This document shows, in pieces, positions 1-64,000 of a stretch of 64,000 nt of DNA. Source of the DNA: Lacrimispora celerecrescens. GTDB lineage: Bacteria > Bacillota > Clostridia > Lachnospirales > Lachnospiraceae. The notes under the pieces were generated by a model. That model had not been told where the DNA came from. It made no database searches and saw only the letters and a list, made by a program, of their open reading frames with translations. The stretch's first letter is position 1, and every line of letters starts with the position of its first letter. Location: positions 124,001 to 188,000 of the forward strand of contig NZ_JPME01000008.1 of assembly GCF_000732605.1 (NCBI RefSeq), read 5' to 3'. The position numbers were made by a program, and so were the translations under genes.

Positions 1-338
1 TCTTTTAAATAAAAGACTTCGGTATTACCATCATCAGCCGCGTACATCCCTTTTAACATAGGATAAGTATCCAGCATATGCTGCCTTGCTTCATTCCGGT
101 CATCCTCAGCAGCCACAGCTTCGATACGAATCCACTGATCACCAGCCATGCCGCAGATTTCAATTTTCGGATTCGCATGTATCTGTTTTGAAACATTTTT
201 GATCTTTCCTGTTTGAATATAAAGTCTGTCTTCAAAAATGTCCACTGTACCAAATGGGCGGACCCTTGGCTGATCGCCATCCATGGTTGCAATATAATAT
301 GTTTCAGACTTTTTTAAAAATTCGTAAACTTCATTCAC
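1..338 (-). CDS. Pyridoxamine 5'-phosphate oxidase (PPOX) family protein, partial
   Basis: Minus-strand gene that runs off the left edge; about 112 N-terminal residues are visible. They begin MNEVYEFLKKSETYYIAT and continue through the split-barrel pattern GDQPRVRPFGTV, which is typical of small FMN-binding PPOX-like proteins. An ATG at 353 is in frame, but the sequence it encodes contains a GGAGG placed 8 nt before a GTG at 338, so GTG 338 is the better start. The gene is divergent from an HxlR-type regulator across a 145-bp gap, an arrangement common for flavin or nitro reductase-like proteins under HxlR control. The exact substrate cannot be told. Confidence 0.75.
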   Translation of the reverse strand, partial: MNEVYEFLKKSETYYIATMDGDQPRVRPFGTVDIFEDRLYIQTGKIKNVSKQIHANPKIEICGMAGDQWIRIEAVAAEDDRNEARQHMLDTYPMLKGMYAADDGNTEVFYLK

Positions 339-432
339 TCGCTTATCCTCCATGTTCGCAGGGATTGACTGCTGTTTTTCTTTGCTATATAATAGTACGA
401 CAATAAGATATGCTTTACAAGTAGGCATATGA

Positions 433-449
433 TTATGACATAGTCATAA
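433..449. promoter_or_regulatory. Palindromic operator candidate between PPOX gene and HxlR gene
   Basis: Perfect inverted repeat with arms TTATGAC and GTCATAA around a 3-nt centre, in the gap between two divergent genes, about 34 bp before the HxlR start. A partial half site (ATGACTA) follows at 454-460. HxlR-family dimers bind such short palindromes, so autoregulation and control of the PPOX gene is inferred. Confidence 0.5.
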
Positions 450-482
450 AAATATGACTATTGGAAAAGGAGCGGATGTTTG

Positions 483-905
483 ATGACTGATAAATTTGAT
501 GCAAACAAATTATGTCCTGTAAATGTAACGCAGAATTTATTGATGGGAAAATGGAAATTAACGATTTTATGGATTGTCAGCCGCAAAACAAGACGGTTTG
601 GTGAACTGCAAAGGCTTATCCCCGATGTGTCCCGCGGGGTCCTGGTACAGCAGCTGAAAGAATTGGAACGGGATAACCTTATTTATAGAGAAGTATATAA
701 GGAAGTTCCACCAAAAGTAGAGTATTCCATAACGAGCATTGGGGAGAGCTTTATTCCCATAATGACTCAAATTATGGAATGGGGTGCATCATATATAAAT
801 AAAACGACCACCTGCAATGTTGATGTTTGCATCGCCAATAACTTCCCCTGTTCTAAATGCCATGAAATGTTAAATCTAGAGAAGGAAGCCATTGAGGATT
901 TATAA
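483..905 (+). CDS. HxlR/DUF24 family winged-helix transcriptional regulator
   Basis: A 140-residue protein with the HxlR hallmark order: N-terminal Cys in KLCPVN, then LLMGKWKLTILW and FGELQRLIPDVS in the DNA-binding helices, and a beta-wing ending PPKVEYSIT. AAGGAG at 467-472 serves either TTG 480 or ATG 483; ATG is preferred. The tail holds a cysteine cluster (CNVDVC, then CSKC), unusual beyond the single conserved N-terminal Cys; it could sense thiol stress or bind metal, which is inference. It probably controls the divergent PPOX gene through the palindrome at 433-449. Confidence 0.9.
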   Translation: MTDKFDANKLCPVNVTQNLLMGKWKLTILWIVSRKTRRFGELQRLIPDVSRGVLVQQLKELERDNLIYREVYKEVPPKVEYSITSIGESFIPIMTQIMEWGASYINKTTTCNVDVCIANNFPCSKCHEMLNLEKEAIEDL

Positions 906-919
906 TGTCTATAAACCAA

Positions 920-977
920 CACCGCCTTGTACATGCCTGCTTAACTGTCCAGGCATATACAAGGCGGTGCTTTTATT
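920..977. terminator. Bidirectional intrinsic terminator
   Basis: Twenty-base arms (920-939 and 950-969, near perfect) close a short loop, followed by CTTTTATT on the plus strand. The hairpin lies between convergent genes, so it can end both the HxlR gene and the exporter operon. Confidence 0.8.
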
Positions 978-1000
978 ATGTTCTTTTACCTGATTCAAAC

Positions 1001-2173
1001 TTACTTTACAGTCAGCACATGAACCTTTTTGCCGTCTTCCAGCGTACTGCTGCTCTGCATTACCACTTCATCCCCTTCAGATAATCCCTGGGACACCTCA
1101 TAATAAGCGTTCTTTTTCTTCCCCTCTGTAACCGCCGTCTTAACCACGGATCCATTGGTAACCTTATAAACGAAAGACCCGGAATCATCGGACTGGATGC
1201 ACTTTGCCGGAATGTATACAGAAGTGTTTTCCGTATTATCGGATACCCTTAGATCCGCCGTCATGCCAATATAGCTGGCCTTGCTTGCCTCTTCCAGCTG
1301 TACAGTCACCGTAAACATCCCTGTGGAAGCATTGCTGACCGCAGATATCTCGGAGATAGTTCCTTGACAGCTCTCACCCAGTGACTGAAGGCTGACATTC
1401 ATAGGCATTCCTGTTTTCAACTGGTCAATGTCCATATCAGCCACCTGGATCTTCACCTTCTTGCCGCTGTCGTCAATCACCGACATTGCCTTAACCTGTG
1501 GGGAAACCATTTGACCAACTTCCACATAAACATTGGTTATCATTCCGGATATGGGTGATGTAACCGTGCAGTCATCGTATTTTTTCTGTACAATATCCAG
1601 TGCAGCCTTGGCGCTGTCCATCTGGGCCTTTGTGACCTCATAATTGCCTGTCTGCCCGTTTCTTGCCGCCTGAAGCTGTACGGATGCCGAATCCATCTGG
1701 GCCTTGGCTCCTTCATATTCTGCCTGGGAGATAGCTCCGCCGGAATATAAGGCTTCCATACGGCTAAAATTATCTCTGGCTGTATTGAAAGCAATTTCCG
1801 CCGGCTTTACGCTTGTATTTTGTTTGCTTGCCTTCTCTGCATTTTTAAAAGCGGCTTCTGCTGCCTGAAAACCTGCCTTTGCCTGTTCCAGCTGAAGTTT
1901 TGCATCCTGATTATCTACCTGGAACAAAACATCTCCTGCATTTATATGATCCCCTTGATTTACCGGGATCTCTAAAATCTTCCCATTGCTGTTTGGCATC
2001 ACATCAACACCGCTGAGTGCTTCCACAGTCCCCTGCCACACCATGGTGGACAAATCCTTACCTGATTTCGCTACCGCTACGGTTACCTCAGTCTGTTTAC
2101 TCTCTCCCGCACATCCGGTAAGAAGGCCCACCAGCATTGCCGTTGCCATAAAACCTGTGATCAATTTTCTCAT
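1001..2173 (-). CDS. HlyD/MFP-type efflux adaptor lipoprotein
   Basis: A 390-residue membrane-fusion adaptor. The signal peptide ends in the lipobox LLTGC (Cys21), so the mature protein should be a lipoprotein on the outer face of the membrane. A lipoyl-like half (NSNGKILEIPVNQGDHINAG), an Ala/Lys/Gln-rich alpha hairpin (about 90-170) and the second lipoyl half (SPISGMITNVYVEVGQMVSP) follow, then the beta-barrel domain. An in-frame ATG lies 30 nt upstream, but AGGAGG sits 9 nt before the ATG at 2173, which is chosen. It is the last gene of the MarR-ABC-ABC-HlyD operon and probably couples to the exporter. Confidence 0.88.
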   Translation of the reverse strand: MRKLITGFMATAMLVGLLTGCAGESKQTEVTVAVAKSGKDLSTMVWQGTVEALSGVDVMPNSNGKILEIPVNQGDHINAGDVLFQVDNQDAKLQLEQAKAGFQAAEAAFKNAEKASKQNTSVKPAEIAFNTARDNFSRMEALYSGGAISQAEYEGAKAQMDSASVQLQAARNGQTGNYEVTKAQMDSAKAALDIVQKKYDDCTVTSPISGMITNVYVEVGQMVSPQVKAMSVIDDSGKKVKIQVADMDIDQLKTGMPMNVSLQSLGESCQGTISEISAVSNASTGMFTVTVQLEEASKASYIGMTADLRVSDNTENTSVYIPAKCIQSDDSGSFVYKVTNGSVVKTAVTEGKKKNAYYEVSQGLSEGDEVVMQSSSTLEDGKKVHVLTVK

Positions 2174-2199
2174 CTTTTCCGACCTCCTGTAAGCCCTTT

Positions 2200-2880
2200 T
2201 CATTTCAGATGTATTTTAACAGATGCATTCATCCCAAAAACAAGGGGAAGATCTTCTTCGTTTTCAATCGTCACCTTAATTGGTATCAACTGCGTCACTT
2301 TTGTATATTCTCCGCTGGTGTTAAAGCTCATATTACCGGAAAAATAGGTTTGAGTGGCCGGATCAATCTCCGTCACCTGTCCCTTAAAGGTTTTTCCGGG
2401 ATATGCATCGATTTTCACATCCACCCGCTGTCCTAAGTGAACCTTCATAATATCTGTTTCTTCCACATTTACCCCGATGTAAAGATTTGAGGTATCGGCT
2501 ACTAACGCCAGTTCTGATCCCAGGGCCACCGTCTGATTCACGGCACCGTCATTCTTTACTACAGTTCCTGTAATAGGGGAACTAATATAAGGAAGGACTT
2601 CCTGCCGTCCCATCACCTGATCCTGCTCCACTAAGTCCCCATTTTCCACATCCCAGGATAAAAGCTTGCCATTTGATACCGCTTTTATGGAATACAGCTT
2701 TGCCGTTACTTTTGCATTATTTGTCTTAAAGTAAGAGACACTGGAATTATAGATATAATATCCGACCCCGCATCCGACAAGCACCAGTATGATCAGCAGT
2801 GGAGCTATGATCTTTTTTAGTTTTCCTGTTCCTGTTTTTATTTCCTGATCCTCAACATTAATATGTTTGTTTTCCTGCAT
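2200..2880 (-). CDS. HlyD family membrane-anchored secretion adaptor
   Basis: A 226-residue protein with one N-terminal membrane segment (about 22-42, rich in I, L and V) and a single lipoyl-like domain split by only a short linker (KAVSNGKLLSWDVENGD and ISSPITGTVVKNDG), so it lacks the long coiled-coil hairpin of the next adaptor. The ATG at 2880 has GGAGAG 7 nt upstream; longer in-frame extensions have no ribosome site. It lies 19 bp after the second ABC gene and 26 bp before the lipoprotein adaptor. Two adaptors of different build in one operon suggest they act together or as alternates. Confidence 0.82.
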   Translation of the reverse strand: MQENKHINVEDQEIKTGTGKLKKIIAPLLIILVLVGCGVGYYIYNSSVSYFKTNNAKVTAKLYSIKAVSNGKLLSWDVENGDLVEQDQVMGRQEVLPYISSPITGTVVKNDGAVNQTVALGSELALVADTSNLYIGVNVEETDIMKVHLGQRVDVKIDAYPGKTFKGQVTEIDPATQTYFSGNMSFNTSGEYTKVTQLIPIKVTIENEEDLPLVFGMNASVKIHLK

Positions 2881-2899
2881 ATTTTTTCTCTCCATTCTA

Positions 2900-4738
2900 T
2901 TATTGATCTGCAAACTGACTGTGGTACAGATCTGCATAAAATCCTTTCTTTTCCAACAGCGTTTCATGATTTCCCTGTTCTATGATATCGCCGTCCTTCA
3001 TTACCAGAATCAAGTCTGCATCCCGAATGGTGGAAAGGCGGTGGGCGATTACAAAGCTGGTTCTGCCCTGCATCAATTTACCCATGGCCTTTTGGATCAA
3101 GACTTCTGTTCTTGTATCAATGGAACTGGTTGCTTCATCCAGTATCAAAATCTTAGGATCCGCTAAAATCGTCCTGGCAATGGTCAAAAGCTGCTTTTGT
3201 CCCTGGGATAGATTGCTGGATTCTTCGTTGATCACCATGTGATAACCTCCCGGCAATGACCGAATGAATTCATCGCAGTGAGCCGCTTTTGCCGCTTCTA
3301 TGACTTCTTCATCTGTCTTATCAAAATTTCCATACCGGATATTATCCATAACAGTTGCATTGTACAGCCATGTTTCCTGGAGCACCATACCGAACATGGA
3401 TCGTAAGTCCCCTCTTGTAAAATCAAGAGTGTCATGGCCGTCGATCAAAATATGACCGGAATTTAATTCATAAAATCTCATCAGCAATTTCACAACCGTT
3501 GTTTTACCCGCTCCTGTTGGACCTACAATAGCGACCATCTGGCCGGCATTTATGGCGGAAGAGAAATCGTGGATAATCATTGTATTTGGCGAATAACCAA
3601 AACAAACATTTCTAAATTCTACATTTCCCTGGATCTCCTGCAGCTGGATCGGTGACTCGCATTCCGGTACTTCATCCTGCTCATCTAAAAACTCAAATAC
3701 ACGCTCAGCAGCTGCTGCTGTGGACTGCAGTGTATTGGATACATTGGCAATCTGGGAAATGGGCTGCATAAAGGACCTCATATATTGGATAAATGCCTGA
3801 ACGTCTCCAATCTCTATCACCTTTTCTACGGTTAAATATCCGCCTAATAAACAGACACCCACATAGCCCAAGTTGCTGACAAAGGTCATAATGGGCATCA
3901 TCATACCTGATAAAAACTGGGATTTCCAAGCTGACCCATATAATTTGTTGTTGATGGTCCGGAATTTTTCTATTGCTTCCTTTTCTCCGTTAAATATCTG
4001 AACCACATTATGGCCGCTGTAAATCTCTTCAATATGGCCGTTTAAGTATCCAAGGCTCTCCTGCTGCTTCTGGAAATATTTCTGGGATTTCTTTACTACA
4101 CCCATAATTAAGCCCATGGAAACGAAAAGGACCAAAACAGCTACCAGGGTCATCCGAATGCTGATGGATATCATCATGATCACGATTCCCACCAGTGTGG
4201 TTACTGAAGTAATGATCTGGGTCAAACTCTGATTCAAGGTCTGGCTCACCGTATCCACGTCATTGGTGATCCTTGACAATATCTCACCATGAGTTCTTGT
4301 ATCATAATAATTAAGGGGAAGACGGTTCATTTTTTCTGAAATATTTTTCCTGAGCTCATAAGTGACCTTCATGCTGATGCCGGACATGATATAGCTCTGA
4401 AGGTAAGAGAATGCAGCTGACACCAGATAAAGCACCACCAAAAGCAGCAGACGGTTTCGGATATACCGGAAATCCGTCAATAACCCGGTCCCCATCGCCC
4501 AGGCAATCAGGCCTTCAAACAGCTTTGTCGTGGCCTTTCCTAAAATCTTTGGTCCTGCAATGGAGAATACGGAGGAAAAGCTGGCAAACAAAATCACGAT
4601 GAATACGGAGGTTTTATATGGCTTTAAATAATCAACCAGGTGCAGCATGGTTCCTTTAAAGTCCTTTGCACTCTCTGGTTTGCCTTGCATTCCGCCTCCT
4701 GGGCCCATGGGGGAACTGGATGGTTTTTTCTCTGTCAT
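2900..4738 (-). CDS. ABC exporter half-transporter, consensus-site subunit
   Basis: A 612-residue fused membrane and ATPase protein: about six membrane helices (45-330), then an ATPase domain with Walker A GPTGAGKTT (about 408), signature LSQGQ, Walker B LILDEATSSID with the catalytic Glu, and switch AHRLST. All catalytic residues are present. Its start codon overlaps the stop of the upstream ABC gene (ATGA) and is preceded by GGAGGAA. The partner has degraded catalytic residues, so the pair fits a heterodimeric multidrug exporter of the LmrCD/BmrCD/TM287-288 kind. The N-terminus has a Pro/Gly/Met-rich stretch. Confidence 0.92.
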   Translation of the reverse strand: MTEKKPSSSPMGPGGGMQGKPESAKDFKGTMLHLVDYLKPYKTSVFIVILFASFSSVFSIAGPKILGKATTKLFEGLIAWAMGTGLLTDFRYIRNRLLLLVVLYLVSAAFSYLQSYIMSGISMKVTYELRKNISEKMNRLPLNYYDTRTHGEILSRITNDVDTVSQTLNQSLTQIITSVTTLVGIVIMMISISIRMTLVAVLVLFVSMGLIMGVVKKSQKYFQKQQESLGYLNGHIEEIYSGHNVVQIFNGEKEAIEKFRTINNKLYGSAWKSQFLSGMMMPIMTFVSNLGYVGVCLLGGYLTVEKVIEIGDVQAFIQYMRSFMQPISQIANVSNTLQSTAAAAERVFEFLDEQDEVPECESPIQLQEIQGNVEFRNVCFGYSPNTMIIHDFSSAINAGQMVAIVGPTGAGKTTVVKLLMRFYELNSGHILIDGHDTLDFTRGDLRSMFGMVLQETWLYNATVMDNIRYGNFDKTDEEVIEAAKAAHCDEFIRSLPGGYHMVINEESSNLSQGQKQLLTIARTILADPKILILDEATSSIDTRTEVLIQKAMGKLMQGRTSFVIAHRLSTIRDADLILVMKDGDIIEQGNHETLLEKKGFYADLYHSQFADQ

Positions 4739-6465
4739 TTCAATTCCTCCTCGCTAAGCTGTGACAATGCAATCTCCCGGTAAACTTCGCAGGTTTTCAT
4801 CAATTCCCGGTGAGTTCCTTTTCCGGCAATTTTTCCATGCTCCAAAACAATGATCTGGTCTGCATTCATAATCGTGCTGATGCGCTGTGCCACCAAAAAG
4901 ATCGCGCTGTCACCGGTTTTTTCACGAAGGGCCGCCCGAAGCTTTGCATCTGTTTTAAAATCCAGAGCGGAAAAGCTGTCATCGAACACATTAACAGGCG
5001 CTCTTTTTACAAGTGCACGGGCAATGGAAAGACGCTGCTTTTGTCCGCCTGATACATTTCCTCCTCCCTGGGCAATGGAGGACTCTAAGCCCTCTGACTT
5101 GGAATGGATAAATTCTGTGGCCTGAGCTGTATCCGCAGCCTCTTCGATCTGTTCCCTGGTGGCCTGCCGGTCTCCATACATCAGGTTGCTTTCAATTGTC
5201 CCTGAAAATAAGATCCCTTTTTGGGGAACAAATCCGATTGTATCCCGCAATTGGTGAATGGGCCAATCCTTGATATTGATTCCATCAATCAGGATTTCCC
5301 CTGACGTCACATCGTAGAATCTGGGGAGCAAGTTCACCAGCGTACTTTTTCCGCTTCCCGTAGCGCCGATAAATGCCGTGGTACGTCCCGGCATCGCCGT
5401 AAACGTAATGTTATGTAACACATCCTCATCTGCATCCGGATACCGGAACGATACATCCCGGTATTCCACAACTCCCTTGGGAGACTCTGGAATTTCAGCC
5501 GCATCCTTTGGATCTGCAATGGAGGGCTCCGTCTGAAGCACTTCAACAACTCGCCTGATGGAAACGATCGCTCTTGGGATCATAATAAACATCATGGTCA
5601 TCATCAAAAATGCCATGATGATCTGCATAACGTACTGCATATAGGCCATCATATCTCCCACCTCCATACGGAAGGAGGATACTGCCTTAGACCCAACCCA
5701 TATAATCAGGAGATTGGTCAGATTCATGATCAGCATCATGGCCGGCATCATACCGGAGGTAACTCTATTGACAAACAAATTTGTTTCAGTCAGCCTTACA
5801 TTCACCTTTTCAAACCGTTTTTCCTCAAAACGCTGGGTGTTAAATGCCCGGATCACCAGCGTTCCTTCCAGGCTTTCTCTTACTACCAGGTTTAATCGGT
5901 CAACCAGCTTCTGTACAAATTGAAAACTTGGCATAACAACCGCAAGCATGCTGAATACCACTACCAGTAACAATGCCACGGAAAGTGCAATAATCCATGA
6001 CATGGATTTGTTTTTATCCAGTGCGTGAATCACGCCTCCAACTCCCATGATCGGAGCATAAAATACAATCCTGATTACCATAACGATCAACTGCTGGATC
6101 TGGGTGATATCGTTTGTTGTCCTTGTGATCAGGGAAGAGGTGGAGTATTTCTCCAGCTCCGTATTGGAAAAGCTCTCTACCTTCGTGAAAATGTCCTGGC
6201 GAAGATCCCGGCTGACACCAGCCGCTATTCTGGCGGCGATGAAACCCACGACAATCGTACAGCAGGCACTAATAAGGGCAATGCCTAACATTTGAAATCC
6301 CACTTTCAGAATGTAAGAGGTGTTGCCCGTTGTAATTCCTTTATTTACAATATCAGACATGAAATCAGGAAGTGATAAGTCACAAGTCGCCTGACTATAT
6401 AACAATGCCACAGTCACTGCTAAAAATAAAATATATGGCTTAAAATACCGAAAAAATATTTTCAT
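4735..6465 (-). CDS. ABC exporter half-transporter, degenerate-site subunit
   Basis: A 576-residue half-transporter with about six membrane helices (10-320) and an ATPase domain: Walker A GATGSGKST (about 368), signature VSGGQKQ, but Walker B reads VFDDSFSALD, with Asp in place of the catalytic Glu, and the switch reads VAQRIST, with Gln in place of His. These two changes mark the non-hydrolysing site of heterodimeric exporters. Start at 6465 is set by GGAGG 8 nt upstream; an earlier in-frame ATG at 6489 lacks a site. It sits 107 bp after the MarR gene and shares a stop/start overlap with its partner. Confidence 0.92.
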   Translation of the reverse strand: MKIFFRYFKPYILFLAVTVALLYSQATCDLSLPDFMSDIVNKGITTGNTSYILKVGFQMLGIALISACCTIVVGFIAARIAAGVSRDLRQDIFTKVESFSNTELEKYSTSSLITRTTNDITQIQQLIVMVIRIVFYAPIMGVGGVIHALDKNKSMSWIIALSVALLLVVVFSMLAVVMPSFQFVQKLVDRLNLVVRESLEGTLVIRAFNTQRFEEKRFEKVNVRLTETNLFVNRVTSGMMPAMMLIMNLTNLLIIWVGSKAVSSFRMEVGDMMAYMQYVMQIIMAFLMMTMMFIMIPRAIVSIRRVVEVLQTEPSIADPKDAAEIPESPKGVVEYRDVSFRYPDADEDVLHNITFTAMPGRTTAFIGATGSGKSTLVNLLPRFYDVTSGEILIDGINIKDWPIHQLRDTIGFVPQKGILFSGTIESNLMYGDRQATREQIEEAADTAQATEFIHSKSEGLESSIAQGGGNVSGGQKQRLSIARALVKRAPVNVFDDSFSALDFKTDAKLRAALREKTGDSAIFLVAQRISTIMNADQIIVLEHGKIAGKGTHRELMKTCEVYREIALSQLSEEELK

Positions 6466-6572
6466 ATCGATTCCCTCCTTTCCTTTCATCTCTAATTCTT
6501 TCTGTCAAACGTTTTGTAGATCTGTCTGTCTTTTCTAAATCTGTCTTTATCCTCTGCAATCTACTTTATTCC

Positions 6573-7061
6573 TCACATATCCTTTTCTTTCATCATTGAT
6601 TCCACTTCTTTCTCCATTAGTTCCGTAAACTTTTTCCATAATTCAATTAATTTACTTGCGTCCTCTTCACCCATGCTAATAATTACCCGTTCCAGAAGAT
6701 CACTCATACCTCCTGAACACTTCTTCCATAGTTTTTCTCCATCTTCCGTTAAGGAAACACAGATATTTCTGCGGCTTTTGGGATCTATTTCCCTGTATAT
6801 TAAGCCCCTTTCCTCCAGTGAGTTCAGCATCCGGGATGCTGCCGATAATGCGATATTCATCCTCTTTGCCAAAGCGGATACATGAATCCCCTTTTTTTCC
6901 GGATTTTCATTCATACCGGTCCATATTTGATGCAGCGCAAAGAATTCACTGCGTGTAACGCCTTCCGGCACACAGTTTCTATGGATGCTTTGCTTTCTTC
7001 CCATCATCATAGCCAATTCTGTTTTAAACTTTTTTATGTACTCTTCCTGTCCATCCTTCAC
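6573..7061 (-). CDS. MarR family transcriptional regulator
   Basis: A 162-residue winged-helix repressor. The recognition region reads HVSALAKRMNIALSAASRML, followed by the wing DPKSRRNICVSLTEDG, the family signature. GTG start with GGGGG 7 nt upstream. First gene of an operon with two ABC half-transporters and two adaptors, so it most likely represses drug or peptide export until a ligand binds. A consensus promoter and a palindrome lie directly upstream (7088-7146), consistent with autoregulation. Confidence 0.9.
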   Translation of the reverse strand: MKDGQEEYIKKFKTELAMMMGRKQSIHRNCVPEGVTRSEFFALHQIWTGMNENPEKKGIHVSALAKRMNIALSAASRMLNSLEERGLIYREIDPKSRRNICVSLTEDGEKLWKKCSGGMSDLLERVIISMGEEDASKLIELWKKFTELMEKEVESMMKEKDM

Positions 7062-7087
7062 AATAAAACCCCCCTATTTTTTTCACT

Positions 7088-7100
7088 TAACAATGTTAAC
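7088..7100. promoter_or_regulatory. MarR operator candidate
   Basis: Imperfect palindrome TTAACAATGTTAA downstream of the predicted -10 of the marR-ABC promoter, in the expected place for an autorepressor of this family. The overlapping GTTAAC is a perfect core. Confidence 0.4.
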
Positions 7101-7117
7101 AATTTTCAATGTTTATG

Positions 7118-7146
7118 ATTCTACATCCATTTAAACGATGTGTCAA
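7118..7146 (-). promoter_or_regulatory. Sigma-A promoter of the MarR/ABC exporter operon
   Basis: Reading the minus strand, TTGACA (7146-7141) and TAGAAT (7123-7118) are separated by exactly 17 bp, about 57 bp before the GTG start of the MarR gene. Confidence 0.75.
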
Positions 7147-7230
7147 TTATTTTTTCGTTAAGATTCGACACATTACTGGTAACTCATACAGCATGATCTT
7201 GTAATGAAAAAATCATGGTCCCATCATGAA

Positions 7231-7276
7231 AATACCGGTGATCATGCATCTTTCACAAGAGCACTCCACCGGTATT
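7231..7276. repeat. Inverted repeat of unknown role
   Basis: Ten-base arms AATACCGGTG (7231-7240) and CACCGGTATT (7267-7276) separated by 26 bp, in the gap between the exporter promoter and the RpiR terminator. It has no T tract, so a terminator is unlikely. Together with the rest of this 320-bp gap (promoter, operator, terminator) it leaves no room for a gene. Confidence 0.5.
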
Positions 7277-7302
7277 CGATGCTATTAATCATAATTACTA
7301 AC

Positions 7303-7343
7303 AAAAAAAAGGGATCGCCTGTTGATGCTCAAGCAAATCCCTT
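7303..7343 (-). terminator. Intrinsic terminator after the RpiR gene
   Basis: On the minus strand a stem with arms AAGGGATTTGC and GCGATCCCTT is followed by eight T residues. It lies 40 bp after the stop of the RpiR-type gene. Confidence 0.8.
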
Positions 7344-7382
7344 TCCTGAATCTATTGAATGTTAAATTTTCTTTATCACTTT

Positions 7383-8123
7383 TTAACCTTGTTTTCTCTG
7401 CACTGCCAGTTTTGCCAAAGCCTCCACAATATATACTGCCGGTAACTGGGAGGTTATATCCACCTTCATCTTCTTATAGACCGTCCGTTCCCTCTGGATA
7501 TAATAAGAGATATTGTAATCAGAAATTTTAGCCAAAGTACTGTTTTTACTATTGGTAATTGATACGACCGTACTGTTGCACTGCTTAATAAGCTCTGAAT
7601 TTTCAATGAGTATGTCCGTTTCCCCCTCCACGGAAAGAATGATAATAATGCTTTCCTTGGGAAATTCTAAATTAATAGGAAACATGGGATTGTTGATTCC
7701 TGTGGCAAATATTCCGATGTTACAGAAATACCTGCTTGCATACTCCGCTATAATTCCTGAATTGCCTATCCCAAGAAAAATGATCTGCTTTTTTTCCGCG
7801 ATAATGTTGGCGATAGACTTAAGCTGTTCATGAAACGATTCCGTCTCGATCCTTTGGAAAAAATCTATAATAGAGCTGGAATCAAATCCCTGTTTCATTG
7901 GCTTTGTACTCTCCTGCTCCATCTTGTATCTGATCTTAAACTCGGAAAATCCATTGCAGTTTACTTTCCTGCAAAACCGGGCAATAGTCGTTGTGGAAAC
8001 ATGGGCTTCATTGGCAAATTCCCGAATGGTCATATAAGGAATCTTCTCACTGTTTTTCAATATGAAATTATAAACCTCATAATCAAGTTCACTAAACTGG
8101 TTCAGTACCTGATTGGAAAACAT
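7383..8123 (-). CDS. MurR/RpiR family transcriptional regulator with SIS domain
   Basis: About 246 residues: an N-terminal RpiR helix-turn-helix (MTIREFANEAHVSTTTIARF) and a C-terminal sugar-isomerase (SIS) domain starting KQIIFLGIGNSGIIAEYA, which usually binds a phosphosugar. Three ATGs in a row (8129, 8126, 8123) follow AAAGGG; spacing favours the second or third. It follows the GH4 gene after a hairpin, so it probably senses the 6-phospho-sugar made in the preceding cluster. The ligand is not deducible. Confidence 0.88.
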   Translation of the reverse strand: MFSNQVLNQFSELDYEVYNFILKNSEKIPYMTIREFANEAHVSTTTIARFCRKVNCNGFSEFKIRYKMEQESTKPMKQGFDSSSIIDFFQRIETESFHEQLKSIANIIAEKKQIIFLGIGNSGIIAEYASRYFCNIGIFATGINNPMFPINLEFPKESIIIILSVEGETDILIENSELIKQCNSTVVSITNSKNSTLAKISDYNISYYIQRERTVYKKMKVDITSQLPAVYIVEALAKLAVQRKQG

Positions 8124-8253
8124 CATCATATCCCTTTACCGCCTTTTATATTTATTGTTCAAAATTTGATCGTCAATATACTCCTGCAGGTTGTCTTTTT
8201 TATATTAGCATAAAAGGGGTGTATTTTCAATGAACAGGGATTCCATGAACACC

Positions 8254-8304
8254 AAAAGAAGTCATTGCAGCTAACCTTTTTATGTCAGCATGCAATGACT
8301 CCTT
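8254..8304 (-). terminator. Terminator-like hairpin after the GH4 gene
   Basis: Arms TGCAATGACT and AGTCATTGCA enclose about 20 nt; on the minus strand the stem is followed by TCTTTTGG. It lies between the GH4 and RpiR genes and may lower expression of the regulator. Confidence 0.55.
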
Positions 8305-8336
8305 TCACAGAAAAGAAATAATATAATTGGGAAAAC

Positions 8337-9719
8337 TTAGCTGTACTTAGCTTCCAAACGAACAATCGTCTCTTTAAACTGAGGTAAATGTTCCTTATGA
8401 GCAATTAATAATTCATCCAATACCTTCTTAGCAATTTTTCCGCTTGGAACCAGAGGATTTATGGTAAATGCCTGTTGGGCAGTTCCGTAATCACCGGTTA
8501 CCGCTGCTTTAATGGTAGTTAACTCCATGTCTTTCATTAACTGCAGCAGTCCCCTGCTGGAAGGTTCAAAGGAACCCCAGGAAATCGGAACCGGACCGCC
8601 GGATGTTATGATGCTGCTTACTTCCACCACCACATCATCGGGCAAATCGGATATAGCTCCATTATTTCTCGTGCTGACTACCATATGGGTACGCTTATCA
8701 TTATAGATGGAATTAATTAACTCACAGGCAGCATCGGAATAGAAAGCCCCGCCCCGTTTTTCTAACTGCGGTGGCTTAATGCTTAAATTCGGATCTTTAT
8801 ACAGTTCAAACAATTCAGCCTCGGTACGTTTTACCAGTTCGGCACGGGTTTCCCCCTTAGCAAAGGCTTCCAATTCTTCCTGGAGCATGTCATCTGTAAT
8901 ATAATAATATCTGTGATACATGCACGGAATAATTCCAAGATTTAAAATCTGTTCCGGCAAAAATGAAATATTGGGGATATTTTGTACTCCCGAATTTGCG
9001 CTGGTAAAGCTCTTCAGTGCATTTTTCATATTTTCAACACTGGTATAAGCCGCTTCCAGTACCTCTCTGGTCTTTTCCTTGCCGGCTTTGTCCCAAACTC
9101 TGTGCCAGTGAAAATGATTCAGACCTCCAAACCGGAAGAACAGATCCTCCTCATTCTCCTTTAAAGCTCCTGCCGCAATCTTTCTGCAAAGAATGGGAAC
9201 GTTACATAGACCTACTACCTTATTCCAATTACCATAGCGCATAACAGCTTCTGTTACCATGCCGGATGGATTTGTGAAATTAACAAGCCATGCATCGGGG
9301 CACAACTCTTTCATGTCCTCCACGATGTCTAAAATAACTGGAATGGTACGGAATGCCTTTAACATGCCTCCGGCGCCATTGGTTTCCTGGCCCAAAATTC
9401 CATGGGATAAGGGGATTCTCTCATCTTTAATACGAGCCTCCAGCAGGCCGACACGAAACTGAGTGGTAACAAAGTCCGCATCCTTTAAAGCTTCCCGTCT
9501 GTCTAATGTCAGATGAATCTCCCAGTCAAGTCCTGCTGCCTTTACCATGCGCTTTGCTAAATTTCCGACAATCTCAAGTTTTTCTTTTCCTGCCTCAATA
9601 TCTACCAGCCAGATCTCTTTTATGGGAAGATGGTCTTTTCTTTTTATAAACCCTTCCATTAATTCAGGAGTGTAACTGGAACCGCCTCCAATGGTTACAA
9701 TTTTAATTTTCTTGTTCAT
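8337..9719 (-). CDS. GH4 family 6-phospho-beta-glucosidase (NAD and metal dependent)
   Basis: A 460-residue family 4 glycoside hydrolase. The N-terminal Rossmann segment has KIVTIGGGSSYTPELMEGF; the metal ligands are the Cys of LCNVP (about 171) and His in NHFHW (about 201), and NFTNPSG lies between. GH4 enzymes split phosphorylated disaccharides by an NAD-linked redox mechanism in the cytosol. The motif set resembles LicH/CelF 6-phospho-beta-glucosidases rather than alpha-specific members, but specificity is inferred. GGAGG lies 7 nt before the ATG. It ends the PTS/aldolase cluster and precedes the RpiR gene. Confidence 0.88.
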   Translation of the reverse strand: MNKKIKIVTIGGGSSYTPELMEGFIKRKDHLPIKEIWLVDIEAGKEKLEIVGNLAKRMVKAAGLDWEIHLTLDRREALKDADFVTTQFRVGLLEARIKDERIPLSHGILGQETNGAGGMLKAFRTIPVILDIVEDMKELCPDAWLVNFTNPSGMVTEAVMRYGNWNKVVGLCNVPILCRKIAAGALKENEEDLFFRFGGLNHFHWHRVWDKAGKEKTREVLEAAYTSVENMKNALKSFTSANSGVQNIPNISFLPEQILNLGIIPCMYHRYYYITDDMLQEELEAFAKGETRAELVKRTEAELFELYKDPNLSIKPPQLEKRGGAFYSDAACELINSIYNDKRTHMVVSTRNNGAISDLPDDVVVEVSSIITSGGPVPISWGSFEPSSRGLLQLMKDMELTTIKAAVTGDYGTAQQAFTINPLVPSGKIAKKVLDELLIAHKEHLPQFKETIVRLEAKYS

Positions 9720-9845
9720 ATTTAGCCCTCCTTTTTATATATAAATTATAATATAAAAAAGAGGGCAAGAAAACAGAGGCAGCCCATCCAGTAACATAAC
9801 AAACCGTTTAGGTACATGTTTCATGTAAAAGACACCTTGTGTTTT

Positions 9846-10529
9846 TTACTTTCCATTTGCATCTGCGGCCATCTGATCCACAAAAGCCTTGATTTCTTCA
9901 TCTTTACATCCCTCATAAAAGCAATCTAAGAATCTTGGGATCATACATTCCTTCACCATTTGAGGATCCATGGATTTAAGAGCCTCTAAAAGTGGTTTTG
10001 CCACCTGCTTTTTCACTTCAAAAAGGAGATTGGCATTCCTGTTCTGCGCCTCTTTCCTGCCTTCCGGGTATCCCATCCCTTTTGGGGAACCAAATGCCCT
10101 GGTAAAAATATTGTTTAAATTCAGTTCCGCTCCCCAGCCAAAGCCCTTGGCAAAAGGAAGGGACAGAGCATTTCCGTTATTAATCTGCAAGAACAGATAA
10201 GCATCCGTCGGCTCTATGCAGTATCCGCAAACAACACCCGGATACATATTTAAGGACATCAATGCTCCCTGTCCTGTTCCGCATCCGGTAACTACAAAAT
10301 CAACCGCTCCTGAATTTAAAAGAAGGGCTGACTGGATGCCTAAATGCAAGTAAGTGAGCCTGGGGTTTTCTTTGGTATATGCCTCCGGCACATCCTGATC
10401 TGACAGGGGTTTTTCCATTGCTGCATTGTATACCTGATGACCCATTGGTTCTGCTACTGATTTTAACTCCTTTAATATAATTCCGTTCTTAGGCGCCTGA
10501 CTGAATTCATTTAATAATGCAATTTTCAT
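9846..10529 (-). CDS. RpiB/LacA/LacB family sugar-phosphate isomerase
   Basis: A 227-residue protein. The N-terminal 150 residues match RpiB/LacAB isomerases, with the catalytic Cys in VVTGCGTGQG (about 82). A further 75 residues after the usual end (about 150 in RpiB) form the extra C-terminal domain seen in some sugar-cluster members. The expected activity is interconversion of an aldose phosphate and a ketose phosphate. It lies between the aldo/keto reductase and the GH4 gene and would feed the class II aldolase upstream. Substrate unknown. Confidence 0.82.
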   Translation of the reverse strand: MKIALLNEFSQAPKNGIILKELKSVAEPMGHQVYNAAMEKPLSDQDVPEAYTKENPRLTYLHLGIQSALLLNSGAVDFVVTGCGTGQGALMSLNMYPGVVCGYCIEPTDAYLFLQINNGNALSLPFAKGFGWGAELNLNNIFTRAFGSPKGMGYPEGRKEAQNRNANLLFEVKKQVAKPLLEALKSMDPQMVKECMIPRFLDCFYEGCKDEEIKAFVDQMAADANGK

Positions 10530-10562
10530 TTGTTTCCATTCCTTTCCGTCTGTCTTTTTTGT

Positions 10563-11558
10563 CTAAACCTGTTTTCCTATGGCCTTATCCGCGTCCCTTC
10601 TCATCCTTAAGAAGTCCTCCTGCGACAGAGGAATGTCCATGGATTTTGCAGTATCCTCGATCTGGGACAGCTTCCTGGCTCCGCAAAGCACATTGATATT
10701 CGGAGAGACCATGGAGTTCCACTTAATGCACAGGTTTGCAAGGCTGCACTGATACTTATCCGTTAAGTCCTTCCAGCCTGCCAGCATCTCATTTGCTGTC
10801 CTGATATTCTCCGGCTTCCACCAGGTTTTTCCGTCCCGGACTTCTCCCTTTCTTGGTATATAGTCATCCGGTGCTTTCCCGGCAAGAAGCCCCTGTTCCA
10901 TAGGGGAATAGGTCTGAAGAGTGATGCTATTTGCTTCGCAGAAAGGAAGGAGGTCTGTCTCAGATTTCCTGTCCAGGATGCTGAATTTTTCCTGTATCAC
11001 GTCCAGCTCTCCTGCAGCCACATAGTCCTTAAGGACTCTTAAATCCACGTTGGACGCGCCAATGGCCCGGATTTTCCCCTCTTCCTTCATCCTCAAAAGC
11101 TCTCCCATCGTCTCTGCCACAGGTACCTTCCCATAGGTTTTGCATTGCCAGTGGGTGTAATATACATCAATGTAATCCGTTCCCAGGGCTTTTAAACTCA
11201 GTTCCATGTCCCGCCGTATGGCTTTAGGGGATAAATCCCTGCTCACAGTATTGCCTTCCTTTGTAAAATGCACCTCTCCTCCATGGTCATACCACTGGAG
11301 TCCGCATTTGGTGGAAAGGATGACACGGCTGCGGTCCGTTTGCTTTAACGCCTGCCCGATTACTTCCTCACTGTATCCAAAGCCGTAAACCCTGGCAGTA
11401 TCAATCCAGTTGATCCCCAGTTCCAGCCCCCTTAGGATTGTTTTCACCGACATTTCATCGTCATTGGCTCCCCACCATTCTCCGCCCCCAATTGCCCAGC
11501 AGCCCAGGGAAAAGGCATTGGTCCTGATTCCTGATTTTCCTATCTCTCTCATTTCCAT
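10563..11558 (-). CDS. Aldo/keto reductase
   Basis: A 331-residue NADP-dependent oxidoreductase. The catalytic tetrad is visible: Asp53 and Tyr58 in DTARVYG, Lys84 in LSTKCG and His in YYTHWQ, plus the GASN and late cofactor-binding motifs (NVLCGARKLSQIEDT). A TTG two codons upstream is in frame, but GGAGG sits 7 nt before the ATG at 11558. It lies between the PTS IIA gene and the RpiB-like isomerase and presumably reduces or oxidises a sugar or sugar phosphate of this pathway. Confidence 0.9.
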   Translation of the reverse strand: MEMREIGKSGIRTNAFSLGCWAIGGGEWWGANDDEMSVKTILRGLELGINWIDTARVYGFGYSEEVIGQALKQTDRSRVILSTKCGLQWYDHGGEVHFTKEGNTVSRDLSPKAIRRDMELSLKALGTDYIDVYYTHWQCKTYGKVPVAETMGELLRMKEEGKIRAIGASNVDLRVLKDYVAAGELDVIQEKFSILDRKSETDLLPFCEANSITLQTYSPMEQGLLAGKAPDDYIPRKGEVRDGKTWWKPENIRTANEMLAGWKDLTDKYQCSLANLCIKWNSMVSPNINVLCGARKLSQIEDTAKSMDIPLSQEDFLRMRRDADKAIGKQV

Positions 11559-11581
11559 AATCAAACCTCCATGATCTTCCT

Positions 11582-12031
11582 TTATGAAAACGCGTCCAGT
11601 AAATCTTCATAAGTTGACGCAGCCTGCAGTTTTCCCATGATGGCCTCATTTCCAAGCTTACCCGCCAGTTCCGCAATCAGGCGAAGGTGGCCTTTGGCGC
11701 CTTCGCTATCGGAGGGTACGGCAAACAGGAAGAAAAGGTCCACAGGCTCCTCATCGTAGGACTCCCATTCCACCATCTGCTCCGTTCTTCCCACTGCAAT
11801 CCCTACCTTATCCACAAATTCAGATTTTCCGTGGGGGATAGCCACATGTCCTCCGATCCCTGTAATTCCTTCCTCTTCCCTTAAATATACATCCTTAATG
11901 TAGCCTTCTAAATCCTCTACATATCCCGCCTTCTTAAGGAGGCCTGCCAGATGGCGGATCACCTCGTCCTTATTAACTGCTTTCATCTTTAAATCAATGA
12001 CTCTCTTATCCAGAATCTCTTTTACTGCCAT
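11582..12031 (-). CDS. PTS sugar transporter subunit IIA, fructose/mannitol type
   Basis: A 149-residue EIIA type 2 domain; the phosphoryl-accepting residue is His67 in HVAIPHGKS. It would take phosphate from HPr and pass it to the separate IIB protein encoded at 16152-16460. GGGGAG lies 8 nt before the ATG. It follows the PRD regulator by 13 bp, separated from its IIB and IIC partners by the aldolase and regulator genes. Confidence 0.9.
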   Translation of the reverse strand: MAVKEILDKRVIDLKMKAVNKDEVIRHLAGLLKKAGYVEDLEGYIKDVYLREEEGITGIGGHVAIPHGKSEFVDKVGIAVGRTEQMVEWESYDEEPVDLFFLFAVPSDSEGAKGHLRLIAELAGKLGNEAIMGKLQAASTYEDLLDAFS

Positions 12032-12044
12032 CTTGTTTCTCCCC

Positions 12045-14006
12045 TTACTTGATAAAATACTGATAGACTTCCAGAGATGACTCCAGCCGTTTCATAGCCT
12101 CCATGTTGTCGTCATTCTCTGTAAGCAGCAAAAAATCTTTATAAAACTGCTTTGTCCTTTTTATCTCAAATTTTGACGTCATTTTTATTGCAAGAAGGAA
12201 TATGGTATCAACCATATCCTCATGCCATTTGACCGGTTTGTCTAAGATAGCCACCACAATGCGGGATTCATTCACCTCTGCCATGTTTCCATGGGGAATG
12301 GCAATTCCTCTGCCAATGCTTGTCGTAGTAGCCCTTTCCCTGTCAAATACACTTTCCAGATAATTCTGAGTCACATCTCCCTTTTCTTCCAGCCTCTTTA
12401 CCATCATGGTAATCAGCTGATCCTTGTCCTTGGCTTTAGGCCTTACCAGGATTAAATCGACCTCAAACAACTGGTGGCATAAGCTGTTAAACTGGAAATC
12501 CGGTTTATTCCTTAGTCTGGTGACATGGGCAGCCTTCCGCCGTATGATCTCAATTTCCTTTTCACCTATGCGGTCTTCCACTATTACTACCCTGGAATCC
12601 TCGATATCCCGGCCGGATCCATTGATAATGATATCTGTTTCCGGATGATGGGACAATTTAAAATCATGGCGGCTGACCGCCTGTATGTCCGTGATCTCAG
12701 GAATGCTGTATTTAATCATCTCAATGGAAAGCTGGCAGGCAGCCATTCCCCTTTGGCTCACCAGCAAAGCGGTCAGGGGTCTCCCCTTTTTTCTGCGGAT
12801 TATGGCAGCCTGGATATAAAGTGCAATCCCTGCCAGTTCATCCTCTGTTACCTGTACATCGTAATACTCTTCAAATAAGCTGCTGGTTGACCAGGCTGCC
12901 AGAAAGGTCTGTTTGTATTCGTTCTTAACATACTTACTTATGCTGTCTCCCGCAACCGTGGAATACTTCATCCGAAATATGGCAGACCTCATATGGATCA
13001 GCAGGCCTTCATACAGCATCTGGTCTCCGGAAAGGTCTGCTTCCAGCAGGTCACCAATGGTTTCGATTACCAGCTTTACAAAATGTTCCAGATTCTTATC
13101 ATATTGCATGGCATAATCCTCGTCGCTGACATCGGTAAAGCTTTTCAGCTTTTTCGCCGATAGCAAAAGCACCGCTAGAAGGACGTTATCATCCTCTGAT
13201 AAGTCAACCTGATATTCCCTACCGATCCTCTGGTAAATGGATTCGGCAAAAGAATATTCATTGTAGCGCTGGATATTTTCCTCCTGCATATTGCTGGAAA
13301 GAAGTCCATCGTCAAGACCTTTACGGGAAACAGACAGGCATGTCATGATCCATACCATCTTAAAGGAATGATCGGCCAGCTCGATTCGCCAGGCGTTTTC
13401 CGCTTCCACGATCATGCGCCGGATATGGGCCGCATCCACTCCCGGTGCATAAGTTCCAAAGAGCGCCTCCATGATTTCCGGCAACATATCCAGCATATAA
13501 TCCTTGATTGCAATCCGGAAGCTGTACTCTTTCCCTATCAGGCATATTCCCTTGTTCCGTACGGCTGTTATTTTTATGTTCCGTTCCTCAAACCATCCCG
13601 AAATGTCTTTCAGCAGATTGCTGACGGTGGGAGGGCTTAAATAGAGACTATCCGCCAGCTGCTGAAGGGTTACGACTTCTCCTGGCTTCATTTTGAGAAG
13701 CTTGCCCATCAGCTGTATGTTCCGGTTATCGAAATCTCCGGCAGGGTTATCCCCAAACTCCAAGCGGCTTTCCAGTATTTTTCTCTGCCTGCCGTCAAGT
13801 TCCAGCCATATCCCGGTTCCCCGCCTCTTTTCTATTTTCCCTAGCCCTTCCGCCTCCAACCATTCATCAAGCTGCTTCATACGGGTCCTTACCGTTTTTT
13901 CAGATAATCCCACATTATCGGCAAGCTGCAGTATGGTGTAAGTTTCTCCGTTTAACAGACACTGCAATATTTTATTGTTATATAATGCGATCTTATCTTC
14001 CTTCAA
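12045..14006 (-). CDS. BglG/MtlR-type PRD transcriptional activator with EIIA domain
   Basis: A 653-residue regulator: N-terminal HTH (residues 10-60), a second Mga-like HTH (about 105-160, VTLQQLADSLYLSPPTVSNL), two PTS regulation domains (about 190-400), a GatB-like EIIB region (about 405-490), and a C-terminal EIIA domain with AIPHGN (about 570). This is the MtlR/LicR layout, in which PTS-driven phosphorylation sets activity. Start is TTG 14006 with AGGGG upstream; no in-frame ATG occurs before residue 37. It likely activates the operon promoter upstream of the IIB gene. Confidence 0.88.
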   Translation of the reverse strand: MKEDKIALYNNKILQCLLNGETYTILQLADNVGLSEKTVRTRMKQLDEWLEAEGLGKIEKRRGTGIWLELDGRQRKILESRLEFGDNPAGDFDNRNIQLMGKLLKMKPGEVVTLQQLADSLYLSPPTVSNLLKDISGWFEERNIKITAVRNKGICLIGKEYSFRIAIKDYMLDMLPEIMEALFGTYAPGVDAAHIRRMIVEAENAWRIELADHSFKMVWIMTCLSVSRKGLDDGLLSSNMQEENIQRYNEYSFAESIYQRIGREYQVDLSEDDNVLLAVLLLSAKKLKSFTDVSDEDYAMQYDKNLEHFVKLVIETIGDLLEADLSGDQMLYEGLLIHMRSAIFRMKYSTVAGDSISKYVKNEYKQTFLAAWSTSSLFEEYYDVQVTEDELAGIALYIQAAIIRRKKGRPLTALLVSQRGMAACQLSIEMIKYSIPEITDIQAVSRHDFKLSHHPETDIIINGSGRDIEDSRVVIVEDRIGEKEIEIIRRKAAHVTRLRNKPDFQFNSLCHQLFEVDLILVRPKAKDKDQLITMMVKRLEEKGDVTQNYLESVFDRERATTTSIGRGIAIPHGNMAEVNESRIVVAILDKPVKWHEDMVDTIFLLAIKMTSKFEIKRTKQFYKDFLLLTENDDNMEAMKRLESSLEVYQYFIK

Positions 14007-14030
14007 GTAAACACCCCTATCCTTTAGGAA

Positions 14031-14915
14031 TTACTCATTTCCTGCCTGCTTTGCAGCCCCATAAATATATCTTCCGCTGGAACCGATCACCTTCATATAG
14101 TCCTTTACAAACTGCTTGATCCCTGCTTCCGCTGCCATGCAAAGATGCATGTAATCGATCTCCGGATTCTTCCCAATCTCCTTAAGCATAGCTGTCTTGC
14201 CTGCTTCAAAGGCATCGGTGCATACATTAATCTTGTTGATGCCTCCGGCAACCGCCTTTCTTAAATTTTCTTCTCCGGAGCCGGATCCTCCGTGAAGCAC
14301 CAAAGGGATATGTAACGTCTCTTTTAACAGATGAAGGCGTTCAAAATCCAGCTTCGGTATCTTTCCCTTGGGATAAGCCCCATGGGCCGTGCCAATTGCC
14401 ACAGCCAAAGCATCAATTCCTGTCTTTTCCACAAAATCCATTGCAAGGCCAGGATCTGTATACAAATCCGTATCCGCATCGTCCTCTTGGTCCGCCTGGC
14501 CTACATGTCCCAGTTCCCCTTCTACGGAGCAGCCCATGCCATGAGCCAGGGCGGTAATGATTGCCGTACGCTTTACATTTTCCTCATAAGGTAAGGATGA
14601 GCCATCGTACATAACATTGGTAAATCCCCGGTTAATGCAGTCCGCAATGGTGTGAAAATCAGAACCATGGTCAAGATTTAAGGCAACCGGTACATGGACC
14701 CTTGATGCCAGTTCCTTTATCACCGGAAGCATTTCTTCTGCATGGGCATGATTTTTCATCTGCCCAGGTCCAAACTGCATGATAATAGGAGAATGCTCCT
14801 CTTCCGCTGCCATAATCCCCGCTCTGGCCATCTCTATGTTAATGCTGTTCATAGCCATAACACCGTAGTAATTTCTATTTGCATCATCAAGGATGGCTTT
14901 CATTGATACTAACAT
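14031..14915 (-). CDS. Class II fructose-bisphosphate aldolase family protein
   Basis: A 294-residue zinc aldolase of the Fba/GatY/KbaY group. Zinc-binding and active-site motifs are visible: ALNLDHGSD, GELGHVGQ with a Glu/His pair, and the phosphate loop HGGSGSGEENL followed by INKINVCTDA. It would split a ketose 1,6-bisphosphate into two triose phosphates. Start is supported by AAGGAAG. It lies between the PTS IIC gene and the PRD activator. Whether the substrate is fructose, tagatose or another ketose bisphosphate cannot be told. Confidence 0.9.
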   Translation of the reverse strand: MLVSMKAILDDANRNYYGVMAMNSINIEMARAGIMAAEEEHSPIIMQFGPGQMKNHAHAEEMLPVIKELASRVHVPVALNLDHGSDFHTIADCINRGFTNVMYDGSSLPYEENVKRTAIITALAHGMGCSVEGELGHVGQADQEDDADTDLYTDPGLAMDFVEKTGIDALAVAIGTAHGAYPKGKIPKLDFERLHLLKETLHIPLVLHGGSGSGEENLRKAVAGGINKINVCTDAFEAGKTAMLKEIGKNPEIDYMHLCMAAEAGIKQFVKDYMKVIGSSGRYIYGAAKQAGNE

Positions 14916-14999
14916 GCTTTCTTCTTCCTTTCCTTAATTATGCCCATGTTTTCTGGGCATAAAGGTATGCCCGCAGGGCGTTCCATATTATCCTCAGTC

Positions 15000-16106
15000 T
15001 TACTGGATATTAATATCCAAATCAAAGTCAAGTTCTTCCTCTTCTTTTTCTACCTGTTCGTCTAAAGGCTGCTTTAAAAATGCGTAGATAACTCCCGTCA
15101 CCACAGACCCAATGACCAGTGCAATCAAGAACCACAAGGGGTTCTTCATCATGGGAACCACGAAAATACCTCCGTGGCCTGCTACAGACTCACAGCCCAT
15201 ACCTACTGCAATGGCTCCGGCCACAGCAGAACCGATCATACTGCTTGGAATCACTCTTGCAGGGTCCGCTGCCGCAAAGGGAAGAACACCTTCCGTAATA
15301 AAGCAAAGGCCCATAGGAAGAGCTGTTTTAGCTGTATCCAATTCCACTTTTGAAAATCTGTTTTTCCTTAATAAGGTAGCGATAAATATTCCGATAGGAG
15401 GAGTCATACCTCCGATGATCTTGGCAGCCATAGGTCCGTTAATCCCATCTGTTCCCAGAGCATTAGCAGCCATGGAAGCAGTCTTGTTAATGGGACCTCC
15501 CATATCAAATCCCATACAGGCGCCTATAACCCCTCCGATCACAGCCTTTGCTCCTCCGTTTAAGGAGATGATCCACTGCTGGAACACATTCATAACAAAG
15601 GAGAGTGGAATTGAGAACACACAGAGGAAAATCATACCGCATACCACGGTCGATATCACCGGTATGAACATAACCGGCATCAGTCCTACACACCATTTGG
15701 GAAGCTTCCAGGTCTTCATCCAGTTCACAAAGGATCCAATGATAAAGGCCATGAGCAGTCCCCCTAAAAACCCCGCCTTAGATTGGGACGAACAGTAGCC
15801 GATTACAATACCAGGTACGATTCCAGGCCGCCCTGCAATGGAATAGGCCACACCGGCCGTCATCACTGCTACCGCAAAATCCATTGCTATGGAACCTAAT
15901 TTATTCACTCCCCACCAAAAGCCAATCCAGGAAAAGGGATTTAAATTGGTAAACGGTGTTGCCCCTGCCTCTACGGCACTGCCGATATCATATCCGCCAA
16001 ACCCCTTTGCCAGTGCACAGAGAATTCCCCCACATACAACAATAGGAATCATATAAGAAATTCCAGTCATAACATGTTTTTTAATATCAAGTTTTTGCCT
16101 TGCCAT
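15000..16106 (-). CDS. PTS fructose-type subunit IIC
   Basis: A 368-residue membrane permease of the PTS fructose family with about nine or ten hydrophobic segments and the typical motifs GGPINKTASMAANAL and EGVLPFAAADP. The tail is short and acidic (VEKEEEELDFDLD). A longer start at 16127 is possible, but GAGGGG lies 6 nt before the ATG at 16106. It imports the sugar while IIB phosphorylates it, and follows the IIB gene by 45 bp. Confidence 0.92.
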   Translation of the reverse strand: MARQKLDIKKHVMTGISYMIPIVVCGGILCALAKGFGGYDIGSAVEAGATPFTNLNPFSWIGFWWGVNKLGSIAMDFAVAVMTAGVAYSIAGRPGIVPGIVIGYCSSQSKAGFLGGLLMAFIIGSFVNWMKTWKLPKWCVGLMPVMFIPVISTVVCGMIFLCVFSIPLSFVMNVFQQWIISLNGGAKAVIGGVIGACMGFDMGGPINKTASMAANALGTDGINGPMAAKIIGGMTPPIGIFIATLLRKNRFSKVELDTAKTALPMGLCFITEGVLPFAAADPARVIPSSMIGSAVAGAIAVGMGCESVAGHGGIFVVPMMKNPLWFLIALVIGSVVTGVIYAFLKQPLDEQVEKEEEELDFDLDINIQ

Positions 16107-16151
16107 TGTATTCCCCTCTTTCTCCATATTCTTTTCTTTGCTGCGTTTTGG

Positions 16152-16460
16152 CTACTTCCCCATTTTTTCGTGAATCTTTGAAATTACCCCTTTGGGAGAT
16201 TTCATCACCATGCTGATTGGAATCTCCACGACCGGTTTTCCTGTAAAACGGTCTTTACTTACCCTGATATCTGCGGAAATTAGAATTACGTCTGCCTCCC
16301 GGATATCTTCAGGGGTAAGCTCATTTTCCACCCCAATAGAGCCCTGGGTCTCCACCTTGATGTGGTCTCCCAGTTCCTTTGCTGCATTTTCCAGCTTCTC
16401 TTTGGCAATGTACGTATGGGCGATTCCCGCCGTACATGCCGTGATGGCTAAAATCTTCAT
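16152..16460 (-). CDS. PTS fructose-type subunit IIB
   Basis: A 102-residue EIIB domain with the phosphorylated Cys9 in ITACTAGIAHTYIA. It accepts phosphate from the IIA protein (11582-12031) and gives it to the incoming sugar. GGAGGAAGTGT precedes the ATG. First gene of the cluster. Confidence 0.93.
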   Translation of the reverse strand: MKILAITACTAGIAHTYIAKEKLENAAKELGDHIKVETQGSIGVENELTPEDIREADVILISADIRVSKDRFTGKPVVEIPISMVMKSPKGVISKIHEKMGK

Positions 16461-16515
16461 ACACTTCCTCCTTGCTTTTTTAAGTTATATTAACTTTATC
16501 ACTCAAATGGCTTCA

Positions 16516-16551
16516 ACGGTAAATGAAAAGCGGCATAATGTTACGGTAAAT
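16516..16551. promoter_or_regulatory. Direct repeat pair, possible PRD-activator site
   Basis: ACGGTAAAT occurs at 16516-16524 and again at 16543-16551, a spacing of 27 bp, just upstream of a weak minus-strand promoter (TTGAAG, 17 bp, TTAATA) ahead of the IIB gene. Paired sites next to a weak promoter suit an activator of the MtlR type; this is inference. Confidence 0.4.
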
Positions 16552-16578
16552 TTTTGTTTGTTTTAAAAGAGCATGATA

Positions 16579-16618
16579 CAAAAATACCCTGCAGGCTTAA
16601 AACATTCTGCAGGGCGTT
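16579..16618 (-). terminator. Intrinsic terminator after the AEC transporter gene
   Basis: Arms CCCTGCAG and CTGCAGGG around 11 nt, with TATTTTT following on the minus strand; 23 bp after the AEC gene stop. Confidence 0.75.
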
Positions 16619-16640
16619 TTCCCTTTTAAACAGTCCTCAT

Positions 16641-17567
16641 TCAGAAAACCATACCTCCAACCAACATGACGGCAGGTATGGTGACCAGTGACAAAACTGT
16701 TGTCACAGCCAATAACTTTGAGGCGTACTGGCTGTTTTTGTTATACTGCAAAGCAAACATGGCTCCCGTTGCACCGCTGGGACAGGCAGAGGCTACTAAA
16801 ATCGTGACGGCAATGGCATAATCCACCCTGACTGTCATGAGCAGTACCAAGGTAATGAGAGGGATTACTAGGAGCTTTGCTGCGCTGATCATATAGGTTC
16901 TGGGGCTTTTTAAACAGGAAAGCAGTTCGCTTTCCGACAGATTCATACCGGAGATCAGCATCGCAACCGGCGTGTTCATGGCTCCGATCATTGATAGCGG
17001 ATTACCCACTACTTCCGGCAGATGAAGTCCAGTTACAAAAAAAAGAATCCCTACTACAATTGCCACGGTAGACGAATTGATAAAACTTCTCACAGTAGAC
17101 ATCAGATTTCCGGTCTTTCCCTTCATCAGCAGGATTCCATGGGACCAGATCATGATATTAAATGCGGTGATATAAGCGGTCATAAAGAACACGCCTTTTG
17201 CTCCCAGTAATCCATTGATTATGGGAATGCCGATAAAGCCGCAGTTGGAATAAATCATGGAGAACTTTTCCACTGACATATCTGGGTTTTCTTTGGAACG
17301 GATCAGAAGTCGGGAAAGAAGGATCGATAAAAAAATGCTGGCCACGGATAATCCCAAGGTAACAATCAATCCAATTAACAGTTCTCTGTCAAATTCCATC
17401 TGATAGGATACGATGATCATGCAGGGAGTAATCACATTTAACAGGATCGAAGACATCCTTTTACTTGTTCCGTTATCGGCAATTCCTGTTTTAAATGTAA
17501 CTGCTCCGATCACCATGATAATGAACATTTCCATAATTTTATTGACTGTAATATGTGCCAAATTCAT
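16641..17567 (-). CDS. AEC (auxin efflux carrier) family transporter
   Basis: A 308-residue membrane protein with about ten hydrophobic segments in two inverted halves; motifs MIYSNCGFIGIPI and the late SACPSGATGAMFA are typical of bacterial AEC permeases, often carriers for malate or other organic acids. The ATG at 17567 has no good ribosome site close by (AAGGAG lies about 30 nt upstream), so the start is less certain than usual. Single gene with its own promoter and terminator. Substrate unknown. Confidence 0.85.
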   Translation of the reverse strand: MNLAHITVNKIMEMFIIMVIGAVTFKTGIADNGTSKRMSSILLNVITPCMIIVSYQMEFDRELLIGLIVTLGLSVASIFLSILLSRLLIRSKENPDMSVEKFSMIYSNCGFIGIPIINGLLGAKGVFFMTAYITAFNIMIWSHGILLMKGKTGNLMSTVRSFINSSTVAIVVGILFFVTGLHLPEVVGNPLSMIGAMNTPVAMLISGMNLSESELLSCLKSPRTYMISAAKLLVIPLITLVLLMTVRVDYAIAVTILVASACPSGATGAMFALQYNKNSQYASKLLAVTTVLSLVTIPAVMLVGGMVF

Positions 17568-17642
17568 TTTTTTATGTTTGCACGGTATCCGGCAATCTCC
17601 TTATATAATTTTTATCTGATTTCTGCTCTTATATTTTTTACT

Positions 17643-17671
17643 ATCATAGCATTGATCCTAAATAAAAACAA
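17643..17671 (-). promoter_or_regulatory. Promoter of the AEC transporter gene
   Basis: Minus-strand TTGTTT and TATGAT separated by 17 bp, about 76 bp upstream of the start codon. Confidence 0.5.
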
Positions 17672-17711
17672 TAAGACCCCTTTTTTACCTATACCGCTAT
17701 TTCCTCACTTA

Positions 17712-17740
17712 TTGACAAAAGGATGTTCTAATGATACCCT
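17712..17740 (+). promoter_or_regulatory. Promoter of the MATE gene
   Basis: TTGACA (17712-17717), 17 bp, TACCCT (17735-17740), about 57 bp before the start of the MATE gene. Confidence 0.6.
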
Positions 17741-17756
17741 TTATGCATTGCATAAA
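17740..17756. promoter_or_regulatory. Palindromic operator candidate before the MATE gene
   Basis: Perfect palindrome with arms TTTATGCA and TGCATAAA around a single T, placed at the expected transcription start. A repressor bound here would block the promoter. No regulator gene is adjacent. Confidence 0.5.
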
Positions 17757-17796
17757 TCTGCCGCAATTAATATTTTGAAAGGATTTTATAGAAAGC

Positions 17797-19155
17797 ATGA
17801 ACACTACAAGAGATCTGATCAACGGCAATGAAACAAAGGCCATGATAAATTTCGCTATCCCAATGATCATAGGTAACATATTTCAGCAATTATATAATGT
17901 TGCGGATACAGTGATTGTGGGAAAGTTTATTGGTGCCAATGCCCTTGCTGCGGTAGGCAGTTCCTTTTCTGTCATGGTTCTATTGACCTCAGTCATTATT
18001 GGATTCTGCATGGGCAGCAGCGTGGTATTTTCCCTGATCTTTGGTGCAAAGGAAATTGATAAACTAAAAAACTGCTTTTTTACAGCTTTTATTTTCATTG
18101 GAATCGTCACAGTTATTATCAATGTGGGCTCTGTCATTTTTATTGATGAAATTTTAGCCTTTATCAATATTCCTGAGGAAATTTACTGGGATGCAAAAAC
18201 TTACTTGCAGATTATTTTTTATGGAATCAGCTTTACTTATATTTACAATTATTTCAGCGCTGCCATGCGGAGCATCGGTAATTCGGTGGTGCCCCTTGTT
18301 TTTCTTATTCTATCTGCCGTTATTAATATCGTGCTGGATATCATATTCGTGGTTCCCCTTAAAATGGGAATAGCCGGTGCCGCCTATGCCACTATCATTG
18401 CACAAGGTTTTTCAGCCATTGGCATTGCTCTTTTTTGCATGCTGCGCGTTCCTTTAATCCGTCTTAAACGAGAACATTTATATTTTAATAAAAGCATTTT
18501 CAAAAAAATCTCCAATTACTCCATACTTTCCAGCGTCCAGTACTCGGTTATGAATTTTGGAATTTTGCTGATACAGGGTTTGGTAAACAGCTTCGGTGTT
18601 TCCGCAATGGCAGCTTTTGCAGCGGTCGTTAAAATAGAAAGCTTTGCTTATATGCCAGTGCAGGATTTTGGCAACGCCTTTTCTACCTTTATTGCCCAAA
18701 ATATGGGGGCCGGGAAACAAAAGCGTATTTACACCGGAATACGCTCCGCTGTTAAAATAATAACCATTTACTGTGTTATAATATCTGCCTTAATATTACT
18801 GTCTGCAAAGCCTTTGATGTATATCTTTATTAATAAAAATGAAACAGAAATACTAACGATTGGAGTACAATACCTTTCCATTGTGGCAGGCTTTTATTGC
18901 CTGATTGGGTATTTGTTTATGTTTTATGGTCTGTTCCGTGGGATCGGGAAGCCAGGAGTATCCATTATACTTACCGTTGTAAGTCTTGGTATAAGAGTTA
19001 TCCTGGCTTATATACTGTCCGCTGTGAATTGGATCGGAATTGTTGGGATATGGTGGTCGATTCCTATCGGCTGGGCTCTTGCAGATGTAATTGGTGTTAT
19101 TTTAATCAGGCGTTATTATGTAAATAATCGCAAAACCGATGAAGGCTTGGCGTAA
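17797..19155 (+). CDS. MATE family efflux transporter
   Basis: A 452-residue protein with twelve predicted membrane helices and the MATE pattern: PMIIGNIFQQLYNVADTVIVGKFIG at the start and a repeat of it in the second half (PVQDFGNAFSTFIAQNMGAG). It probably exports cationic drugs or metabolites against sodium or protons. GAAAGG lies 13 nt before the ATG, a rather long gap. Single plus-strand gene with its own promoter, operator-like palindrome and terminator. Confidence 0.9.
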   Translation: MNTTRDLINGNETKAMINFAIPMIIGNIFQQLYNVADTVIVGKFIGANALAAVGSSFSVMVLLTSVIIGFCMGSSVVFSLIFGAKEIDKLKNCFFTAFIFIGIVTVIINVGSVIFIDEILAFINIPEEIYWDAKTYLQIIFYGISFTYIYNYFSAAMRSIGNSVVPLVFLILSAVINIVLDIIFVVPLKMGIAGAAYATIIAQGFSAIGIALFCMLRVPLIRLKREHLYFNKSIFKKISNYSILSSVQYSVMNFGILLIQGLVNSFGVSAMAAFAAVVKIESFAYMPVQDFGNAFSTFIAQNMGAGKQKRIYTGIRSAVKIITIYCVIISALILLSAKPLMYIFINKNETEILTIGVQYLSIVAGFYCLIGYLFMFYGLFRGIGKPGVSIILTVVSLGIRVILAYILSAVNWIGIVGIWWSIPIGWALADVIGVILIRRYYVNNRKTDEGLA

Positions 19156-19206
19156 AGCCGTCTCCATTTGTTCAACAGACGTCATGTCCTTGCATTTGAT
19201 ACATAG

Positions 19207-19260
19207 AAAAGTGAGCCTTGAGAACGGTTTTTATAACCGATCAAGACTCACTTTTTATTT
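19207..19260. terminator. Bidirectional intrinsic terminator
   Basis: A long stem (GTGAG at 19211 to CTCAC at 19251, with inner CGGTT/AACCG pairing) flanked by TTTTTATTT on the plus side and AAAA on the other. It lies between the convergent MATE and ABC permease genes. Confidence 0.8.
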
Positions 19261-19275
19261 GGTATTATACGGGAA

Positions 19276-20118
19276 TCATCCTTTCACCGATCCAGCGGTA
19301 AGCCCTTCTATCATATATTTCTGGGCAAAGGTAAACAAACACATGGTAGGGATCAATGACATTATGGTACCTGCTGCCATTTCTCCCCATTTTATATCAT
19401 ATTTTAAGATCAGAGCGTTAAGCCCTACCGGTATTGTCTTAAATTTGTCAACATCGATAAACATAACTGACATAAAAAGTTCATTCCAGGAGTTGATGAA
19501 CGCAAAGATAAATGTAGCGGCGATGCCTGGCATAATGACCGGTACAATCACTTGAAATAAGGCCTGCAGATAGCCACAGCCATCAATCCATGCCGCTTCT
19601 TCCAGAGATTTGGGCACTCCGTCAAAGAAGCCGCATAAAGTCACAACAGAAAAAGGGATCATCATATTCGTATACAGCATTGCCAGACCATACAGATTAT
19701 TCAGCATCCGCATCTTGCCTAACATCTGATACAATGGCGCCAGCATAATGAACATCGGTATCATCTGCGTAACCAGAAAAAACAGCAGCAGCACATTTTT
19801 AAAACGGAAACGGAATCTGCTGATGACATAACTGGCAAGAATGGAAATGAAAACCGCACAGGCTGCTGCTACAGAAGATGTAAAAAACGAATTGCATAAG
19901 TATCTGGCAAAATTACCTTTCCAAAGCATTGCCGCATAATTAACAAAAGAGACCGGATTTGGCAGATACTTAACCGGGAATGCGTAAATCTCACCCTGAG
20001 ATCCCTTTAATGAAGTAAGGAGCATCCATAGAAAAGGGAACATGGTCAGCACCAGAAAGACAGTCAGTACGGCAAACTTAAAGAATCTCCACACCTGTTT
20101 TTTACTTGCTGCAGTCAT
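19276..20118 (-). CDS. Carbohydrate ABC transporter permease, MalG type
   Basis: A 280-residue permease with six membrane helices and the EAA loop SLEEAAWIDGCGYLQALFQV that docks to the ATPase. GGAGG lies 8 nt before the ATG. Pairs with the frameshifted MalF-type permease just upstream (3-bp gap) and the solute-binding lipoprotein. No ATPase gene is in the cluster, so a shared MsmX-type ATPase elsewhere is inferred. Confidence 0.92.
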   Translation of the reverse strand: MTAASKKQVWRFFKFAVLTVFLVLTMFPFLWMLLTSLKGSQGEIYAFPVKYLPNPVSFVNYAAMLWKGNFARYLCNSFFTSSVAAACAVFISILASYVISRFRFRFKNVLLLFFLVTQMIPMFIMLAPLYQMLGKMRMLNNLYGLAMLYTNMMIPFSVVTLCGFFDGVPKSLEEAAWIDGCGYLQALFQVIVPVIMPGIAATFIFAFINSWNELFMSVMFIDVDKFKTIPVGLNALILKYDIKWGEMAAGTIMSLIPTMCLFTFAQKYMIEGLTAGSVKG

Positions 20119-20121
20119 ATG

Positions 20122-21025
20122 TCATGCCTCCTTATCCGTATATTTGGTAAGCGTTAAGTAAAATGATGCAAATATTACTAAAAACAGGATGCACAATACC
20201 CCAACGGCGGAAGCCATGCCGTAGTCCAGACTCTGGACGAGCTGCATCATGTAGGATGTGATGATATTAGAAGATCCAGCCGGGCCTCCCTGTGTCATGG
20301 AATAAATCAGATCCGGGAAGTTAAATATCCAGATCACCCGAAGCAAAACGGTCAGCAATAATACGGAACGGATACAAGGTACTGTAATTCCGGAAAACTT
20401 CTGGAACGGATTTGCTCCATCCACATCAGCAGCTTCATATAACTCCTCCGGAACCCCTCTTAAAGCAGCCGTGATCATGATCGTAAAAATGGATCCCATA
20501 CCATATATTTGCTATAATACAGGAATAAAGTGCCGTACTCTTATCTGCCAGCCAACCCACCGGTAAGCGGATCAGATGCAATTTCATCAGAATGTCATTG
20601 ATAACACCGGAAGTACCATTAAACATCCAACGCCACATGATTCCGATAATAAATCCGGATACTGCCCAAGGGAAAAAAATCAGGCCCTGATACACGCTGC
20701 TTCCCTTAAATCTCGATTTTAAGAGCAGCGCCATGGCAAATCCCACCACGAACTGGAAAAACAGTGAAATCCCGACCCACTTGACGGTATTCCACATGGT
20801 GGAATAAAAAGTATTGCTGGCACTGTGCTGAAATAACTTTTTAAAATTATCAAATCCAACCCATTTAATATTTTTAATATTCATCAGATTGTAACTCTGG
20901 AAAGCCATCATGGAACCCCTGATCATGGGATAATATGTAAAAATGATAGGAATGATAATGGCGGGAAGAACCATAAGAAAGATAAAACAGGCTCTTTTCA
21001 ATTGCAGTCTCGATTTTTGTTTCAT
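20122..21025 (-). pseudogene. Carbohydrate ABC permease, MalF type, with a frameshift
   Basis: Two overlapping reading frames together encode one complete permease of about 300 residues. Frame one (21025 downward) covers the N-terminal four helices up to IIANIWYGIH; the second frame resumes at FTIMITAALRGVPEELYEAADVDGA, the EAA loop, and runs to 20122. Adding one base to the A5 tract at 20485-20489 (T5 on the coding strand) rejoins them exactly as GIHFFTIMI. The gene is therefore either recently inactivated or carries a homopolymer read error. Its partners (binding protein and MalG-type permease) are intact, which favours error or very recent mutation. Confidence 0.88.
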
Positions 21026-21064
21026 ACCGTTCCCTCCTCTATACTGCCTTTCATCTATAAGGAA

Positions 21065-21091
21065 TCTGGAAGGAGATCCACTCCTTCCAGA
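21065..21091 (-). other. Intercistronic hairpin between binding protein and permease
   Basis: Perfect 11-bp stem (arms TCTGGAAGGAG and CTCCTTCCAGA, 5-nt loop) just after the binding-protein stop. There is no T tract, so it more likely stabilises the binding-protein mRNA or reduces read-through to the permeases than ends transcription fully. Confidence 0.65.
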
Positions 21092-21118
21092 TACTTCTTA
21101 TGATAAGTTAATTCCTGC

Positions 21119-22498
21119 TTACCACTTCTGTCCTTCATCCTGATATGCTTTTGTCCAGAATTCGTCCAGCCACTTTAACAGATCCTCATCCGTAATCTCG
21201 TCGGTAAGATACTTCTGATACATGGTATCAACCTCTGTTTTGTATGTGGCAAATGCTTCATACATCTGAGGATATGCCGCATGACGGTATACATCCGGTT
21301 TTTTTGCCATATCCATATACATAGCAAACCGTGCCTCTGAAAAATAACTGTCTTTATCTGCTGCATTACTGTGAATCGGGATTGTAGAATAATTCTTTGC
21401 AAAGTTTGTATTGTTTTCGGAATTAGATAAGTACAGTAAGAAGTCTGCTACCTCATCCGGATGTTCTGTAAAGGATGTCATACCCCAGCCGGCAAATCCA
21501 TTTGGAAAAACGGCCTGACCGGACGGTCCCTTAGGGAAAGGAACCAGATCCCACTGGTCATCCTGTAAATCGGCGGAACAGGTTGCAATTACTTCCGGAT
21601 CCTGAATCAGCATAGAGGTAGTTCCTCCCACAAAGCCCTGTACCATTTCTGAAAAGCCCCAGGCGATGGAATCCGTAGGGGAAGCATTTTTAAAAAGGTC
21701 CTTATAGAAATGGAGTGCTTCCTTTGTTTCAGGCAAGGTGAAAATGGTTGCCCCATTGCCATCTTTTAAATAATAGCCGGCATTGGGATCTGCAAGCTTA
21801 TCGGTACCGATCCAGCTCCAGTAAATTGTATCTGCATACTGGTAACCGCTTGTACCGCCGCGGAAAGAATAGCCAAAACGGCTGTTTGCCGGATCCGTAA
21901 CAGCAACTCCTGAGTCATAGATATCCTGCCAGGTTTCTGGCTGCTTTAGACCCTTTTCATTAAACCAGTCGGCCCTGTAGTAAAGACCTCTCTGATAAAA
22001 TCCATAAGGAACCATGTAAGCTCCGTCTTTCATATAATGGATTACTTCTTTTGCAGAGTCTGTTAAAGTGTCTTTTTCTGACCAGCCGTCTATGTATTTC
22101 TGAAGATCTGCAATCCATTCATTGGTCACAAACTGGGTGATGGTGGAGTCTCTTACCTCTACGATATCCACACCGCTTCCATTCATCAGCATCTGGGTGA
22201 TTTTCGCATCAGCATTCTCCAATGGCGGGGATACAATATCAATCTTGATATTGGGATGCTCTGCCTCATACTTGTCCGCAATTCCACGTAAAACAACCGT
22301 ACGTTCCGGACTGGTCAGAGATTCTACCAGGCTTATGGTGATCGCATCTCCCGATTTTCCATTGTCTGTCTTTGCTGCTTCTGTTTTTGTTGTTTCCCCG
22401 CTTGCTAATGATGTTGCTTCTGCAGCTGTCTTCCCGCTGCATCCTGACAGAATAGCCGCCGCTGCCAACGCCAATACTACTGCTCTTTTTTCCCTCAT
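21119..22498 (-). CDS. Extracellular sugar-binding lipoprotein of an ABC importer
   Basis: A 459-residue family 1 solute-binding protein. The signal peptide ends in the lipobox ILSGC (Cys20), followed by a Thr/Ala/Glu-rich linker and a mature domain with typical features: ANKYEAEHPNIKIDIV-like segment, GSGVDIVEVRDSTITQ, and late SFTEHPDEVADFLLYLSN. GGAGGAG lies 6 nt before the ATG. Lies 27 bp after the PLP enzyme gene in the same operon. The sugar is unknown. Confidence 0.92.
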   Translation of the reverse strand: MREKRAVVLALAAAAILSGCSGKTAAEATSLASGETTKTEAAKTDNGKSGDAITISLVESLTSPERTVVLRGIADKYEAEHPNIKIDIVSPPLENADAKITQMLMNGSGVDIVEVRDSTITQFVTNEWIADLQKYIDGWSEKDTLTDSAKEVIHYMKDGAYMVPYGFYQRGLYYRADWFNEKGLKQPETWQDIYDSGVAVTDPANSRFGYSFRGGTSGYQYADTIYWSWIGTDKLADPNAGYYLKDGNGATIFTLPETKEALHFYKDLFKNASPTDSIAWGFSEMVQGFVGGTTSMLIQDPEVIATCSADLQDDQWDLVPFPKGPSGQAVFPNGFAGWGMTSFTEHPDEVADFLLYLSNSENNTNFAKNYSTIPIHSNAADKDSYFSEARFAMYMDMAKKPDVYRHAAYPQMYEAFATYKTEVDTMYQKYLTDEITDEDLLKWLDEFWTKAYQDEGQKW

Positions 22499-22525
22499 TT
22501 GTTCTCCTCCTTTGATTTGTAATGC

Positions 22526-23713
22526 TTATATTTTAGCAAGAGCCGATTCCAAATCTGAAATCAAGGCATCTGTACCTTCTAATCCGCAATGAATACGGAT
22601 AATATTCTGAGATCCTCCTAAAATTTTGCATGCATTCTCTTCCAGCCTTGCATGTGGTAAAAATGCCAGACTTTCAAAACCTCCCCATGATACACCAATC
22701 TTAAATATCTTAAGGCTTTCCGTAACCTTTATCGCATCTTTTAATGTTCCATGAATCTCAAAGCTCAGCAATCCGGTATTACCTGACTGCTGTTTCTTCA
22801 TCAACCCGTATTGGAGATGGGATTCCAGGCCAGGATAAAACACATTCTTTACTTTGGGATGCTTTTCAAGGAATTTCGCAACCTCCATTGCAGTTTCCTG
22901 ATGCTGTGCGATGCGGACTGCTAATGTGCGAAGTCCGCGGATCATCAGCCATGCTTCCATTGGTCCTGCGATGCCGCCAAACAGTTCCCTGTTTGCCGTC
23001 AGCTTTTTCATCAGTTCAGGATCTTTTACTGCCAGCATGCCGCCTATGATGTCACTATGGCCTCCAATATATTTTGATGTGGTATGCATTACGATATCTG
23101 CACCTAAGGTAAGGGGCTGCTGGTAAATGGGAGTGCAAAACGTGTTATCAATGTAGACAAGTGCCTGATGTTCTTTTGCTATCTTTGAAACCGCTTCAAT
23201 ATCCTGGAGGGAAAATACAAGGGAAGAAGGACTTTCCAGAACGATCAGATCCGTCTTATCCGTTATGCTTTCTTCAAATTCCTCCACACAGTCGCCCTTT
23301 ACAAACGTTGTGGTAATATCCAAGTGTTCTTTGCAGTATCCGGTCAGAAAATCTTTCAACGGACCATAGGAATTACGGATGCATATGACGTGGCTGCCTG
23401 TCCTGCATGCGGTCAACACCGCCGTTGTAGCAGCCGCCATGCCCGATGCAAATGCCAGAGCTCCGACACCGTGCTCCAAAGCCGCAATTTTATCTTCCAG
23501 AATCCTAACGGTAGGGTTCTGTACTCTGCCGTAGCAATATTTATGCTTATCGGTACGGTCAAAATCGTAATAATCGTCTATGGTTTCAAATACATTGAGT
23601 GAATTCATGAAAATAGGCGGAACCACAGCATTATAATAATGCTCGTATTCCTCTCCGTAATGTGCGGTAATTAATTTATCACTTTTTAAATACTGGCTCT
23701 GATCTGACATCAT
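22526..23713 (-). CDS. Trans-sulfuration family PLP enzyme (cystathionine synthase/lyase type)
   Basis: About 395 residues, fold type I PLP enzyme of the Cys/Met metabolism family. Motifs: YGRVQNPTVRILEDKIAALE, ALAFASGMAA, YIDNTFCTP, and the Schiff-base Lys in MHTTSKYIGGHSD (about 211). The family makes or splits cystathionine, homocysteine or methionine, and exact activity is not readable here. Two ATGs (23713, 23710) follow AGAGG. It sits between a FadR-type regulator and a sugar ABC importer, an odd context that hints at a thioether or amino-acid conjugate as the imported compound (speculative). Confidence 0.85.
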   Translation of the reverse strand: MMSDQSQYLKSDKLITAHYGEEYEHYYNAVVPPIFMNSLNVFETIDDYYDFDRTDKHKYCYGRVQNPTVRILEDKIAALEHGVGALAFASGMAAATTAVLTACRTGSHVICIRNSYGPLKDFLTGYCKEHLDITTTFVKGDCVEEFEESITDKTDLIVLESPSSLVFSLQDIEAVSKIAKEHQALVYIDNTFCTPIYQQPLTLGADIVMHTTSKYIGGHSDIIGGMLAVKDPELMKKLTANRELFGGIAGPMEAWLMIRGLRTLAVRIAQHQETAMEVAKFLEKHPKVKNVFYPGLESHLQYGLMKKQQSGNTGLLSFEIHGTLKDAIKVTESLKIFKIGVSWGGFESLAFLPHARLEENACKILGGSQNIIRIHCGLEGTDALISDLESALAKI

Positions 23714-23737
23714 GTTACCTCTTTTCTCCTTAGATTT

Positions 23738-23774
23738 CTCAACCTATATGCTATATGCTATATTATAGGTTGAG
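23738..23774. promoter_or_regulatory. Inverted repeat operator candidate upstream of the PLP enzyme
   Basis: Perfect 11-base arms CTCAACCTATA (23738-23748) and TATAGGTTGAG (23764-23774); the 15-nt centre repeats CTATATG. On the minus strand the right arm overlaps a TATAAT (23767-23762) that could be a -10. No T tract follows, so it is more likely a binding site, perhaps for the FadR-type protein encoded upstream, than a terminator. Confidence 0.55.
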
Positions 23775-23802
23775 TTATTATTAAACATTTTATGATAGAA
23801 CA

Positions 23803-24486
23803 TTATATTTGTTTTTTAATATCCCGGTATACAGCATCTAACAATTGCTCATTGATCAGCTGCGCTTTTTTCACATTTTTTTCGCAAATCGCTTCATACA
23901 ATTTCTCATGCAATGGCAAACTCTCTAAAAAAGGATCTTCCATATTGAGCGGAAACTCCCAGAACTGATCCATTACATTACTGATGGATAAAATCAACTG
24001 ATACATAATGTCATTATGGGACAAGCGGTATATGGTGTAATGAAACTGTTTGTCCTCTTCTGTCTGTCTTACTCCCTGATGAAATTTTTCCATTAATACC
24101 TTAGTAATATCGCCCAGTTCTTTCAGTTCTTCTTCATTAATCGTATGGATCACCATTCGGAGAATTTCCCGTTCCAGAATCTTACGTACTTCCAGAGCAT
24201 CTAAAAGCTTTCCTTTTTCCCTTGTAAAATCCATCAGTGACAGAAATGCACTGTCCATCTGACTGCCTACGTAAACGCCCTTTCCATTCCGCACTTCCAG
24301 AACATTGCGTGCCTCCAGGGTCTTCATAGCCTCTCTAAGTGATGTTCTGCTTACCCCCATCATTTCCAGGAGCTGTTCCTGTGAAGGAAGCTTGTCCCCT
24401 GCCTTTAAATCATTCTCTTCAATATAATTCTGTATATAACGAATAATCTCTAACTGAAGCGATGTCCGTTGTATCTTATTAGCCAT
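23803..24486 (-). CDS. FadR-subfamily GntR transcriptional regulator (FCD domain)
   Basis: A 227-residue regulator: N-terminal winged helix with KLPSQEQLLEMMGVSRTSLREAMKTLEAR and the wing VLEVRNGKGVYV, then an all-helical FCD ligand domain (about 90-220). GAGAG lies 7 nt before the ATG. First gene of the cluster with a PLP enzyme and a sugar ABC importer, which it probably regulates. FCD ligands are often sugar acids or amino acids. Confidence 0.9.
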   Translation of the reverse strand: MANKIQRTSLQLEIIRYIQNYIEENDLKAGDKLPSQEQLLEMMGVSRTSLREAMKTLEARNVLEVRNGKGVYVGSQMDSAFLSLMDFTREKGKLLDALEVRKILEREILRMVIHTINEEELKELGDITKVLMEKFHQGVRQTEEDKQFHYTIYRLSHNDIMYQLILSISNVMDQFWEFPLNMEDPFLESLPLHEKLYEAICEKNVKKAQLINEQLLDAVYRDIKKQI

Positions 24487-24518
24487 CTGTTATCTCTCAC
24501 ATATCTTTATTTACGTTT

Positions 24519-24547
24519 AACTTAACATACGTGAGTTTATATGTCAA
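24519..24547 (-). promoter_or_regulatory. Promoter of the FadR-type operon
   Basis: Minus-strand TTGACA (24547-24542), 17 bp, TAAGTT (24524-24519), 33 bp before the start codon. Confidence 0.65.
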
Positions 24548-24561
24548 TAATTTATTATATT

Positions 24562-24714
24562 TTATTTTCTATCCCCAGCATATATGTGCAATTTGTACAA
24601 ACGAGAACTAAGCATGTAGTCGTTAAACCAGCCGAGCTGGTTGATGTAACAGCTTCCTAGTTCCATTCCAGCTTTGACTGTTGCTGCCACTGGATGCCCA
24701 TATTGCGGATTCAT
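24562..24714 (-). other. Possible gene remnant (50 codons), unrecognised
   Basis: An open frame of 50 codons from ATG 24714 to TAA 24562; the same frame stays open about 13 codons further upstream to a TAG. Composition looks protein-like (GMELGSCYINQLGWFNDY) but no ribosome site precedes the ATG and I do not recognise a family. It lies in the 372-bp gap before the PPOX gene and may be the tail of a lost gene or chance. The rest of the gap holds only the FadR promoter and AT-rich sequence. Confidence 0.2.
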
Positions 24715-24858
24715 GAAGTGGAGTATTTTAAAGTAAGAAAAGCCATCTATCTAGTTTTTTATATTTGTAATTTTGTATTTTATGATATATACTCAGGTAA
24801 ATTGATAATTATAAAAAGCAATTAGTTAGTATTCATATGATAGGGGGGAGACAAACAA

Positions 24859-25350
24859 ATGAGCAATTACGAAGAAGGATTAAAATTAATCGAAGAAAAG
24901 TTCGGAAACGGTAAAGACAATATTATTTCTCTCGCGACGATTGCGCGGGAGCCGGGCGCTAACGGAATACCCCGCCCGGTTGTCCGTAGTGTGGACGCCT
25001 ATTATGAAGACGGCACATTTTATGTTGTAACACATGGGAAGTCAAACAAAATACAGCAAATCTCGCAAAATTCGGAGGTTTCGGTTTCTGGTTGTTTCGA
25101 GATGTTCACCGCTAATGGAGTAGGTGAAAACCTTGGTTGGGTGCTTGATCCAAAAAATGCCGAAATAAGAACCAAACTCCGTACAGCCTTTTCCGAATGG
25201 TATGATATGGCAAATAATGAAAAGGATGAAAACTGTTGTTTTTTAGCAATCCGTCTTATGAAAGGAACATTAAACATTAATCATTGGGAAAAACTATACC
25301 ATATGGATTTTGTGAATAAGACTGATATGAAAAATGGAGGCATTTTTTAA
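24859..25350 (+). CDS. Pyridoxamine 5'-phosphate oxidase (PPOX) family protein
   Basis: A 163-residue split-barrel flavin-type protein: ISLATIAREPGANGIPRPVVRSVDAYYEDGTFYVVTHGKS in the first half is the family core, followed by a typical NSEVSVSGCFEMFTANG segment. GGGGGAG lies 8 nt before the ATG. Stand-alone plus-strand gene with a strong terminator. One of three PPOX genes in the window. Cofactor (FMN or F420) and substrate are not determined. Confidence 0.85.
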   Translation: MSNYEEGLKLIEEKFGNGKDNIISLATIAREPGANGIPRPVVRSVDAYYEDGTFYVVTHGKSNKIQQISQNSEVSVSGCFEMFTANGVGENLGWVLDPKNAEIRTKLRTAFSEWYDMANNEKDENCCFLAIRLMKGTLNINHWEKLYHMDFVNKTDMKNGGIF

Positions 25351-25412
25351 TTAATGCGAAACTATGAGATTTCATCCATGCAACAAATTATCCATATAAC
25401 ATAATCTACTAA

Positions 25413-25450
25413 CAAAGAAGCAAGACATACGCCTTGCTTCTTTGTTTTTG
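25413..25450 (+). terminator. Intrinsic terminator after the PPOX gene
   Basis: Perfect 12-bp arms CAAAGAAGCAAG and CTTGCTTCTTTG with 8-nt loop, then TTTTTG. Confidence 0.85.
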
Positions 25451-25526
25451 GGGCTCTCCTTGAATCTCTTTTTGTGGTATAATTCTTCAATAACAAGTTA
25501 AAGTATAATAATTTGGATGTGCCGCT

Positions 25527-25647
25527 ATGATCACAACGAATGATGCATCCAAGATACGAGGCATATCTGATAGGCGGGTGTTGCAGTATTGCTATGCCGG
25601 TCGCAATGAGATAACCTATTGATGGCCGCATAAAAACAGATGACTAA
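25527..25647 (+). pseudogene. Small excisionase-like HTH protein with an internal deletion
   Basis: The frame from ATG 25527 reads MITTNDASKIRGISDRRVLQ then YCYAGR, a standard start of short MerR-like/excisionase DNA-binding proteins, and stops early at 25622. A different frame right after it reads PIDGRIKTDD and stops at 25647, the usual C-terminal end (KP-hDGR) of the same family. The roughly 20 codons expected between the two are missing, so a small deletion shifted the frame. It precedes the BcrR-like regulator. Confidence 0.5.
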
Positions 25648-25661
25648 TAGGGGTATTGTAT

Positions 25662-26267
25662 ATGGAATTTGGCGAAAAATTACAACAATTACGAAAAGGA
25701 ATGGAATGGACGCAGGAACAGCTTGCAGAAGAATTATTTGTGTCCAGAACGGCTATATCAAAATGGGAAAGTGGCAAGGGATACCCGAATATCGATTCGC
25801 TCAAAAATATATCAAAACTTTTCTCAGTATCGATTGATGATTTGTTGTCAGGTGAGGAGTTGATTTCCCTTGCGGCAAATGAGAACCGCACGAATATAAA
25901 TAAGATTTTCAGTCTGGTTTATGGTACTTTAGATGTTATGACAATCTCCTTTTATTTCCTTCCGCTTTATATACGACAGGATAGTGACCTGATTCGGGCA
26001 GTGAGTTTGTTTTCGAACCCAGACGTAAGCACAGTTACATGGATAATTTATCTTGTTTCGCCTATTCTAATGGCAATGATGGGTATCGCACAAATAATTG
26101 CTCAACATTTTTTGAATGAAAAGTGTTATAGCATTAGCAGAACCTGCTCTATTCTGTTACAGGCTTTTTGCATTCTTATTTATGTTGCAACTCGTCAACC
26201 CTCTGCAACTTCTCTCCTTTTCCTGTTTTTTATGATTAAGGTGGTCCTTTTGATAAAGAGCAGCTGA
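25662..26267 (+). CDS. BcrR-like membrane-bound XRE family regulator
   Basis: A 201-residue protein: N-terminal XRE helix-turn-helix (WTQEQLAEELFVSRTAISKW and GYPNIDSLKNISKLFSVSID, residues 1-65) followed by about four hydrophobic segments (90-200). This layout and length match BcrR, the one-component membrane regulator of the enterococcal bacitracin-resistance operon. AGGGG lies 8 nt before ATG 25662; a TTG two codons earlier is less likely. An ABC-ATPase stub and a PAP2 phosphatase follow, the other parts of such a cassette. Function is inferred from layout. Confidence 0.82.
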   Translation: MEFGEKLQQLRKGMEWTQEQLAEELFVSRTAISKWESGKGYPNIDSLKNISKLFSVSIDDLLSGEELISLAANENRTNINKIFSLVYGTLDVMTISFYFLPLYIRQDSDLIRAVSLFSNPDVSTVTWIIYLVSPILMAMMGIAQIIAQHFLNEKCYSISRTCSILLQAFCILIYVATRQPSATSLLFLFFMIKVVLLIKSS

Positions 26268-26296
26268 ATAAGTAAATTGTTCTGTAAAGCCTTGTG

Positions 26297-26333
26297 AAAA
26301 ACCCTTCGACACGAAAAGTGTCAGAGGGTTTTT
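26297..26333 (+). terminator. Intrinsic terminator, also containing a BcrR-type half-site pair
   Basis: Stem AAAACCCT/AGGGTTTT with inner GACAC/GTGTC and tail GGGTTTTTG, 30 bp after the XRE gene. The inner part reads GACA, 7 nt, TGTC (26308-26322), the spacing I recall for BcrR binding sites at the bcrABD promoter. Whether it acts as terminator, operator or both cannot be settled by eye. Confidence 0.65.
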
Positions 26334-26437
26334 GACGTTGTGACGATTCGTTTCTTGAATATTTCCATACTAGACCACACAATGATGATGTGGCGGGCAT
26401 ACACAAACATACCAATATTACTGAAAGGATATTACAA

Positions 26438-27191
<754 letters not shown>

Positions 27192-27223
27192 TTATAGAAA
27201 TACTGATAAATCAGTAGACTAAC

Positions 27224-27253
27224 GGCGGTTTTGAAATAAAAATCAAAACCGCC
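27224..27253. terminator. Hairpin between convergent PAP2 and PxpA genes
   Basis: Perfect 11-bp arms GGCGGTTTTGA and TCAAAACCGCC around 8 nt, directly next to the PxpA stop. It lacks a clear T tract on either side, yet its place suggests a bidirectional terminator. Confidence 0.6.
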
Positions 27254-27254
27254 A

Positions 27255-28010
27255 CTAAAAGCCTTTTACCTCTATTCCTGCTTCTAAAAAACCTTCTCTT
27301 ATCCTTTTTACAAATTCCAGAGCCTTCCTTCCATCTCCATGAACACACACAGAATCCGCATCAATGGAAATTGTGCTTCCGTCAATGGCTTCCACCACCC
27401 CTTCTTTCGCCATTCGGATCACCCGCTTTAATGCCAGTTCCTCATCTTCAATCACTGCGCCTCTCCGGCTTCTTGGAACCAGGCTTCCATCCCTTTCATA
27501 GGCCCGGTCTGCAAATACCTCACTGGCAGCAGACACCCCTGTATCCTTTGCCGCCCGTAGCATCTCACTATTACTGAGAGCCAGAAGAACCAGGCTGTCA
27601 TCCACTTCTTTTATCGCCTGGCAAATGGCTTTTGCCAGTTCATAATCCTTTGCCGCCATGTTATACAACGCCCCATGGGGCTTTACATGGCAAAGTCTAA
27701 TTCCAGCGCCTCTGCAGAAAGCGTCCAGGGCTCCGATCTGATACATAACACTGGTTTTTACTTCGCTGGGAGTAAGGCTCATATTTCTTCTTCCAAATCC
27801 CGCCAGATCAGGAAATCCCGGATGGGCCCCTGCCCTCACTCCATATTTTTTACACAAAGCCACCGTCTGTTCCATTACCATAGGATCTCCTCCATGAAAA
27901 CCACAGGCAATGTTTGCCGATGTAACATAGAGCAGCACTTCTTCATCCAGTCCCATTTTATAAGCACCGAAGCTTTCTCCCAAATCGCAGTTCAAGTCAA
28001 TGACCGGCAT
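27255..28010 (-). CDS. pxpA: 5-oxoprolinase subunit PxpA (LamB/YcsF family)
   Basis: A 251-residue LamB/YcsF protein with the family motifs [41 protein letters not shown] and [10 protein letters not shown], which hold the conserved Asp, His and Glu residues. With PxpB and PxpC it forms the bacterial ATP-dependent 5-oxoprolinase that opens 5-oxoproline to glutamate. Last gene of the long operon. It is separated from pxpB and pxpC by the DUF1445 gene, an unusual order that ties the latter to the pathway. Confidence 0.93.
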
Positions 28011-28020
28011 ATTCTCACCT

Positions 28021-28830
28021 CTAATCCTTTAATTCTGCATTTTTTAAATCCGTAATAAACATGTGTCCCGGGGCATGAGTAATTACAAAGGGAGGCCTGC
28101 TGTTCATGACCACTGCCTGTGGCGTTACACCGCAGGGCCAGAAAACAGGCACCTCTCCATCATGTATGGTCACCGGATCACCAAAATCCGGTTTGTTAAT
28201 ATCTTTAATACCAAGAACTTCCGGATAACCAATGTGAACAGGGCCCCCATGCACCTTTGGCATGGAAGCTGTAATAGCAACCGCACTGGAAACCTGGTGA
28301 TGAGGAATGGGCCTCATGCTCACCACCAGGTTACCTGAAAATACACCTGCCGGTGTACAGGGAATGTTCGTATGGAACATAGGAACATTTACCCTTTCCT
28401 CTATCTGTCTCACCGGTATTCCGGCCTCCAAAAGTGCTGTTTCAAAAGAAAAACTGCAGCCAATGAGAAAGCTTACCAGCTTTCCCCTGGTTCTTTGATA
28501 ATCCTCAAACAAATCTGATACATCTGTGTATTCACCGGTGCACTCGCCGTATTCATACACCCGGTATCTGGGAATGTCCCTTGGGATATCACTTTCTTCT
28601 GCTGTCAGCGAAAAACTTCTGCTCCCTGCATCCGATACTTCCAGAAGCGGGCAGGCCTTTTGATTCCTCTGGCAGAATAAAAGAAAATCCCATGCCATCT
28701 CTTCGGGAAGAATCACCAGATTTCCCTGAGCATAGCCGCCGCACATTCCGGTGGTAGGACTCTGGATCACACCCTCCCTAATCAACCGGCGAACTTCCTT
28801 TGGCTTTCTGTTTCTGTACTCTGGCTCCAT
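28021..28830 (-). CDS. DUF1445 family protein (putative hydro-lyase, DGLUCY N-domain homologue)
   Basis: A 269-residue protein of the DUF1445 family, usual length. Recognisable blocks: [39 protein letters not shown], and [14 protein letters not shown] near the end with [11 protein letters not shown]. In animals this domain is fused to a DUF4392-like domain in DGLUCY, which cyclises D-glutamate to 5-oxo-D-proline. Here the DUF4392 protein is encoded three genes upstream in the same operon. GAAGGAAAG precedes the ATG. The catalytic role of this half is not established. Confidence 0.88.
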
Positions 28831-28862
28831 GTTCTTTCCTTCTTTCCTGTCTTATGGTCTAT

Positions 28863-29891
28863 TTACCGGTAAATGATATTCTTAAGCCGTTCCTTAAAAA
28901 TCCTCAGCTTTTCTTCTTCCTTCCGGCAGATTGCCACGGCTTCACCTGGAGTTACATATTGAAATGCCACCCATTCCCCCGGCTTTAACTGGGCCAATGC
29001 AGGGATGTCCGTACTGATCACGGTAGCGATTTTTGCATATCCTCCGGTGGTCTGATGATCTGACATCAAAACCATAGGAAGTCGGTCAGATGAGATTTGA
29101 ACGGATCCTTCCACGATCCCATCGGATATGATATCTGCCCCATTCTTCAATTCTATGGGTTCTCCCTCCAGTTTGCAGGCCATGCGGTCGCAGTCCGTGC
29201 TTAACCGGAAGGGGTTCCGGATCAGAGTGTTAAGTCCCAGTTCTGTAAAAGCATTTTCCTGGGGTCCCATTACGGCTCGCAGTAGAACCATACGGTCGTT
29301 TCCATAAAAACGATAAGGCGTTGATGAATGACGCAGCCATGGTTCATCCTCATCCACGGCTGCCAGCTTCTCATTTCCCTTTAATTTCTTTATCATTTTC
29401 TTAAACTGTCTGAGATCTTTCCCAGACTCCAGATAATCCCCTTCAAGAAGTGCCCTTCCCTCCAAGCCTCCCATGCGGCATTTTAAATTGGTAGAACGGC
29501 TTCCCATGACAGAAGGTACCTCTATTCCTCCATAGACCGCCATATAAGTCCGAAGACCTGAGACCGCAAGCCCCATGGTCAGAATATCTCCTTTCCGTAC
29601 CAGAAGTGGGGAGAACATGGGTACAGGCTTTTCATTGATACAGGGGGTCATATCCCCGCCTGTAAGAGCGATGATCTCTTCAGAGGTAAAACGGATCTCA
29701 CCGCCCTTTAACGTAAATTCTATGACTGCCGCTGTTTCCGGCTCTTCCAGATTCCCGGCAAGGAGATTGGCAAGCTTCATGGAGTACTTGTCACAGGCTC
29801 CGCTTTCCTGGATGCCCTGACTTAAAAATCCTCTTCTCCCTTTATCCTGAACCGTGGATAAGGCTCCAGGACGCAAGATTTCAAATCCCAT
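28863..29891 (-). CDS. pxpC: 5-oxoprolinase subunit PxpC (biotin-dependent carboxylase-like family)
   Basis: A 342-residue protein of the allophanate hydrolase subunit 2 / KipA family: GALSTVQDKGRRGFLSQGI at the start, RNPFRLSTDCDRMACKLEG in the middle and SDRLPMVLMSDHQTTGGYAKIA late. Works with PxpA and PxpB to open 5-oxoproline using ATP. Its start lies 4 bp after the pxpB stop, with GGGGTG as ribosome site. Confidence 0.92.
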   Translation of the reverse strand: MGFEILRPGALSTVQDKGRRGFLSQGIQESGACDKYSMKLANLLAGNLEEPETAAVIEFTLKGGEIRFTSEEIIALTGGDMTPCINEKPVPMFSPLLVRKGDILTMGLAVSGLRTYMAVYGGIEVPSVMGSRSTNLKCRMGGLEGRALLEGDYLESGKDLRQFKKMIKKLKGNEKLAAVDEDEPWLRHSSTPYRFYGNDRMVLLRAVMGPQENAFTELGLNTLIRNPFRLSTDCDRMACKLEGEPIELKNGADIISDGIVEGSVQISSDRLPMVLMSDHQTTGGYAKIATVISTDIPALAQLKPGEWVAFQYVTPGEAVAICRKEEEKLRIFKERLKNIIYR

Positions 29892-29895
29892 CCCA

Positions 29896-30585
29896 TCACC
29901 CCATTTCCTGATTTCTTTTTATTTCTTTATATTCTTCCTGGCTGATGGGTACAAAACGAATGGAATCACCGGCTTCATAAAGAGGTTTTCCCACTTGCTC
30001 CGGCTTAAAAAGTCGGTAAGGTGTACGTCCGATCAACTGCCAGCCTCCCGGAGAATCCATGGAATAGATTCCCGTCTGCTCTCCTCCGATTCCTACGCTT
30101 CCTGCCGGAATCCTGGTTCTTGGTGAGTTTAACCGTGGAGTAAAAATGCGTTCGTCCATTCCTCCAAGATAGGGAAAGCCCGGAAGAAATCCCAGCATAT
30201 AAATACGGTAATCCCTGCTGCTGTGAATCCGGATCACCTCTTCTTCCGTGATCTTTCCATGTTCCGCTACAAAAGAAAGATCCGGCCCAAAGCTGCCTCC
30301 GTAGCAGACCGGAATTTCCACCAGCTTTCCTCTTAACCCGGTTTTGCCTTCCAATGATTCTGACAGTAGAGAAAGAACCTTTGATACCGCGCCATAATCT
30401 GTTTTCAATGGGTCATAACAAATGAGAACAGAACAAAAGGCAGGTACTGTCTCAAGAATCCCTTCCACTGAAAGCCCATGGATCCTTCGGTTTAATTCCA
30501 TTACCTTCGAATTTACCTCCTCGCTGATGGAATCCCCCAATTCCACCAGGACACCGCAATCACCGACCGGCTTTATTTGAATCAT
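29896..30585 (-). CDS. pxpB: 5-oxoprolinase subunit PxpB (KipI family)
   Basis: A 229-residue protein of the allophanate hydrolase subunit 1 / KipI family. Motifs: GDCGVLVELGDSISEEVN, LGFLPGFPYLGGMDERI, TPRLNSPRTRIPAGSVGIGG and GGWQLIGRTPYRLF. It partners PxpC. Start overlaps the stop of the DUF4392 gene (ATGA), so the two are translationally coupled, direct support for a shared pathway. Confidence 0.93.
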   Translation of the reverse strand: MIQIKPVGDCGVLVELGDSISEEVNSKVMELNRRIHGLSVEGILETVPAFCSVLICYDPLKTDYGAVSKVLSLLSESLEGKTGLRGKLVEIPVCYGGSFGPDLSFVAEHGKITEEEVIRIHSSRDYRIYMLGFLPGFPYLGGMDERIFTPRLNSPRTRIPAGSVGIGGEQTGIYSMDSPGGWQLIGRTPYRLFKPEQVGKPLYEAGDSIRFVPISQEEYKEIKRNQEMG

Positions 30586-31664
30586 GACCTATCCCCTTCT
30601 TCAAAAAACCCCTTTTTCAGTACAGAGCGAAACCAGTGATCGGAATTACAGGAATATCGGACCGCATAGGCCGTACACTGGCGCATCAGGCTGACAATTC
30701 CTGTATTCAGCCGGGTATTGAAACCATCGATACCAGGAATCAGAGATCCGGTCATATCAATAAGACCGGTTCTTGACGCCGCTCTCATCAGTTCCGCTTC
30801 CATTTCTTCCCGGTGAAGAATTTCCATATCCCGCTTTAAATAGGCCAGTGCCGCGATCAAACCGTAACAGCCCCAGTCAGAGCAGGTTGCCGTTATCACA
30901 TGGTCTGCTCGGCTGGCTGCCAGAATTCCGCCTCCGCAACCGCACGCACATTCCCCGGGAGCCGTGAAAGGTATGTATTTTTTAATATGATCTGCTATGG
31001 CTCCCATGCCGATCTCGTTGCCAAGATCACCAATGGCAATATTTAAGACTCCCATTTTACGAAGCATTTCCCATAGTACATCAGTCTTGGCTTCCAGCTC
31101 TGTTACATTATCTCCGGCAGAGTTATGATAAACACCATTTTCATTGGAACCGGGAGCCTCCACAGCGATTACCGCTCCGGGGAGCCCTTCTTTTATCAGC
31201 CACTTCGCTTCAATTTCTGCCCTGGCCGGATTTTTTGTAAAGGCCACCACTCCCATGCTGAGAGGAAGCTCCCTTACGGTCTCGATATCCTGGTAAATAT
31301 GAAGACCTACCACGCAAGCACATTTCATTACCGATTTCACACAGTCATCAGGACAAATGATAACAGGCTTTGCCCCAAAAGACATGACCAAAGCTCTTGC
31401 CAGCAGCATGGAACTGACCATTCCATCCATCTCCGGCTTCTTATGAGGCAGAAGCACAAATCCTGTCAATATATAAACCAGATCATTTTCTTTCACTGCT
31501 TCACACAGCTTTTCCGCCGCTCTCATGGTAAGAGGCTCCCCCATCTGCTCCCGGCTTCCAGCATAAAGAATCCGGCATATCCCATAGCCCCTGGGATCTA
31601 AATTCATCAGAGCATCCAGGTTTTCTCCCACATTTCTCTTTTCCAGTCCGCCTCTGTCCATCAT
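30582..31664 (-). CDS. DUF4392 family D-glutamate cyclase-like protein
   Basis: About 360 residues matching DUF4392, the C-terminal domain of animal D-glutamate cyclase DGLUCY. Visible blocks: NLDPRGYGICRILY at the start, a Rossmann-like LVYILTGFVLLPHKKPEMDG, IAIGDLGNEIGMG, and the Cys-rich GECACGCGGGILAASRADH then ATCSDWGCYGL. The expected reaction is D-glutamate to 5-oxo-D-proline plus water. Two start ATGs (31664, 31661) follow AGGAG. It is coupled by overlap to pxpB and lies 7 bp after a D-amino-acid transaminase gene. Confidence 0.85.
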   Translation of the reverse strand: MMDRGGLEKRNVGENLDALMNLDPRGYGICRILYAGSREQMGEPLTMRAAEKLCEAVKENDLVYILTGFVLLPHKKPEMDGMVSSMLLARALVMSFGAKPVIICPDDCVKSVMKCACVVGLHIYQDIETVRELPLSMGVVAFTKNPARAEIEAKWLIKEGLPGAVIAVEAPGSNENGVYHNSAGDNVTELEAKTDVLWEMLRKMGVLNIAIGDLGNEIGMGAIADHIKKYIPFTAPGECACGCGGGILAASRADHVITATCSDWGCYGLIAALAYLKRDMEILHREEMEAELMRAASRTGLIDMTGSLIPGIDGFNTRLNTGIVSLMRQCTAYAVRYSCNSDHWFRSVLKKGFFEEGDRS

Positions 31665-31670
31665 CCACTC

Positions 31671-32528
31671 CTAATCAAATATACTATCTCTGCCTGTATA
31701 CTCTAAATATTCTTCTAAAACAGCATCCTGAATCTTCTTTAACGTCACCGGATCCTTTCCTCCCACAGATTTTCCGTCAATAACGTCTGCATGAAGGCAG
31801 AAATTGGAGGAAGAAGTCACGATGACCTCATCGGCATCCATAAGCTCTTCCATGGTAAATGCCCGCTCCAATACCTGGATTCCAAGCCTGTAGCAGGCCT
31901 GGATCATATGGGTCTTTGCAATCCCACGGAGGATCAGGTTATCATTGGGGTGGGAAAGGAAGGTTCCGTTCTTTAAAATGGAAACATTGCTGTGGGCGCA
32001 CTCCGTAACCATATCACCTCTATGCAAAACAGTTTCCATTGCTCCGGCTTTTAAAGCCTCCTGTGAGGCAAGCACAGACGGGAGAAGATTTAAGGTCTTA
32101 ATATTGCAGTACAAAAACCTGGTGTCTTCCATTGTTATCAGGCGGATAGGAACATCAGGGTCTTTTAGTTTATTAGGCCTAATCATGACCCACAGCTTTC
32201 CAAGCATTGCCTCGTCATAAGCATGATCCCTGGGAGCTGTTCCTCTTGTCACCTGCCAGTACACAAAATGCGTATTCCCCTCCACCATGGAAAGAAGTTT
32301 GGTCAGTAGTTCTCCAAGCTCCTTCTTATCCATAGGAATCTTAATATCCAAGGCTTTGGCACTGGAGTAAAAACGGTCCAGATGATCTTCCAGAAGATAC
32401 ACTTTGTGATTCCCTCCAACGGTAGCATCATAAACTCCATCTCCAAAAAAATGAACCCGGTCCTGAAAGGGAACCATTAATTCCTCAGGGGTTCCGATCC
32501 TTCCATCATAATAAGCAAGCTCTTTCAT
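31671..32528 (-). CDS. Class IV aminotransferase, D-amino-acid transaminase type
   Basis: A 285-residue PLP enzyme. Features that favour D-amino-acid transaminase over the branched-chain type: the N-terminal VHFFGDGVYDATVGGNHKVY, the Schiff-base Lys in YCNIKTLNLLPSVLASQEA (about 143), and length near 285. It would exchange amino groups between D-alanine, D-glutamate and their keto acids. Its stop lies 7 bp before the DUF4392 gene and its start overlaps the end of the kinase-like gene by 4 bp. Confidence 0.9.
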   Translation of the reverse strand: MKELAYYDGRIGTPEELMVPFQDRVHFFGDGVYDATVGGNHKVYLLEDHLDRFYSSAKALDIKIPMDKKELGELLTKLLSMVEGNTHFVYWQVTRGTAPRDHAYDEAMLGKLWVMIRPNKLKDPDVPIRLITMEDTRFLYCNIKTLNLLPSVLASQEALKAGAMETVLHRGDMVTECAHSNVSILKNGTFLSHPNDNLILRGIAKTHMIQACYRLGIQVLERAFTMEELMDADEVIVTSSSNFCLHADVIDGKSVGGKDPVTLKKIQDAVLEEYLEYTGRDSIFD

Positions 32529-33188
32529 AATATCTCCTTTTCACTGGAACAAATCCCAAATTTAAGCTCCATGAATTTCTTAATTAATTCCACACAATGA
32601 TCCAGCCCCAGACTTTCCGTATTCAGGCAAAGATCATAATTTTCAGGGTTCTTCCACTGCCTTCCGGTATGGTACATATAATAGGAATTCCTGTATTTAT
32701 CCAGTCTGTCTATATACTTTACAGCCTCCTGTTCGGATATTCCCTGCCGCTTCATCTCTCTTTTTAAGCGGAATTCATAGGGAGCATCCAGATACACGGA
32801 TACTACATTAGGCTCATCCTTTAAGACAAAATCCGCTGCCCGGCCAATGCAGACGTAGGATTCATGATGAAGAAGCTCCTGCAATACCTTTGCCTGATAA
32901 TTAAAAAGATTCTGATCCGATAAAAAATTACCGCTTTCCTTAGGAATGACTTCCCCGCTGTAGACTCTTCTTGAGGCACGGTATAAAAAAGTTTTTTTTT
33001 GTATTCTCATCTGCATTTGCAAATATCGCCTCATTGATTCCGCTATCTTCCGAAGCCAGACGCAATAGCTTTCTGTCATATACATCGATCCCATAATCAG
33101 CCGCCAGTTTTTTTCCTATGTAGCTTCCGCCTCCGCTTCCGCAGGTACGGGTAATGGCAATGGCAAAATACTTCTTATTCTCATCCAT
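32525..33188 (-). pseudogene. Cytidylate-kinase-like protein with a homopolymer frameshift
   Basis: Two frames together encode one Cytidylate_kin2 protein of about 220 residues. Frame one (33188 downward) has FAIAITRTCGSGGGSYIGKK, the P-loop region, and DVYDRKLLRLASEDSGINEA; the second frame resumes with TFLYRASRRVYSGEVIPKE and continues VCIGRAADFVLKDE and VSVYLDAPYEFRLKRE to 32525. Removing one base from the T9 tract at 32992-33000 (A9 coding) restores DENTKKTFLYRAS. Substrate of this family is unknown. It lies inside the importer/5-oxoprolinase operon, overlapping the transaminase gene. Confidence 0.85.
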
Positions 33189-33200
33189 AGTCGTACTCTC

Positions 33201-33899
33201 CTATTGTCCTAGATATGCTTTCTTTACTCTGTCATCCTTTAGCATTTCTCCTGCATTACCTTCCATGGTAATCTTCCCTGTTTCCATGACATAGGCTCTG
33301 TTTGATATGGATAAAGCCATTTTTGCATTCTGTTCTACAAGTAGAATGGTGATTCCTTTTTTGTTTACTTCTCTGATAATAGAAAAGATTTCCTTTACCA
33401 GCAATGGAGATAGTCCCATAGACGGTTCATCCATCAGGATCATCTTAGGTTTTGCCATAAGAGCCCGGCCTACGGCAAGCATCTGCTGCTCCCCGCCGGA
33501 CAAAGTTCCTGCCAGCTGTTTTTTCCGCTCTTTTAATCGGGAAAAACGTTCAAATACATCTGCCATATTGGCTGCCATGTCTTTTCCATCGGTAAATGCC
33601 CCCATCTCCAGATTTTCTTCTACGGTCATCTGGGGGAAAATATGACGCCCTTCCGGCACATGTGCCAGCTTTAGATTGATGATCTTGCTGGGTTCTGTTT
33701 TTAACAAATCGGCTCCGTCAAAAAGTATCTCCCCCTTGTCAGCTTTCTTTAACCCTGAAATAGTTCTTAAGATCGTGGTTTTTCCTGCTCCATTTGCCCC
33801 GATAAGGGAAACGATTTCTCCATCATGAACTTCCAGAGATACTCCATGGATGGCTTCAATGGCTCCGTAAGATACTGCCAGATTCGTTATCTTAAGCAT
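33201..33899 (-). CDS. livF: Branched-chain-type amino acid ABC transporter ATPase, LivF family
   Basis: A 232-residue ATPase: Walker A GANGAGKTT (about 37), the LivF-typical HVPEGRHIFPQMTVEENLEMG, signature LSGGEQQMLAVGRALM and Walker B MILMDEPSMGL. A longer in-frame reading upstream is overlap with livG; ATG 33899 has GGAGG and overlaps the livG stop by 8 bp. Energises the importer with LivG. The HAAT family carries branched-chain amino acids but also many other compounds, so the substrate here may be different. Confidence 0.92.
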   Translation of the reverse strand: MLKITNLAVSYGAIEAIHGVSLEVHDGEIVSLIGANGAGKTTILRTISGLKKADKGEILFDGADLLKTEPSKIINLKLAHVPEGRHIFPQMTVEENLEMGAFTDGKDMAANMADVFERFSRLKERKKQLAGTLSGGEQQMLAVGRALMAKPKMILMDEPSMGLSPLLVKEIFSIIREVNKKGITILLVEQNAKMALSISNRAYVMETGKITMEGNAGEMLKDDRVKKAYLGQ

Positions 33900-34698
33900 C
33901 TTCCTCCACCTCCTCATCGTCTTTTCCCAAATAGGCTTCAATGACCTTTGGATGATTGGCAATCTCCTCCGGAGTCCCGGCGGCAATGGTGGTGCCGAAA
34001 TCAAGGACAGAAATCCGTTCACAGATCTTCATGACCAGGCTCATGTCATGTTCGATAAGAAGCACGGAAATCTTAAATTCATCACGGATATAGTTGATAA
34101 TCTCCAGGAGTTCTTCCGTTTCTGTCGGGTTCATCCCAGCTGCAGGTTCATCAAGAAGAAGGAGTTTCATATCCGTAGCCAGGGCTCTGGCTATCTCCAG
34201 ACGCCTCTGCTCTCCATAAGGAAGATTTCCTGCTTCGTAATCTTCTTTTCCATTTAGATGCACGATTTGAAGCAGTTCTTCCGCTCTTTTTGTTAGTTCC
34301 TCTTCCTGCTTCCAGTAAGACGGCGTACGAAAGACGGCATGGAACAGATTGTAGGAAAGTTTGGCTCCCATAGCGGCCTTTACATTATCGATTACAGACA
34401 TTTTCTTAAATAACCGAATATTCTGGAATGTTCTTGCAATTCCCGCTTCGACAATCTGATGGGTCTTTTTCCCATTCATGGACTGACCATTTAAGTAAAA
34501 GGATCCTTCCGTTGGTTTATAAACACCAGTGATCAGATTGAACACTGTGGTTTTTCCTGCGCCGTTTGGACCAATCAGTCCTACCAATTCCGATTCTCCG
34601 ATTTCCATATTAAAACTGTCCACCGCTTTTAATCCGCCGAACTGGATTCCCAGGTTCTGTGCCCTTAATACCGGCATGGTTCCTTCTGTTCCCGTCAT
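33892..34698 (-). CDS. livG: Branched-chain-type amino acid ABC transporter ATPase, LivG family
   Basis: A 268-residue ATPase with Walker A GPNGAGKTT, the LivG insertion region (IARTFQNIRLFKKMSVIDNV), signature YGEQRRLEIARALA and Walker B LLLLDEPAAGMNPTE. GGAGG lies 9 nt before ATG 34698; the in-frame ATG at 34740 is inside livM and lacks a site. C-terminus is acidic (DDEEVEEDA). Confidence 0.92.
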   Translation of the reverse strand: MTGTEGTMPVLRAQNLGIQFGGLKAVDSFNMEIGESELVGLIGPNGAGKTTVFNLITGVYKPTEGSFYLNGQSMNGKKTHQIVEAGIARTFQNIRLFKKMSVIDNVKAAMGAKLSYNLFHAVFRTPSYWKQEEELTKRAEELLQIVHLNGKEDYEAGNLPYGEQRRLEIARALATDMKLLLLDEPAAGMNPTETEELLEIINYIRDEFKISVLLIEHDMSLVMKICERISVLDFGTTIAAGTPEEIANHPKVIEAYLGKDDEEVEEDA

Positions 34699-34700
34699 AG

Positions 34701-35717
34701 TTATACACCTCCTTCTGTTTTTTTCCGGCTCTTTTCCCAACCGCCTTTTCTGCCTGTCAGACGTTCATATACACGAATAAGGGAAAATTCCCACGCTCCG
34801 AAGATACCGCCCGGTTTGAATATCATAACCAGTACCAGTACTACAGAGTATGCCAGCATACGGTACTGGGAGAACTGGCGCATCATCTCCGGAAGAGAAG
34901 AAAGAAAAGATGCACCGATGATGGACCCGGTAATGGAGCCGATCCCTCCAATGATTACCTCTGAGAGAAGCTCCGCAGAGTACATAAAGTTAAAGTTAGT
35001 AGGAATCATAGCTGTCATGTAATGAGCATAAACACCTCCGCCGATTCCTGCAAAGAAAGCTGCTACAGTAAAGGTAAGCACTTTATAATAAGTTACATTG
35101 ATTCCAGAAGCAGACGCTGCTATATAATCTTCCCGAATGGCTTTCACTGTTCTTCCAAATCGGCTTCGCACGTACATATACATGACCGTGATGCAGACTA
35201 CCATGATCCAGAAGCTCCAATAGAAGTTAGAAAGCTTTATAATACCGCTCATGGTTTTCCCACCCCCGGTAATCGAAAGATTGCAAAAGAGCACCCGGAT
35301 GATCTCCGCAAAGGCAATGGTCACAATGGCAAGATAATCCCCCCTTAAGCGGAGTGCAGGAATCCCAACAAGGACTCCGGTCAAACCGGCTGCAATCCCT
35401 CCTGCAAGAAGAGCAACCAGGAATAATGCGATATCGGGCAGCCCTTTTCCGGTAAGTCCATTGGACACAATGGCAGAGGCATATGCTCCCACTGATACAA
35501 AACCCGCATGGCCAAGGGAAAATTCGCCCATGCAGCCCACCACCAGATTTAAGGAAGCTACCATAATGATCGTATAACAGGCGGTGGTACTGATTCCCTT
35601 GATATACTGAGTGGACCGGCCAAAAGCATTGTTTTCAAAAAGCAGGACAAACAGGAAAAAAACTGCCAGAACCCCCAGGAAATTAAGGAAATAGGAAACT
35701 TTAAACCTCTTTTCCAT
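34701..35717 (-). CDS. livM: Branched-chain-type amino acid ABC permease, LivM family
   Basis: A 338-residue permease with about nine hydrophobic segments. Family motifs: NLVVGCMGEFSLGHAGFVSVGAYA, the RLRGDYLAIVTIAFAEIIRV loop that contacts the ATPase, and GGIGSITGSIIGASFLS. GGGGGTGG precedes the ATG. 2 bp before livG. Confidence 0.93.
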   Translation of the reverse strand: MEKRFKVSYFLNFLGVLAVFFLFVLLFENNAFGRSTQYIKGISTTACYTIIMVASLNLVVGCMGEFSLGHAGFVSVGAYASAIVSNGLTGKGLPDIALFLVALLAGGIAAGLTGVLVGIPALRLRGDYLAIVTIAFAEIIRVLFCNLSITGGGKTMSGIIKLSNFYWSFWIMVVCITVMYMYVRSRFGRTVKAIREDYIAASASGINVTYYKVLTFTVAAFFAGIGGGVYAHYMTAMIPTNFNFMYSAELLSEVIIGGIGSITGSIIGASFLSSLPEMMRQFSQYRMLAYSVVLVLVMIFKPGGIFGAWEFSLIRVYERLTGRKGGWEKSRKKTEGGV

Positions 35718-35728
35718 GATCCACCCCC

Positions 35729-36619
35729 TTAAACTTTCTCGCCAACATTCTTGCCAAGAATGCCGGACGGCTTCACCAATAGAATCACGATCAGAATGCC
35801 ATAGGTAATCGCTTCATACCAGCCCGGTGCAAAGAGCTTTACATAAATCTCAATGAGGCCGACAAGAATTCCTCCAAGCATAGCTCCGGGAATGACTCCG
35901 ATCCCACCAAGGACAGCGGCAATAAAGGCCTTAAGTCCCATCATGGAACCCATATCATTGGTGACACGAGGGTATTTGGCACAGTACATAAGGGCGGCAA
36001 CTGCTGCCAGTGCAGAGCCAATAGCAAAGGTCATGGTAATGACTTTATTGACATTGATTCCCGCCAGAATGGAAGCATCCCGATCCTGAGGAACCGCCCG
36101 CATGGCTTTCCCTATCTTGGTACTTTTTATAAATATCTGAAGGCACGCCATCATAACAACCCCGATACCGATGGTCAAGATAACATTCAGAGGAAGGGCC
36201 ACTCCAAGCACATTTACAGAGGGTAAATCAAATATTTTCTGGACATTATGGGGCTTTGCACCAAAAAGAACCATGGCCAGATTTTCAAGAAACAGACTCA
36301 TGGCAAGTGCTGTAATAAGAGCTGACATGGAGCCGGCCCTACGGACCGGCTTATATGCTATCACCTCAACCAGGACTCCCACCGCAGCGCATATGACCAC
36401 GGCAAGGAAAACGGAAATCCAAGCTGGCATTCCGGCATGGATCATCATAGGAATGGTATAAAATAAAGTATAGGCTCCAATCATGATGAAATCGCCATGA
36501 GCAAAGTTAATCATACGGATGATTCCATATACCATGGTATAACCAAGTGCAATCAAAGCATAGATAGCGCCCTGATTCAGTCCGTTTATCAGGCTTTGAA
36601 AGAATAATGAGAATGTCAT
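35729..36619 (-). CDS. livH: Branched-chain-type amino acid ABC permease, LivH family
   Basis: A 296-residue permease with about eight membrane segments; motifs GLNQGAIYALIALGYTMVYG, MINFAHGDFIMIGAY and LGGIGVIPGAMLGGILVGL. GGAGGAAG precedes the ATG. Lies 18 bp after the binding-protein gene and 11 bp before livM. Confidence 0.93.
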   Translation of the reverse strand: MTFSLFFQSLINGLNQGAIYALIALGYTMVYGIIRMINFAHGDFIMIGAYTLFYTIPMMIHAGMPAWISVFLAVVICAAVGVLVEVIAYKPVRRAGSMSALITALAMSLFLENLAMVLFGAKPHNVQKIFDLPSVNVLGVALPLNVILTIGIGVVMMACLQIFIKSTKIGKAMRAVPQDRDASILAGINVNKVITMTFAIGSALAAVAALMYCAKYPRVTNDMGSMMGLKAFIAAVLGGIGVIPGAMLGGILVGLIEIYVKLFAPGWYEAITYGILIVILLVKPSGILGKNVGEKV

Positions 36620-36637
36620 AGGATCTTCCTCCCTTGT

Positions 36638-37906
36638 TTATTCCTTTGTTCCTTCCGGTGAAAGAGTCATAAGCCATTTCACCTTACCGCCTTCAAAGGT
36701 ATTGATCGCTACGGATTTCTCCGGGTCGCCGTTTTCATCCATGGTAAAGGTTCCTCCCACCCCTGTAAAAGTCATTCCGGTCATCCCATTTACAAGGGAA
36801 ACCGTATCTGATGCACCGCTGTTTTTGGCTGCTTCCACCAGCATATAAATGGCATCATAGTAAAGAGCGGCACAGGCATTTAAGCTTTCCGTACCATACT
36901 TTTCCGTATATTTGGACACGAAATTGACTACAGCCGGAGCAGTATCTTCCGAAGAATAGTGGTTGGTAAAATAACAGTTCTCAAAATTATCTTCAAAGCC
37001 AGCAGTATCGGTTCCATCCCAGCCATCGCCGCCCATGACTGCCCCGTCAAAGCCTGCATCCCTTGCCGCACCTACCAGAAGAGGAACCGTATCTAAGAAA
37101 GCGGGATAAAACAGGAAATCTGCTCCTTTTGCCACCACCTGGGAAGTCTGGGATGAAAAGTCTGTATCCTTTGTGGTACATTCTCCCACATATACTACTT
37201 CAATTCCGTTTGCCTCGGCATTCTCTATAAATGCATCTTTTAAGCCGTTGGAATAATCATCATCCTTGGCATATATAACGGCGGCTTTTGTCCAGCCTTT
37301 TTCCTTTGCAAACTGGGCTGCCATTTTGCCCTGATATGGATCAATAAAACAATTCCTGAAAATGGTGGAACCTTTTAGGGTTACATCTTTATTGGTAGCT
37401 CCAGTTGCAAGAAGAAGCATATTGTCTTTGGAAGCCTGTTCGGCAACGGGAAGGGTAACGGAGGAAAAAAAGCTTCCCACGATGGCACTGGGGCCTTCCT
37501 TCATCAGACTGTTGTAAGCATTAATTGCCTGCTTGGCAGCACCGCCGTCATCTACTATTTTTCCGCCATTTACAATTTCAACCTTATAACCGGAATCACC
37601 GTCGTTGATTTCTTCAACTGCCATGGCAATGGCATTCTGCGCGCCTTCCCCATAAACAGCAGACCCTCCTGTGATAGGTCCGTACGCGCCGATCTTAATG
37701 GTTTTCCCGTCTTCTCCTTCCGGAGCAGATGCATCAGCCTGGGTGGACGATGTATCCTGAGTAGCCGATGCATCCTGGGTAGCCGCTGAACTTGCTGCGG
37801 CTGTACTGCCTCCTGCGGCACTCTGCTGTGCAGATGAACCGCAGCCGGCAAGGAATGCTGCCGTCAATGCTGTAATAAGAGTTACGGGTAATAATCTTTT
37901 TTTCAT
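36638..37906 (-). CDS. Branched-chain-type amino acid ABC transporter binding lipoprotein
   Basis: A 422-residue periplasmic-binding fold type I receptor. Lipobox FLAGC (Cys22), a Ser/Ala/Thr-rich linker (about 23-68), then IKIGAYGPITGGSAVYGEG, the family N-terminal block, and GASDTVSLVNGMTGMTFTGVGG near the end. GGAGGAAG precedes the ATG. First gene of an operon that continues through transaminase, cyclase-like and 5-oxoprolinase genes, so the ligand may be a D- or cyclised glutamate rather than leucine; that is inference. Confidence 0.93.
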   Translation of the reverse strand: MKKRLLPVTLITALTAAFLAGCGSSAQQSAAGGSTAAASSAATQDASATQDTSSTQADASAPEGEDGKTIKIGAYGPITGGSAVYGEGAQNAIAMAVEEINDGDSGYKVEIVNGGKIVDDGGAAKQAINAYNSLMKEGPSAIVGSFFSSVTLPVAEQASKDNMLLLATGATNKDVTLKGSTIFRNCFIDPYQGKMAAQFAKEKGWTKAAVIYAKDDDYSNGLKDAFIENAEANGIEVVYVGECTTKDTDFSSQTSQVVAKGADFLFYPAFLDTVPLLVGAARDAGFDGAVMGGDGWDGTDTAGFEDNFENCYFTNHYSSEDTAPAVVNFVSKYTEKYGTESLNACAALYYDAIYMLVEAAKNSGASDTVSLVNGMTGMTFTGVGGTFTMDENGDPEKSVAINTFEGGKVKWLMTLSPEGTKE

Positions 37907-38121
37907 AATCGCTTCCTCCTCAAACTATTATCATACAAAACGAAAATAAAGACGGAGCAAGGAGGCTTCCCTAAAATGCAGGGAAAACCTCCTTGTTCTC
38001 CTTAAGAGACTTATTTGCTTTATGGACTTGGATCATATGTATAATAAATATCCATAAGCAAAAGGAGCCGCAACCGTACTGTGTACGCTTGAGACTCCTT
38101 TGTTCTCTTGATTAATATGTT
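37907..38121 (-). promoter_or_regulatory. Structured 5' leader (attenuator candidate) of the importer/5-oxoprolinase operon
   Basis: About 215 nt between the predicted transcription start (near 38121) and the binding-protein gene. Three stems on the minus strand: a 19-bp stem with two mismatches (38100-38060, outer arms AAAGGAG/CTCCTTT, inner GTAC/GTAC); a second with arms TTGCTTATGGA and TCCATAAAGCAA; and a third, terminator-like, with arms CAAGGAGG and CCTCCTTG extended by TTTTCCCT/AGGGAA (about 38001-37957) followed by TCTTTATTTT. GAGAACAA-GGAG occurs before stem one and again in stem three, so alternative pairing is possible. No known riboswitch or T-box core (no GGGTGGNACCGCG) was recognised. 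Confidence 0.55.
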
Positions 38122-38127
38122 GGTAGG

Positions 38128-38156
38128 ATTATAGCATTTGCATTTTTAAAATACAA
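38128..38156 (-). promoter_or_regulatory. Promoter of the importer/5-oxoprolinase operon
   Basis: Minus-strand TTGTAT (38156-38151), 17 bp, TATAAT (38133-38128). It lies between the transaldolase gene and the leader hairpins, so those hairpins belong to the operon transcript. Confidence 0.75.
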
Positions 38157-38244
38157 GTGATTTTACCAGCTTTTTGTTTTTTATGGTCTTGACTTAATTT
38201 TCTTAATTATTCAGCCCATTTTTGTAAGTACAGCTATCACATGA

Positions 38245-38925
38245 TTACATACAATCCTTCATGGTCATACCTGCACCGCATAAACCTTCAAAATCTTTGG
38301 TAAAGGCATTTACCGCCATGGTTACAGTGTCATTTTTAATCAGCCCCTCTATGACATCCGGAGATATCGTAGACGCGCCGACTCCATACTGGCAAAGTTC
38401 CAGTACCTGCTGGGAATTCTTAAAGCTGGCAGCCAGCACTTCTGTTTTTAATCCATTTTTCTTGAAAATATCGTGGATGTCCTTGGCTGCCCTCACGCCG
38501 TTTGCTCCAAGATTATCGATCCGGTTTACATACGGCGCCGCATAATCTGCTCCGGCTTTTCCTGCTAAAAATGCCTGCATCTGGGTGTAAATAGCCGTGG
38601 CTGTCACATTGGCCCCTTCCTTTTTCAGGTCTTTCATGGCTTTCAATCCTTCTTTTGTGGTAGGGATCTTCACATAGGTATTCATTCCAAGCTCCTTTTG
38701 GATCCTGTGAGCTTCCTCAACCATTCCCTCCGCATCTGCTGCAACCACCTGCACATGAAGCTCTGCCTCCGGCCCAATAAATTCACGGATTTCCCTCAGG
38801 GTCTCAAAGGGCTGCTTTCCGTTTTTCGCCAGAATACTGGGATTGGTTGTAACACCATCTACTGCAAATGTGTCATATATCTCTTTAATTTTTTCAATAC
38901 TTGCATCATCAATAATAAATTTCAT
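38245..38925 (-). CDS. FSA/TalC-type transaldolase (fructose-6-phosphate aldolase-like)
   Basis: A 226-residue small class I aldolase. The Schiff-base Lys86 lies in NTYVKIPTT; other family blocks are GVTTNPSILAK, VTATAIYTQMQAF and EVLAASFKNSQQVLEL. Length fits the FSA/TalC group (about 215-225) rather than full transaldolases. GAGAGGAGCAGAGG precedes the ATG. Stands alone; whether it acts as transaldolase or fructose-6-phosphate aldolase cannot be read from sequence. Confidence 0.92.
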   Translation of the reverse strand: MKFIIDDASIEKIKEIYDTFAVDGVTTNPSILAKNGKQPFETLREIREFIGPEAELHVQVVAADAEGMVEEAHRIQKELGMNTYVKIPTTKEGLKAMKDLKKEGANVTATAIYTQMQAFLAGKAGADYAAPYVNRIDNLGANGVRAAKDIHDIFKKNGLKTEVLAASFKNSQQVLELCQYGVGASTISPDVIEGLIKNDTVTMAVNAFTKDFEGLCGAGMTMKDCM

Positions 38926-38983
38926 GCCTCTGCTCCTCTCCCTCTCATGAATCCAAAATGATAATCTTTTCCCCTAGATTTGC

Positions 38984-39682
38984 TTACCTTGGAAAAAAAC
39001 CGGAGTTTGAGGATGGCTCGTCTTTCACATATAAATGAGCCGTATCCCCCATCCCCTTACATCGGAAATAAGCCTCACCTTCTATCCTCTCTTCTGTCTC
39101 CAGTGTGGTGACCGATGAAGGTGCCAGGAAAAAACCATGCCACAGCAATGGGGCCGGCATTCCAAGCAAATGGGACAGCATTACGCAGATCACACCAAAA
39201 TGGCAGAACAGAACGATGGTATCGTCACTCCCCGGAACCGCCCGGTACATTCCGCCTTCTCTCTGATACCCATGTTTCTTTAATATTTCATCAAGCCCGG
39301 CAGCTACTTTTTCATATTCTTCTTTTACAGGCCCTGTTTTCATTCTCTCATTTTCAAACCATAAATCCCTGTCATAAAGCTCCTTTTGGTTTGTCCAGTA
39401 ACCGGGCATAAAATCCCAGGGTATGGTTTTGGTTTCACCAGCCCCGTTATCAACCGGCGCATGGAATTCTCTGAGCCAGGGTAATATCTCTGCCTCAGCA
39501 TGTAATGTTTGCAATGTTGCTTTAGCAGTATCCTTTGCTCTTCCAAGAGGTGAGCAGTAAAAAGCGGAAACTGAAAGCTTACTGATCCTTTCGGAAAGCA
39601 AATCTGCCTCTTTCCAGCCTTTTTGTGTGAGAGAGTCAATGGAATAGTCTGGTTCCCCGTGTCTTATTAGAATTAGCTTCAT
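38984..39682 (-). CDS. Histidine phosphatase family protein (phosphoglycerate mutase-like)
   Basis: A 232-residue protein starting MKLILIRHGEPDYS, with the catalytic His8 in the RHG motif, a second block YCSPLGRAKDTA and late LFCHFGVICVML with the second His. AGGACAGGT precedes ATG 39682; an earlier in-frame ATG at 39748 lacks a site. Phosphatases of this branch act on small phosphate esters; the substrate is unknown. The 200-bp gap on its upstream side holds only a weak hairpin. Confidence 0.88.
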   Translation of the reverse strand: MKLILIRHGEPDYSIDSLTQKGWKEADLLSERISKLSVSAFYCSPLGRAKDTAKATLQTLHAEAEILPWLREFHAPVDNGAGETKTIPWDFMPGYWTNQKELYDRDLWFENERMKTGPVKEEYEKVAAGLDEILKKHGYQREGGMYRAVPGSDDTIVLFCHFGVICVMLSHLLGMPAPLLWHGFFLAPSSVTTLETEERIEGEAYFRCKGMGDTAHLYVKDEPSSNSGFFPR

Positions 39683-39887
39683 ACCTGTCCTCTTTTCTGT
39701 GCTGATAATAGTCCTTTTTATCATAGCATTTATCATAAACAAACACAATGAAACCTAGCTCAATTGCTGATCGCTTTTATTTTCCGACATAAAGACGGGG
39801 CCGCTGCAAAACAGATGATTATTCCTCTATTTTGCAACTGCCCAATCAGTTCCTGACAATCATAGAATGCATAAAAACTGTACTCAT

Positions 39888-40832
39888 TTACTGCTGGTCT
39901 AACGATTCCATTACCTGATCTACAAGCCCGCAACAGCGAAGTGTTCTTTCAGCCATCATAACCGGGCTCTCCGTCAGGCCCTGTCTGATGCATTTTTCCG
40001 CATGTGCTAACTCATATTTCATTTCAAAATCAACCGTTCTCTCAATCAGCTCAACACCCTGGTCGGTATGTACTTCGCAGCGGTCCGCCTTCCAGTATTC
40101 ATTGGTTTTTATAAACCCCTTTTCAAAATAAAAAACAGCAAAGCTTTCTGCCGGCCCACGCATGGAAATACGGCTGCTAATCAGAACATCATCCATTTTT
40201 ATATTAAAGCTGACAGAGTCCTGAACTCCTGTCTTCCCCCTGGTTCCTAGTGCCTGCACGATTACATCGGCAGGCTCCAGCAGATAATCGAGATATTCAA
40301 AGGTATAGGAAGCGCTGCCATAGACAACTCCCCCCTGATCCTTTTCATGCATCCAGGAAGCCTTTGGGCTTTGAAAGGAGGCACTCATATTTACTTGATG
40401 GAGTTTTCCTAACATTCCTGAATCAATATACGTTTTAATCAAATCAGTAACAGGTAGAAAAAGGCTTTTTTGCATCTCCATTACAAACAACCCTTTTTCC
40501 TTCGCCAGCTGAAAGATTTCTTTTGCCTGTGATTTTGACAGGGTAAATGGTTTCTCACATAATACATGCTTTCCGTAATTCAAAGCTTGCTCCATTTCAT
40601 GAAAATGCTCCCGGTTTATTGTGGTGATATACACAACCGTTATCTCCGGGTCTTGATAAAGCTCTTCATAAGAACCATAAGCCTTTTCAATATTATTTTC
40701 CTGGCAGAACGCCCTGGCTCTGTCAAGTGATCTTGACGCCGCCGCAGTTACCGATCCTCCATTGGCCCTCACTGCACCGATAAATCGTTTTCCGATGGCA
40801 GCCGTTGATATAATTCCATAGTTTATTTTCAT
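39888..40832 (-). CDS. Gfo/Idh/MocA family oxidoreductase
   Basis: A 314-residue NAD(P)-dependent oxidoreductase: N-terminal Rossmann region INYGIISTAAIGKRF, VVYITTINREHFHEM, and the catalytic EKP in HVLCEKPFTLS (Lys about 95). The C-terminal half has the usual sheet domain (DQGGVVYGSASYTFEYLDYL). Typical substrates are sugars, inositols or their derivatives. GAGGAG precedes the ATG. Stand-alone; function not narrower. Confidence 0.9.
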   Translation of the reverse strand: MKINYGIISTAAIGKRFIGAVRANGGSVTAAASRSLDRARAFCQENNIEKAYGSYEELYQDPEITVVYITTINREHFHEMEQALNYGKHVLCEKPFTLSKSQAKEIFQLAKEKGLFVMEMQKSLFLPVTDLIKTYIDSGMLGKLHQVNMSASFQSPKASWMHEKDQGGVVYGSASYTFEYLDYLLEPADVIVQALGTRGKTGVQDSVSFNIKMDDVLISSRISMRGPAESFAVFYFEKGFIKTNEYWKADRCEVHTDQGVELIERTVDFEMKYELAHAEKCIRQGLTESPVMMAERTLRCCGLVDQVMESLDQQ

Positions 40833-40922
40833 AGTAAGCTCCTCTGGATTTATTATTTTATGGCTCCAGCATCACACCTTTGCTCCCCCTTGCGCCGTAT
40901 ACCAAGAAGATCAGCGTTATTT

Positions 40923-41768
40923 TTACACTGACAGTGCTTTTATAACCCAATCGGTTGAATAGTTATCAGCCTCGGCTGGGTATTTATAATTCAACTTTTC
41001 TGCAATTACTACTGATATTGACCTGAATAAATCCATAGTTGCTAACAGTGAATTTTTAACGTCATTTTTTTCATAATGAGCATAGCAGTCCGAAAGTTTT
41101 TGAATGATCCAATCTTCCGCCCATTCCTCGATGAAACGGCCATTGTGCCAAGTATTATATTTCAGCCCGTTTAATACGTGGGCATGACACTCTATCATGG
41201 TTAGTAGCTTCCACATCATATAGTTATCAACACATGATTTCGCCGTCCATAATTCGCCTCGCATTAATTTCTTTGCTGTCCAAATGGCATGATACCAAAA
41301 ATCGTTTACCACATTGCTAAAATCATGTTCCGATAATAGAACGTAAAGCGAATTTTCTGCAGAAAGTGGTGGTAACGTATGTTCAATGCCAATCTTATCA
41401 ATTAAAATGCGATAGCCACTTTTCAATATGCCAATTTCACCACTTTTTACAGCATCTTCCAATTGACTCTTTGAAAGAATAACAAAATCAACGTCAAGCG
41501 CATCATCAAAAAGTATCCTTCTTTCTTTCGCGCCGCCAATTGTATTCTCAATAAAAGAAATATGGAAATACCCAATCTGCTCAAGCCATTGATTGGATTG
41601 CAGGAAAATGTCGGGATTATCGACGATCATAACAAGATCAAGATCGGAAAACTCGTCTGCCGGGTGGTCGTTTCTAGTCCAGGAACCAATAATCATAGCT
41701 TCATATAATCCGTCACTTTTATTTCCCCAGAGTACAAAGTTGTTAATGATATTTTCATACCGATTCAT
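40923..41768 (-). CDS. ANT(6)-like nucleotidyltransferase (aminoglycoside 6-adenylyltransferase family)
   Basis: A 281-residue protein with the nucleotidyltransferase core MIIGSWTRNDHPADEFSDLDLVMIV (Gly-Ser and the two metal-binding Asp) and the third acidic site in ALDVDFVIL, followed by helical blocks YHAIWTAKKLMRGELW and MMWKLLTMIE typical of AadE/AadK. Family members adenylate streptomycin; chromosomal copies outside known resistance cassettes may have other roles. GAGGGG precedes the ATG. Confidence 0.85.
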   Translation of the reverse strand: MNRYENIINNFVLWGNKSDGLYEAMIIGSWTRNDHPADEFSDLDLVMIVDNPDIFLQSNQWLEQIGYFHISFIENTIGGAKERRILFDDALDVDFVILSKSQLEDAVKSGEIGILKSGYRILIDKIGIEHTLPPLSAENSLYVLLSEHDFSNVVNDFWYHAIWTAKKLMRGELWTAKSCVDNYMMWKLLTMIECHAHVLNGLKYNTWHNGRFIEEWAEDWIIQKLSDCYAHYEKNDVKNSLLATMDLFRSISVVIAEKLNYKYPAEADNYSTDWVIKALSV

Positions 41769-41770
41769 AC

Positions 41771-41959
41771 TTATCCCCTCTTGCTCCGTTCAACACATTC
41801 AACTATTGCGTTTATCTGCTCATGCGACCCGGTGTTTACTCTTGTCCTCATTCTACCACAATCAGGAAATATCTGCCATTCTATTGTGGAAACTATTAAT
41901 CGGAGCAGATCAAGCAGACTTCCATTTGCCTGGACGATTGGGACAGCAAGAGGTATCAA
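41771..41959 (-). other. Small 62-codon frame between HD and nucleotidyltransferase genes
   Basis: TTG start 5 bp after the HD gene stop, ending 2 bp before the ANT-like start. The C-terminal part (CGRMRTRVNTGSHEQINAIV) looks like the end of a real protein, perhaps a PLP enzyme tail, but no ribosome site precedes it and I cannot name a family. Possible remnant of a deleted gene. Confidence 0.3.
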
Positions 41960-41963
41960 GATT

Positions 41964-42587
41964 TCACTTATAACGCATTTTCTTCAGAAATAATCTGACC
42001 GCCTTTGCTTCATCTTCCGGAACGCTTCCGCCCCTTCCGATCCGGTCGCAAAGTCCAAGGAGAGCAACTTCACCGATATCGGTCTCCCGCTTCATGCCAT
42101 CGACATCTCCAAAAGGAAGCCCGTCTGTCACATACAAAATGTGCATATGATAACGGACCAGTTTTGCGACTTCCCTGATCCACTTGGCATCAGTGGAAAA
42201 ACAGGACAAAAAATCCTCCGTGAGATGTTCTCCCTCAGCATCATGGTTATATGCGGTAATTTTCTCCTTTCGGATTTTCGTTACTGCCGGTTTGCCGATA
42301 TCATGAAGCAGTGCCGCCCACATCAAAGTCCGGGCATCTTTACTCTTCACCTTCTGTTCTGCTGCCTGATCCACTACCATCATCGTATGATTCCATACGC
42401 TTCCTTCCGGATGAAACCGTTTTGACTGCGGGGTTTCCTTCATCTTGCCAAGCATGGAAAACGGGTAATCCAAAAACCATGGTTCCCTGCTGATTTGCTC
42501 CAGATATTCCGATGGACGTTCATCATGGAGCAAATGATGATCCATCTGCCGGAATAGTTCTTCCATATTTTTATTTTCTTCTGCCAT
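41964..42587 (-). CDS. HD domain phosphohydrolase-like protein
   Basis: A 207-residue HD-superfamily protein. Metal-binding residues are visible: His in SVWNHTMMVVDQA, HD in WAALLHDIGKPAV, and later YNHDAEGEHLTEDFL and LVRYHMHIL. The arrangement resembles the HD part of bacterial tRNA nucleotidyltransferases and small stand-alone HDIG proteins that hydrolyse phosphate esters. AAAGGCAG lies before the ATG. Substrate unknown. Confidence 0.85.
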   Translation of the reverse strand: MAEENKNMEELFRQMDHHLLHDERPSEYLEQISREPWFLDYPFSMLGKMKETPQSKRFHPEGSVWNHTMMVVDQAAEQKVKSKDARTLMWAALLHDIGKPAVTKIRKEKITAYNHDAEGEHLTEDFLSCFSTDAKWIREVAKLVRYHMHILYVTDGLPFGDVDGMKRETDIGEVALLGLCDRIGRGGSVPEDEAKAVRLFLKKMRYK

Positions 42588-42742
42588 AACATCTGCCTTT
42601 CTGTCGATTGATTACTATTGAAATATCCAGTTTGCGCTAATATCTATTATTTCAAATAATTACTGAAATAAACAACATTCTCATTTACGGCAGCTGCAGA
42701 CGAAATCCTTCCACATGCAGACCATAAAACGGGTTGCTGACA

Positions 42743-42792
42743 AAAAAACGGCGACAGACTCCATAAAATGGTAGCCGATCGCCGTTTTATCA
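42743..42792 (-). terminator. Intrinsic terminator after the GNAT gene
   Basis: Arms AAAACGGCGA and TCGCCGTTTT; on the minus strand a run of seven T follows. 13 bp after the GNAT stop. Confidence 0.8.
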
Positions 42793-42804
42793 CTTTTCCT
42801 GCAT

Positions 42805-43401
42805 TTATAGTTTTTGTTCCACAAAATGATCCGTATACTTATCCCAATACTCTATATACGTTCTCTCATCTTTTCCGTCAAAATTAAGCTGATACATTCG
42901 AAATGTAACAGGGATATTTTTTGGCTGCCACTGTTCCACATAGGAGTATTTGTAGACCATGCCTAGCTTTTTCATTACTTCGCCGCTTCGAGGATTATTC
43001 ACATCATGGGTGGCTGTAATATAAGGATATCCTGCATCTATGATTTTTTTCATTACCGCTTTTGCCGCTTCTGTGACAATCCCTCTATGCCAGAATTCCT
43101 TTTTTAGTCCATAACCAAAATCGTGGCTTTCGCTCTCACTCAGGCAGACATATCCAATCGGCTTGTTATCTTCTTTCAGGCAGATAGCATATCGATAGGC
43201 GCTAGACTTGCTATCATATGTTAAAAATCTATCAGTTAAAAATGTCAGTGCTTCCTCAGTAGTACTTAACGGAAACCAAGGAAGAAAAACATTCACTTCC
43301 TTATCGCTCATAATTTCAAAAAAATCATTTACATCTTCTGGTGTAAATTTTCGTAAAATTAACCGGTGTGTTTCTATAACCGGTGAGTTTTCATTAACCA
43401 T
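42805..43401 (-). CDS. GNAT family N-acetyltransferase (RimJ/RimL type)
   Basis: A 198-residue acetyltransferase: ETHRLILRKFTPEDVNDFFE at the start is the RimJ/RimL hallmark, the acetyl-CoA region is FGYGLKKEFWHRGIVTEAAK, and VNNPRSGEVMKKLGMVYK closes the fold. GGGGGAAT precedes the ATG. Likely acetylates a protein N-terminus or a small amine. Single gene. Confidence 0.9.
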   Translation of the reverse strand: MVNENSPVIETHRLILRKFTPEDVNDFFEIMSDKEVNVFLPWFPLSTTEEALTFLTDRFLTYDSKSSAYRYAICLKEDNKPIGYVCLSESESHDFGYGLKKEFWHRGIVTEAAKAVMKKIIDAGYPYITATHDVNNPRSGEVMKKLGMVYKYSYVEQWQPKNIPVTFRMYQLNFDGKDERTYIEYWDKYTDHFVEQKL

Positions 43402-43615
43402 CTGATTCCCCCACTCAAATATCTCTTTTTCTGCTTTCTAAGTATCATAGCCCTAAAAAGCGTCTCTCTTTACTCATCTTACTATATTGGCACAAACATT
43501 ACAATTCTAATTATCCCATATTGGAAGCATCGAGGCCGGAAGGATATAGGGGATTCCCTTTCCATGGATTAGATTGAAGACAGCAGAATCATGATCAGTC
43601 ATTTAAGAAAAGTAA

Positions 43616-43644
43616 TTGCACACTGAAATGGGATATGTTACCAT
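43616..43644 (+). promoter_or_regulatory. Promoter of the holin-like toxin
   Basis: TTGCAC (43616-43621), 17 bp, TACCAT (43639-43644), about 98 bp before the toxin start. The transcript would start near a hairpin with arms GTGACA and TGTCAC (43646-43668). Confidence 0.6.
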
Positions 43645-43679
43645 AGTGACATGGGACAATCGTGTCACTGCAAGGGCGT

Positions 43680-43741
43680 TGGCCTTCCATTCATAAAGAT
43701 GGAGGGTTAGCCTTCCATCGTACATAGATGGGAGGTGAAGC
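43680..43741 (+). promoter_or_regulatory. Toxin mRNA leader hairpins covering the ribosome site
   Basis: Two tandem stems with nearly the same arms: CCTTCCAT with ATGGAGGG, then CCTTCCAT with ATGGGAGG. The second right arm contains the GGGAGGTG ribosome site of the toxin, so translation should be low until the leader refolds or is processed, as is usual for type I toxin mRNAs. Confidence 0.6.
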
Positions 43742-43828
43742 ATGATGAATTTTGACTTTAAAGACCTTATGGCTTTTGGTATGTTCATTATTGCATTACT
43801 GACCTTTATTTTCGTTAATTGTAAGTAG
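43742..43828 (+). CDS. Putative holin-like toxin of a type I toxin-antitoxin system
   Basis: A 28-residue peptide, too short for routine gene finding. Coding begins at ATG 43742 (or 43745) 5 nt after GGGAGGTG. It has a short polar start (NFDFKDLMAFG) and one membrane helix MFIIALLTFIFV ending NCK, matching the pattern (AFGxFIIxLLTFIV) of the putative holin-like toxins related to TxpA and BsrG in Firmicutes. Such peptides insert in the membrane and stop growth when over-made. Leader hairpins hide the ribosome site, and a convergent antisense promoter lies 130 bp downstream. Confidence 0.78.
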   Translation: MMNFDFKDLMAFGMFIIALLTFIFVNCK

Positions 43829-43856
43829 CGTTTTTCTATAAAGTTCCAGTAATGGG

Positions 43857-43912
43857 CAATAGAAAATCCCCCTTGTATACTTGGTCGGTATCGGGGGATT
43901 TCTATCTTCTTA
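43857..43912 (+). terminator. Terminator hairpin after the toxin gene
   Basis: Arms ATAGAAAATCCCCC and GGGGGATTTCTAT around about 20 nt, followed by CTTCTTATT. A second hairpin with TTCTTTTTG tail at 43918-43950 offers a later end, so the toxin mRNA 3' UTR overlaps the antisense RNA. Confidence 0.65.
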
Positions 43913-43951
43913 TTGGCCAACCCCTTGTATTGGGGCGGTTGTTCTTTTTGT
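43857..43951 (-). ncRNA. Antisense antitoxin RNA candidate
   Basis: Predicted RNA starting near 43951 from a near-consensus promoter and running toward the 3' end of the toxin gene. It contains a stem CAACCGCCCC/GGGGTTGG (43941-43918) and ends in the hairpin with arms GAAATCCCCC and GGGGGATTTTC, so it would be complementary to the toxin 3' UTR, as RatA and SR4-type antitoxins are. The 3' end is a guess. Confidence 0.5.
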
Positions 43952-43957
43952 AATTCT

Positions 43958-43986
43958 AATATAGCATATCTGGCAACTGGATTCAA
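43958..43986 (-). promoter_or_regulatory. Promoter of the antisense antitoxin
   Basis: Minus-strand TTGAAT (43986-43981), 17 bp, TATATT (43963-43958), facing the toxin gene. Confidence 0.65.
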
Positions 43987-43991
43987 GAAAG

Positions 43992-44033
43992 ATTTACTCA
44001 AGGAGTAATAAAAGCGTATAAATTTACTCAAGG
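43992..44033. repeat. 12-bp direct repeat beside the toxin locus
   Basis: ATTTACTCAAGG occurs at 43992-44003 and again at 44022-44033 (30-bp period), each followed by a similar GTA triplet. It lies just outside the antisense promoter. Confidence 0.6.
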
Positions 44034-44051
44034 CGTACTGGCTCAATGAGT

Positions 44052-45062
44052 TTAATCGGAAATTTTCCGGATATAAATATCATTCATTTTCTTTCTCATC
44101 CTCAGAAATTCCTCATTGTTCCGACTGGGATGGATCCTGTTCGTCAGCAGAACAAAACCTTTTCTGCCCTTCAAATCCATCAAAATAGAAGTACCTGTAA
44201 AGCCGGTATGATAAAGCGTATCCCTTCCATACTCCTTGCTCCAGCCCAAAGTGCGTTCAAACTTTATCGTGCTGCAAAGCTTTTCAAACGTCTCTTCTCC
44301 AAATAAAAGCCGGGAATGTTCCAGATAGGCTTTAACAAACTTCACCATATCTTCCAATGTAGAAAACAAACCGGCGCTGCCGCACTGTCCTAACAGATAA
44401 GCCTTCGAGTCATGAACTTCTCCGCAGATACAGCCTCTTTGCTCCGTGCATTCCGTCGGGATGCATCGCTCCCTGCTGCCCTGAACCAGATAGGAGGTAT
44501 CCATCATCCCAAGTGGGTTAAAAATATGCTCCCGGAAGGTCTCTTCAAGAGTAGTTTCATCCAGACTCTCAATGATCTTTCCCAGCAGGATAAAACCCAC
44601 ATCCGAATACAGGAAGCCTTCCCCGGCTTCTCTTTCCCTTGGTGTGATATAGAGATATTCCAGAAGATTTTCCCGGCTCCAGCTTTCTTTGTTCCGAATC
44701 TCGGCAGGAAGGCCGCTTGAATGAAGCAGCAGGTGTTCCACTGTGACATCCTCATAGGAAAACCGGCCCAGGATCTCTTTTACAGGAGTAGAAAGGCTTA
44801 TCACTCCTTTTTCCACCAGCTGAAGGACCCTGGTAGTCGTCCCAATCACCTTAGTCAGCGAAGCAAGGTCATAATACATACCTACTTCTACGTTCCGGTC
44901 GCAATAAGGAACTACCGCCCCCTGCTTTCCTGCGTACTTGAAGCGGCTCCCCTGATCACTGACAAAGCCCCAGCTGGCTCCCCAGATCACCTGGTCCCGA
45001 ACAAGCTGCTCTGCCATTTCATCCAAAACCGTCTCATTTTTATCATTCCAGGCTCTTATCAT
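44052..45062 (-). CDS. Serine hydrolase of the class C beta-lactamase fold, AmiE-like
   Basis: A 336-residue protein with the serine beta-lactamase/DD-peptidase motifs: SLTK (Ser nucleophile and Lys in DLASLTKVIG), YSDVG in the YxN position, and HTGFTG as the third box. No signal peptide is seen, so it should be cytosolic. In Bacillus subtilis the mur gene cluster includes AmiE (YbbE), a cytosolic-type family member acting as N-acetylmuramoyl-L-alanine amidase. Its place directly after murQ (4-bp gap) suggests the same job: removing peptide from MurNAc. Start is supported by CGGAG. Confidence 0.82.
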   Translation of the reverse strand: MIRAWNDKNETVLDEMAEQLVRDQVIWGASWGFVSDQGSRFKYAGKQGAVVPYCDRNVEVGMYYDLASLTKVIGTTTRVLQLVEKGVISLSTPVKEILGRFSYEDVTVEHLLLHSSGLPAEIRNKESWSRENLLEYLYITPREREAGEGFLYSDVGFILLGKIIESLDETTLEETFREHIFNPLGMMDTSYLVQGSRERCIPTECTEQRGCICGEVHDSKAYLLGQCGSAGLFSTLEDMVKFVKAYLEHSRLLFGEETFEKLCSTIKFERTLGWSKEYGRDTLYHTGFTGTSILMDLKGRKGFVLLTNRIHPSRNNEEFLRMRKKMNDIYIRKISD

Positions 45063-45066
45063 ATGA

Positions 45067-45978
45067 CTAAACTCCGTTTTTCACAGCCGCAATGGCTTCC
45101 CTCACCTGACCGCCGGATTCTAAAAGGGCTTCCCTGGCCTGATCCTTACTGCAGCTGCATTCAATCATCACGATGGCAGCAGCTACATCCTTATCGGCCT
45201 CATAAAGCACTTTGAGAGCCAGCTCTTCTTTCGCACCTGTTAGTTCCATGATCATCTTAACCGCCCGCTTCACAAGCTTTTCGTTGGTGGGCTGCACATG
45301 AACCATATAGTTCCGGTATACCTTTCCAAGCCTTATCATGGCTCCGGTGGAAAGCATATTAACTACCATTTTCTGAGCAGTTCCTGCCTTCATTCTGGTA
45401 GATCCGTTGATTACCTCCGGTCCCACTACCGGGGCAATGGATATATCCGCGATCTTTGCCATGGCGCTGTCCTGATTGCAGGTTACGGAAATGGTAAAGG
45501 CACCTGTCTGCTTTCCGAATTCCAGGGCCGCCTTTGTGTAGGGAGTCCTTCCGCTGGCAGCAATGCCGATCACACAATCATCGGCCGTAAGCTTCACCCG
45601 TTTTAAGTCCTCCACTGCCAGTTCTTCTGAATCCTCAGCCCCCTCCACCGCTGTATACATGGCCTCATCACCGCCTGCAAGAAGGCCAAAGGCCCGGGTC
45701 GGTGATACGCTGTAAGTGGGGGTCAGTTCCACCGCATCCAGTGTGCCCATCCGGCCGGAAGATCCTGCACCGCAGTAAATGATCCGACCGCCTCTTTTGA
45801 AACGCTCTACAATTGACTCCACTGCTTCCGCGATTTGGGGAAGCACCTTTTCTATGGCTTCCGCCACTTTTTTGTCTTCATTATTTATTAATGTAACGAT
45901 ATCCAATGATTCCAGCCTGTCAATGTTACGGGTAGCTTCATTGATTGATTCCGTTGTAAGCTTTTCTATATTGCACAT
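45067..45978 (-). CDS. murQ: N-acetylmuramic acid 6-phosphate etherase
   Basis: A 303-residue MurQ: splits the lactyl ether of MurNAc 6-phosphate to give GlcNAc 6-phosphate and D-lactate. SIS-domain motif YCGAGSSGRMGTLDAVELTPTY carries the catalytic Glu84 and VEGAEDSEE carries Glu115, in register with the E. coli pair. The C-terminal helical part (CSKDQAREALLESGGQVREA) is present, so length is normal. GAGGAG precedes the ATG. Lies between the RpiR-type regulator and the AmiE-like gene. Confidence 0.96.
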   Translation of the reverse strand: MCNIEKLTTESINEATRNIDRLESLDIVTLINNEDKKVAEAIEKVLPQIAEAVESIVERFKRGGRIIYCGAGSSGRMGTLDAVELTPTYSVSPTRAFGLLAGGDEAMYTAVEGAEDSEELAVEDLKRVKLTADDCVIGIAASGRTPYTKAALEFGKQTGAFTISVTCNQDSAMAKIADISIAPVVGPEVINGSTRMKAGTAQKMVVNMLSTGAMIRLGKVYRNYMVHVQPTNEKLVKRAVKMIMELTGAKEELALKVLYEADKDVAAAIVMIECSCSKDQAREALLESGGQVREAIAAVKNGV

Positions 45979-45987
45979 AAAACTCCT

Positions 45988-46842
45988 CTATTTTTTTATT
46001 TTCAGCCCTGCTACCATCTTTCTGGTTTTGATCAGTTCCACTTCATAATGCTCTAAATTTTCCTGAATTACACCCATATAAAGAAGATCTGCCATCATGA
46101 TGGAGGTATGAAGAGAGGTAAACGCACCGATCCGCATGACCTTTTCGTTGTCCGGCACATGGAGGCATATGTCTGCAATATCCTGAAGGGGAGAATCTCT
46201 TCTTCGGGTAACCGCTATGATCGATGCTCCCTGTTTTTCTGCAATCCCACAGGCATAAAGAACTTCCTGGGACTGCCCGCTGTAGGAGAATGCGATCACT
46301 ACATCCCGTTTATCAATGTAGTTGAAAAATTCCACCATCATATTGATATCCTGGTAAAAATTCGCATTTAAGTCGGCCCGCTTCAGTTTATGGAACAGAT
46401 CATAAGCAGGCAGCGAGGAACTTCCGATCCCCACCAGATAAATGCGCCGGGCTTTCTTTATTTTGTTGATAGCTTTTTTTAATGCATCTTTATTCAGCTG
46501 ATAGAAAAAATCCTGAAATGCCGCATCCACCAGGGCATCCATTTTTCGGCACAGCGTATCTAAGTCATCTTCCTTGGAAATAATGGGGTCTACCATATCT
46601 TCCTTATCATTTTGGGCATCGGTTGCAGCAAGTGCCAATTTAAAACCTTCCAACCCATCAAAGCCAAGTTTTTGAACATAACGGATCACAGAGGCGGAAG
46701 ATACCCCGCTTTTTCCTGCAATATCCACTGCCGTCATCCCAAGACAGTTTTTGGTGTCTGACAATACAAAATCTGAGAGTTTCTTCTCTGCCTTACTCAT
46801 TTCATTGTATTGTTCTCTTATCTTCAACCGTACTGATTCCAT
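45988..46842 (-). CDS. MurR/RpiR family transcriptional regulator
   Basis: A 284-residue RpiR-type regulator: HTH with LGMTAVDIAGKSGVSSASVIRYVQKLG and a SIS domain starting IYLVGIGSSSLPAYDLFHKL and FSYSGQSQEVLYACG. Its partner genes make it a MurR-like sensor of MurNAc 6-phosphate. AGGAGG precedes the ATG. It is 9 bp upstream of murQ and 28 bp downstream of the PTS IIB gene. The palindromes upstream of the operon (49472-49603) are candidate binding sites. Confidence 0.9.
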   Translation of the reverse strand: MESVRLKIREQYNEMSKAEKKLSDFVLSDTKNCLGMTAVDIAGKSGVSSASVIRYVQKLGFDGLEGFKLALAATDAQNDKEDMVDPIISKEDDLDTLCRKMDALVDAAFQDFFYQLNKDALKKAINKIKKARRIYLVGIGSSSLPAYDLFHKLKRADLNANFYQDINMMVEFFNYIDKRDVVIAFSYSGQSQEVLYACGIAEKQGASIIAVTRRRDSPLQDIADICLHVPDNEKVMRIGAFTSLHTSIMMADLLYMGVIQENLEHYEVELIKTRKMVAGLKIKK

Positions 46843-46870
46843 TCCGCCTCCTCTTGCATCCGATTAATTT

Positions 46871-47344
46871 TTACAGCATGTTTACGATTGACTGGTCCGA
46901 CTCATTGGGCAGCATCTGAGCCGTAACACTCACTCCAAGCTGTATCATTTCCCGGATATCCTTTTCATCGTCTTCTGTCAGGTTCACTGATTTTTTTATG
47001 GGTCTGCTTCCTTCTCTTTTTGCCACATTTCCCACATTAAAAGCCTTGATCGGAACTTCAGAACGGATCAGCGTTGCCATATCCGTTACATTCTTTGTTA
47101 TAAGAAAAACCTTATCCTCTTCGTAAGCCTTTTCTGCAAATTTTTCAGCGGCCCGTTTTAAAGACAGGATGGAAAGCTTTACTCCTGCCGGTTTTGCCAT
47201 CTTAAGGCCTGCAATAATCAGTTCATCTTTTACCGCTTCGTCGTTAACCACAATGATCCGGGACGCTCCTACGGTATTGGTCCAAACCATAGCCACCTGA
47301 CCATGAATCAGTCTCTCATCTACTCTCGCATGAACAATTGCCAT
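46871..47344 (-). CDS. PTS mannose-family subunit IIB
   Basis: A 157-residue EIIB of the mannose/sorbose family, phosphorylated on His14 in RVDERLIHGQVAMVW. It hands phosphate to the sugar entering through IIC/IID. Lies 23 bp after the IIA gene and just before the MurR-like regulator, which makes a MurNAc-type sugar the likely substrate. Confidence 0.93.
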   Translation of the reverse strand: MAIVHARVDERLIHGQVAMVWTNTVGASRIIVVNDEAVKDELIIAGLKMAKPAGVKLSILSLKRAAEKFAEKAYEEDKVFLITKNVTDMATLIRSEVPIKAFNVGNVAKREGSRPIKKSVNLTEDDEKDIREMIQLGVSVTAQMLPNESDQSIVNML

Positions 47345-47367
47345 GAATCTTTCTCCTTTTCTTCTTC

Positions 47368-47793
47368 CTATTCTTCCAGCTCACATGCATCATCCGATAT
47401 ATGAAAATACGTCATATGCTGTTTTCCCATCTCCAGGGAGGCATCCAGAAGCTCTCGGATATCTGAAATCATTCCCCTGGACATGTAGGCATGAAGGACC
47501 AGAGGAAGGTTGATGCCTCCGATTACCTCCATATTTTCATGGATACCGGACATTTTCAGTCTGGAAGCCATATTAAAGGGCGAACCTCCCGTCAGATCCG
47601 CAAGCACTGCCACCGCTTCACAGTCTTTAAGCCTCCGGATCCCTTCCTTCAGCTTTTCTGTCAGAAGTTCCGTGGAATCCTCCGCTTTAAAATCAACAGC
47701 TTCATAATATTCCGTCTCTCCAGCCAGCAGCTTTAACCCGCTGGTTAAACCAGAGGCAAATTCACCATGGCCGGTTACTATGATTCCAATCAT
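47368..47793 (-). CDS. PTS mannose-family subunit IIA
   Basis: A 141-residue EIIA with the phosphorylated His9 in IIVTGHGEFASGL and the downstream block ADLTGGSPFNMASRL. Encoded separately from IIB. GGAAATAG precedes the ATG. Second-last PTS gene of the muropeptide-sugar operon. Confidence 0.92.
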   Translation of the reverse strand: MIGIIVTGHGEFASGLTSGLKLLAGETEYYEAVDFKAEDSTELLTEKLKEGIRRLKDCEAVAVLADLTGGSPFNMASRLKMSGIHENMEVIGGINLPLVLHAYMSRGMISDIRELLDASLEMGKQHMTYFHISDDACELEE

Positions 47794-47827
47794 ACCACTA
47801 TTTCCTTTCCTGTTTCAACTTCCTTTT

Positions 47828-48667
47828 TTAAAATAAACCAGCCACAAAGGTCAGCATGGATTGCAGATTGCCAAGTACCATACCCAAACCGATGAGAATA
47901 AAAATCAATTTTGTAGAATTCACCTTTTTCTTCCCAAGGAGCCAGTATGAAAATACTACGATACCAAGAGGAAGCAGGGAAGGCATGATTTTATCCAACA
48001 TATCCTGAAGGGCAAAGGTTACTTCTCCCATGGTAAACTGCAGATCCGTACGGTATTTGATTACAGAAGGGATCAGTGCTCCTACCACAGTCAATCCCAG
48101 GATGCTGGCCGCCTCTGTAATAGGAGAAATTTTATCCGCAAACCCGGTTGCAAGCTTTCGTCCGGACTGATAGCCGATGCAGGTAAATTTATATCGTATC
48201 CATAATACCCCCGCACATGCAATGAGAGGTATGATAAGTCCAATGGGATTCCCCTGCATGGCAATATAAGACGCGATAGAGAACACGATTGCTCGGTAAA
48301 TGGCGATGAATAACGTATCACCGACTCCTGCAAACGGTCCCATAAGCCCGGTCTTTAAACCGGTAATGGCCTCCTCCGCCTCAATTCCCAACTCTTCCTC
48401 TAGCGCCATATCGGCACCAACGATCAGATGAGACATTGCCGGAGTAGTGTTAAAATAACCCAGATGCATCTTCAGTGCACGTTTCATCTTTTCGGGATCA
48501 TTGGAGTACAACCTCTTTAAAACCGGCATGATGACATAGGCATATCCAAGGCCCTGCATCTTTTCATAATTCCAGCCAAACTGTAAAGTAAACAGATTGC
48601 GCAGATATACTTTATTGATATCGCTTTTTTCCAATTTCACGCTTCCTGTCTGGTTTTTGTCAGCCAT
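47828..48667 (-). CDS. PTS mannose-family subunit IID
   Basis: A 279-residue EIID: NKVYLRNLFTLQFGWNYEKMQGLGY at the start and GLKTGLMGPFAGVGDTLF in the middle are family signatures; the C-terminal third is strongly hydrophobic. Forms the membrane channel with IIC, whose stop codon it overlaps by 8 bp. Confidence 0.94.
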   Translation of the reverse strand: MADKNQTGSVKLEKSDINKVYLRNLFTLQFGWNYEKMQGLGYAYVIMPVLKRLYSNDPEKMKRALKMHLGYFNTTPAMSHLIVGADMALEEELGIEAEEAITGLKTGLMGPFAGVGDTLFIAIYRAIVFSIASYIAMQGNPIGLIIPLIACAGVLWIRYKFTCIGYQSGRKLATGFADKISPITEAASILGLTVVGALIPSVIKYRTDLQFTMGEVTFALQDMLDKIMPSLLPLGIVVFSYWLLGKKKVNSTKLIFILIGLGMVLGNLQSMLTFVAGLF

Positions 48668-49448
48668 CGATTTCTACCTCCTCCTCATCCAAAGTCTGCA
48701 CTGCTGCCCGCTCTCTTGCTCTTGAAAGATGAAGAGCAGCCAGTGCCAGGCCGATTAATGCGGCCGCCATAACGGTAAATGTAGCGCCTCCAAAGGCAAT
48801 CAGCACGAATCCGATGATAAAATACGGATAGTATTTCTTAATGGGCAGATAGCGCATCAGTATGGCCATACCCATTGCAGGAAGAATGGCACCCGCGGTT
48901 TTAAGTCCTGTCATAAACCAGGCCGGGATAATGGCATTTACTCCATTAACCACTGCCTCTCCAAAAATCAGTCCCAATGCGACCGGAATCACCCTGGAAA
49001 GGACCCAGGGCAGCAGTCCCAGTAAATTTGCCCGCTCCACTCCTTTGTAATCCGCATTTTCCGCACAGCGGTCTGCGTAATGCTGAAAGAATGAGTTGGT
49101 CATCCTTCCCAGAATGTCCATCTGCGTTAACAGCAATCCGATGGGAATAGCCAGACCGATTCCATATTCTGCCCCCTGTCCGGAAATAATTGCATAAGCG
49201 GTACCCATAATTGCTCCTGACAAATAATCCGGAACCGTGGCACCCCCATAAGTAGCAACTCCCAATGTCATCAGCTGCAATGTCGCACCAACAATCAGAC
49301 CTGTTGGCAAATCCCCCAATAATGCCCCGGTAATTACAGCCGCAAATAACGGGGTATACAATCCGCATTGAATGGAAATCTGATCAACCACAGCAATCAC
49401 GGTATACAGAATCAATGCAATAACAACCAACAAAGAAACTCCCTGCAT
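48660..49448 (-). CDS. PTS mannose-family subunit IIC
   Basis: A 262-residue EIIC with about seven hydrophobic segments and the family pattern TPLFAAVITGALLGDLPTGLIVGATLQLM. The tail is acidic (DEEEVEIDG). AAAGGAGG precedes the ATG. First gene of the operon with IID, IIA, IIB, MurR-like regulator, murQ and the AmiE-like hydrolase. Confidence 0.94.
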   Translation of the reverse strand: MQGVSLLVVIALILYTVIAVVDQISIQCGLYTPLFAAVITGALLGDLPTGLIVGATLQLMTLGVATYGGATVPDYLSGAIMGTAYAIISGQGAEYGIGLAIPIGLLLTQMDILGRMTNSFFQHYADRCAENADYKGVERANLLGLLPWVLSRVIPVALGLIFGEAVVNGVNAIIPAWFMTGLKTAGAILPAMGMAILMRYLPIKKYYPYFIIGFVLIAFGGATFTVMAAALIGLALAALHLSRARERAAVQTLDEEEVEIDG

Positions 49449-49471
49449 GTTTTACCTCCTTTTCATGCCTC

Positions 49472-49494
49472 TTGCCTATTCACTATATAGGCAA
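49472..49494. promoter_or_regulatory. Inverted repeat in the mannose-type PTS leader
   Basis: Arms TTGCCTAT and ATAGGCAA around 7 nt, in the 5' leader just ahead of the IIC ribosome site. Could be a second regulator site or a leader hairpin. Confidence 0.45.
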
Positions 49495-49513
49495 TGTGTA
49501 TGACTTTTCATAG

Positions 49514-49527
49514 TATAAGCGCTTATA
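49514..49527. promoter_or_regulatory. Palindrome TATAAGCGCTTATA at the mur/PTS promoter (cre-like or MurR site)
   Basis: Perfect 14-bp palindrome directly downstream of the -10. The AAGCGCTT core resembles LacI/CcpA catabolite sites, but the outer bases differ from the usual TG/CA ends, so a MurR-type site is equally possible. Confidence 0.55.
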
Positions 49528-49533
49528 TTTAGT

Positions 49534-49562
49534 ATTATAGCATGCATGTAACCATTTTACAA
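49534..49562 (-). promoter_or_regulatory. Promoter of the muropeptide-sugar PTS operon
   Basis: Minus-strand TTGTAA (49562-49557), 17 bp, TATAAT (49539-49534), about 86 bp before the IIC gene. Confidence 0.7.
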
Positions 49563-49584
49563 TATAATAATTAAAATAGTTTTA

Positions 49585-49603
49585 AATGTAATAGCGTTAC
49601 ATT
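49585..49603. promoter_or_regulatory. Inverted repeat upstream of the mur/PTS promoter
   Basis: Arms AATGTAA and TTACATT around TAGCG, about 22 bp upstream of the -35. A candidate upstream regulator site. The remainder of this 314-bp gap is AT-rich with no gene. Confidence 0.4.
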
Positions 49604-49708
49604 ATTTAATAAAGTAATATGTTATTTAAAGAAATGAAAGGTCTTATTTACGTGTTCTTTTGGGAGGAGGATAAACCAAAATGTGATTGGCACCAATATG
49701 TAAGAAGA

Positions 49709-49747
49709 CAAAAAACAAGGTACCGACCGTCCGGGCCAATACCTTGT
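49709..49747 (-). terminator. Intrinsic terminator after the WYL regulator gene
   Basis: Outer arms CAAGGTA and TACCTTG with inner CCGACC/GGTCGG pairing; on the minus strand TTTTTTG follows. Confidence 0.85.
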
Positions 49748-49762
49748 TATTTTGTTTAACCG

Positions 49763-50704
49763 TCAAATTGAAATAAAATGATTCTTAATTGTATCTAACC
49801 GATCAAGAATTAGATGTTTCAAGCTAACAGGACTAATTGAGATGATCCTTTCACCATAAATTGTGAAATAATCTGCGATAAAGGGTTCTTCCCCTTTGTT
49901 ATAAAAACCTCTTATATAATATCTCCCATTTTCCTGAAACAGCTCCATAGATGGATAATGCTCTTTATAGAAAACATCCACGCCTTTGGCATTAACACCA
50001 ACCTCAAAGTCAATGGAATCATGATCCCGAAACATTTCTTTCGGAGAAATAAGAAATTCAGAAAGCGGCTTTGCTATATATTTATCGCAGGGCTGAACAG
50101 AATGAATTTTATCACAGCGGAACACTTGCGGCTTTTCCGTTTGAAAATTGTATGCCGTTGCATACCACTGTCCATAGGCAGAGGTTATATCAAAGAACTG
50201 AACATAATACTGCTTTTCCATCTCCCCCTTTGTATAGTGGATTTCACAAACGTTTTCATCAACCGCCATTTGCAGAATATCTTGCAAGCAGTTGCATTCA
50301 TTCTTGCTTTTATAACTCCCCAAACTAAAAATCAATTCCATCTTACGTAGTTTATTGATTCGTTCTTCTGATATACACCCTTCAAATTTTTGCTTTAACT
50401 TTTGAACGTTCAAGTGAAAAGGCTTCGATTGATAGGCGTTAAGCGTCTGCATGGCAAAATACAACGCGTGAACCTCATCAATCGAAAATACAATAGGGGA
50501 TAATAATCGATTGGGAAGTATACCATAATATCCGTTCCGCCCAGACTTCGAGTAAATCGGCATGCCGATTTCTTCTAAGGACTGGATATCCCGAAGTGCT
50601 GTACTTTTAGAAATAGAATATCTGTCCATAATGCTTTTGAGACTGAAAAACTTTTTATCGTTTAAGTATATCATCATATCATTCAGCCGTTCTGATTTTT
50701 TCAT
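49763..50704 (-). CDS. WYL-domain helix-turn-helix transcriptional regulator
   Basis: A 313-residue regulator: N-terminal HTH_11 (ERLNDMMIYLNDKKFFSLKSIMDRYSISKSTALRDIQ) and a C-terminal WYL-type domain (about 135-300, VCEIHYTKGEMEKQYYVQF then GQWYATAYNFQ). AGAGGA lies 8 nt before ATG 50704; an earlier in-frame start at 50737 falls inside the palindrome and lacks a site. Divergent from a PPOX gene, with a perfect palindrome between the two. Confidence 0.88.
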   Translation of the reverse strand: MKKSERLNDMMIYLNDKKFFSLKSIMDRYSISKSTALRDIQSLEEIGMPIYSKSGRNGYYGILPNRLLSPIVFSIDEVHALYFAMQTLNAYQSKPFHLNVQKLKQKFEGCISEERINKLRKMELIFSLGSYKSKNECNCLQDILQMAVDENVCEIHYTKGEMEKQYYVQFFDITSAYGQWYATAYNFQTEKPQVFRCDKIHSVQPCDKYIAKPLSEFLISPKEMFRDHDSIDFEVGVNAKGVDVFYKEHYPSMELFQENGRYYIRGFYNKGEEPFIADYFTIYGERIISISPVSLKHLILDRLDTIKNHFISI

Positions 50705-50726
50705 GGATTTTTCCTCTTTCTGATTA

Positions 50727-50751
50727 AATGGTTTCACAAAATGAAACCATT
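50727..50751. promoter_or_regulatory. Perfect palindrome between WYL regulator and PPOX gene
   Basis: Arms AATGGTTTCA (50727-50736) and TGAAACCATT (50742-50751) around CAAAA, 22 bp upstream of the WYL start and about 50 bp before the PPOX start. A minus-strand TATAAT abuts it. Strong candidate for the WYL regulator's operator controlling both genes. Confidence 0.65.
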
Positions 50752-50802
50752 ATACATTATACTGCAAACACAGCAATAAATAAAGCAAAGGAGAATTAAA
50801 TT

Positions 50803-51225
50803 ATGAATGCAAAACAAGAATTCACCCGACTGATCAATACACAAACTGAAATTGCTTTGGCTACTAGTACTGACGGCCAGCCCAGTGTGAGGATCGTAAA
50901 CTTCTGCTTTGACGAAGCCGCCAAAGTGATGCTCTTCACTACGTTTGGGGATAATAAGAAAGTAAAGGAATTGGAATGCAATAATAAGGTAGCATTTACA
51001 ACCATTCCCCACTCAGGCAATGAGCATATTAAGGCGAAAGGCATGGCTAAAAAAAGCAGCAGAACGATATTTGATGTAGCGGAACATTTCATTAAAAAAA
51101 TTCCAGGCTACGGAGATATGATAGAACAAGCAGGGGATTACTTAGTACTCTATGAAATTTCTTTTGAATCAGCCGTTGTCACCTTGGATTTTGAGAACAT
51201 AGAAACATACCATTTAGCTGACTGA
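50803..51225 (+). CDS. Pyridoxamine 5'-phosphate oxidase (PPOX) family protein
   Basis: A 140-residue split-barrel protein: TEIALATSTDGQPSVRIVNF, VMLFTTFGDNKKVKEL, and KVAFTTIPHSGNEHIKAKG are the family blocks. AAAGGAG lies 9 nt before the ATG. Single gene divergent from a WYL regulator. Probably FMN-binding; reaction unknown. Confidence 0.88.
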   Translation: MNAKQEFTRLINTQTEIALATSTDGQPSVRIVNFCFDEAAKVMLFTTFGDNKKVKELECNNKVAFTTIPHSGNEHIKAKGMAKKSSRTIFDVAEHFIKKIPGYGDMIEQAGDYLVLYEISFESAVVTLDFENIETYHLAD

Positions 51226-51239
51226 TCATAAGCATAAAT

Positions 51240-51283
51240 ATAGAAAGAATGGCATAGCCTTTGCGCTGTGCCATTCTTTCTAT
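51240..51283. terminator. Bidirectional terminator-like hairpin
   Basis: Perfect 15-bp arms (51240-51254 and 51269-51283, AGAAAGAATGGCA/TGCCATTCTTTCT) between the convergent PPOX and GH1 genes. Confidence 0.75.
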
Positions 51284-51312
51284 ATTATAACTGCCTGATA
51301 CTTTCCCTGATC

Positions 51313-52875
<1,563 letters not shown>

Positions 52876-52882
52876 TTAAATG

Positions 52883-53344
52883 TTACTGGAATACGATCAG
52901 TACCTCACTGGTTCCCGCCTGTGCCATATCCATAGGGAAATCCAGTACATTCACATATTCATCTGAGTTTGTTACAATTATAGGGGTGATGGGATTTAAA
53001 TGATTCTCCTTGATGAAATCTAAGTCCACCTTCATCAAAGGCTCTCCCTTCTCTACCCACTGATCTTCTTTTACAAGAACTTCAAAGCCCTTTCCCTGGA
53101 GATTCACCGTATCAATCCCGATATGGATCACTACGTTTACCCCACGGTCAGAGATCAGACCGATGGCATGCTTTGTAGGTGCTATCATTTTTACCTGTCC
53201 TTGGAAGGGTGCTTTCACGATTCCTTCATCCGGTATGATTGCGATTCCTTTGCCAAGGATACCTTCCGCAAACATCTTGTCAGGAACCTGAGCGAGTCCT
53301 ACCGCCTTTCCAGTCATGGGAGCAGTTACCGGTATTTTTACCAT
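52883..53344 (-). CDS. PTS glucose-family subunit IIA
   Basis: A 153-residue EIIA of the Crr type with both active-site His: His59 in PTKHAIGL and the phosphorylated His74 in VVIHIGIDTVNL. Encoded separately but overlapping the EIIBC gene by 7 bp, so it supplies the domain that EIIBC lacks. Confidence 0.92.
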   Translation of the reverse strand: MVKIPVTAPMTGKAVGLAQVPDKMFAEGILGKGIAIIPDEGIVKAPFQGQVKMIAPTKHAIGLISDRGVNVVIHIGIDTVNLQGKGFEVLVKEDQWVEKGEPLMKVDLDFIKENHLNPITPIIVTNSDEYVNVLDFPMDMAQAGTSEVLIVFQ

Positions 53345-54759
53345 CTGCCTTCATGATCTTGGGAGATTTTATCAGCCACCTCCTCTTCTGCCTTTTTCTT
53401 TCCTTCCAGAGGAAGAATAATCGTTATAATAAAAGCAGTGAGGAATGAAGCAGCAACACCGATACACGCCCAAATAAAGTTGTTTAACTCCCCTTCTTTT
53501 AAGTAAGTAGGCAAAGCGGTAATTCCCGGAATGCTGAAAGCATAAGCCTTAACATGAAAGATGCCGTAAATAGCTCCTCCCACTGCTCCGCCTGCCAATG
53601 CTGCATAAAAAGGCTTCTTATATTTTAAGTTCACCCCATATATGGCAGGTTCCGTTATGCCAAACAAAGCGGAAAGTGCACTGGAAAATGCAATGGATTT
53701 CATTTTCTTATCCTTTATTTTAAAAGCAGCACCGAGAACAGCGCCGCACTGGCCCATATTGCTAACAATACTCATGGGAAGCAGTAAAATATCGTAGCCA
53801 ACACCGCCCAGTCCGTCAAAGGTAGACGGGAAAAATGCATAATGCATACCGGTTATTACGATGACCGACATAAGCCCTCCCATCAATAGGCCGGCCACAG
53901 GACCCGCTACTCCAAACAGGGAGATGAAAAAGGCTGCCACATACCTGCCTACATAACTTCCCAAAGGAGCGATGAATACAAGAACCACTGGGGCCGTGAT
54001 CAGAAGGGAAGCCATTGGCGTCACGATTAGTTTTAAAAAGCTCGGTACAAAACGGTCTATAAATTTATATACGATGCTCAGTAACAGGACACCCAAAATA
54101 ATTGGGATCACCGTGGAATTGTAATCCATGACAGGAATATTCAGAAACAGGAATTTCACCGTACTGATCCCCTGTCCGCTTAAACTCACAAATGCAGGAT
54201 ACATGATGATTCCGGCAAGAGTCGCAGCCAGATGTTCATTCACTCCAAATTTCTTTCCCGCTGAAAAGGCAACCAGAAATGGAAGGAAGTAATAGGTGGC
54301 ATTAGAAATCATATCTAAAACAAAATAATTGTCTGATTCCGGATTCAGCACTTTAAGAAATATCAGCAGCGCCAGGATCCCTTTTATAATTCCGGCTCCG
54401 GTTATTGCAGGTAAAATGGGATTGAAAATACCTGAGATCACACCAAACACTACGTTGATCGGATTTTCTCTTTTCTTATCCTTCTTAGTCTTTTCTTCCG
54501 AAGAAACGACCAGATCTCCTAATTCTTTCTTAACTCCTTCAAATACCTTTAATACCTCATTTCCTATGATCACCTGAAACTGGTCCCCCTGAAACTGGGC
54601 TCCTAAAACTCCGTTTAAAGCCTGTATGGCCTTCACATCTGCCTTTTCTCTATCCTTTAAGTGAAAACGCAGCCTGGTAATGCAGTTCCAGGCCTGAGTA
54701 ATATTTTCCTTCCCACCGCAATACTGGATAATTTCCTGAGCTAATTTTAAATGTTCCAT
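53338..54759 (-). CDS. PTS beta-glucoside-family subunit IIBC
   Basis: A 473-residue fusion: EIIB (1-80) with phosphorylated Cys26 in AWNCITRLRFHL, then EIIC (about 110-460) with ten or so membrane segments and blocks GMHYAFFPSTFDGLGG and FGITEPAIYGVNLKYKKPF. The usual C-terminal EIIA is absent and encoded by the next gene. AAGGAG precedes ATG 54759. A RAT-like site precedes the gene (54814-54845). Confidence 0.93.
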   Translation of the reverse strand: MEHLKLAQEIIQYCGGKENITQAWNCITRLRFHLKDREKADVKAIQALNGVLGAQFQGDQFQVIIGNEVLKVFEGVKKELGDLVVSSEEKTKKDKKRENPINVVFGVISGIFNPILPAITGAGIIKGILALLIFLKVLNPESDNYFVLDMISNATYYFLPFLVAFSAGKKFGVNEHLAATLAGIIMYPAFVSLSGQGISTVKFLFLNIPVMDYNSTVIPIILGVLLLSIVYKFIDRFVPSFLKLIVTPMASLLITAPVVLVFIAPLGSYVGRYVAAFFISLFGVAGPVAGLLMGGLMSVIVITGMHYAFFPSTFDGLGGVGYDILLLPMSIVSNMGQCGAVLGAAFKIKDKKMKSIAFSSALSALFGITEPAIYGVNLKYKKPFYAALAGGAVGGAIYGIFHVKAYAFSIPGITALPTYLKEGELNNFIWACIGVAASFLTAFIITIILPLEGKKKAEEEVADKISQDHEGRW

Positions 54760-54813
54760 ACACAAAGTCTCCTTTTCGTTTTATTTTTACTATTAAAATA
54801 AATCCTAGTTCGC

Positions 54814-54845
54814 AGACAATGCCTAATTGAATAGTAACACTCTTG
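54814..54845 (-). promoter_or_regulatory. RAT-like antiterminator site before EIIBC
   Basis: Minus strand reads GTGTTACTATTCAATTAGGC with ATTGT after it, close to the RAT core TGTTACTG-ATTC-GCAGGCA bound by BglG/LicT proteins. It lies between the antiterminator gene and EIIBC. A clear overlapping terminator stem was not found, so its activity is less certain than that of the leader copy. Confidence 0.45.
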
Positions 54846-54851
54846 TTTTAA

Positions 54852-55694
54852 TTACTTGTTTGCAACATTTGTTATTCTTTCGATATGAAGCAGTAAATAA
54901 ATGATTTCATCCTTGGAAACATCCCAGGAATAGGCGTCAAGCAGATATTTTGCAATCTTAACAGCGCATTGGTAGCTTTTTTTATAACGGGTTTTTACTG
55001 TTTCCAATAAATCTTCATCGTTTAACCCTATGGTGTCCTTCATATGAGTTTCCTGCCGTATGATAAAATACCGCAGATGCACAATAAACCTGGAGTAGTA
55101 TAAGGAATCCTCATCTAATATCAATTGAAAATGGTAACTGACAATATCCAGGATCCGGCTGATGATCTCTGTAATTTTTAAGGTATCACTCATATCCTGA
55201 CTTTCAAATTGGGCGTTTACAAAATGAAGGGCTATAAAGGATGCCTCCTGAGGCGGCAATTTTACCTGAAGACGTTCCTCGATTAATTTCACCCCCTTTT
55301 TTCCGATTTCATACTCTCTTGGATAGAGGTGGGGGACTTCCCATTGCAATGGATTTTCCACATTCTGATTTTTCTTCGCCCGCTCGATAGCAAAATACAG
55401 ATGGTCGGCAAGTATGATCAGGATAGAAGCATGAAGCTGTTTTTCCAATATCCTGGAGCCATACTGAATGATTTCTTCCGTGACGGAAACGATGTCTTCC
55501 GACAGATTCTGAACCATGGAAGTCAGACGTTTATTGCTGTCATTGATGAAAAGCTTATTGATGGAAGATTCTGAGACCATATCCCCCCTCTTCCGGTTGA
55601 AACCGATTCCGGTTCCAAACAGCACGACTTCATTATGATTCTCGTCATAGGCAAGAACGATGTTATTATTCAGTGATTTAACAAACTCGAACAT
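54852..55694 (-). CDS. BglG/LicT family transcription antiterminator
   Basis: A 280-residue RNA-binding antiterminator: N-terminal CAT domain (1-57, KSLNNNIVLAYDENHNEVVL and GTGIGFNRKRGD), PRD1 (about 65-170) and PRD2 (172-280) with conserved His residues in ILADHLYFAIER, ALHFVNAQ, IVHLRYFII and LLLHIERI that are phosphorylated through the PTS. GGAGGTG precedes the ATG. It is the first gene of the operon it controls, with a RAT/terminator in its leader. Confidence 0.94.
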   Translation of the reverse strand: MFEFVKSLNNNIVLAYDENHNEVVLFGTGIGFNRKRGDMVSESSINKLFINDSNKRLTSMVQNLSEDIVSVTEEIIQYGSRILEKQLHASILIILADHLYFAIERAKKNQNVENPLQWEVPHLYPREYEIGKKGVKLIEERLQVKLPPQEASFIALHFVNAQFESQDMSDTLKITEIISRILDIVSYHFQLILDEDSLYYSRFIVHLRYFIIRQETHMKDTIGLNDEDLLETVKTRYKKSYQCAVKIAKYLLDAYSWDVSKDEIIYLLLHIERITNVANK

Positions 55695-55764
55695 AAAGCA
55701 CCTCCTTTCTCGTTTAATTTTTCCTTTTTAATCGGTTTCAGTTAACTATCATTTAAAAATAGGA

Positions 55765-55823
55765 TAAAAAAAATCACCAAACACCAATATCCCCTATTAT
55801 GCGGATATTTGCATTTGATGATG
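55765..55823 (-). terminator. Leader terminator of the beta-glucoside operon
   Basis: On the minus strand a 20-bp imperfect stem (ATCATCAAATGCAAATATCC pairing with 55793-55773) is followed by eight T. It overlaps the 5' RAT site, so RAT folding and terminator folding are mutually exclusive. Confidence 0.8.
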
Positions 55824-55847
55824 CCTGATCGAGTCAGTAACACTTAC
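55816..55847 (-). promoter_or_regulatory. RAT ribonucleic antiterminator site
   Basis: Minus strand reads AGTGTTACTGACTCGATCAG then GCATCATCAAA, a close match to the RAT pattern (TGTTACTG, ATTC, GCAGGCA). The 3' bases are shared with the left arm of the terminator at 55765-55823. BglG-type protein binding here would allow read-through when beta-glucosides are present. Confidence 0.75.
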
Positions 55848-55862
55848 TATTAACTTGTCTTC

Positions 55863-55891
55863 AATATAGCATTTCTTCGTCATATTGTCAA
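55863..55891 (-). promoter_or_regulatory. Promoter of the beta-glucoside operon
   Basis: Minus-strand TTGACA (55891-55886), 17 bp, TATATT (55868-55863). A palindrome CGTTTAAACG lies about 15 bp upstream of the -35. Confidence 0.8.
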
Positions 55892-55969
55892 GATAATGTT
55901 TTTAACGTTTAAACGAACCCGACAAAACGTTATGAGGTTGATTATTGAACCTGAAATATTATTGCAGTA

Positions 55970-56434
55970 TTAACGAAATCTTCCGACTAAACTGCCTTCC
56001 TGTAAAATATGTCCTTGCATAGCAGCCAGTAAATCCCGCTTTCTGGATTTGCTTGGCAGATCCAACAAACAATCCAAAGCATATACATTGAATTGATAAA
56101 GGTGCGACCAGTTGAAAGGCGGTTTCGGTCCACGGTATCTATGTCTTCCGTATCCCCGTCCCTGAATTGCCCCGTTAAATTCTGCTATATAAGGTCCGTA
56201 AGGTATGTTTTGGGGAATTATTTCCATGACGGGAATATTCCAAATTACCCAATGGTTATATGCGGGAATGGGGTGTCCCATATCATCCATTATGATAGCA
56301 AGGGATTTGGCATTATCATTTATGGCTGACAGATGCAATTCAGGAGAAATATCCTCTCCACGCCCTGTGTATTGAATCGGTATGACGGCTTCGTTCTCAA
56401 AAGCCGGACTGGTTACTGTTAGTTGGTCTTTCAT
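55970..56434 (-). CDS. YbhB/YbcL (PEBP/Raf kinase inhibitor-like) family protein
   Basis: A 154-residue PEBP-fold protein: TSPAFENEAVIPIQYTGRGEDISPEL, the ligand-pocket blocks MDDMGHPIPAYNHWVIWNIP and YRGPKPPFNWSHLYQFNVYALD, all typical. Bacterial members are small cytosolic or exported proteins of unknown ligand. GGCAGGTAAATT precedes the ATG. Single gene. Confidence 0.9.
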   Translation of the reverse strand: MKDQLTVTSPAFENEAVIPIQYTGRGEDISPELHLSAINDNAKSLAIIMDDMGHPIPAYNHWVIWNIPVMEIIPQNIPYGPYIAEFNGAIQGRGYGRHRYRGPKPPFNWSHLYQFNVYALDCLLDLPSKSRKRDLLAAMQGHILQEGSLVGRFR

Positions 56435-56513
56435 AATTTACCTGCCTTTCCTTAAGCTCATAATTAAATCTATTTATCCATATATTATACAAACCTTTTC
56501 TTATGAGGCTCCC

Positions 56514-57188
56514 ATGCAGATAATTTCTAAAAAAACTCTAACCGATATCATGCGATATAACGGGATCACTGTTTTTACTTATGCAATCCATTATCCCCAG
56601 TTTACCTCCTCATGCAGTTCCACCGCAGCGCAGAGCATTAATAAATACTATGAATTCCGGTCGAGACAGTCTGAGATCTACTGCCGGACCGTGCTGTATC
56701 CTCAGGCCGTAGATCAGGCCAGGTTCGTACAAAAAAATCAGTTTCCCTTTAACAGCTATCAATTTTTATCTGTTTTTCAGACCACATACAATAAGGGCTG
56801 CATCGCCAGCCTTTACACCGATCAATATACGTATCTGGGAGGAGCCCACGGAAATACAATCAGGGATTCCCAGACATGGGACTTTTGTACCGGAAAACAG
56901 CTGAAACTAGAAGATTTTTTCCCTAAGACTCCCCCATTTACGGATTATATTTTTAAGGGGATTCAACAGCAGATAGAAGATCAGATGAAAACAACCCCCT
57001 CCCAATATTTTGATGATTATGCAACGCTTCTGCGTGGTAACTTTAACATCAATGGATTTTTTATTAAGCCAGCGGGGATTGTCATCTACTATCAGCAATA
57101 TGATATCGCTCCCTATGTAAGAGGAATCCCGGAATTTCTTTTTCCTTTCAATGCTGCTCTCCCAATGCCCGGCGCTTCCTGCCAATGA
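56514..57188 (+). CDS. DUF3298/DUF4163-type protein
   Basis: A 224-residue protein starting MQIISKKTL. Recognisable features are the N-terminal DUF4163-like strand region (FTYAIHYPQFTSS) and the late DUF3298 block (GNFNINGFFIKPAGIVIYYQ then YDIAPYVRGIPEF), with LGGAHGNTIRDSQTWDF between. No signal peptide is evident in the chosen start (GAGG 5 nt before ATG 56514). The upstream in-frame extension lies antisense in the PEBP gene and is rejected. Related domains occur in cell-wall proteins such as PdaC and RsiV. Confidence 0.78.
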   Translation: MQIISKKTLTDIMRYNGITVFTYAIHYPQFTSSCSSTAAQSINKYYEFRSRQSEIYCRTVLYPQAVDQARFVQKNQFPFNSYQFLSVFQTTYNKGCIASLYTDQYTYLGGAHGNTIRDSQTWDFCTGKQLKLEDFFPKTPPFTDYIFKGIQQQIEDQMKTTPSQYFDDYATLLRGNFNINGFFIKPAGIVIYYQQYDIAPYVRGIPEFLFPFNAALPMPGASCQ

Positions 57189-57309
57189 TATGCATGACCT
57201 ACAACTTCACAAAGTGTTCACAATTCCATCAAAGTTTTATCATAATTCCCCTGTATATTTATAATTGCAAAAGGAAATAACCTTTTAAATAAAACTTTTT
57301 TTCATACAA

Positions 57310-57338
57310 AGCCGGCAGGAGCCCCCATCTTGCCGGCT
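57310..57338 (-). terminator. Terminator-like hairpin after the carboxymuconolactone-type gene
   Basis: Perfect arms AGCCGGCA (57310-57317, extended by one base) and TGCCGGCT; on the minus strand TTTGT follows. The plus side has no T tract. Confidence 0.5.
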
Positions 57339-57400
57339 CCCTCCATATTAAGCCTGTCCAGTACCTCAAGCATCAGTGGTTCTTCCTATTCAGCCGTATT

Positions 57401-57754
57401 TCACACTTCCTCATCAAATGCCTCTAACGCTATGGGCAAAGACTTGACTATTGTATTCCCAACTGCAGGTAATCCTACCAGAATACTGCTTATAATTTCT
57501 TCTCTTGTTGCTCCTTTGGATTTTGCCATTTTAACATGGAACGGCAATCCGCTTTCAAGACCAACGGCAGCCATCACCGCAAGATAGGCAAGTTCTTTCG
57601 TCTTTTTATCCAGTGCGCTTGCATCGTCCACTTTTTGTACCATTTCCATCCAAGCCATTTGTACCTCAGGAGCCTCTTTTGCAAAGGCTTGAAACGCTGG
57701 GCTAACCTTCATATAATCACCATCTTTTATTACTGATTGAAATGTTCCTTCCAT
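57401..57754 (-). CDS. Carboxymuconolactone decarboxylase (CMD/AhpD-like) family protein lacking CxxC
   Basis: A 117-residue all-helical CMD-fold protein: LDKKTKELAYLAVMAAVG and LPFHVKMAKSKGATREEIISSILVGLPAVGN are the family core. The two redox Cys of AhpD-type members (normally before the conserved His) are replaced: the segment reads VGLESGLPFHV. A thiol peroxidase role is therefore unlikely. Overlaps the zinc-ribbon gene by 25 bp in a TetR operon. Confidence 0.85.
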   Translation of the reverse strand: MEGTFQSVIKDGDYMKVSPAFQAFAKEAPEVQMAWMEMVQKVDDASALDKKTKELAYLAVMAAVGLESGLPFHVKMAKSKGATREEIISSILVGLPAVGNTIVKSLPIALEAFDEEV

Positions 57755-57978
57755 GCCGGAAGCTTTTTCATGCTGTTTTCGGCCATTTGAGCCGCCGCCT
57801 TTTCGTCAAACCCCTGTGTCTTGATGATAAAGTTAATCATACCTGCCTTCTTTTCTTCAAATGACTGCATGGAGCCGTCAGGTCGGGCGCAGTGTACACA
57901 ATAGTCTTTCGTTGTATCCCCGCAGGCAAATTCAGAAGCATCTGCCATTGGCATACCGCAAGCAATACAAACTTTCAT
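57730..57978 (-). CDS. Small zinc-ribbon protein
   Basis: An 82-residue protein beginning MKVCIACGMPM with a CxxC pair and a second CVHC pair, a four-Cys zinc ribbon, followed by GSMQSFEEK and a helical tail ending KLPAWKEHF. This small family is often annotated as putative zinc ribbon next to regulators; its role is unknown. Lies 13 bp after the TetR gene and overlaps the CMD gene. Confidence 0.85.
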   Translation of the reverse strand: MKVCIACGMPMADASEFACGDTTKDYCVHCARPDGSMQSFEEKKAGMINFIIKTQGFDEKAAAQMAENSMKKLPAWKEHFNQ

Positions 57979-57991
57979 TTTATATCCTCCT

Positions 57992-58564
57992 TTATCTTTT
58001 AATCAATTCTAAAAAAGTTTCCATAAGTTCTGAACCATACCGCTCCAAAACCGGTGTATCCGGCGAGAACAAATCTTTGTTTAACAAATAATAATGGACC
58101 AATCCCATCCACGTATTAAACAACCGGTGAACAGGAAGATTCTTAATATTGTTTTCACGTTCAAATACCTTGTTAAAATGGTAAGCGGCAATGGATTGAA
58201 TATTTGAAAATGTTAATCTTGCATCCTCCGGTAATAAACTCCTTTCAGCAATCAATCGAATATAAAACTTTTCGTACCTGGCTAAAACATCTAAATGAGC
58301 CTTTAACAGCTCCTCAATATTATCTTTTGTTTCAGACTGCTGATGTATCTCAGAACCCAAAACATCACCAAAATCCTGTATCAGGCAACACAGCAATTCA
58401 TCCAGTGATGAGAAATGAACGAATATTGTGCCGTGAGAGACACCCGCTTCCTTTGCAATAACAGCCGTTGTAGCTGAGAAGCCTTGTTCGGAATAAATCT
58501 GATATGCTGTTTCAAGTATCTTTTTTCGAGTATTTTCTTTTTGCAGTTGCCTTTTCGACTTCAA
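57992..58564 (-). CDS. TetR family transcriptional regulator
   Basis: A 190-residue repressor: HTH TRKKILETAYQIYSEQGFSA and KEAGVSHGTIFVHFSSLDEL, then an all-helical ligand domain. TTG start with GGAGG 7 nt upstream. Directly upstream are a consensus promoter and a palindrome (58584-58597), so it most likely represses itself, the zinc-ribbon and the CMD-like gene. Confidence 0.9.
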   Translation of the reverse strand: MKSKRQLQKENTRKKILETAYQIYSEQGFSATTAVIAKEAGVSHGTIFVHFSSLDELLCCLIQDFGDVLGSEIHQQSETKDNIEELLKAHLDVLARYEKFYIRLIAERSLLPEDARLTFSNIQSIAAYHFNKVFERENNIKNLPVHRLFNTWMGLVHYYLLNKDLFSPDTPVLERYGSELMETFLELIKR

Positions 58565-58583
58565 ATAATAACCTCCAACTCAT

Positions 58584-58597
58584 TGAGTATGTACTCA
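58584..58597. promoter_or_regulatory. TetR operator candidate
   Basis: Palindrome with arms TGAGTA and TACTCA around TG, abutting the -10 of the tetR promoter and about 20 bp from the start codon. Confidence 0.6.
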
Positions 58598-58625
58598 TTG
58601 TAATTTATTTTATATCGAGTGTCAA
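58597..58625 (-). promoter_or_regulatory. Promoter of the TetR operon
   Basis: Minus-strand TTGACA (58625-58620), 17 bp, TACAAT (58602-58597). Confidence 0.75.
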
Positions 58626-58918
58626 GATGTTATTATTTATTTTTTTATTAATGATGGTTACAGTGATAATTAGCATATATTTTTTGATTCGTCCCCGTTT
58701 TAACGCAGTTTCATGACTGTTTAATTATATGTTATTAATATTACATAATAATGTAGTTATATCAAATCGCTTATAATCATTTAATATAGCTTGTAAAACA
58801 GGCCGCCAGGCAACTTTACCTTCTTCTGAAACTGTAGAAGAACTTAGAAACCATATGAATCAAACAGCATTCAGACTGCTAGTGCTGATAAATTTTCACG
58901 TATCTATTATTTAGGAAT

Positions 58919-58952
58919 AAAAAAAAACTGGATTCCCTTAAGGAATCCAGGT
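58919..58952 (-). terminator. Orphan intrinsic terminator
   Basis: Arms CTGGATTCC and GGAATCCAG around 5 nt, with nine T following on the minus strand. It lies 90 bp past the sulfatase terminator; the gap 58626-59040 otherwise holds a possible gene scrap (about 58798-58914, ATLPSSETVEELRNHMNQ) that I cannot assign. Confidence 0.7.
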
Positions 58953-59039
58953 ATTCCATACTTCTTATATCATAAGCCGGCACTATACACCACACAACAA
59001 ATTTGGTGCATTTAGCCCTTTATACTCACCAAATATTCA

Positions 59040-59088
59040 AAAGCAAGGTTGAGATTATCCTTTTGGATATTCTCAACCCTGCTTTTTC
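59040..59088 (-). terminator. Intrinsic terminator after the sulfatase gene
   Basis: Long near-perfect stem (AAGCAAGGTTGAGATTATCC and GGATATTCTCAACCCTGCTT, loop TTTT), 18 bp after the sulfatase stop, with short T/A tails on both sides. Confidence 0.75.
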
Positions 59089-59105
59089 GAACACTTGCCC
59101 CACAA

Positions 59106-60569
59106 TTACTGGTAATGATCCCGAAACTGCACCAAGTCCACCTCCGGAATCTTAACTTCATCTCCAAGCTCCTTCTCATGTTCTTTTAATAGCATAAGAA
59201 GTTCCTTTACTCTTCCATCATACTGCTCCTTAAAAACCAAATTATCGGTTTCAAGTACATCCTGATTCAAATCATAGAACTCTAAATATGTTTCATCCTT
59301 AAACAGATCTACAATCAGCTTATCCTTCCCCGCAACCACACAACGGCTGAAATTACCTCTCGACGCATTCCCGTCATACTGGATGAATACAGGCTTCTCT
59401 TCCAGGTTTTCGCCGCCTTCCAAAAGAGGCCTGAGGCTGCGCCCATCCATCTGGTGACGAGGTGTAATCGAATAATAATCACATATGGTAGGCAGTAGGT
59501 CGATGTGGCTAACCGGCGTCTTCATGTGCCTGCCTCCATTTCTTCCTCCCGGAAGACGAATGGAAAGGGGCGTCCTTACGGACTCCTCATACATGCACAT
59601 CTTCTGAAACAGGCGATGTGCACCCAGCATTTCTCCATGGTCGGACGTAAAGATAATAACAGAATGGTCATAAAGGCCTCTTCTCTTTAATACATCCAGC
59701 ACCCGTCCCACACACTCATCCAGCAGGGCTACCAGACCTAAGTATACGCGGAAGGGTTCCTTCCACTCTTCCACGGAATACTGATTGCCGATCACCCCGG
59801 TTAAATTATATTTCTGCAGAGGCGACTGATGGGCGTACCAGACCCCTGTATTCTCAGGAAGATGAACATCCTCTTTCTTGACTCTGGAATACCATGGCTC
59901 CGGGATATCAAAAGGCGGATGGGGTGCCAAATGCATCATGCTTAAGAACAGGGGCTTATCTGTAGCCACTTCTTCGAGTGCTTCCACGGCCCGGTCGGTA
60001 AAATAGCCATCAAAATAATAGGAATAGCCTTCTTCGTACTTACCGGTGGAGGCATTGGAGTAGTTTCGTACCTGGGTATAGGCTCCGCCGTTCATCTCCG
60101 GAATCTGGGTGCGGAACCGATTTCCCCCAGGTTGACGCTTATCATGCTCATTTAAGAACTCCTTATAGGTCTGCTCGGTAGTCAGCCATCTGGTTTTGGA
60201 TTCCGGACGCTTCTCCAGCGGCTCCCCTTCCATAAAGAGATGCTGCTTCCCGCTGTGGATGCATTCCATATCCAGCCGTTCCATCATATCATAGAGGTTG
60301 TCAATGTCGGCCCTCACCTTAGCGTAGGCTTTCTCCGGCTTATACCAGCCATTAATAAGGCTCCCGTTCCTCCCCGGGTAGGTCCCCGTAAACAGAGCTC
60401 CTCTGGCAGGGGCACATAAGGGGCAGGCGCAGTAAGCCCGGTCGAATACGACACTTTCCCCCATCAGCCGATCTAAATTAGGCGTTACTCCAAGTCCCAG
60501 CACATCATAGCGCAGCTGATCCGCGGCAATGACGATCAGATTATCCCGTTGAAATCCTGAATTTTTCAT
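59106..60569 (-). CDS. Sulfatase (formylglycine-dependent)
   Basis: A 487-residue S1-type sulfatase. The modification motif is CAPAR (Cys52 to Arg56) in CPLCAPARGALFTGTYPGRNG, so the Cys would be turned to formylglycine by an anaerobic maturase encoded elsewhere. Metal site residues appear in VIAADQLRYD and IIFTSDHGEMLGAH. No signal peptide is seen, so it should be cytosolic and act on imported sulfated sugars. Its start overlaps the AraC-sensor stop by 4 bp, tying it to the glycan importer. Confidence 0.93.
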   Translation of the reverse strand: MKNSGFQRDNLIVIAADQLRYDVLGLGVTPNLDRLMGESVVFDRAYCACPLCAPARGALFTGTYPGRNGSLINGWYKPEKAYAKVRADIDNLYDMMERLDMECIHSGKQHLFMEGEPLEKRPESKTRWLTTEQTYKEFLNEHDKRQPGGNRFRTQIPEMNGGAYTQVRNYSNASTGKYEEGYSYYFDGYFTDRAVEALEEVATDKPLFLSMMHLAPHPPFDIPEPWYSRVKKEDVHLPENTGVWYAHQSPLQKYNLTGVIGNQYSVEEWKEPFRVYLGLVALLDECVGRVLDVLKRRGLYDHSVIIFTSDHGEMLGAHRLFQKMCMYEESVRTPLSIRLPGGRNGGRHMKTPVSHIDLLPTICDYYSITPRHQMDGRSLRPLLEGGENLEEKPVFIQYDGNASRGNFSRCVVAGKDKLIVDLFKDETYLEFYDLNQDVLETDNLVFKEQYDGRVKELLMLLKEHEKELGDEVKIPEVDLVQFRDHYQ

Positions 60570-62818
60570 AGCTTTGTATCCTGTCCTTCTTCCCCGGCCA
60601 TCTTTTTCTTCTTATATTGGAAGGGTGTGACGCCGTAGGTTTCTTTAAATACCTTAATAAAATACTGGGAAGAACTGTAGCCAAGCCTGGAAGCGATCTC
60701 CTTCATGCTGTAATCCTGATCGATCAGCTCCAGCGCCCGGTTCAATTTCTTTTCCCGGATATATTCCGTATAGCCTTTTCCCATCAGCTGCCGGAACATC
60801 CGGCTTAATACATCCGGACGGATGGAAAGGCTGTCTGAAAGATAATCCAGAGAAATGTCATGCTCCAGATGATCCCTTATGATCTGTTCCAGCCTTTCCT
60901 TTAGATTCCCGTTCTCCGGACTTTTCTTCTGACGGATGTTCGTCAGCAATACCTCGCAGATCCTGTCCACCCACTCACAGTAGGCGTCTATATCTGAAAG
61001 CTGCTTATAGTACTCCCGGATATCATAGCCAAACACAATCCACATATCCAGCTGGTATCTCTGTATGGTCTGATAGAGAAGCGTCACCAGGTCACGAAGG
61101 GTTGACATGCAGTAATCGATGGTGTAATTACCCGTCAGGAAGGAGACCTTAAACGCTTCAACGTGGTATTTGAAATCCAGGATATTTTCACTGTTGATAT
61201 CCTTTTCTATCGCTGCGAATAACTTCAAATGGCTGCCATTGCCTTTTCTCTCAGGGATCTTAAGCTCTTCCCATGACAGCAGAACCTCTCCAGAATAGAT
61301 GAATCGGTAGCGGGCAGCCTCGCTGGCGCTTAAAAAGCTCTTCCTCAAATTCTCCGGATCCAAATCCTGGGGCACTCCGCAGACAAAGCCAAGAACATCC
61401 ACATACCGTTTTAAAATCTCCAGAAGAATCGACTGTACCTGTTCTTCCCGTTCTCCATCATATATGGTTACCGCAGCCAATTCCCCCTTGTCCAGAGTGG
61501 TGAAGAAAACCCGTCCGGTGACGCCATGGCTGTCGAACTCATCCTGCAGACCCTTTAAAGTCAGTTCCTCCCAATCCTGTACCTTCAGATAAACTATGTA
61601 ACAGCAGACACGGCTAAACTGGCAGTCGGAAAACAGCGTTTCATAGGCCTGATCTGATTTCCTGTTCAGAATTAAGGAACGCAGGGAATTCTGATACAGG
61701 ACCGTCTCCGAATTCTTCACCGTCTCGCTTAAGTCGGAGATTGTTTCCGTTAGAACCGTTAAGGAACCATCAAAGCCCTTGCCCTCTCCGCCTATGGCGA
61801 TGCCGGCTTCCCGAGAAACAGTTAAAACCCTCTTGTGGTACACATAGTAATTCAAATAGGAAACAACCACCAGAACCAGGATATTAAAGAGAATCGATAT
61901 GGCAAAATTCTGCAGAAAAATCCTGCTTTTTACATTATAATCCGCCAGAAATGTACTCTCCGGCATATAATAGACATAGTTGAGCCTGGTCAGCGCAGAA
62001 GAACCGGAAAATACCATGTTTGGTTCACCGTCCAGCTTCATCTGCACCGGCCGATCAGCTTTCTCCTCCACCGGGGAAATCTTGCTTAGATTGTTCAGGA
62101 CTTCTACAGCCCTTCCCTTTTCCGTACCGGGTCCCGACTGGTAAAGGACCCTCCACGCCTCGTCTGCCAGCACAAAGTTTCCACTGCTCATATCAATGTA
62201 ATCCTGCAGGCTGTCGGGCGTGATGTGAAACGCGGCCACAATGCTCTGCCCCTTCCATTTCGGCCGGGTTATCCGTTTGACATAGGTAAGTACCGGCGCC
62301 TTCGTTGGATAGTCTGCATTGGACAGTGGGAAAAAGTACTGGTTTACCTTCAGTTTCTCAAAATCGAAATACCAGGGAAGGTATTGGTTCACCTCTGTTT
62401 CATCCTGGGTAAAGTGGATCTTGTCATATCCTGTGACAATGGTCTTCGTCCCTTCATAATAAATATCCAGGCTGACGACATGGGGGTATACCTTCCGCAT
62501 CTCCTCCATCTTCTCCTGCAAGGCCAGAATATCTTTGGGAGAACCGCTGATGGACTGCATCTGGGGCAGAAAGATGGGCTCGTTGGGCTTCACATCTGAA
62601 AAATAAAGCTGGGGGATATCGATTAAGGACTGCATCACCTGTTTATCAATATTTTTAAATGCCAGGTTCGTGACCCGTTCATTATAGTCTACAAAGCTTT
62701 CCAGATAGGCATTTTTGTTCATTTTGTGAAATACAAAATAGTTAAATCCGGAGAGAATGGTGATGCTGAATAGATTGATACACAACAGGATATAAAATAT
62801 GGAAAATTTTTTCGACAT
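60566..62818 (-). CDS. Membrane-bound AraC family transcriptional regulator
   Basis: A 750-residue one-component sensor: N-terminal membrane helix (about 7-29), an extracellular domain (30-300, Cache-like length), a second membrane helix (about 310-330, ILFNILVLVVVSYLNYYVY), a cytosolic linker and a C-terminal AraC double HTH (about 650-740, ISLDYLSDSLSIRPDVLSRM and YSMKEIASRLGYSSSQYF). GGGGGAGG precedes the ATG. Such sensors sit with LplABC-type importers; it likely activates this one on sensing a glycan fragment. Confidence 0.92.
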   Translation of the reverse strand: MSKKFSIFYILLCINLFSITILSGFNYFVFHKMNKNAYLESFVDYNERVTNLAFKNIDKQVMQSLIDIPQLYFSDVKPNEPIFLPQMQSISGSPKDILALQEKMEEMRKVYPHVVSLDIYYEGTKTIVTGYDKIHFTQDETEVNQYLPWYFDFEKLKVNQYFFPLSNADYPTKAPVLTYVKRITRPKWKGQSIVAAFHITPDSLQDYIDMSSGNFVLADEAWRVLYQSGPGTEKGRAVEVLNNLSKISPVEEKADRPVQMKLDGEPNMVFSGSSALTRLNYVYYMPESTFLADYNVKSRIFLQNFAISILFNILVLVVVSYLNYYVYHKRVLTVSREAGIAIGGEGKGFDGSLTVLTETISDLSETVKNSETVLYQNSLRSLILNRKSDQAYETLFSDCQFSRVCCYIVYLKVQDWEELTLKGLQDEFDSHGVTGRVFFTTLDKGELAAVTIYDGEREEQVQSILLEILKRYVDVLGFVCGVPQDLDPENLRKSFLSASEAARYRFIYSGEVLLSWEELKIPERKGNGSHLKLFAAIEKDINSENILDFKYHVEAFKVSFLTGNYTIDYCMSTLRDLVTLLYQTIQRYQLDMWIVFGYDIREYYKQLSDIDAYCEWVDRICEVLLTNIRQKKSPENGNLKERLEQIIRDHLEHDISLDYLSDSLSIRPDVLSRMFRQLMGKGYTEYIREKKLNRALELIDQDYSMKEIASRLGYSSSQYFIKVFKETYGVTPFQYKKKKMAGEEGQDTKL

Positions 62819-62882
62819 GAAAATCCTCCCCCAAAAAGATATTGATATTCTATTGTAGCATAATTCTCTCCTCTTGTCTGTC

Positions 62883-63794
62883 TTAGCCTTTTACGGAGCC
62901 TACTAACATTCCTTTAACGAAATATTTCTGCAGAAACGGATAAGTACAGACGATGGGAAGCAAAGATAGGACAAGGGCCGCCATTTTCATTGTTTCTGTA
63001 TGGATGATCACGTCCGTCATTGTCTCCATGTCTGCCGTCTGACCGTTGGTTAAAATGGTCTGCAGCACATATTGAAGTACATAAAGATTGCTCTTGGTCA
63101 CATAGAGCATGTTATCCATCCAGGAATTCCAGTGATGCACACAGTACCATAAGGATATGGTAGCCACCACCGGCTTTGATAATGGCAGGTAAATACCGAA
63201 CAGAACCCGCCAGGGAGTCGCCCCGTCGATCTTTGCCGATTCCTCTAGTTCTCCCGGAATACTCATGAAAAAATTCCGCGTAATAATCAGTGCAAAGCCT
63301 GTGATCAGGCAGGGCAGAATGTAAACCAGGAAATTATTAGTCAGGTGAAGATTTTTGATCAGTAAGTATTTGGGAATCATTCCACCCGAAAAATACATGG
63401 TAAATACCACAAACAGCATCAGACCTTTCCGGTAGGGGAGGTTCACCTTAGATAGGGGATAAGCAGTCATGATGGTTATCAGCACGCCGCTGGACGTCCC
63501 TATGACAGCCCGCAGGATGGTGTTTAGATAGCTGTGCCAGAAATTATTATCCGTAGCAATCTTCTTATAACCTGAAAAATCAAATTTCGTAGGGAACAAG
63601 TGAAAACCTGTGGCGTTCACCACCGAAGCCGGGCTCATGGAAACCGTGATTACCTGCATAAAGGGTAGGATGATCGCAATCACCAATATGGCTGCCATTC
63701 CATAGGCAAATCCATCTACGATCCAGTCTTCACGGCTCCTCTTTCTTTTTCTGACGGAAGCGATCTCTTCGTCGTTATTCTTATTCTTTTTCAT
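62883..63794 (-). CDS. Carbohydrate ABC transporter permease, LplC/YtcP type
   Basis: A 303-residue permease with six membrane helices, an N-terminal charged extension, and the EAA loop GELEESAKIDGATPWRVLFGI. AAGGAGG lies 6 nt before ATG 63794. Lies 64 bp upstream of the AraC sensor and 11 bp after its partner permease. C-terminal KGMLVGSVKG is typical of the family. Confidence 0.92.
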   Translation of the reverse strand: MKKNKNNDEEIASVRKRKRSREDWIVDGFAYGMAAILVIAIILPFMQVITVSMSPASVVNATGFHLFPTKFDFSGYKKIATDNNFWHSYLNTILRAVIGTSSGVLITIMTAYPLSKVNLPYRKGLMLFVVFTMYFSGGMIPKYLLIKNLHLTNNFLVYILPCLITGFALIITRNFFMSIPGELEESAKIDGATPWRVLFGIYLPLSKPVVATISLWYCVHHWNSWMDNMLYVTKSNLYVLQYVLQTILTNGQTADMETMTDVIIHTETMKMAALVLSLLPIVCTYPFLQKYFVKGMLVGSVKG

Positions 63795-63805
63795 CTCTAT
63801 CCTCC

Positions 63806-64000
63806 TTACCACAGCGCATAGTCATTCGTCTTCCTGGCAACATAATTGGTCAGAATCACCAGAATAAAGGAAATCGTGTTCTTAAACAAATCCACCGCCG
63901 TAGTGAAGCTGTACTGCATCTTCTGGATACCCATACGGTAAACGAAGGTGGAAATTACGTCGCCTACGGAATACGTGCTGGGGGTTAAGAAGTTATAAAC
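63806..64000 (-). CDS. Carbohydrate ABC transporter permease, LplB type, partial
   Basis: The last 64 codons of a permease that runs off the right edge. The visible part reads YNFLTPSTYSVGDVISTFVY then MGIQKMQYSFTTAVDLFKNT and ends TNDYALW, the standard C-terminus of LplB-type permeases. Partner of the LplC-type permease immediately downstream; binding-protein gene presumably further right. Confidence 0.88.
   Translation of the reverse strand, partial: VYNFLTPSTYSVGDVISTFVYRMGIQKMQYSFTTAVDLFKNTISFILVILTNYVARKTNDYALW

Follow-up and report, generated by a model that had tools for sequence, protein, structure and literature searches.

An operon in Lacrimispora celerecrescens joining a Liv-type importer and 5-oxoprolinase to a D-transaminase-like gene and separate D-glutamate cyclase domains

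Described systems and the layout of the operon

D-Glutamate is a component of the bacterial cell wall, and proteins of the PxpABC family open 5-oxo-L-proline to L-glutamate in an ATP-dependent manner. In mammals, D-glutamate is converted to 5-oxo-D-proline (PMC5339696), and it has been reported that the animal enzyme DGLUCY, also called GLUCM (9030617O03Rik in mouse, C14orf159 in human), carries a DUF1445 and a DUF4392 domain in one fused protein (PMC5132392, PMC5339696), as an earlier sequence-only reading of this DNA had stated. The window analysed here, a stretch of 64,000 nucleotides, has the same two domains, both far above cut-off, but as two genes with pxpB and pxpC between them, and the pair shares its operon with PxpABC, a D-transaminase-like enzyme and an importer. 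Among bacterial systems, the pxp operon of Bacillus subtilis (ycsF, ycsG/mntG, ycsI, kipI, kipA, kipR) has PxpABC and DUF1445 (ycsI) in common with the window and includes an Nramp Mn2+ importer (PMC10448178), whereas none of the window's twelve genes is Nramp. A control profile search found no PF14336 (DUF4392) in B. subtilis, while the window has both DUF4392 and the D-transaminase. The pxpTABC/pxpR genes of Corynebacterium glutamicum likewise serve 5-oxoproline utilisation and include a transporter of their own, although there an APC-type secondary transporter, PxpT, and a GntR regulator take the place of the Liv system (PMC13274462); the main text of that report does not mention 'D-glutam', '5-oxo-D-proline', 'DUF' or 'stereo'. 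For human GLUCM, six split and no full-length homologues have been listed in gut bacteria (PMC11580864), in a paper whose main text has no DGLUCY, DUF4392 or DUF1445 and has GLUCM and 5-oxoprolinase as table rows only. We found no published description of the present operon in the literature searched. The mammalian cyclase being one fused protein, separate bacterial genes allow the role of each domain to be asked directly, with the domains tied to 5-oxoprolinase in one place and to the D-transaminase in another, and such an operon in gut-type Clostridia would provide a concrete link between bacterial D-glutamate and mammalian 5-oxo-D-proline.

All twelve genes lie on the minus strand (27255-37906), neighbours being 2-32 bases apart or overlapping by 4-8, in the order binding protein, LivHMGF, kinase-like gene, transaminase, DUF4392, PxpB, PxpC, DUF1445 and PxpA. 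This order and strand are as the sequence-only reading had given them, and its gene identities stand on Pfam and NCBIfam profile matches. Its description of twelve tightly packed genes holds for the run and its overlaps but not for the cytidylate-kinase-like gene (32525..33188, minus strand), which is not intact: its halves are in different frames (32940-33188 and 32525-33094), each matching PF13189, and the frameshift site is a run of nine A. In 18 of 21 loci of relatives the gene is a single uninterrupted reading frame, and in the other three it was not found; the frameshift in the window genome could be genuine or an error of sequencing. The idea that DUF4392 acts as phosphatase partner of this kinase was dropped, given that the gene is disrupted in the window and missing from three relatives.

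All three PxpABC subunits are encoded in the one operon, with DUF1445 separating pxpA from pxpC. PxpB (29896..30585, minus strand; PF02682, 253.3 bits) scored 220.8 bits against the equivalog model TIGR00370 (cut-off 145.55). PxpA (27255..28010, minus strand; PF03746, 353.5 bits) reached the cut-off of the subfamily model NF003814 but not those of three PxpA equivalog models, and PxpC (28863..29891, minus strand; PF02626, 272.6 bits) reached that of the domain model TIGR00724 but fell short of the equivalog NF045499, with 230.6 of 500 bits. The DUF1445 protein (28021..28830, minus strand; 269 aa; PF07286, 237.1 bits) exceeded the cut-off of the equivalog NF003969 (401.5 versus 324) and has 3db9 as its nearest solved structure (E 2.4e-87); a structure prediction from a four-row alignment reached a mean pLDDT of only 31.1. 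The DUF4392 protein (30582..31664, minus strand; 360 aa; PF14336, 281.9 bits) belongs to the same family as TON_0340 of Thermococcus and keeps all six of its acidic metal ligands, E78, D80, E169, D213, E217 and D313 aligning with E59, D61, E115, D157, E161 and D246 of TON_0340 (PMC5132392). In the DUF4392 tree, none of the 47 rows, window included, lacks any of these six ligands. TON_0340 has been reported as a weak Mn2+-dependent phosphatase, in a paper whose introduction and results describe no D-Glu assay (PMC5132392). The present Pfam names are D-Glu_cyclase for PF07286 and D-glutamate cyclase-like C-terminal for PF14336. In nine fetched bacterial loci DUF1445 and DUF4392 are adjacent and in the order of the animal fusion; at a further locus, L216, one ORF between the two matched no model used.

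The class IV transaminase (31671..32528, minus strand; 285 aa; PF01063) has D_amino_aminoT (TIGR01121) as the best of its 18 NCBIfam matches, but its 218.5 bits miss the cut-off of 277.45, and we therefore call it a D-transaminase-like enzyme rather than a proven member. Its nearest solved structure is 3daa (E 1.6e-48), with which it has an RxH stretch in common. All 30 copies compared, the window's among them, have the lysine, and the arginine and histidine are present in all 29 that have the stretch; we take these to be functional sites of the 3DAA-type transaminase, the lysine being the catalytic one. A role of the enzyme in making D-glutamate for the cell wall was considered and dropped, as the genome has four genes of the Asp/Glu racemase family, although no curated model identified any of them as MurI.

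Conservation and two kinds of pxp locus

The sequence-only reading had named beforehand the lack of conserved linkage in related genomes as what would speak against it; this linkage is present. Among 24 other genomes of the genus searched, the operon was found in all 18 that have PF14336, which indicates that the arrangement is not due to chance. The operon is divided between two contigs in G214, its Liv genes are cut by a contig end in G215, several reading frames are split in G223, and the kinase is absent from it in G217, G210 and G222. G099 and G142, from two other genera, have the same order, Liv genes and kinase included, whereas it is rearranged in G177. Four loci from a separate contig scan match contigs of G215, G213, G214 and G045 in length and were counted once. 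Chance clustering was dropped in view of these conserved loci together with the co-occurrence and the contrast between locus types described below. It could also be argued that the set does no more than housekeeping, with pxp clearing 5-oxoproline formed spontaneously from glutamate or glutamine, the D genes recycling D-glutamate from peptidoglycan and the importer being a passenger. Spontaneous formation has indeed been given as the cellular source of 5-oxoproline (PMC13274462), and some loci (e.g. L065, L095) have the set without a recognised transporter, meaning none matched by HMMs built from the window operon and its neighbours. However, Liv genes accompany the enzyme set in all 18 other same-genus genomes that have it and in G099, G142 and G177, and DUF4392 is missing from six of the 25 genus members (window included), unlike a housekeeping function, so that we consider this explanation rather unlikely.

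In both genome samples, DUF4392 and DUF1445 are found together much more often than expected by chance: DUF1445 is present in 12 of 14 DUF4392 genomes of the class sample (0.9 expected, P 1.9e-14) and in 30 of 41 of the phylum sample (6.5 expected, P 8e-19), these P values ignoring shared descent. In six of the 12 genomes with both, the two are on different contigs. At least one genome with both was found in 13 of the 18 family codes that have DUF4392; DUF1445 was not found in two of the 14 class-sample and 11 of the 41 phylum-sample DUF4392 genomes. The neighbourhoods fall into two kinds. Outside the genus, 14 of 19 fetched loci with DUF4392 and pxp also have the transaminase and none has Nramp, whereas among 11 loci with pxp and DUF1445 but no DUF4392 nearby, none has the transaminase and 10 have Nramp (locus-level P 9e-5 and 4e-7, respectively); counted by family code, the transaminase is found in 5/7 with DUF4392 and 0/6 without (P 0.02). 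By this contrast the transaminase belongs with DUF4392 and hence with the D side, and the existence of two kinds among the fetched pxp operons may account for DUF1445 and DUF4392 sometimes occurring apart. For these counts, neighbourhood ORFs were matched with HMMs built from the window operon and its neighbours, which miss distant relatives. The phylum sample contributed 31 loci fetched around DUF4392 matches (47 match rows), of which 13 were chosen for a nearby DUF1445, a bias toward linked cases, and the other 18 were fetched separately; loci with DUF1445 only came from the class sample. Three of the 19 loci (L061, L066, L213) and two of the 11 (L168, L170) are cut by a contig end. The transaminase is missing from L060, L098, L213 (a contig fragment), L218 and L219, and nine loci (L186, L189, L207-L212, L215), four of them close to a contig end, have the DUF1445-DUF4392 pair with no recognised pxp or transaminase.

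In the DUF4392 tree, which is limited to ORFs longer than 250 aa and, like the DUF1445 and Pxp trees, does not include the 13 loci fetched later, linkage to pxp takes three changes, at least two of which are forced by well-supported branches, and DUF4392 has entered operons of the pxp/transaminase type from two clades that split deep in the tree. L089 and L093 are placed differently by gene: their DUF1445 groups within the clade formed by most other such operons, their Pxp proteins outside it. A functional link of DUF1445 and DUF4392 to pxp, and of these to the D-transaminase, is thus supported, in that the linkage recurs in several families and arose more than once, and this recurrence of much the same enzyme set in distant relatives suggests a putative shared salvage pathway.

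Possible reactions of the enzyme set

Cyclisation and hydrolysis leave the alpha carbon unchanged, so that 5-oxo-D-proline, once opened, is D-glutamate. The sequence-only reading had envisaged import of D-glutamate or 5-oxoproline and a full route in a single line, from D-glutamate to 5-oxoproline and through PxpABC to L-glutamate. Every gene it named is present and linked; however, with the alpha carbon untouched by either step the line as written ends at D-glutamate, and without an epimerase it is a loop from which D-glutamate comes back. We regard it as very improbable. We favour two parallel branches, and tentatively propose, as a reading somewhat short of probable, that this is an accessory catabolic operon which would bring both hands of 5-oxoproline, as well as D-glutamate, into central metabolism. 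In the L branch, PxpABC would spend ATP to open 5-oxo-L-proline to L-glutamate. In the D branch, DUF1445 and DUF4392, the latter with a putative Mn-type metal site, would form a bacterial split version of the animal-type D-glutamate cyclase and would interconvert 5-oxo-D-proline and D-glutamate; the D-transaminase would then convert D-glutamate and pyruvate to 2-oxoglutarate and D-alanine, pulling the branch toward opening, and alanine racemase, where it is in the operon, would turn D-alanine into L-alanine. We infer these reactions and their directions from gene content, conservation, co-occurrence, repeated assembly and active-site residues. The parallel branches require no epimerase, and the alanine racemase, AgcS and Lrp-type regulator genes found at some loci (see below) speak for them as well. 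Against opening in the D branch, ATP-free ring opening is uphill. In addition, the assay of the two-domain enzyme ran from D-Glu to 5-oxo-D-Pro (PMC5339696). Also at odds with the parallel branches are the nine loci with the pair only, the five of 19 without the transaminase, the DUF4392 genomes without DUF1445, the genus members without DUF4392 and a PxpC below its curated cut-off.

A single line could still yield L-glutamate if one of the DUF proteins, more probably DUF1445, converted 5-oxo-D-proline to 5-oxo-L-proline, which PxpABC would then open with ATP, so that the conversion of D- to L-glutamate would be irreversible. To our knowledge, no epimerase activity is known for the DUF1445 or DUF4392 family, which counts against this. 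The proposal would connect the cyclase pair with PxpABC along a single path, its steps ordered as first suggested, and DUF1445 adjoins pxp in 11 of the 19 class-sample DUF1445 loci without DUF4392 or the transaminase nearby, although in two of these 11 the genome has DUF4392 elsewhere (G316, G340). Judging from these loci and from the B. subtilis pxp operon, where DUF1445 is ycsI (PMC10448178), its own substrate may be 5-oxoproline. Furthermore, both domains are in one animal protein for which it was left open which of them closes the ring (PMC5339696). On the other hand, with four racemase-family genes in the genome an ATP-costly detour from D- to L-glutamate may be needless, and normal humans are cited as excreting mostly D-5-oxoproline (PMC5339696), suggesting an animal enzyme without epimerase action on 5-oxoproline. 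We therefore think this line unlikely, and a little less likely again the specific claim that one 'cyclase' protein, DUF1445 being the better candidate, is a 5-oxoproline epimerase that makes the operon an ATP-driven one-way converter of D- to L-glutamate via a ring intermediate. If it were true, every DUF1445-bearing pxp operon, that of B. subtilis included, would use both hands of 5-oxoproline.

The gene content of some distant loci could instead place alanine at the centre, with L- or D-alanine being imported and converted by racemase and transaminase to D-glutamate and pyruvate, and with the cyclase and PxpABC processing the D-glutamate. Alanine racemase is present at L089, L093 and L095, the sodium:alanine symporter AgcS lies beside the set at L064 and L190, and an Lrp-type regulator is found at six loci (L065, L089, L093, L190, L216 and L217; Pfam-checked on four). 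However, neither alanine racemase nor AgcS was seen in the window operon or in the same-genus loci L042, L050 and L053, and breakdown of D-alanine requires neither cyclase nor Pxp. Moreover, sending D-glutamate through PxpABC would, without an epimerase, spend ATP and yield D-glutamate again. We consider this quite improbable.

The importer and the flanking sequence

In the parallel-branch reading the Liv system would import the substrate. The ABC importer is complete. It comprises a LivK-type lipoprotein binding protein (36638..37906, minus strand; 422 aa; PF13458, 168.8 bits), the permeases LivH (35729..36619, minus strand; PF02653, 144.1 bits), which is beside LivK in relatives too, and LivM (34701..35717, minus strand; PF02653, 134.1 bits), also syntenic in relatives, and the ATPases LivG (33892..34698, minus strand; PF00005, 109.9 bits, and PF12399, 45.3 bits), which starts at the ATG at 34698 with AGGAGG upstream, and LivF (33201..33899, minus strand, its start picked by eye; PF00005, 117.3 bits), which scored 264.1 bits against the LivF model NF008626 (cut-off 441). 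The nearest solved chain to the binding protein is 3td9 (E 3e-41), and among its paralogues in the same genome five are full-length, at 24-34% identity, while a further match covers 51 residues at 45%. In alignment with LivJ and LivK, the binding protein retains the residues to which an amino-acid ligand binds by its amino and carboxyl groups. Its side-chain stretch is YPAFLDTVP versus GGYYPE in 1usg, and it reached 114.1 bits against the branched-chain amino acid binding-protein model (cut-off 477). These amino-acid-type residues, together with the varied company of the enzyme set elsewhere, where the sodium:alanine symporter or no recognised transporter accompanies it, make D-glutamate, alanine and 5-oxoproline all candidate ligands. 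The binding-protein residues fit a free amino acid better than 5-oxoproline, which counts against the parallel branches.

At the gathering threshold Rfam gave nothing within the window, and the tRNA scan found none. On the minus strand upstream of livK, promoter-like sites are absent and there is a single terminator-like stem, at 38001-37982 (one found versus 0.2 in shuffles). The pxpA end has no terminator-like site and three promoter-like sites (0.8 in shuffles), two of them on the minus strand.

Organization and conservation of the operon

The sequence-only reading had described a run of twelve linked genes on the minus strand at 27255-37906, and apart from a broken kinase-like gene this is borne out. 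The order is livK, livH, livM, livG, livF, a cytidylate-kinase-like gene, a class IV D-transaminase gene, DUF4392 (PF14336), pxpB, pxpC, DUF1445 (PF07286) and pxpA, with gaps of 2-32 bases or overlaps of 4-8, in a host genome of 5.0 Mb. The kinase-like gene (PF13189; 32525-33188) carries a frameshift at a stretch of nine consecutive A residues. It is a single open frame in 18 of the 21 loci examined within and outside the genus and was not found in the remaining three (L041, L052 and L055), and it is therefore the least needed part of the operon.

PF14336 is present in 19 of 25 genus genomes, including that of the window, and all 18 others carry the operon, which lacks the kinase in G217, G210 and G222, is spread over two contigs in G214 and is cut by a contig end within the Liv importer genes in G215. 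DUF4392 was not found in six of the 25 members searched, and the operon is thus an accessory trait in the genus. Two loci are irregular. In L041, livG, livF and the transaminase gene are present as two tandem copies (10477-15286), both equally identical to the window, and the kinase is lacking, which may reflect a tandem duplication or an assembly fault. L058 (genome G223) has several split frames (livG, DUF4392, pxpB, pxpC and DUF1445) and is either a decayed copy or poorly assembled.

In the family sample, PF14336 exceeded the cut-off in 12 of 200 genomes, that of the window included; in eight of the other 11 DUF4392 lies within a pxp operon and in three (L063, L067 and L068) outside any. 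The complete gene order, Liv and kinase genes included, recurs in G099 and G142, and G177 has the same genes rearranged. Among 393 genomes of the class, PF14336 was over the cut-off in 14 and PF07286 in 25, and both occurred in 12 compared with 0.9 expected, on different contigs in six of these 12. Among 398 genomes of the phylum, 41 were matched by the DUF4392 protein of the window, 63 by PF07286 and 30 by both, compared with 6.5 expected. The P values for co-occurrence in both samples ignore shared descent; counted by family code, 13 of 18 DUF4392 families have at least one genome that also has DUF1445. However, no DUF1445 was found in 2/14 (class) and 11/41 (phylum) DUF4392 genomes, which counts against a strict co-occurrence rule.

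Two kinds of pxp locus and their repeated assembly

Nineteen fetched loci from outside the genus contain both DUF4392 and one or more pxp genes (L059, L060, L061, L062, L064, L065, L066, L069, L089, L093, L095, L098, L190, L213, L214, L216, L217, L218 and L219). A D-transaminase is encoded in 14 and a recognised Nramp protein in none. The transaminase is missing from L060, L098, L218 and L219 and from L213, which is a contig fragment; in L060 its place, upstream of DUF4392-pxp, is occupied by one class I aminotransferase gene together with genes for two D-2-hydroxyacid dehydrogenases (5727-9116). The class sample held 25 DUF1445 places, and the 19 without DUF4392 nearby were fetched. Pxp genes were found in 11 of these, ten of which have Nramp and none a D-transaminase; L170 and L168 are cut by contig ends, and genomes G316 and G340 have DUF4392 elsewhere. 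Counted by locus, the two groups differ in both the transaminase (P 9e-5) and Nramp (P 4e-7); with each family code counted once, the transaminase is found in 5/7 versus 0/6 (P 0.02). The transaminase thus follows DUF4392 rather than the pxp genes themselves. The Bacillus subtilis pxp operon is of the Nramp kind; ycsI lies within it, and Mn2+ import by its Nramp protein YcsG has been demonstrated (PMC10448178).

The linkage of the operon genes is real, conserved and has been built repeatedly. The DUF4392 tree (47 proteins) needs three changes for pxp linkage, and well-supported branches force at least two of these. The linked proteins are a long-form clade with the protein of the window (11 rows), a distant short-form clade (five rows) and L098. 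Of the 16 proteins in the DUF1445 tree (37 rows) that come from DUF4392+pxp operons, 15 form one clade (99/98) covering four family codes, with L098 outside, while a branch (100/99) of the joined PxpABC tree (28 rows) has 14 of 17 such operons on one side and L089, L093 and L098 on the other. One DUF1445 lineage therefore pairs with two DUF4392 and at least two PxpABC lineages, and these pairings are the strongest sign that the parts act together.

In L089 (2845-4680) and L093 (3044-4869), accC-/accB-like genes directly adjoin pxpC (NCBIfam on L089), and for PxpBC beside them a carboxylase or a lactamase role is conceivable.

Conserved residues and possible routes

All six acidic metal ligands described for the Thermococcus DUF4392 protein TON_0340 (PMC5132392) align in the window protein and are kept in 47/47 rows of the DUF4392 tree, the window protein being one of these rows. 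The window transaminase falls below the curated D-transaminase cut-off and retains the RxH stretch of the solved enzyme 3daa; the lysine is kept in 30/30 copies, this one included, and R and H in the 29/29 having the stretch. The binding protein retains the carboxylate- and amine-holding residues of LivJ/LivK, Asp taking the place of Glu as in 4gnr, whose deposition names it a branched-chain amino acid binding protein. Its side-chain stretch differs, and five other full-length matches in the same genome are 24-34% identical to it. The sequence favours an amino acid, without specifying which, as the ligand, with 5-oxoproline as a less likely candidate.

The pathway as first drawn, from D-glutamate through 5-oxo-D-proline to PxpABC, does not hold: neither closing nor re-opening the ring touches the alpha carbon, so that D-glutamate would be returned at the cost of ATP. 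We prefer two branches side by side, in which the L form would pass through PxpABC and the D form through the cyclase pair and the transaminase, because no unknown activity is required and the transaminase, which goes with DUF4392, gains a purpose. However, opening of the 5-oxoproline ring without ATP is uphill. Moreover, the assay of the animal D-glutamate cyclase ran in the closing direction (PMC5339696). Alternatively, something may epimerise 5-oxoproline, and DUF1445 is the likelier candidate since it accompanies PxpABC even at loci with neither DUF4392 nor the transaminase close by; if true, this would be a more surprising finding than parallel branches. The main interest of the operon is that the domain roles of D-glutamate cyclase, which in animals fuses DUF1445 and DUF4392, become testable. 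Among the matches listed in the openly licensed literature, no title or abstract concerned this operon, a weak form of absence; a table row in PMC11580864 gives six split homologues of the animal enzyme (GLUCM) in gut bacteria.

Further neighbours

The gene set itself contains alanine racemase in L089, L093 and L095 (Pfam), and a sodium:alanine symporter adjoins the set in L064 and L190. An Lrp-type regulator adjoins it in L065, L089, L093 and L190 (Pfam on these four) and in L216 and L217, on the opposite strand in L065 and L190. Nine fetched loci, four with a contig end close by, lack pxp and carry a DUF1445-DUF4392 pair arranged as in the animal fusion. A gamma-glutamyltransferase-like gene directly follows the pxp-less DUF4392 in L177, L180, L181 and L183 (Pfam on L181 only). 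NMT1_3/DctM-type (TAXI-TRAP-like) transporter genes lie near DUF4392 in L176, L177, L179 and L191 (Pfam on L191 only), and in L182 and L185, unlike the pxp contexts, DUF4392 is adjoined by sugar-kinase-like and PLP-enzyme-like genes, named from their sequences.
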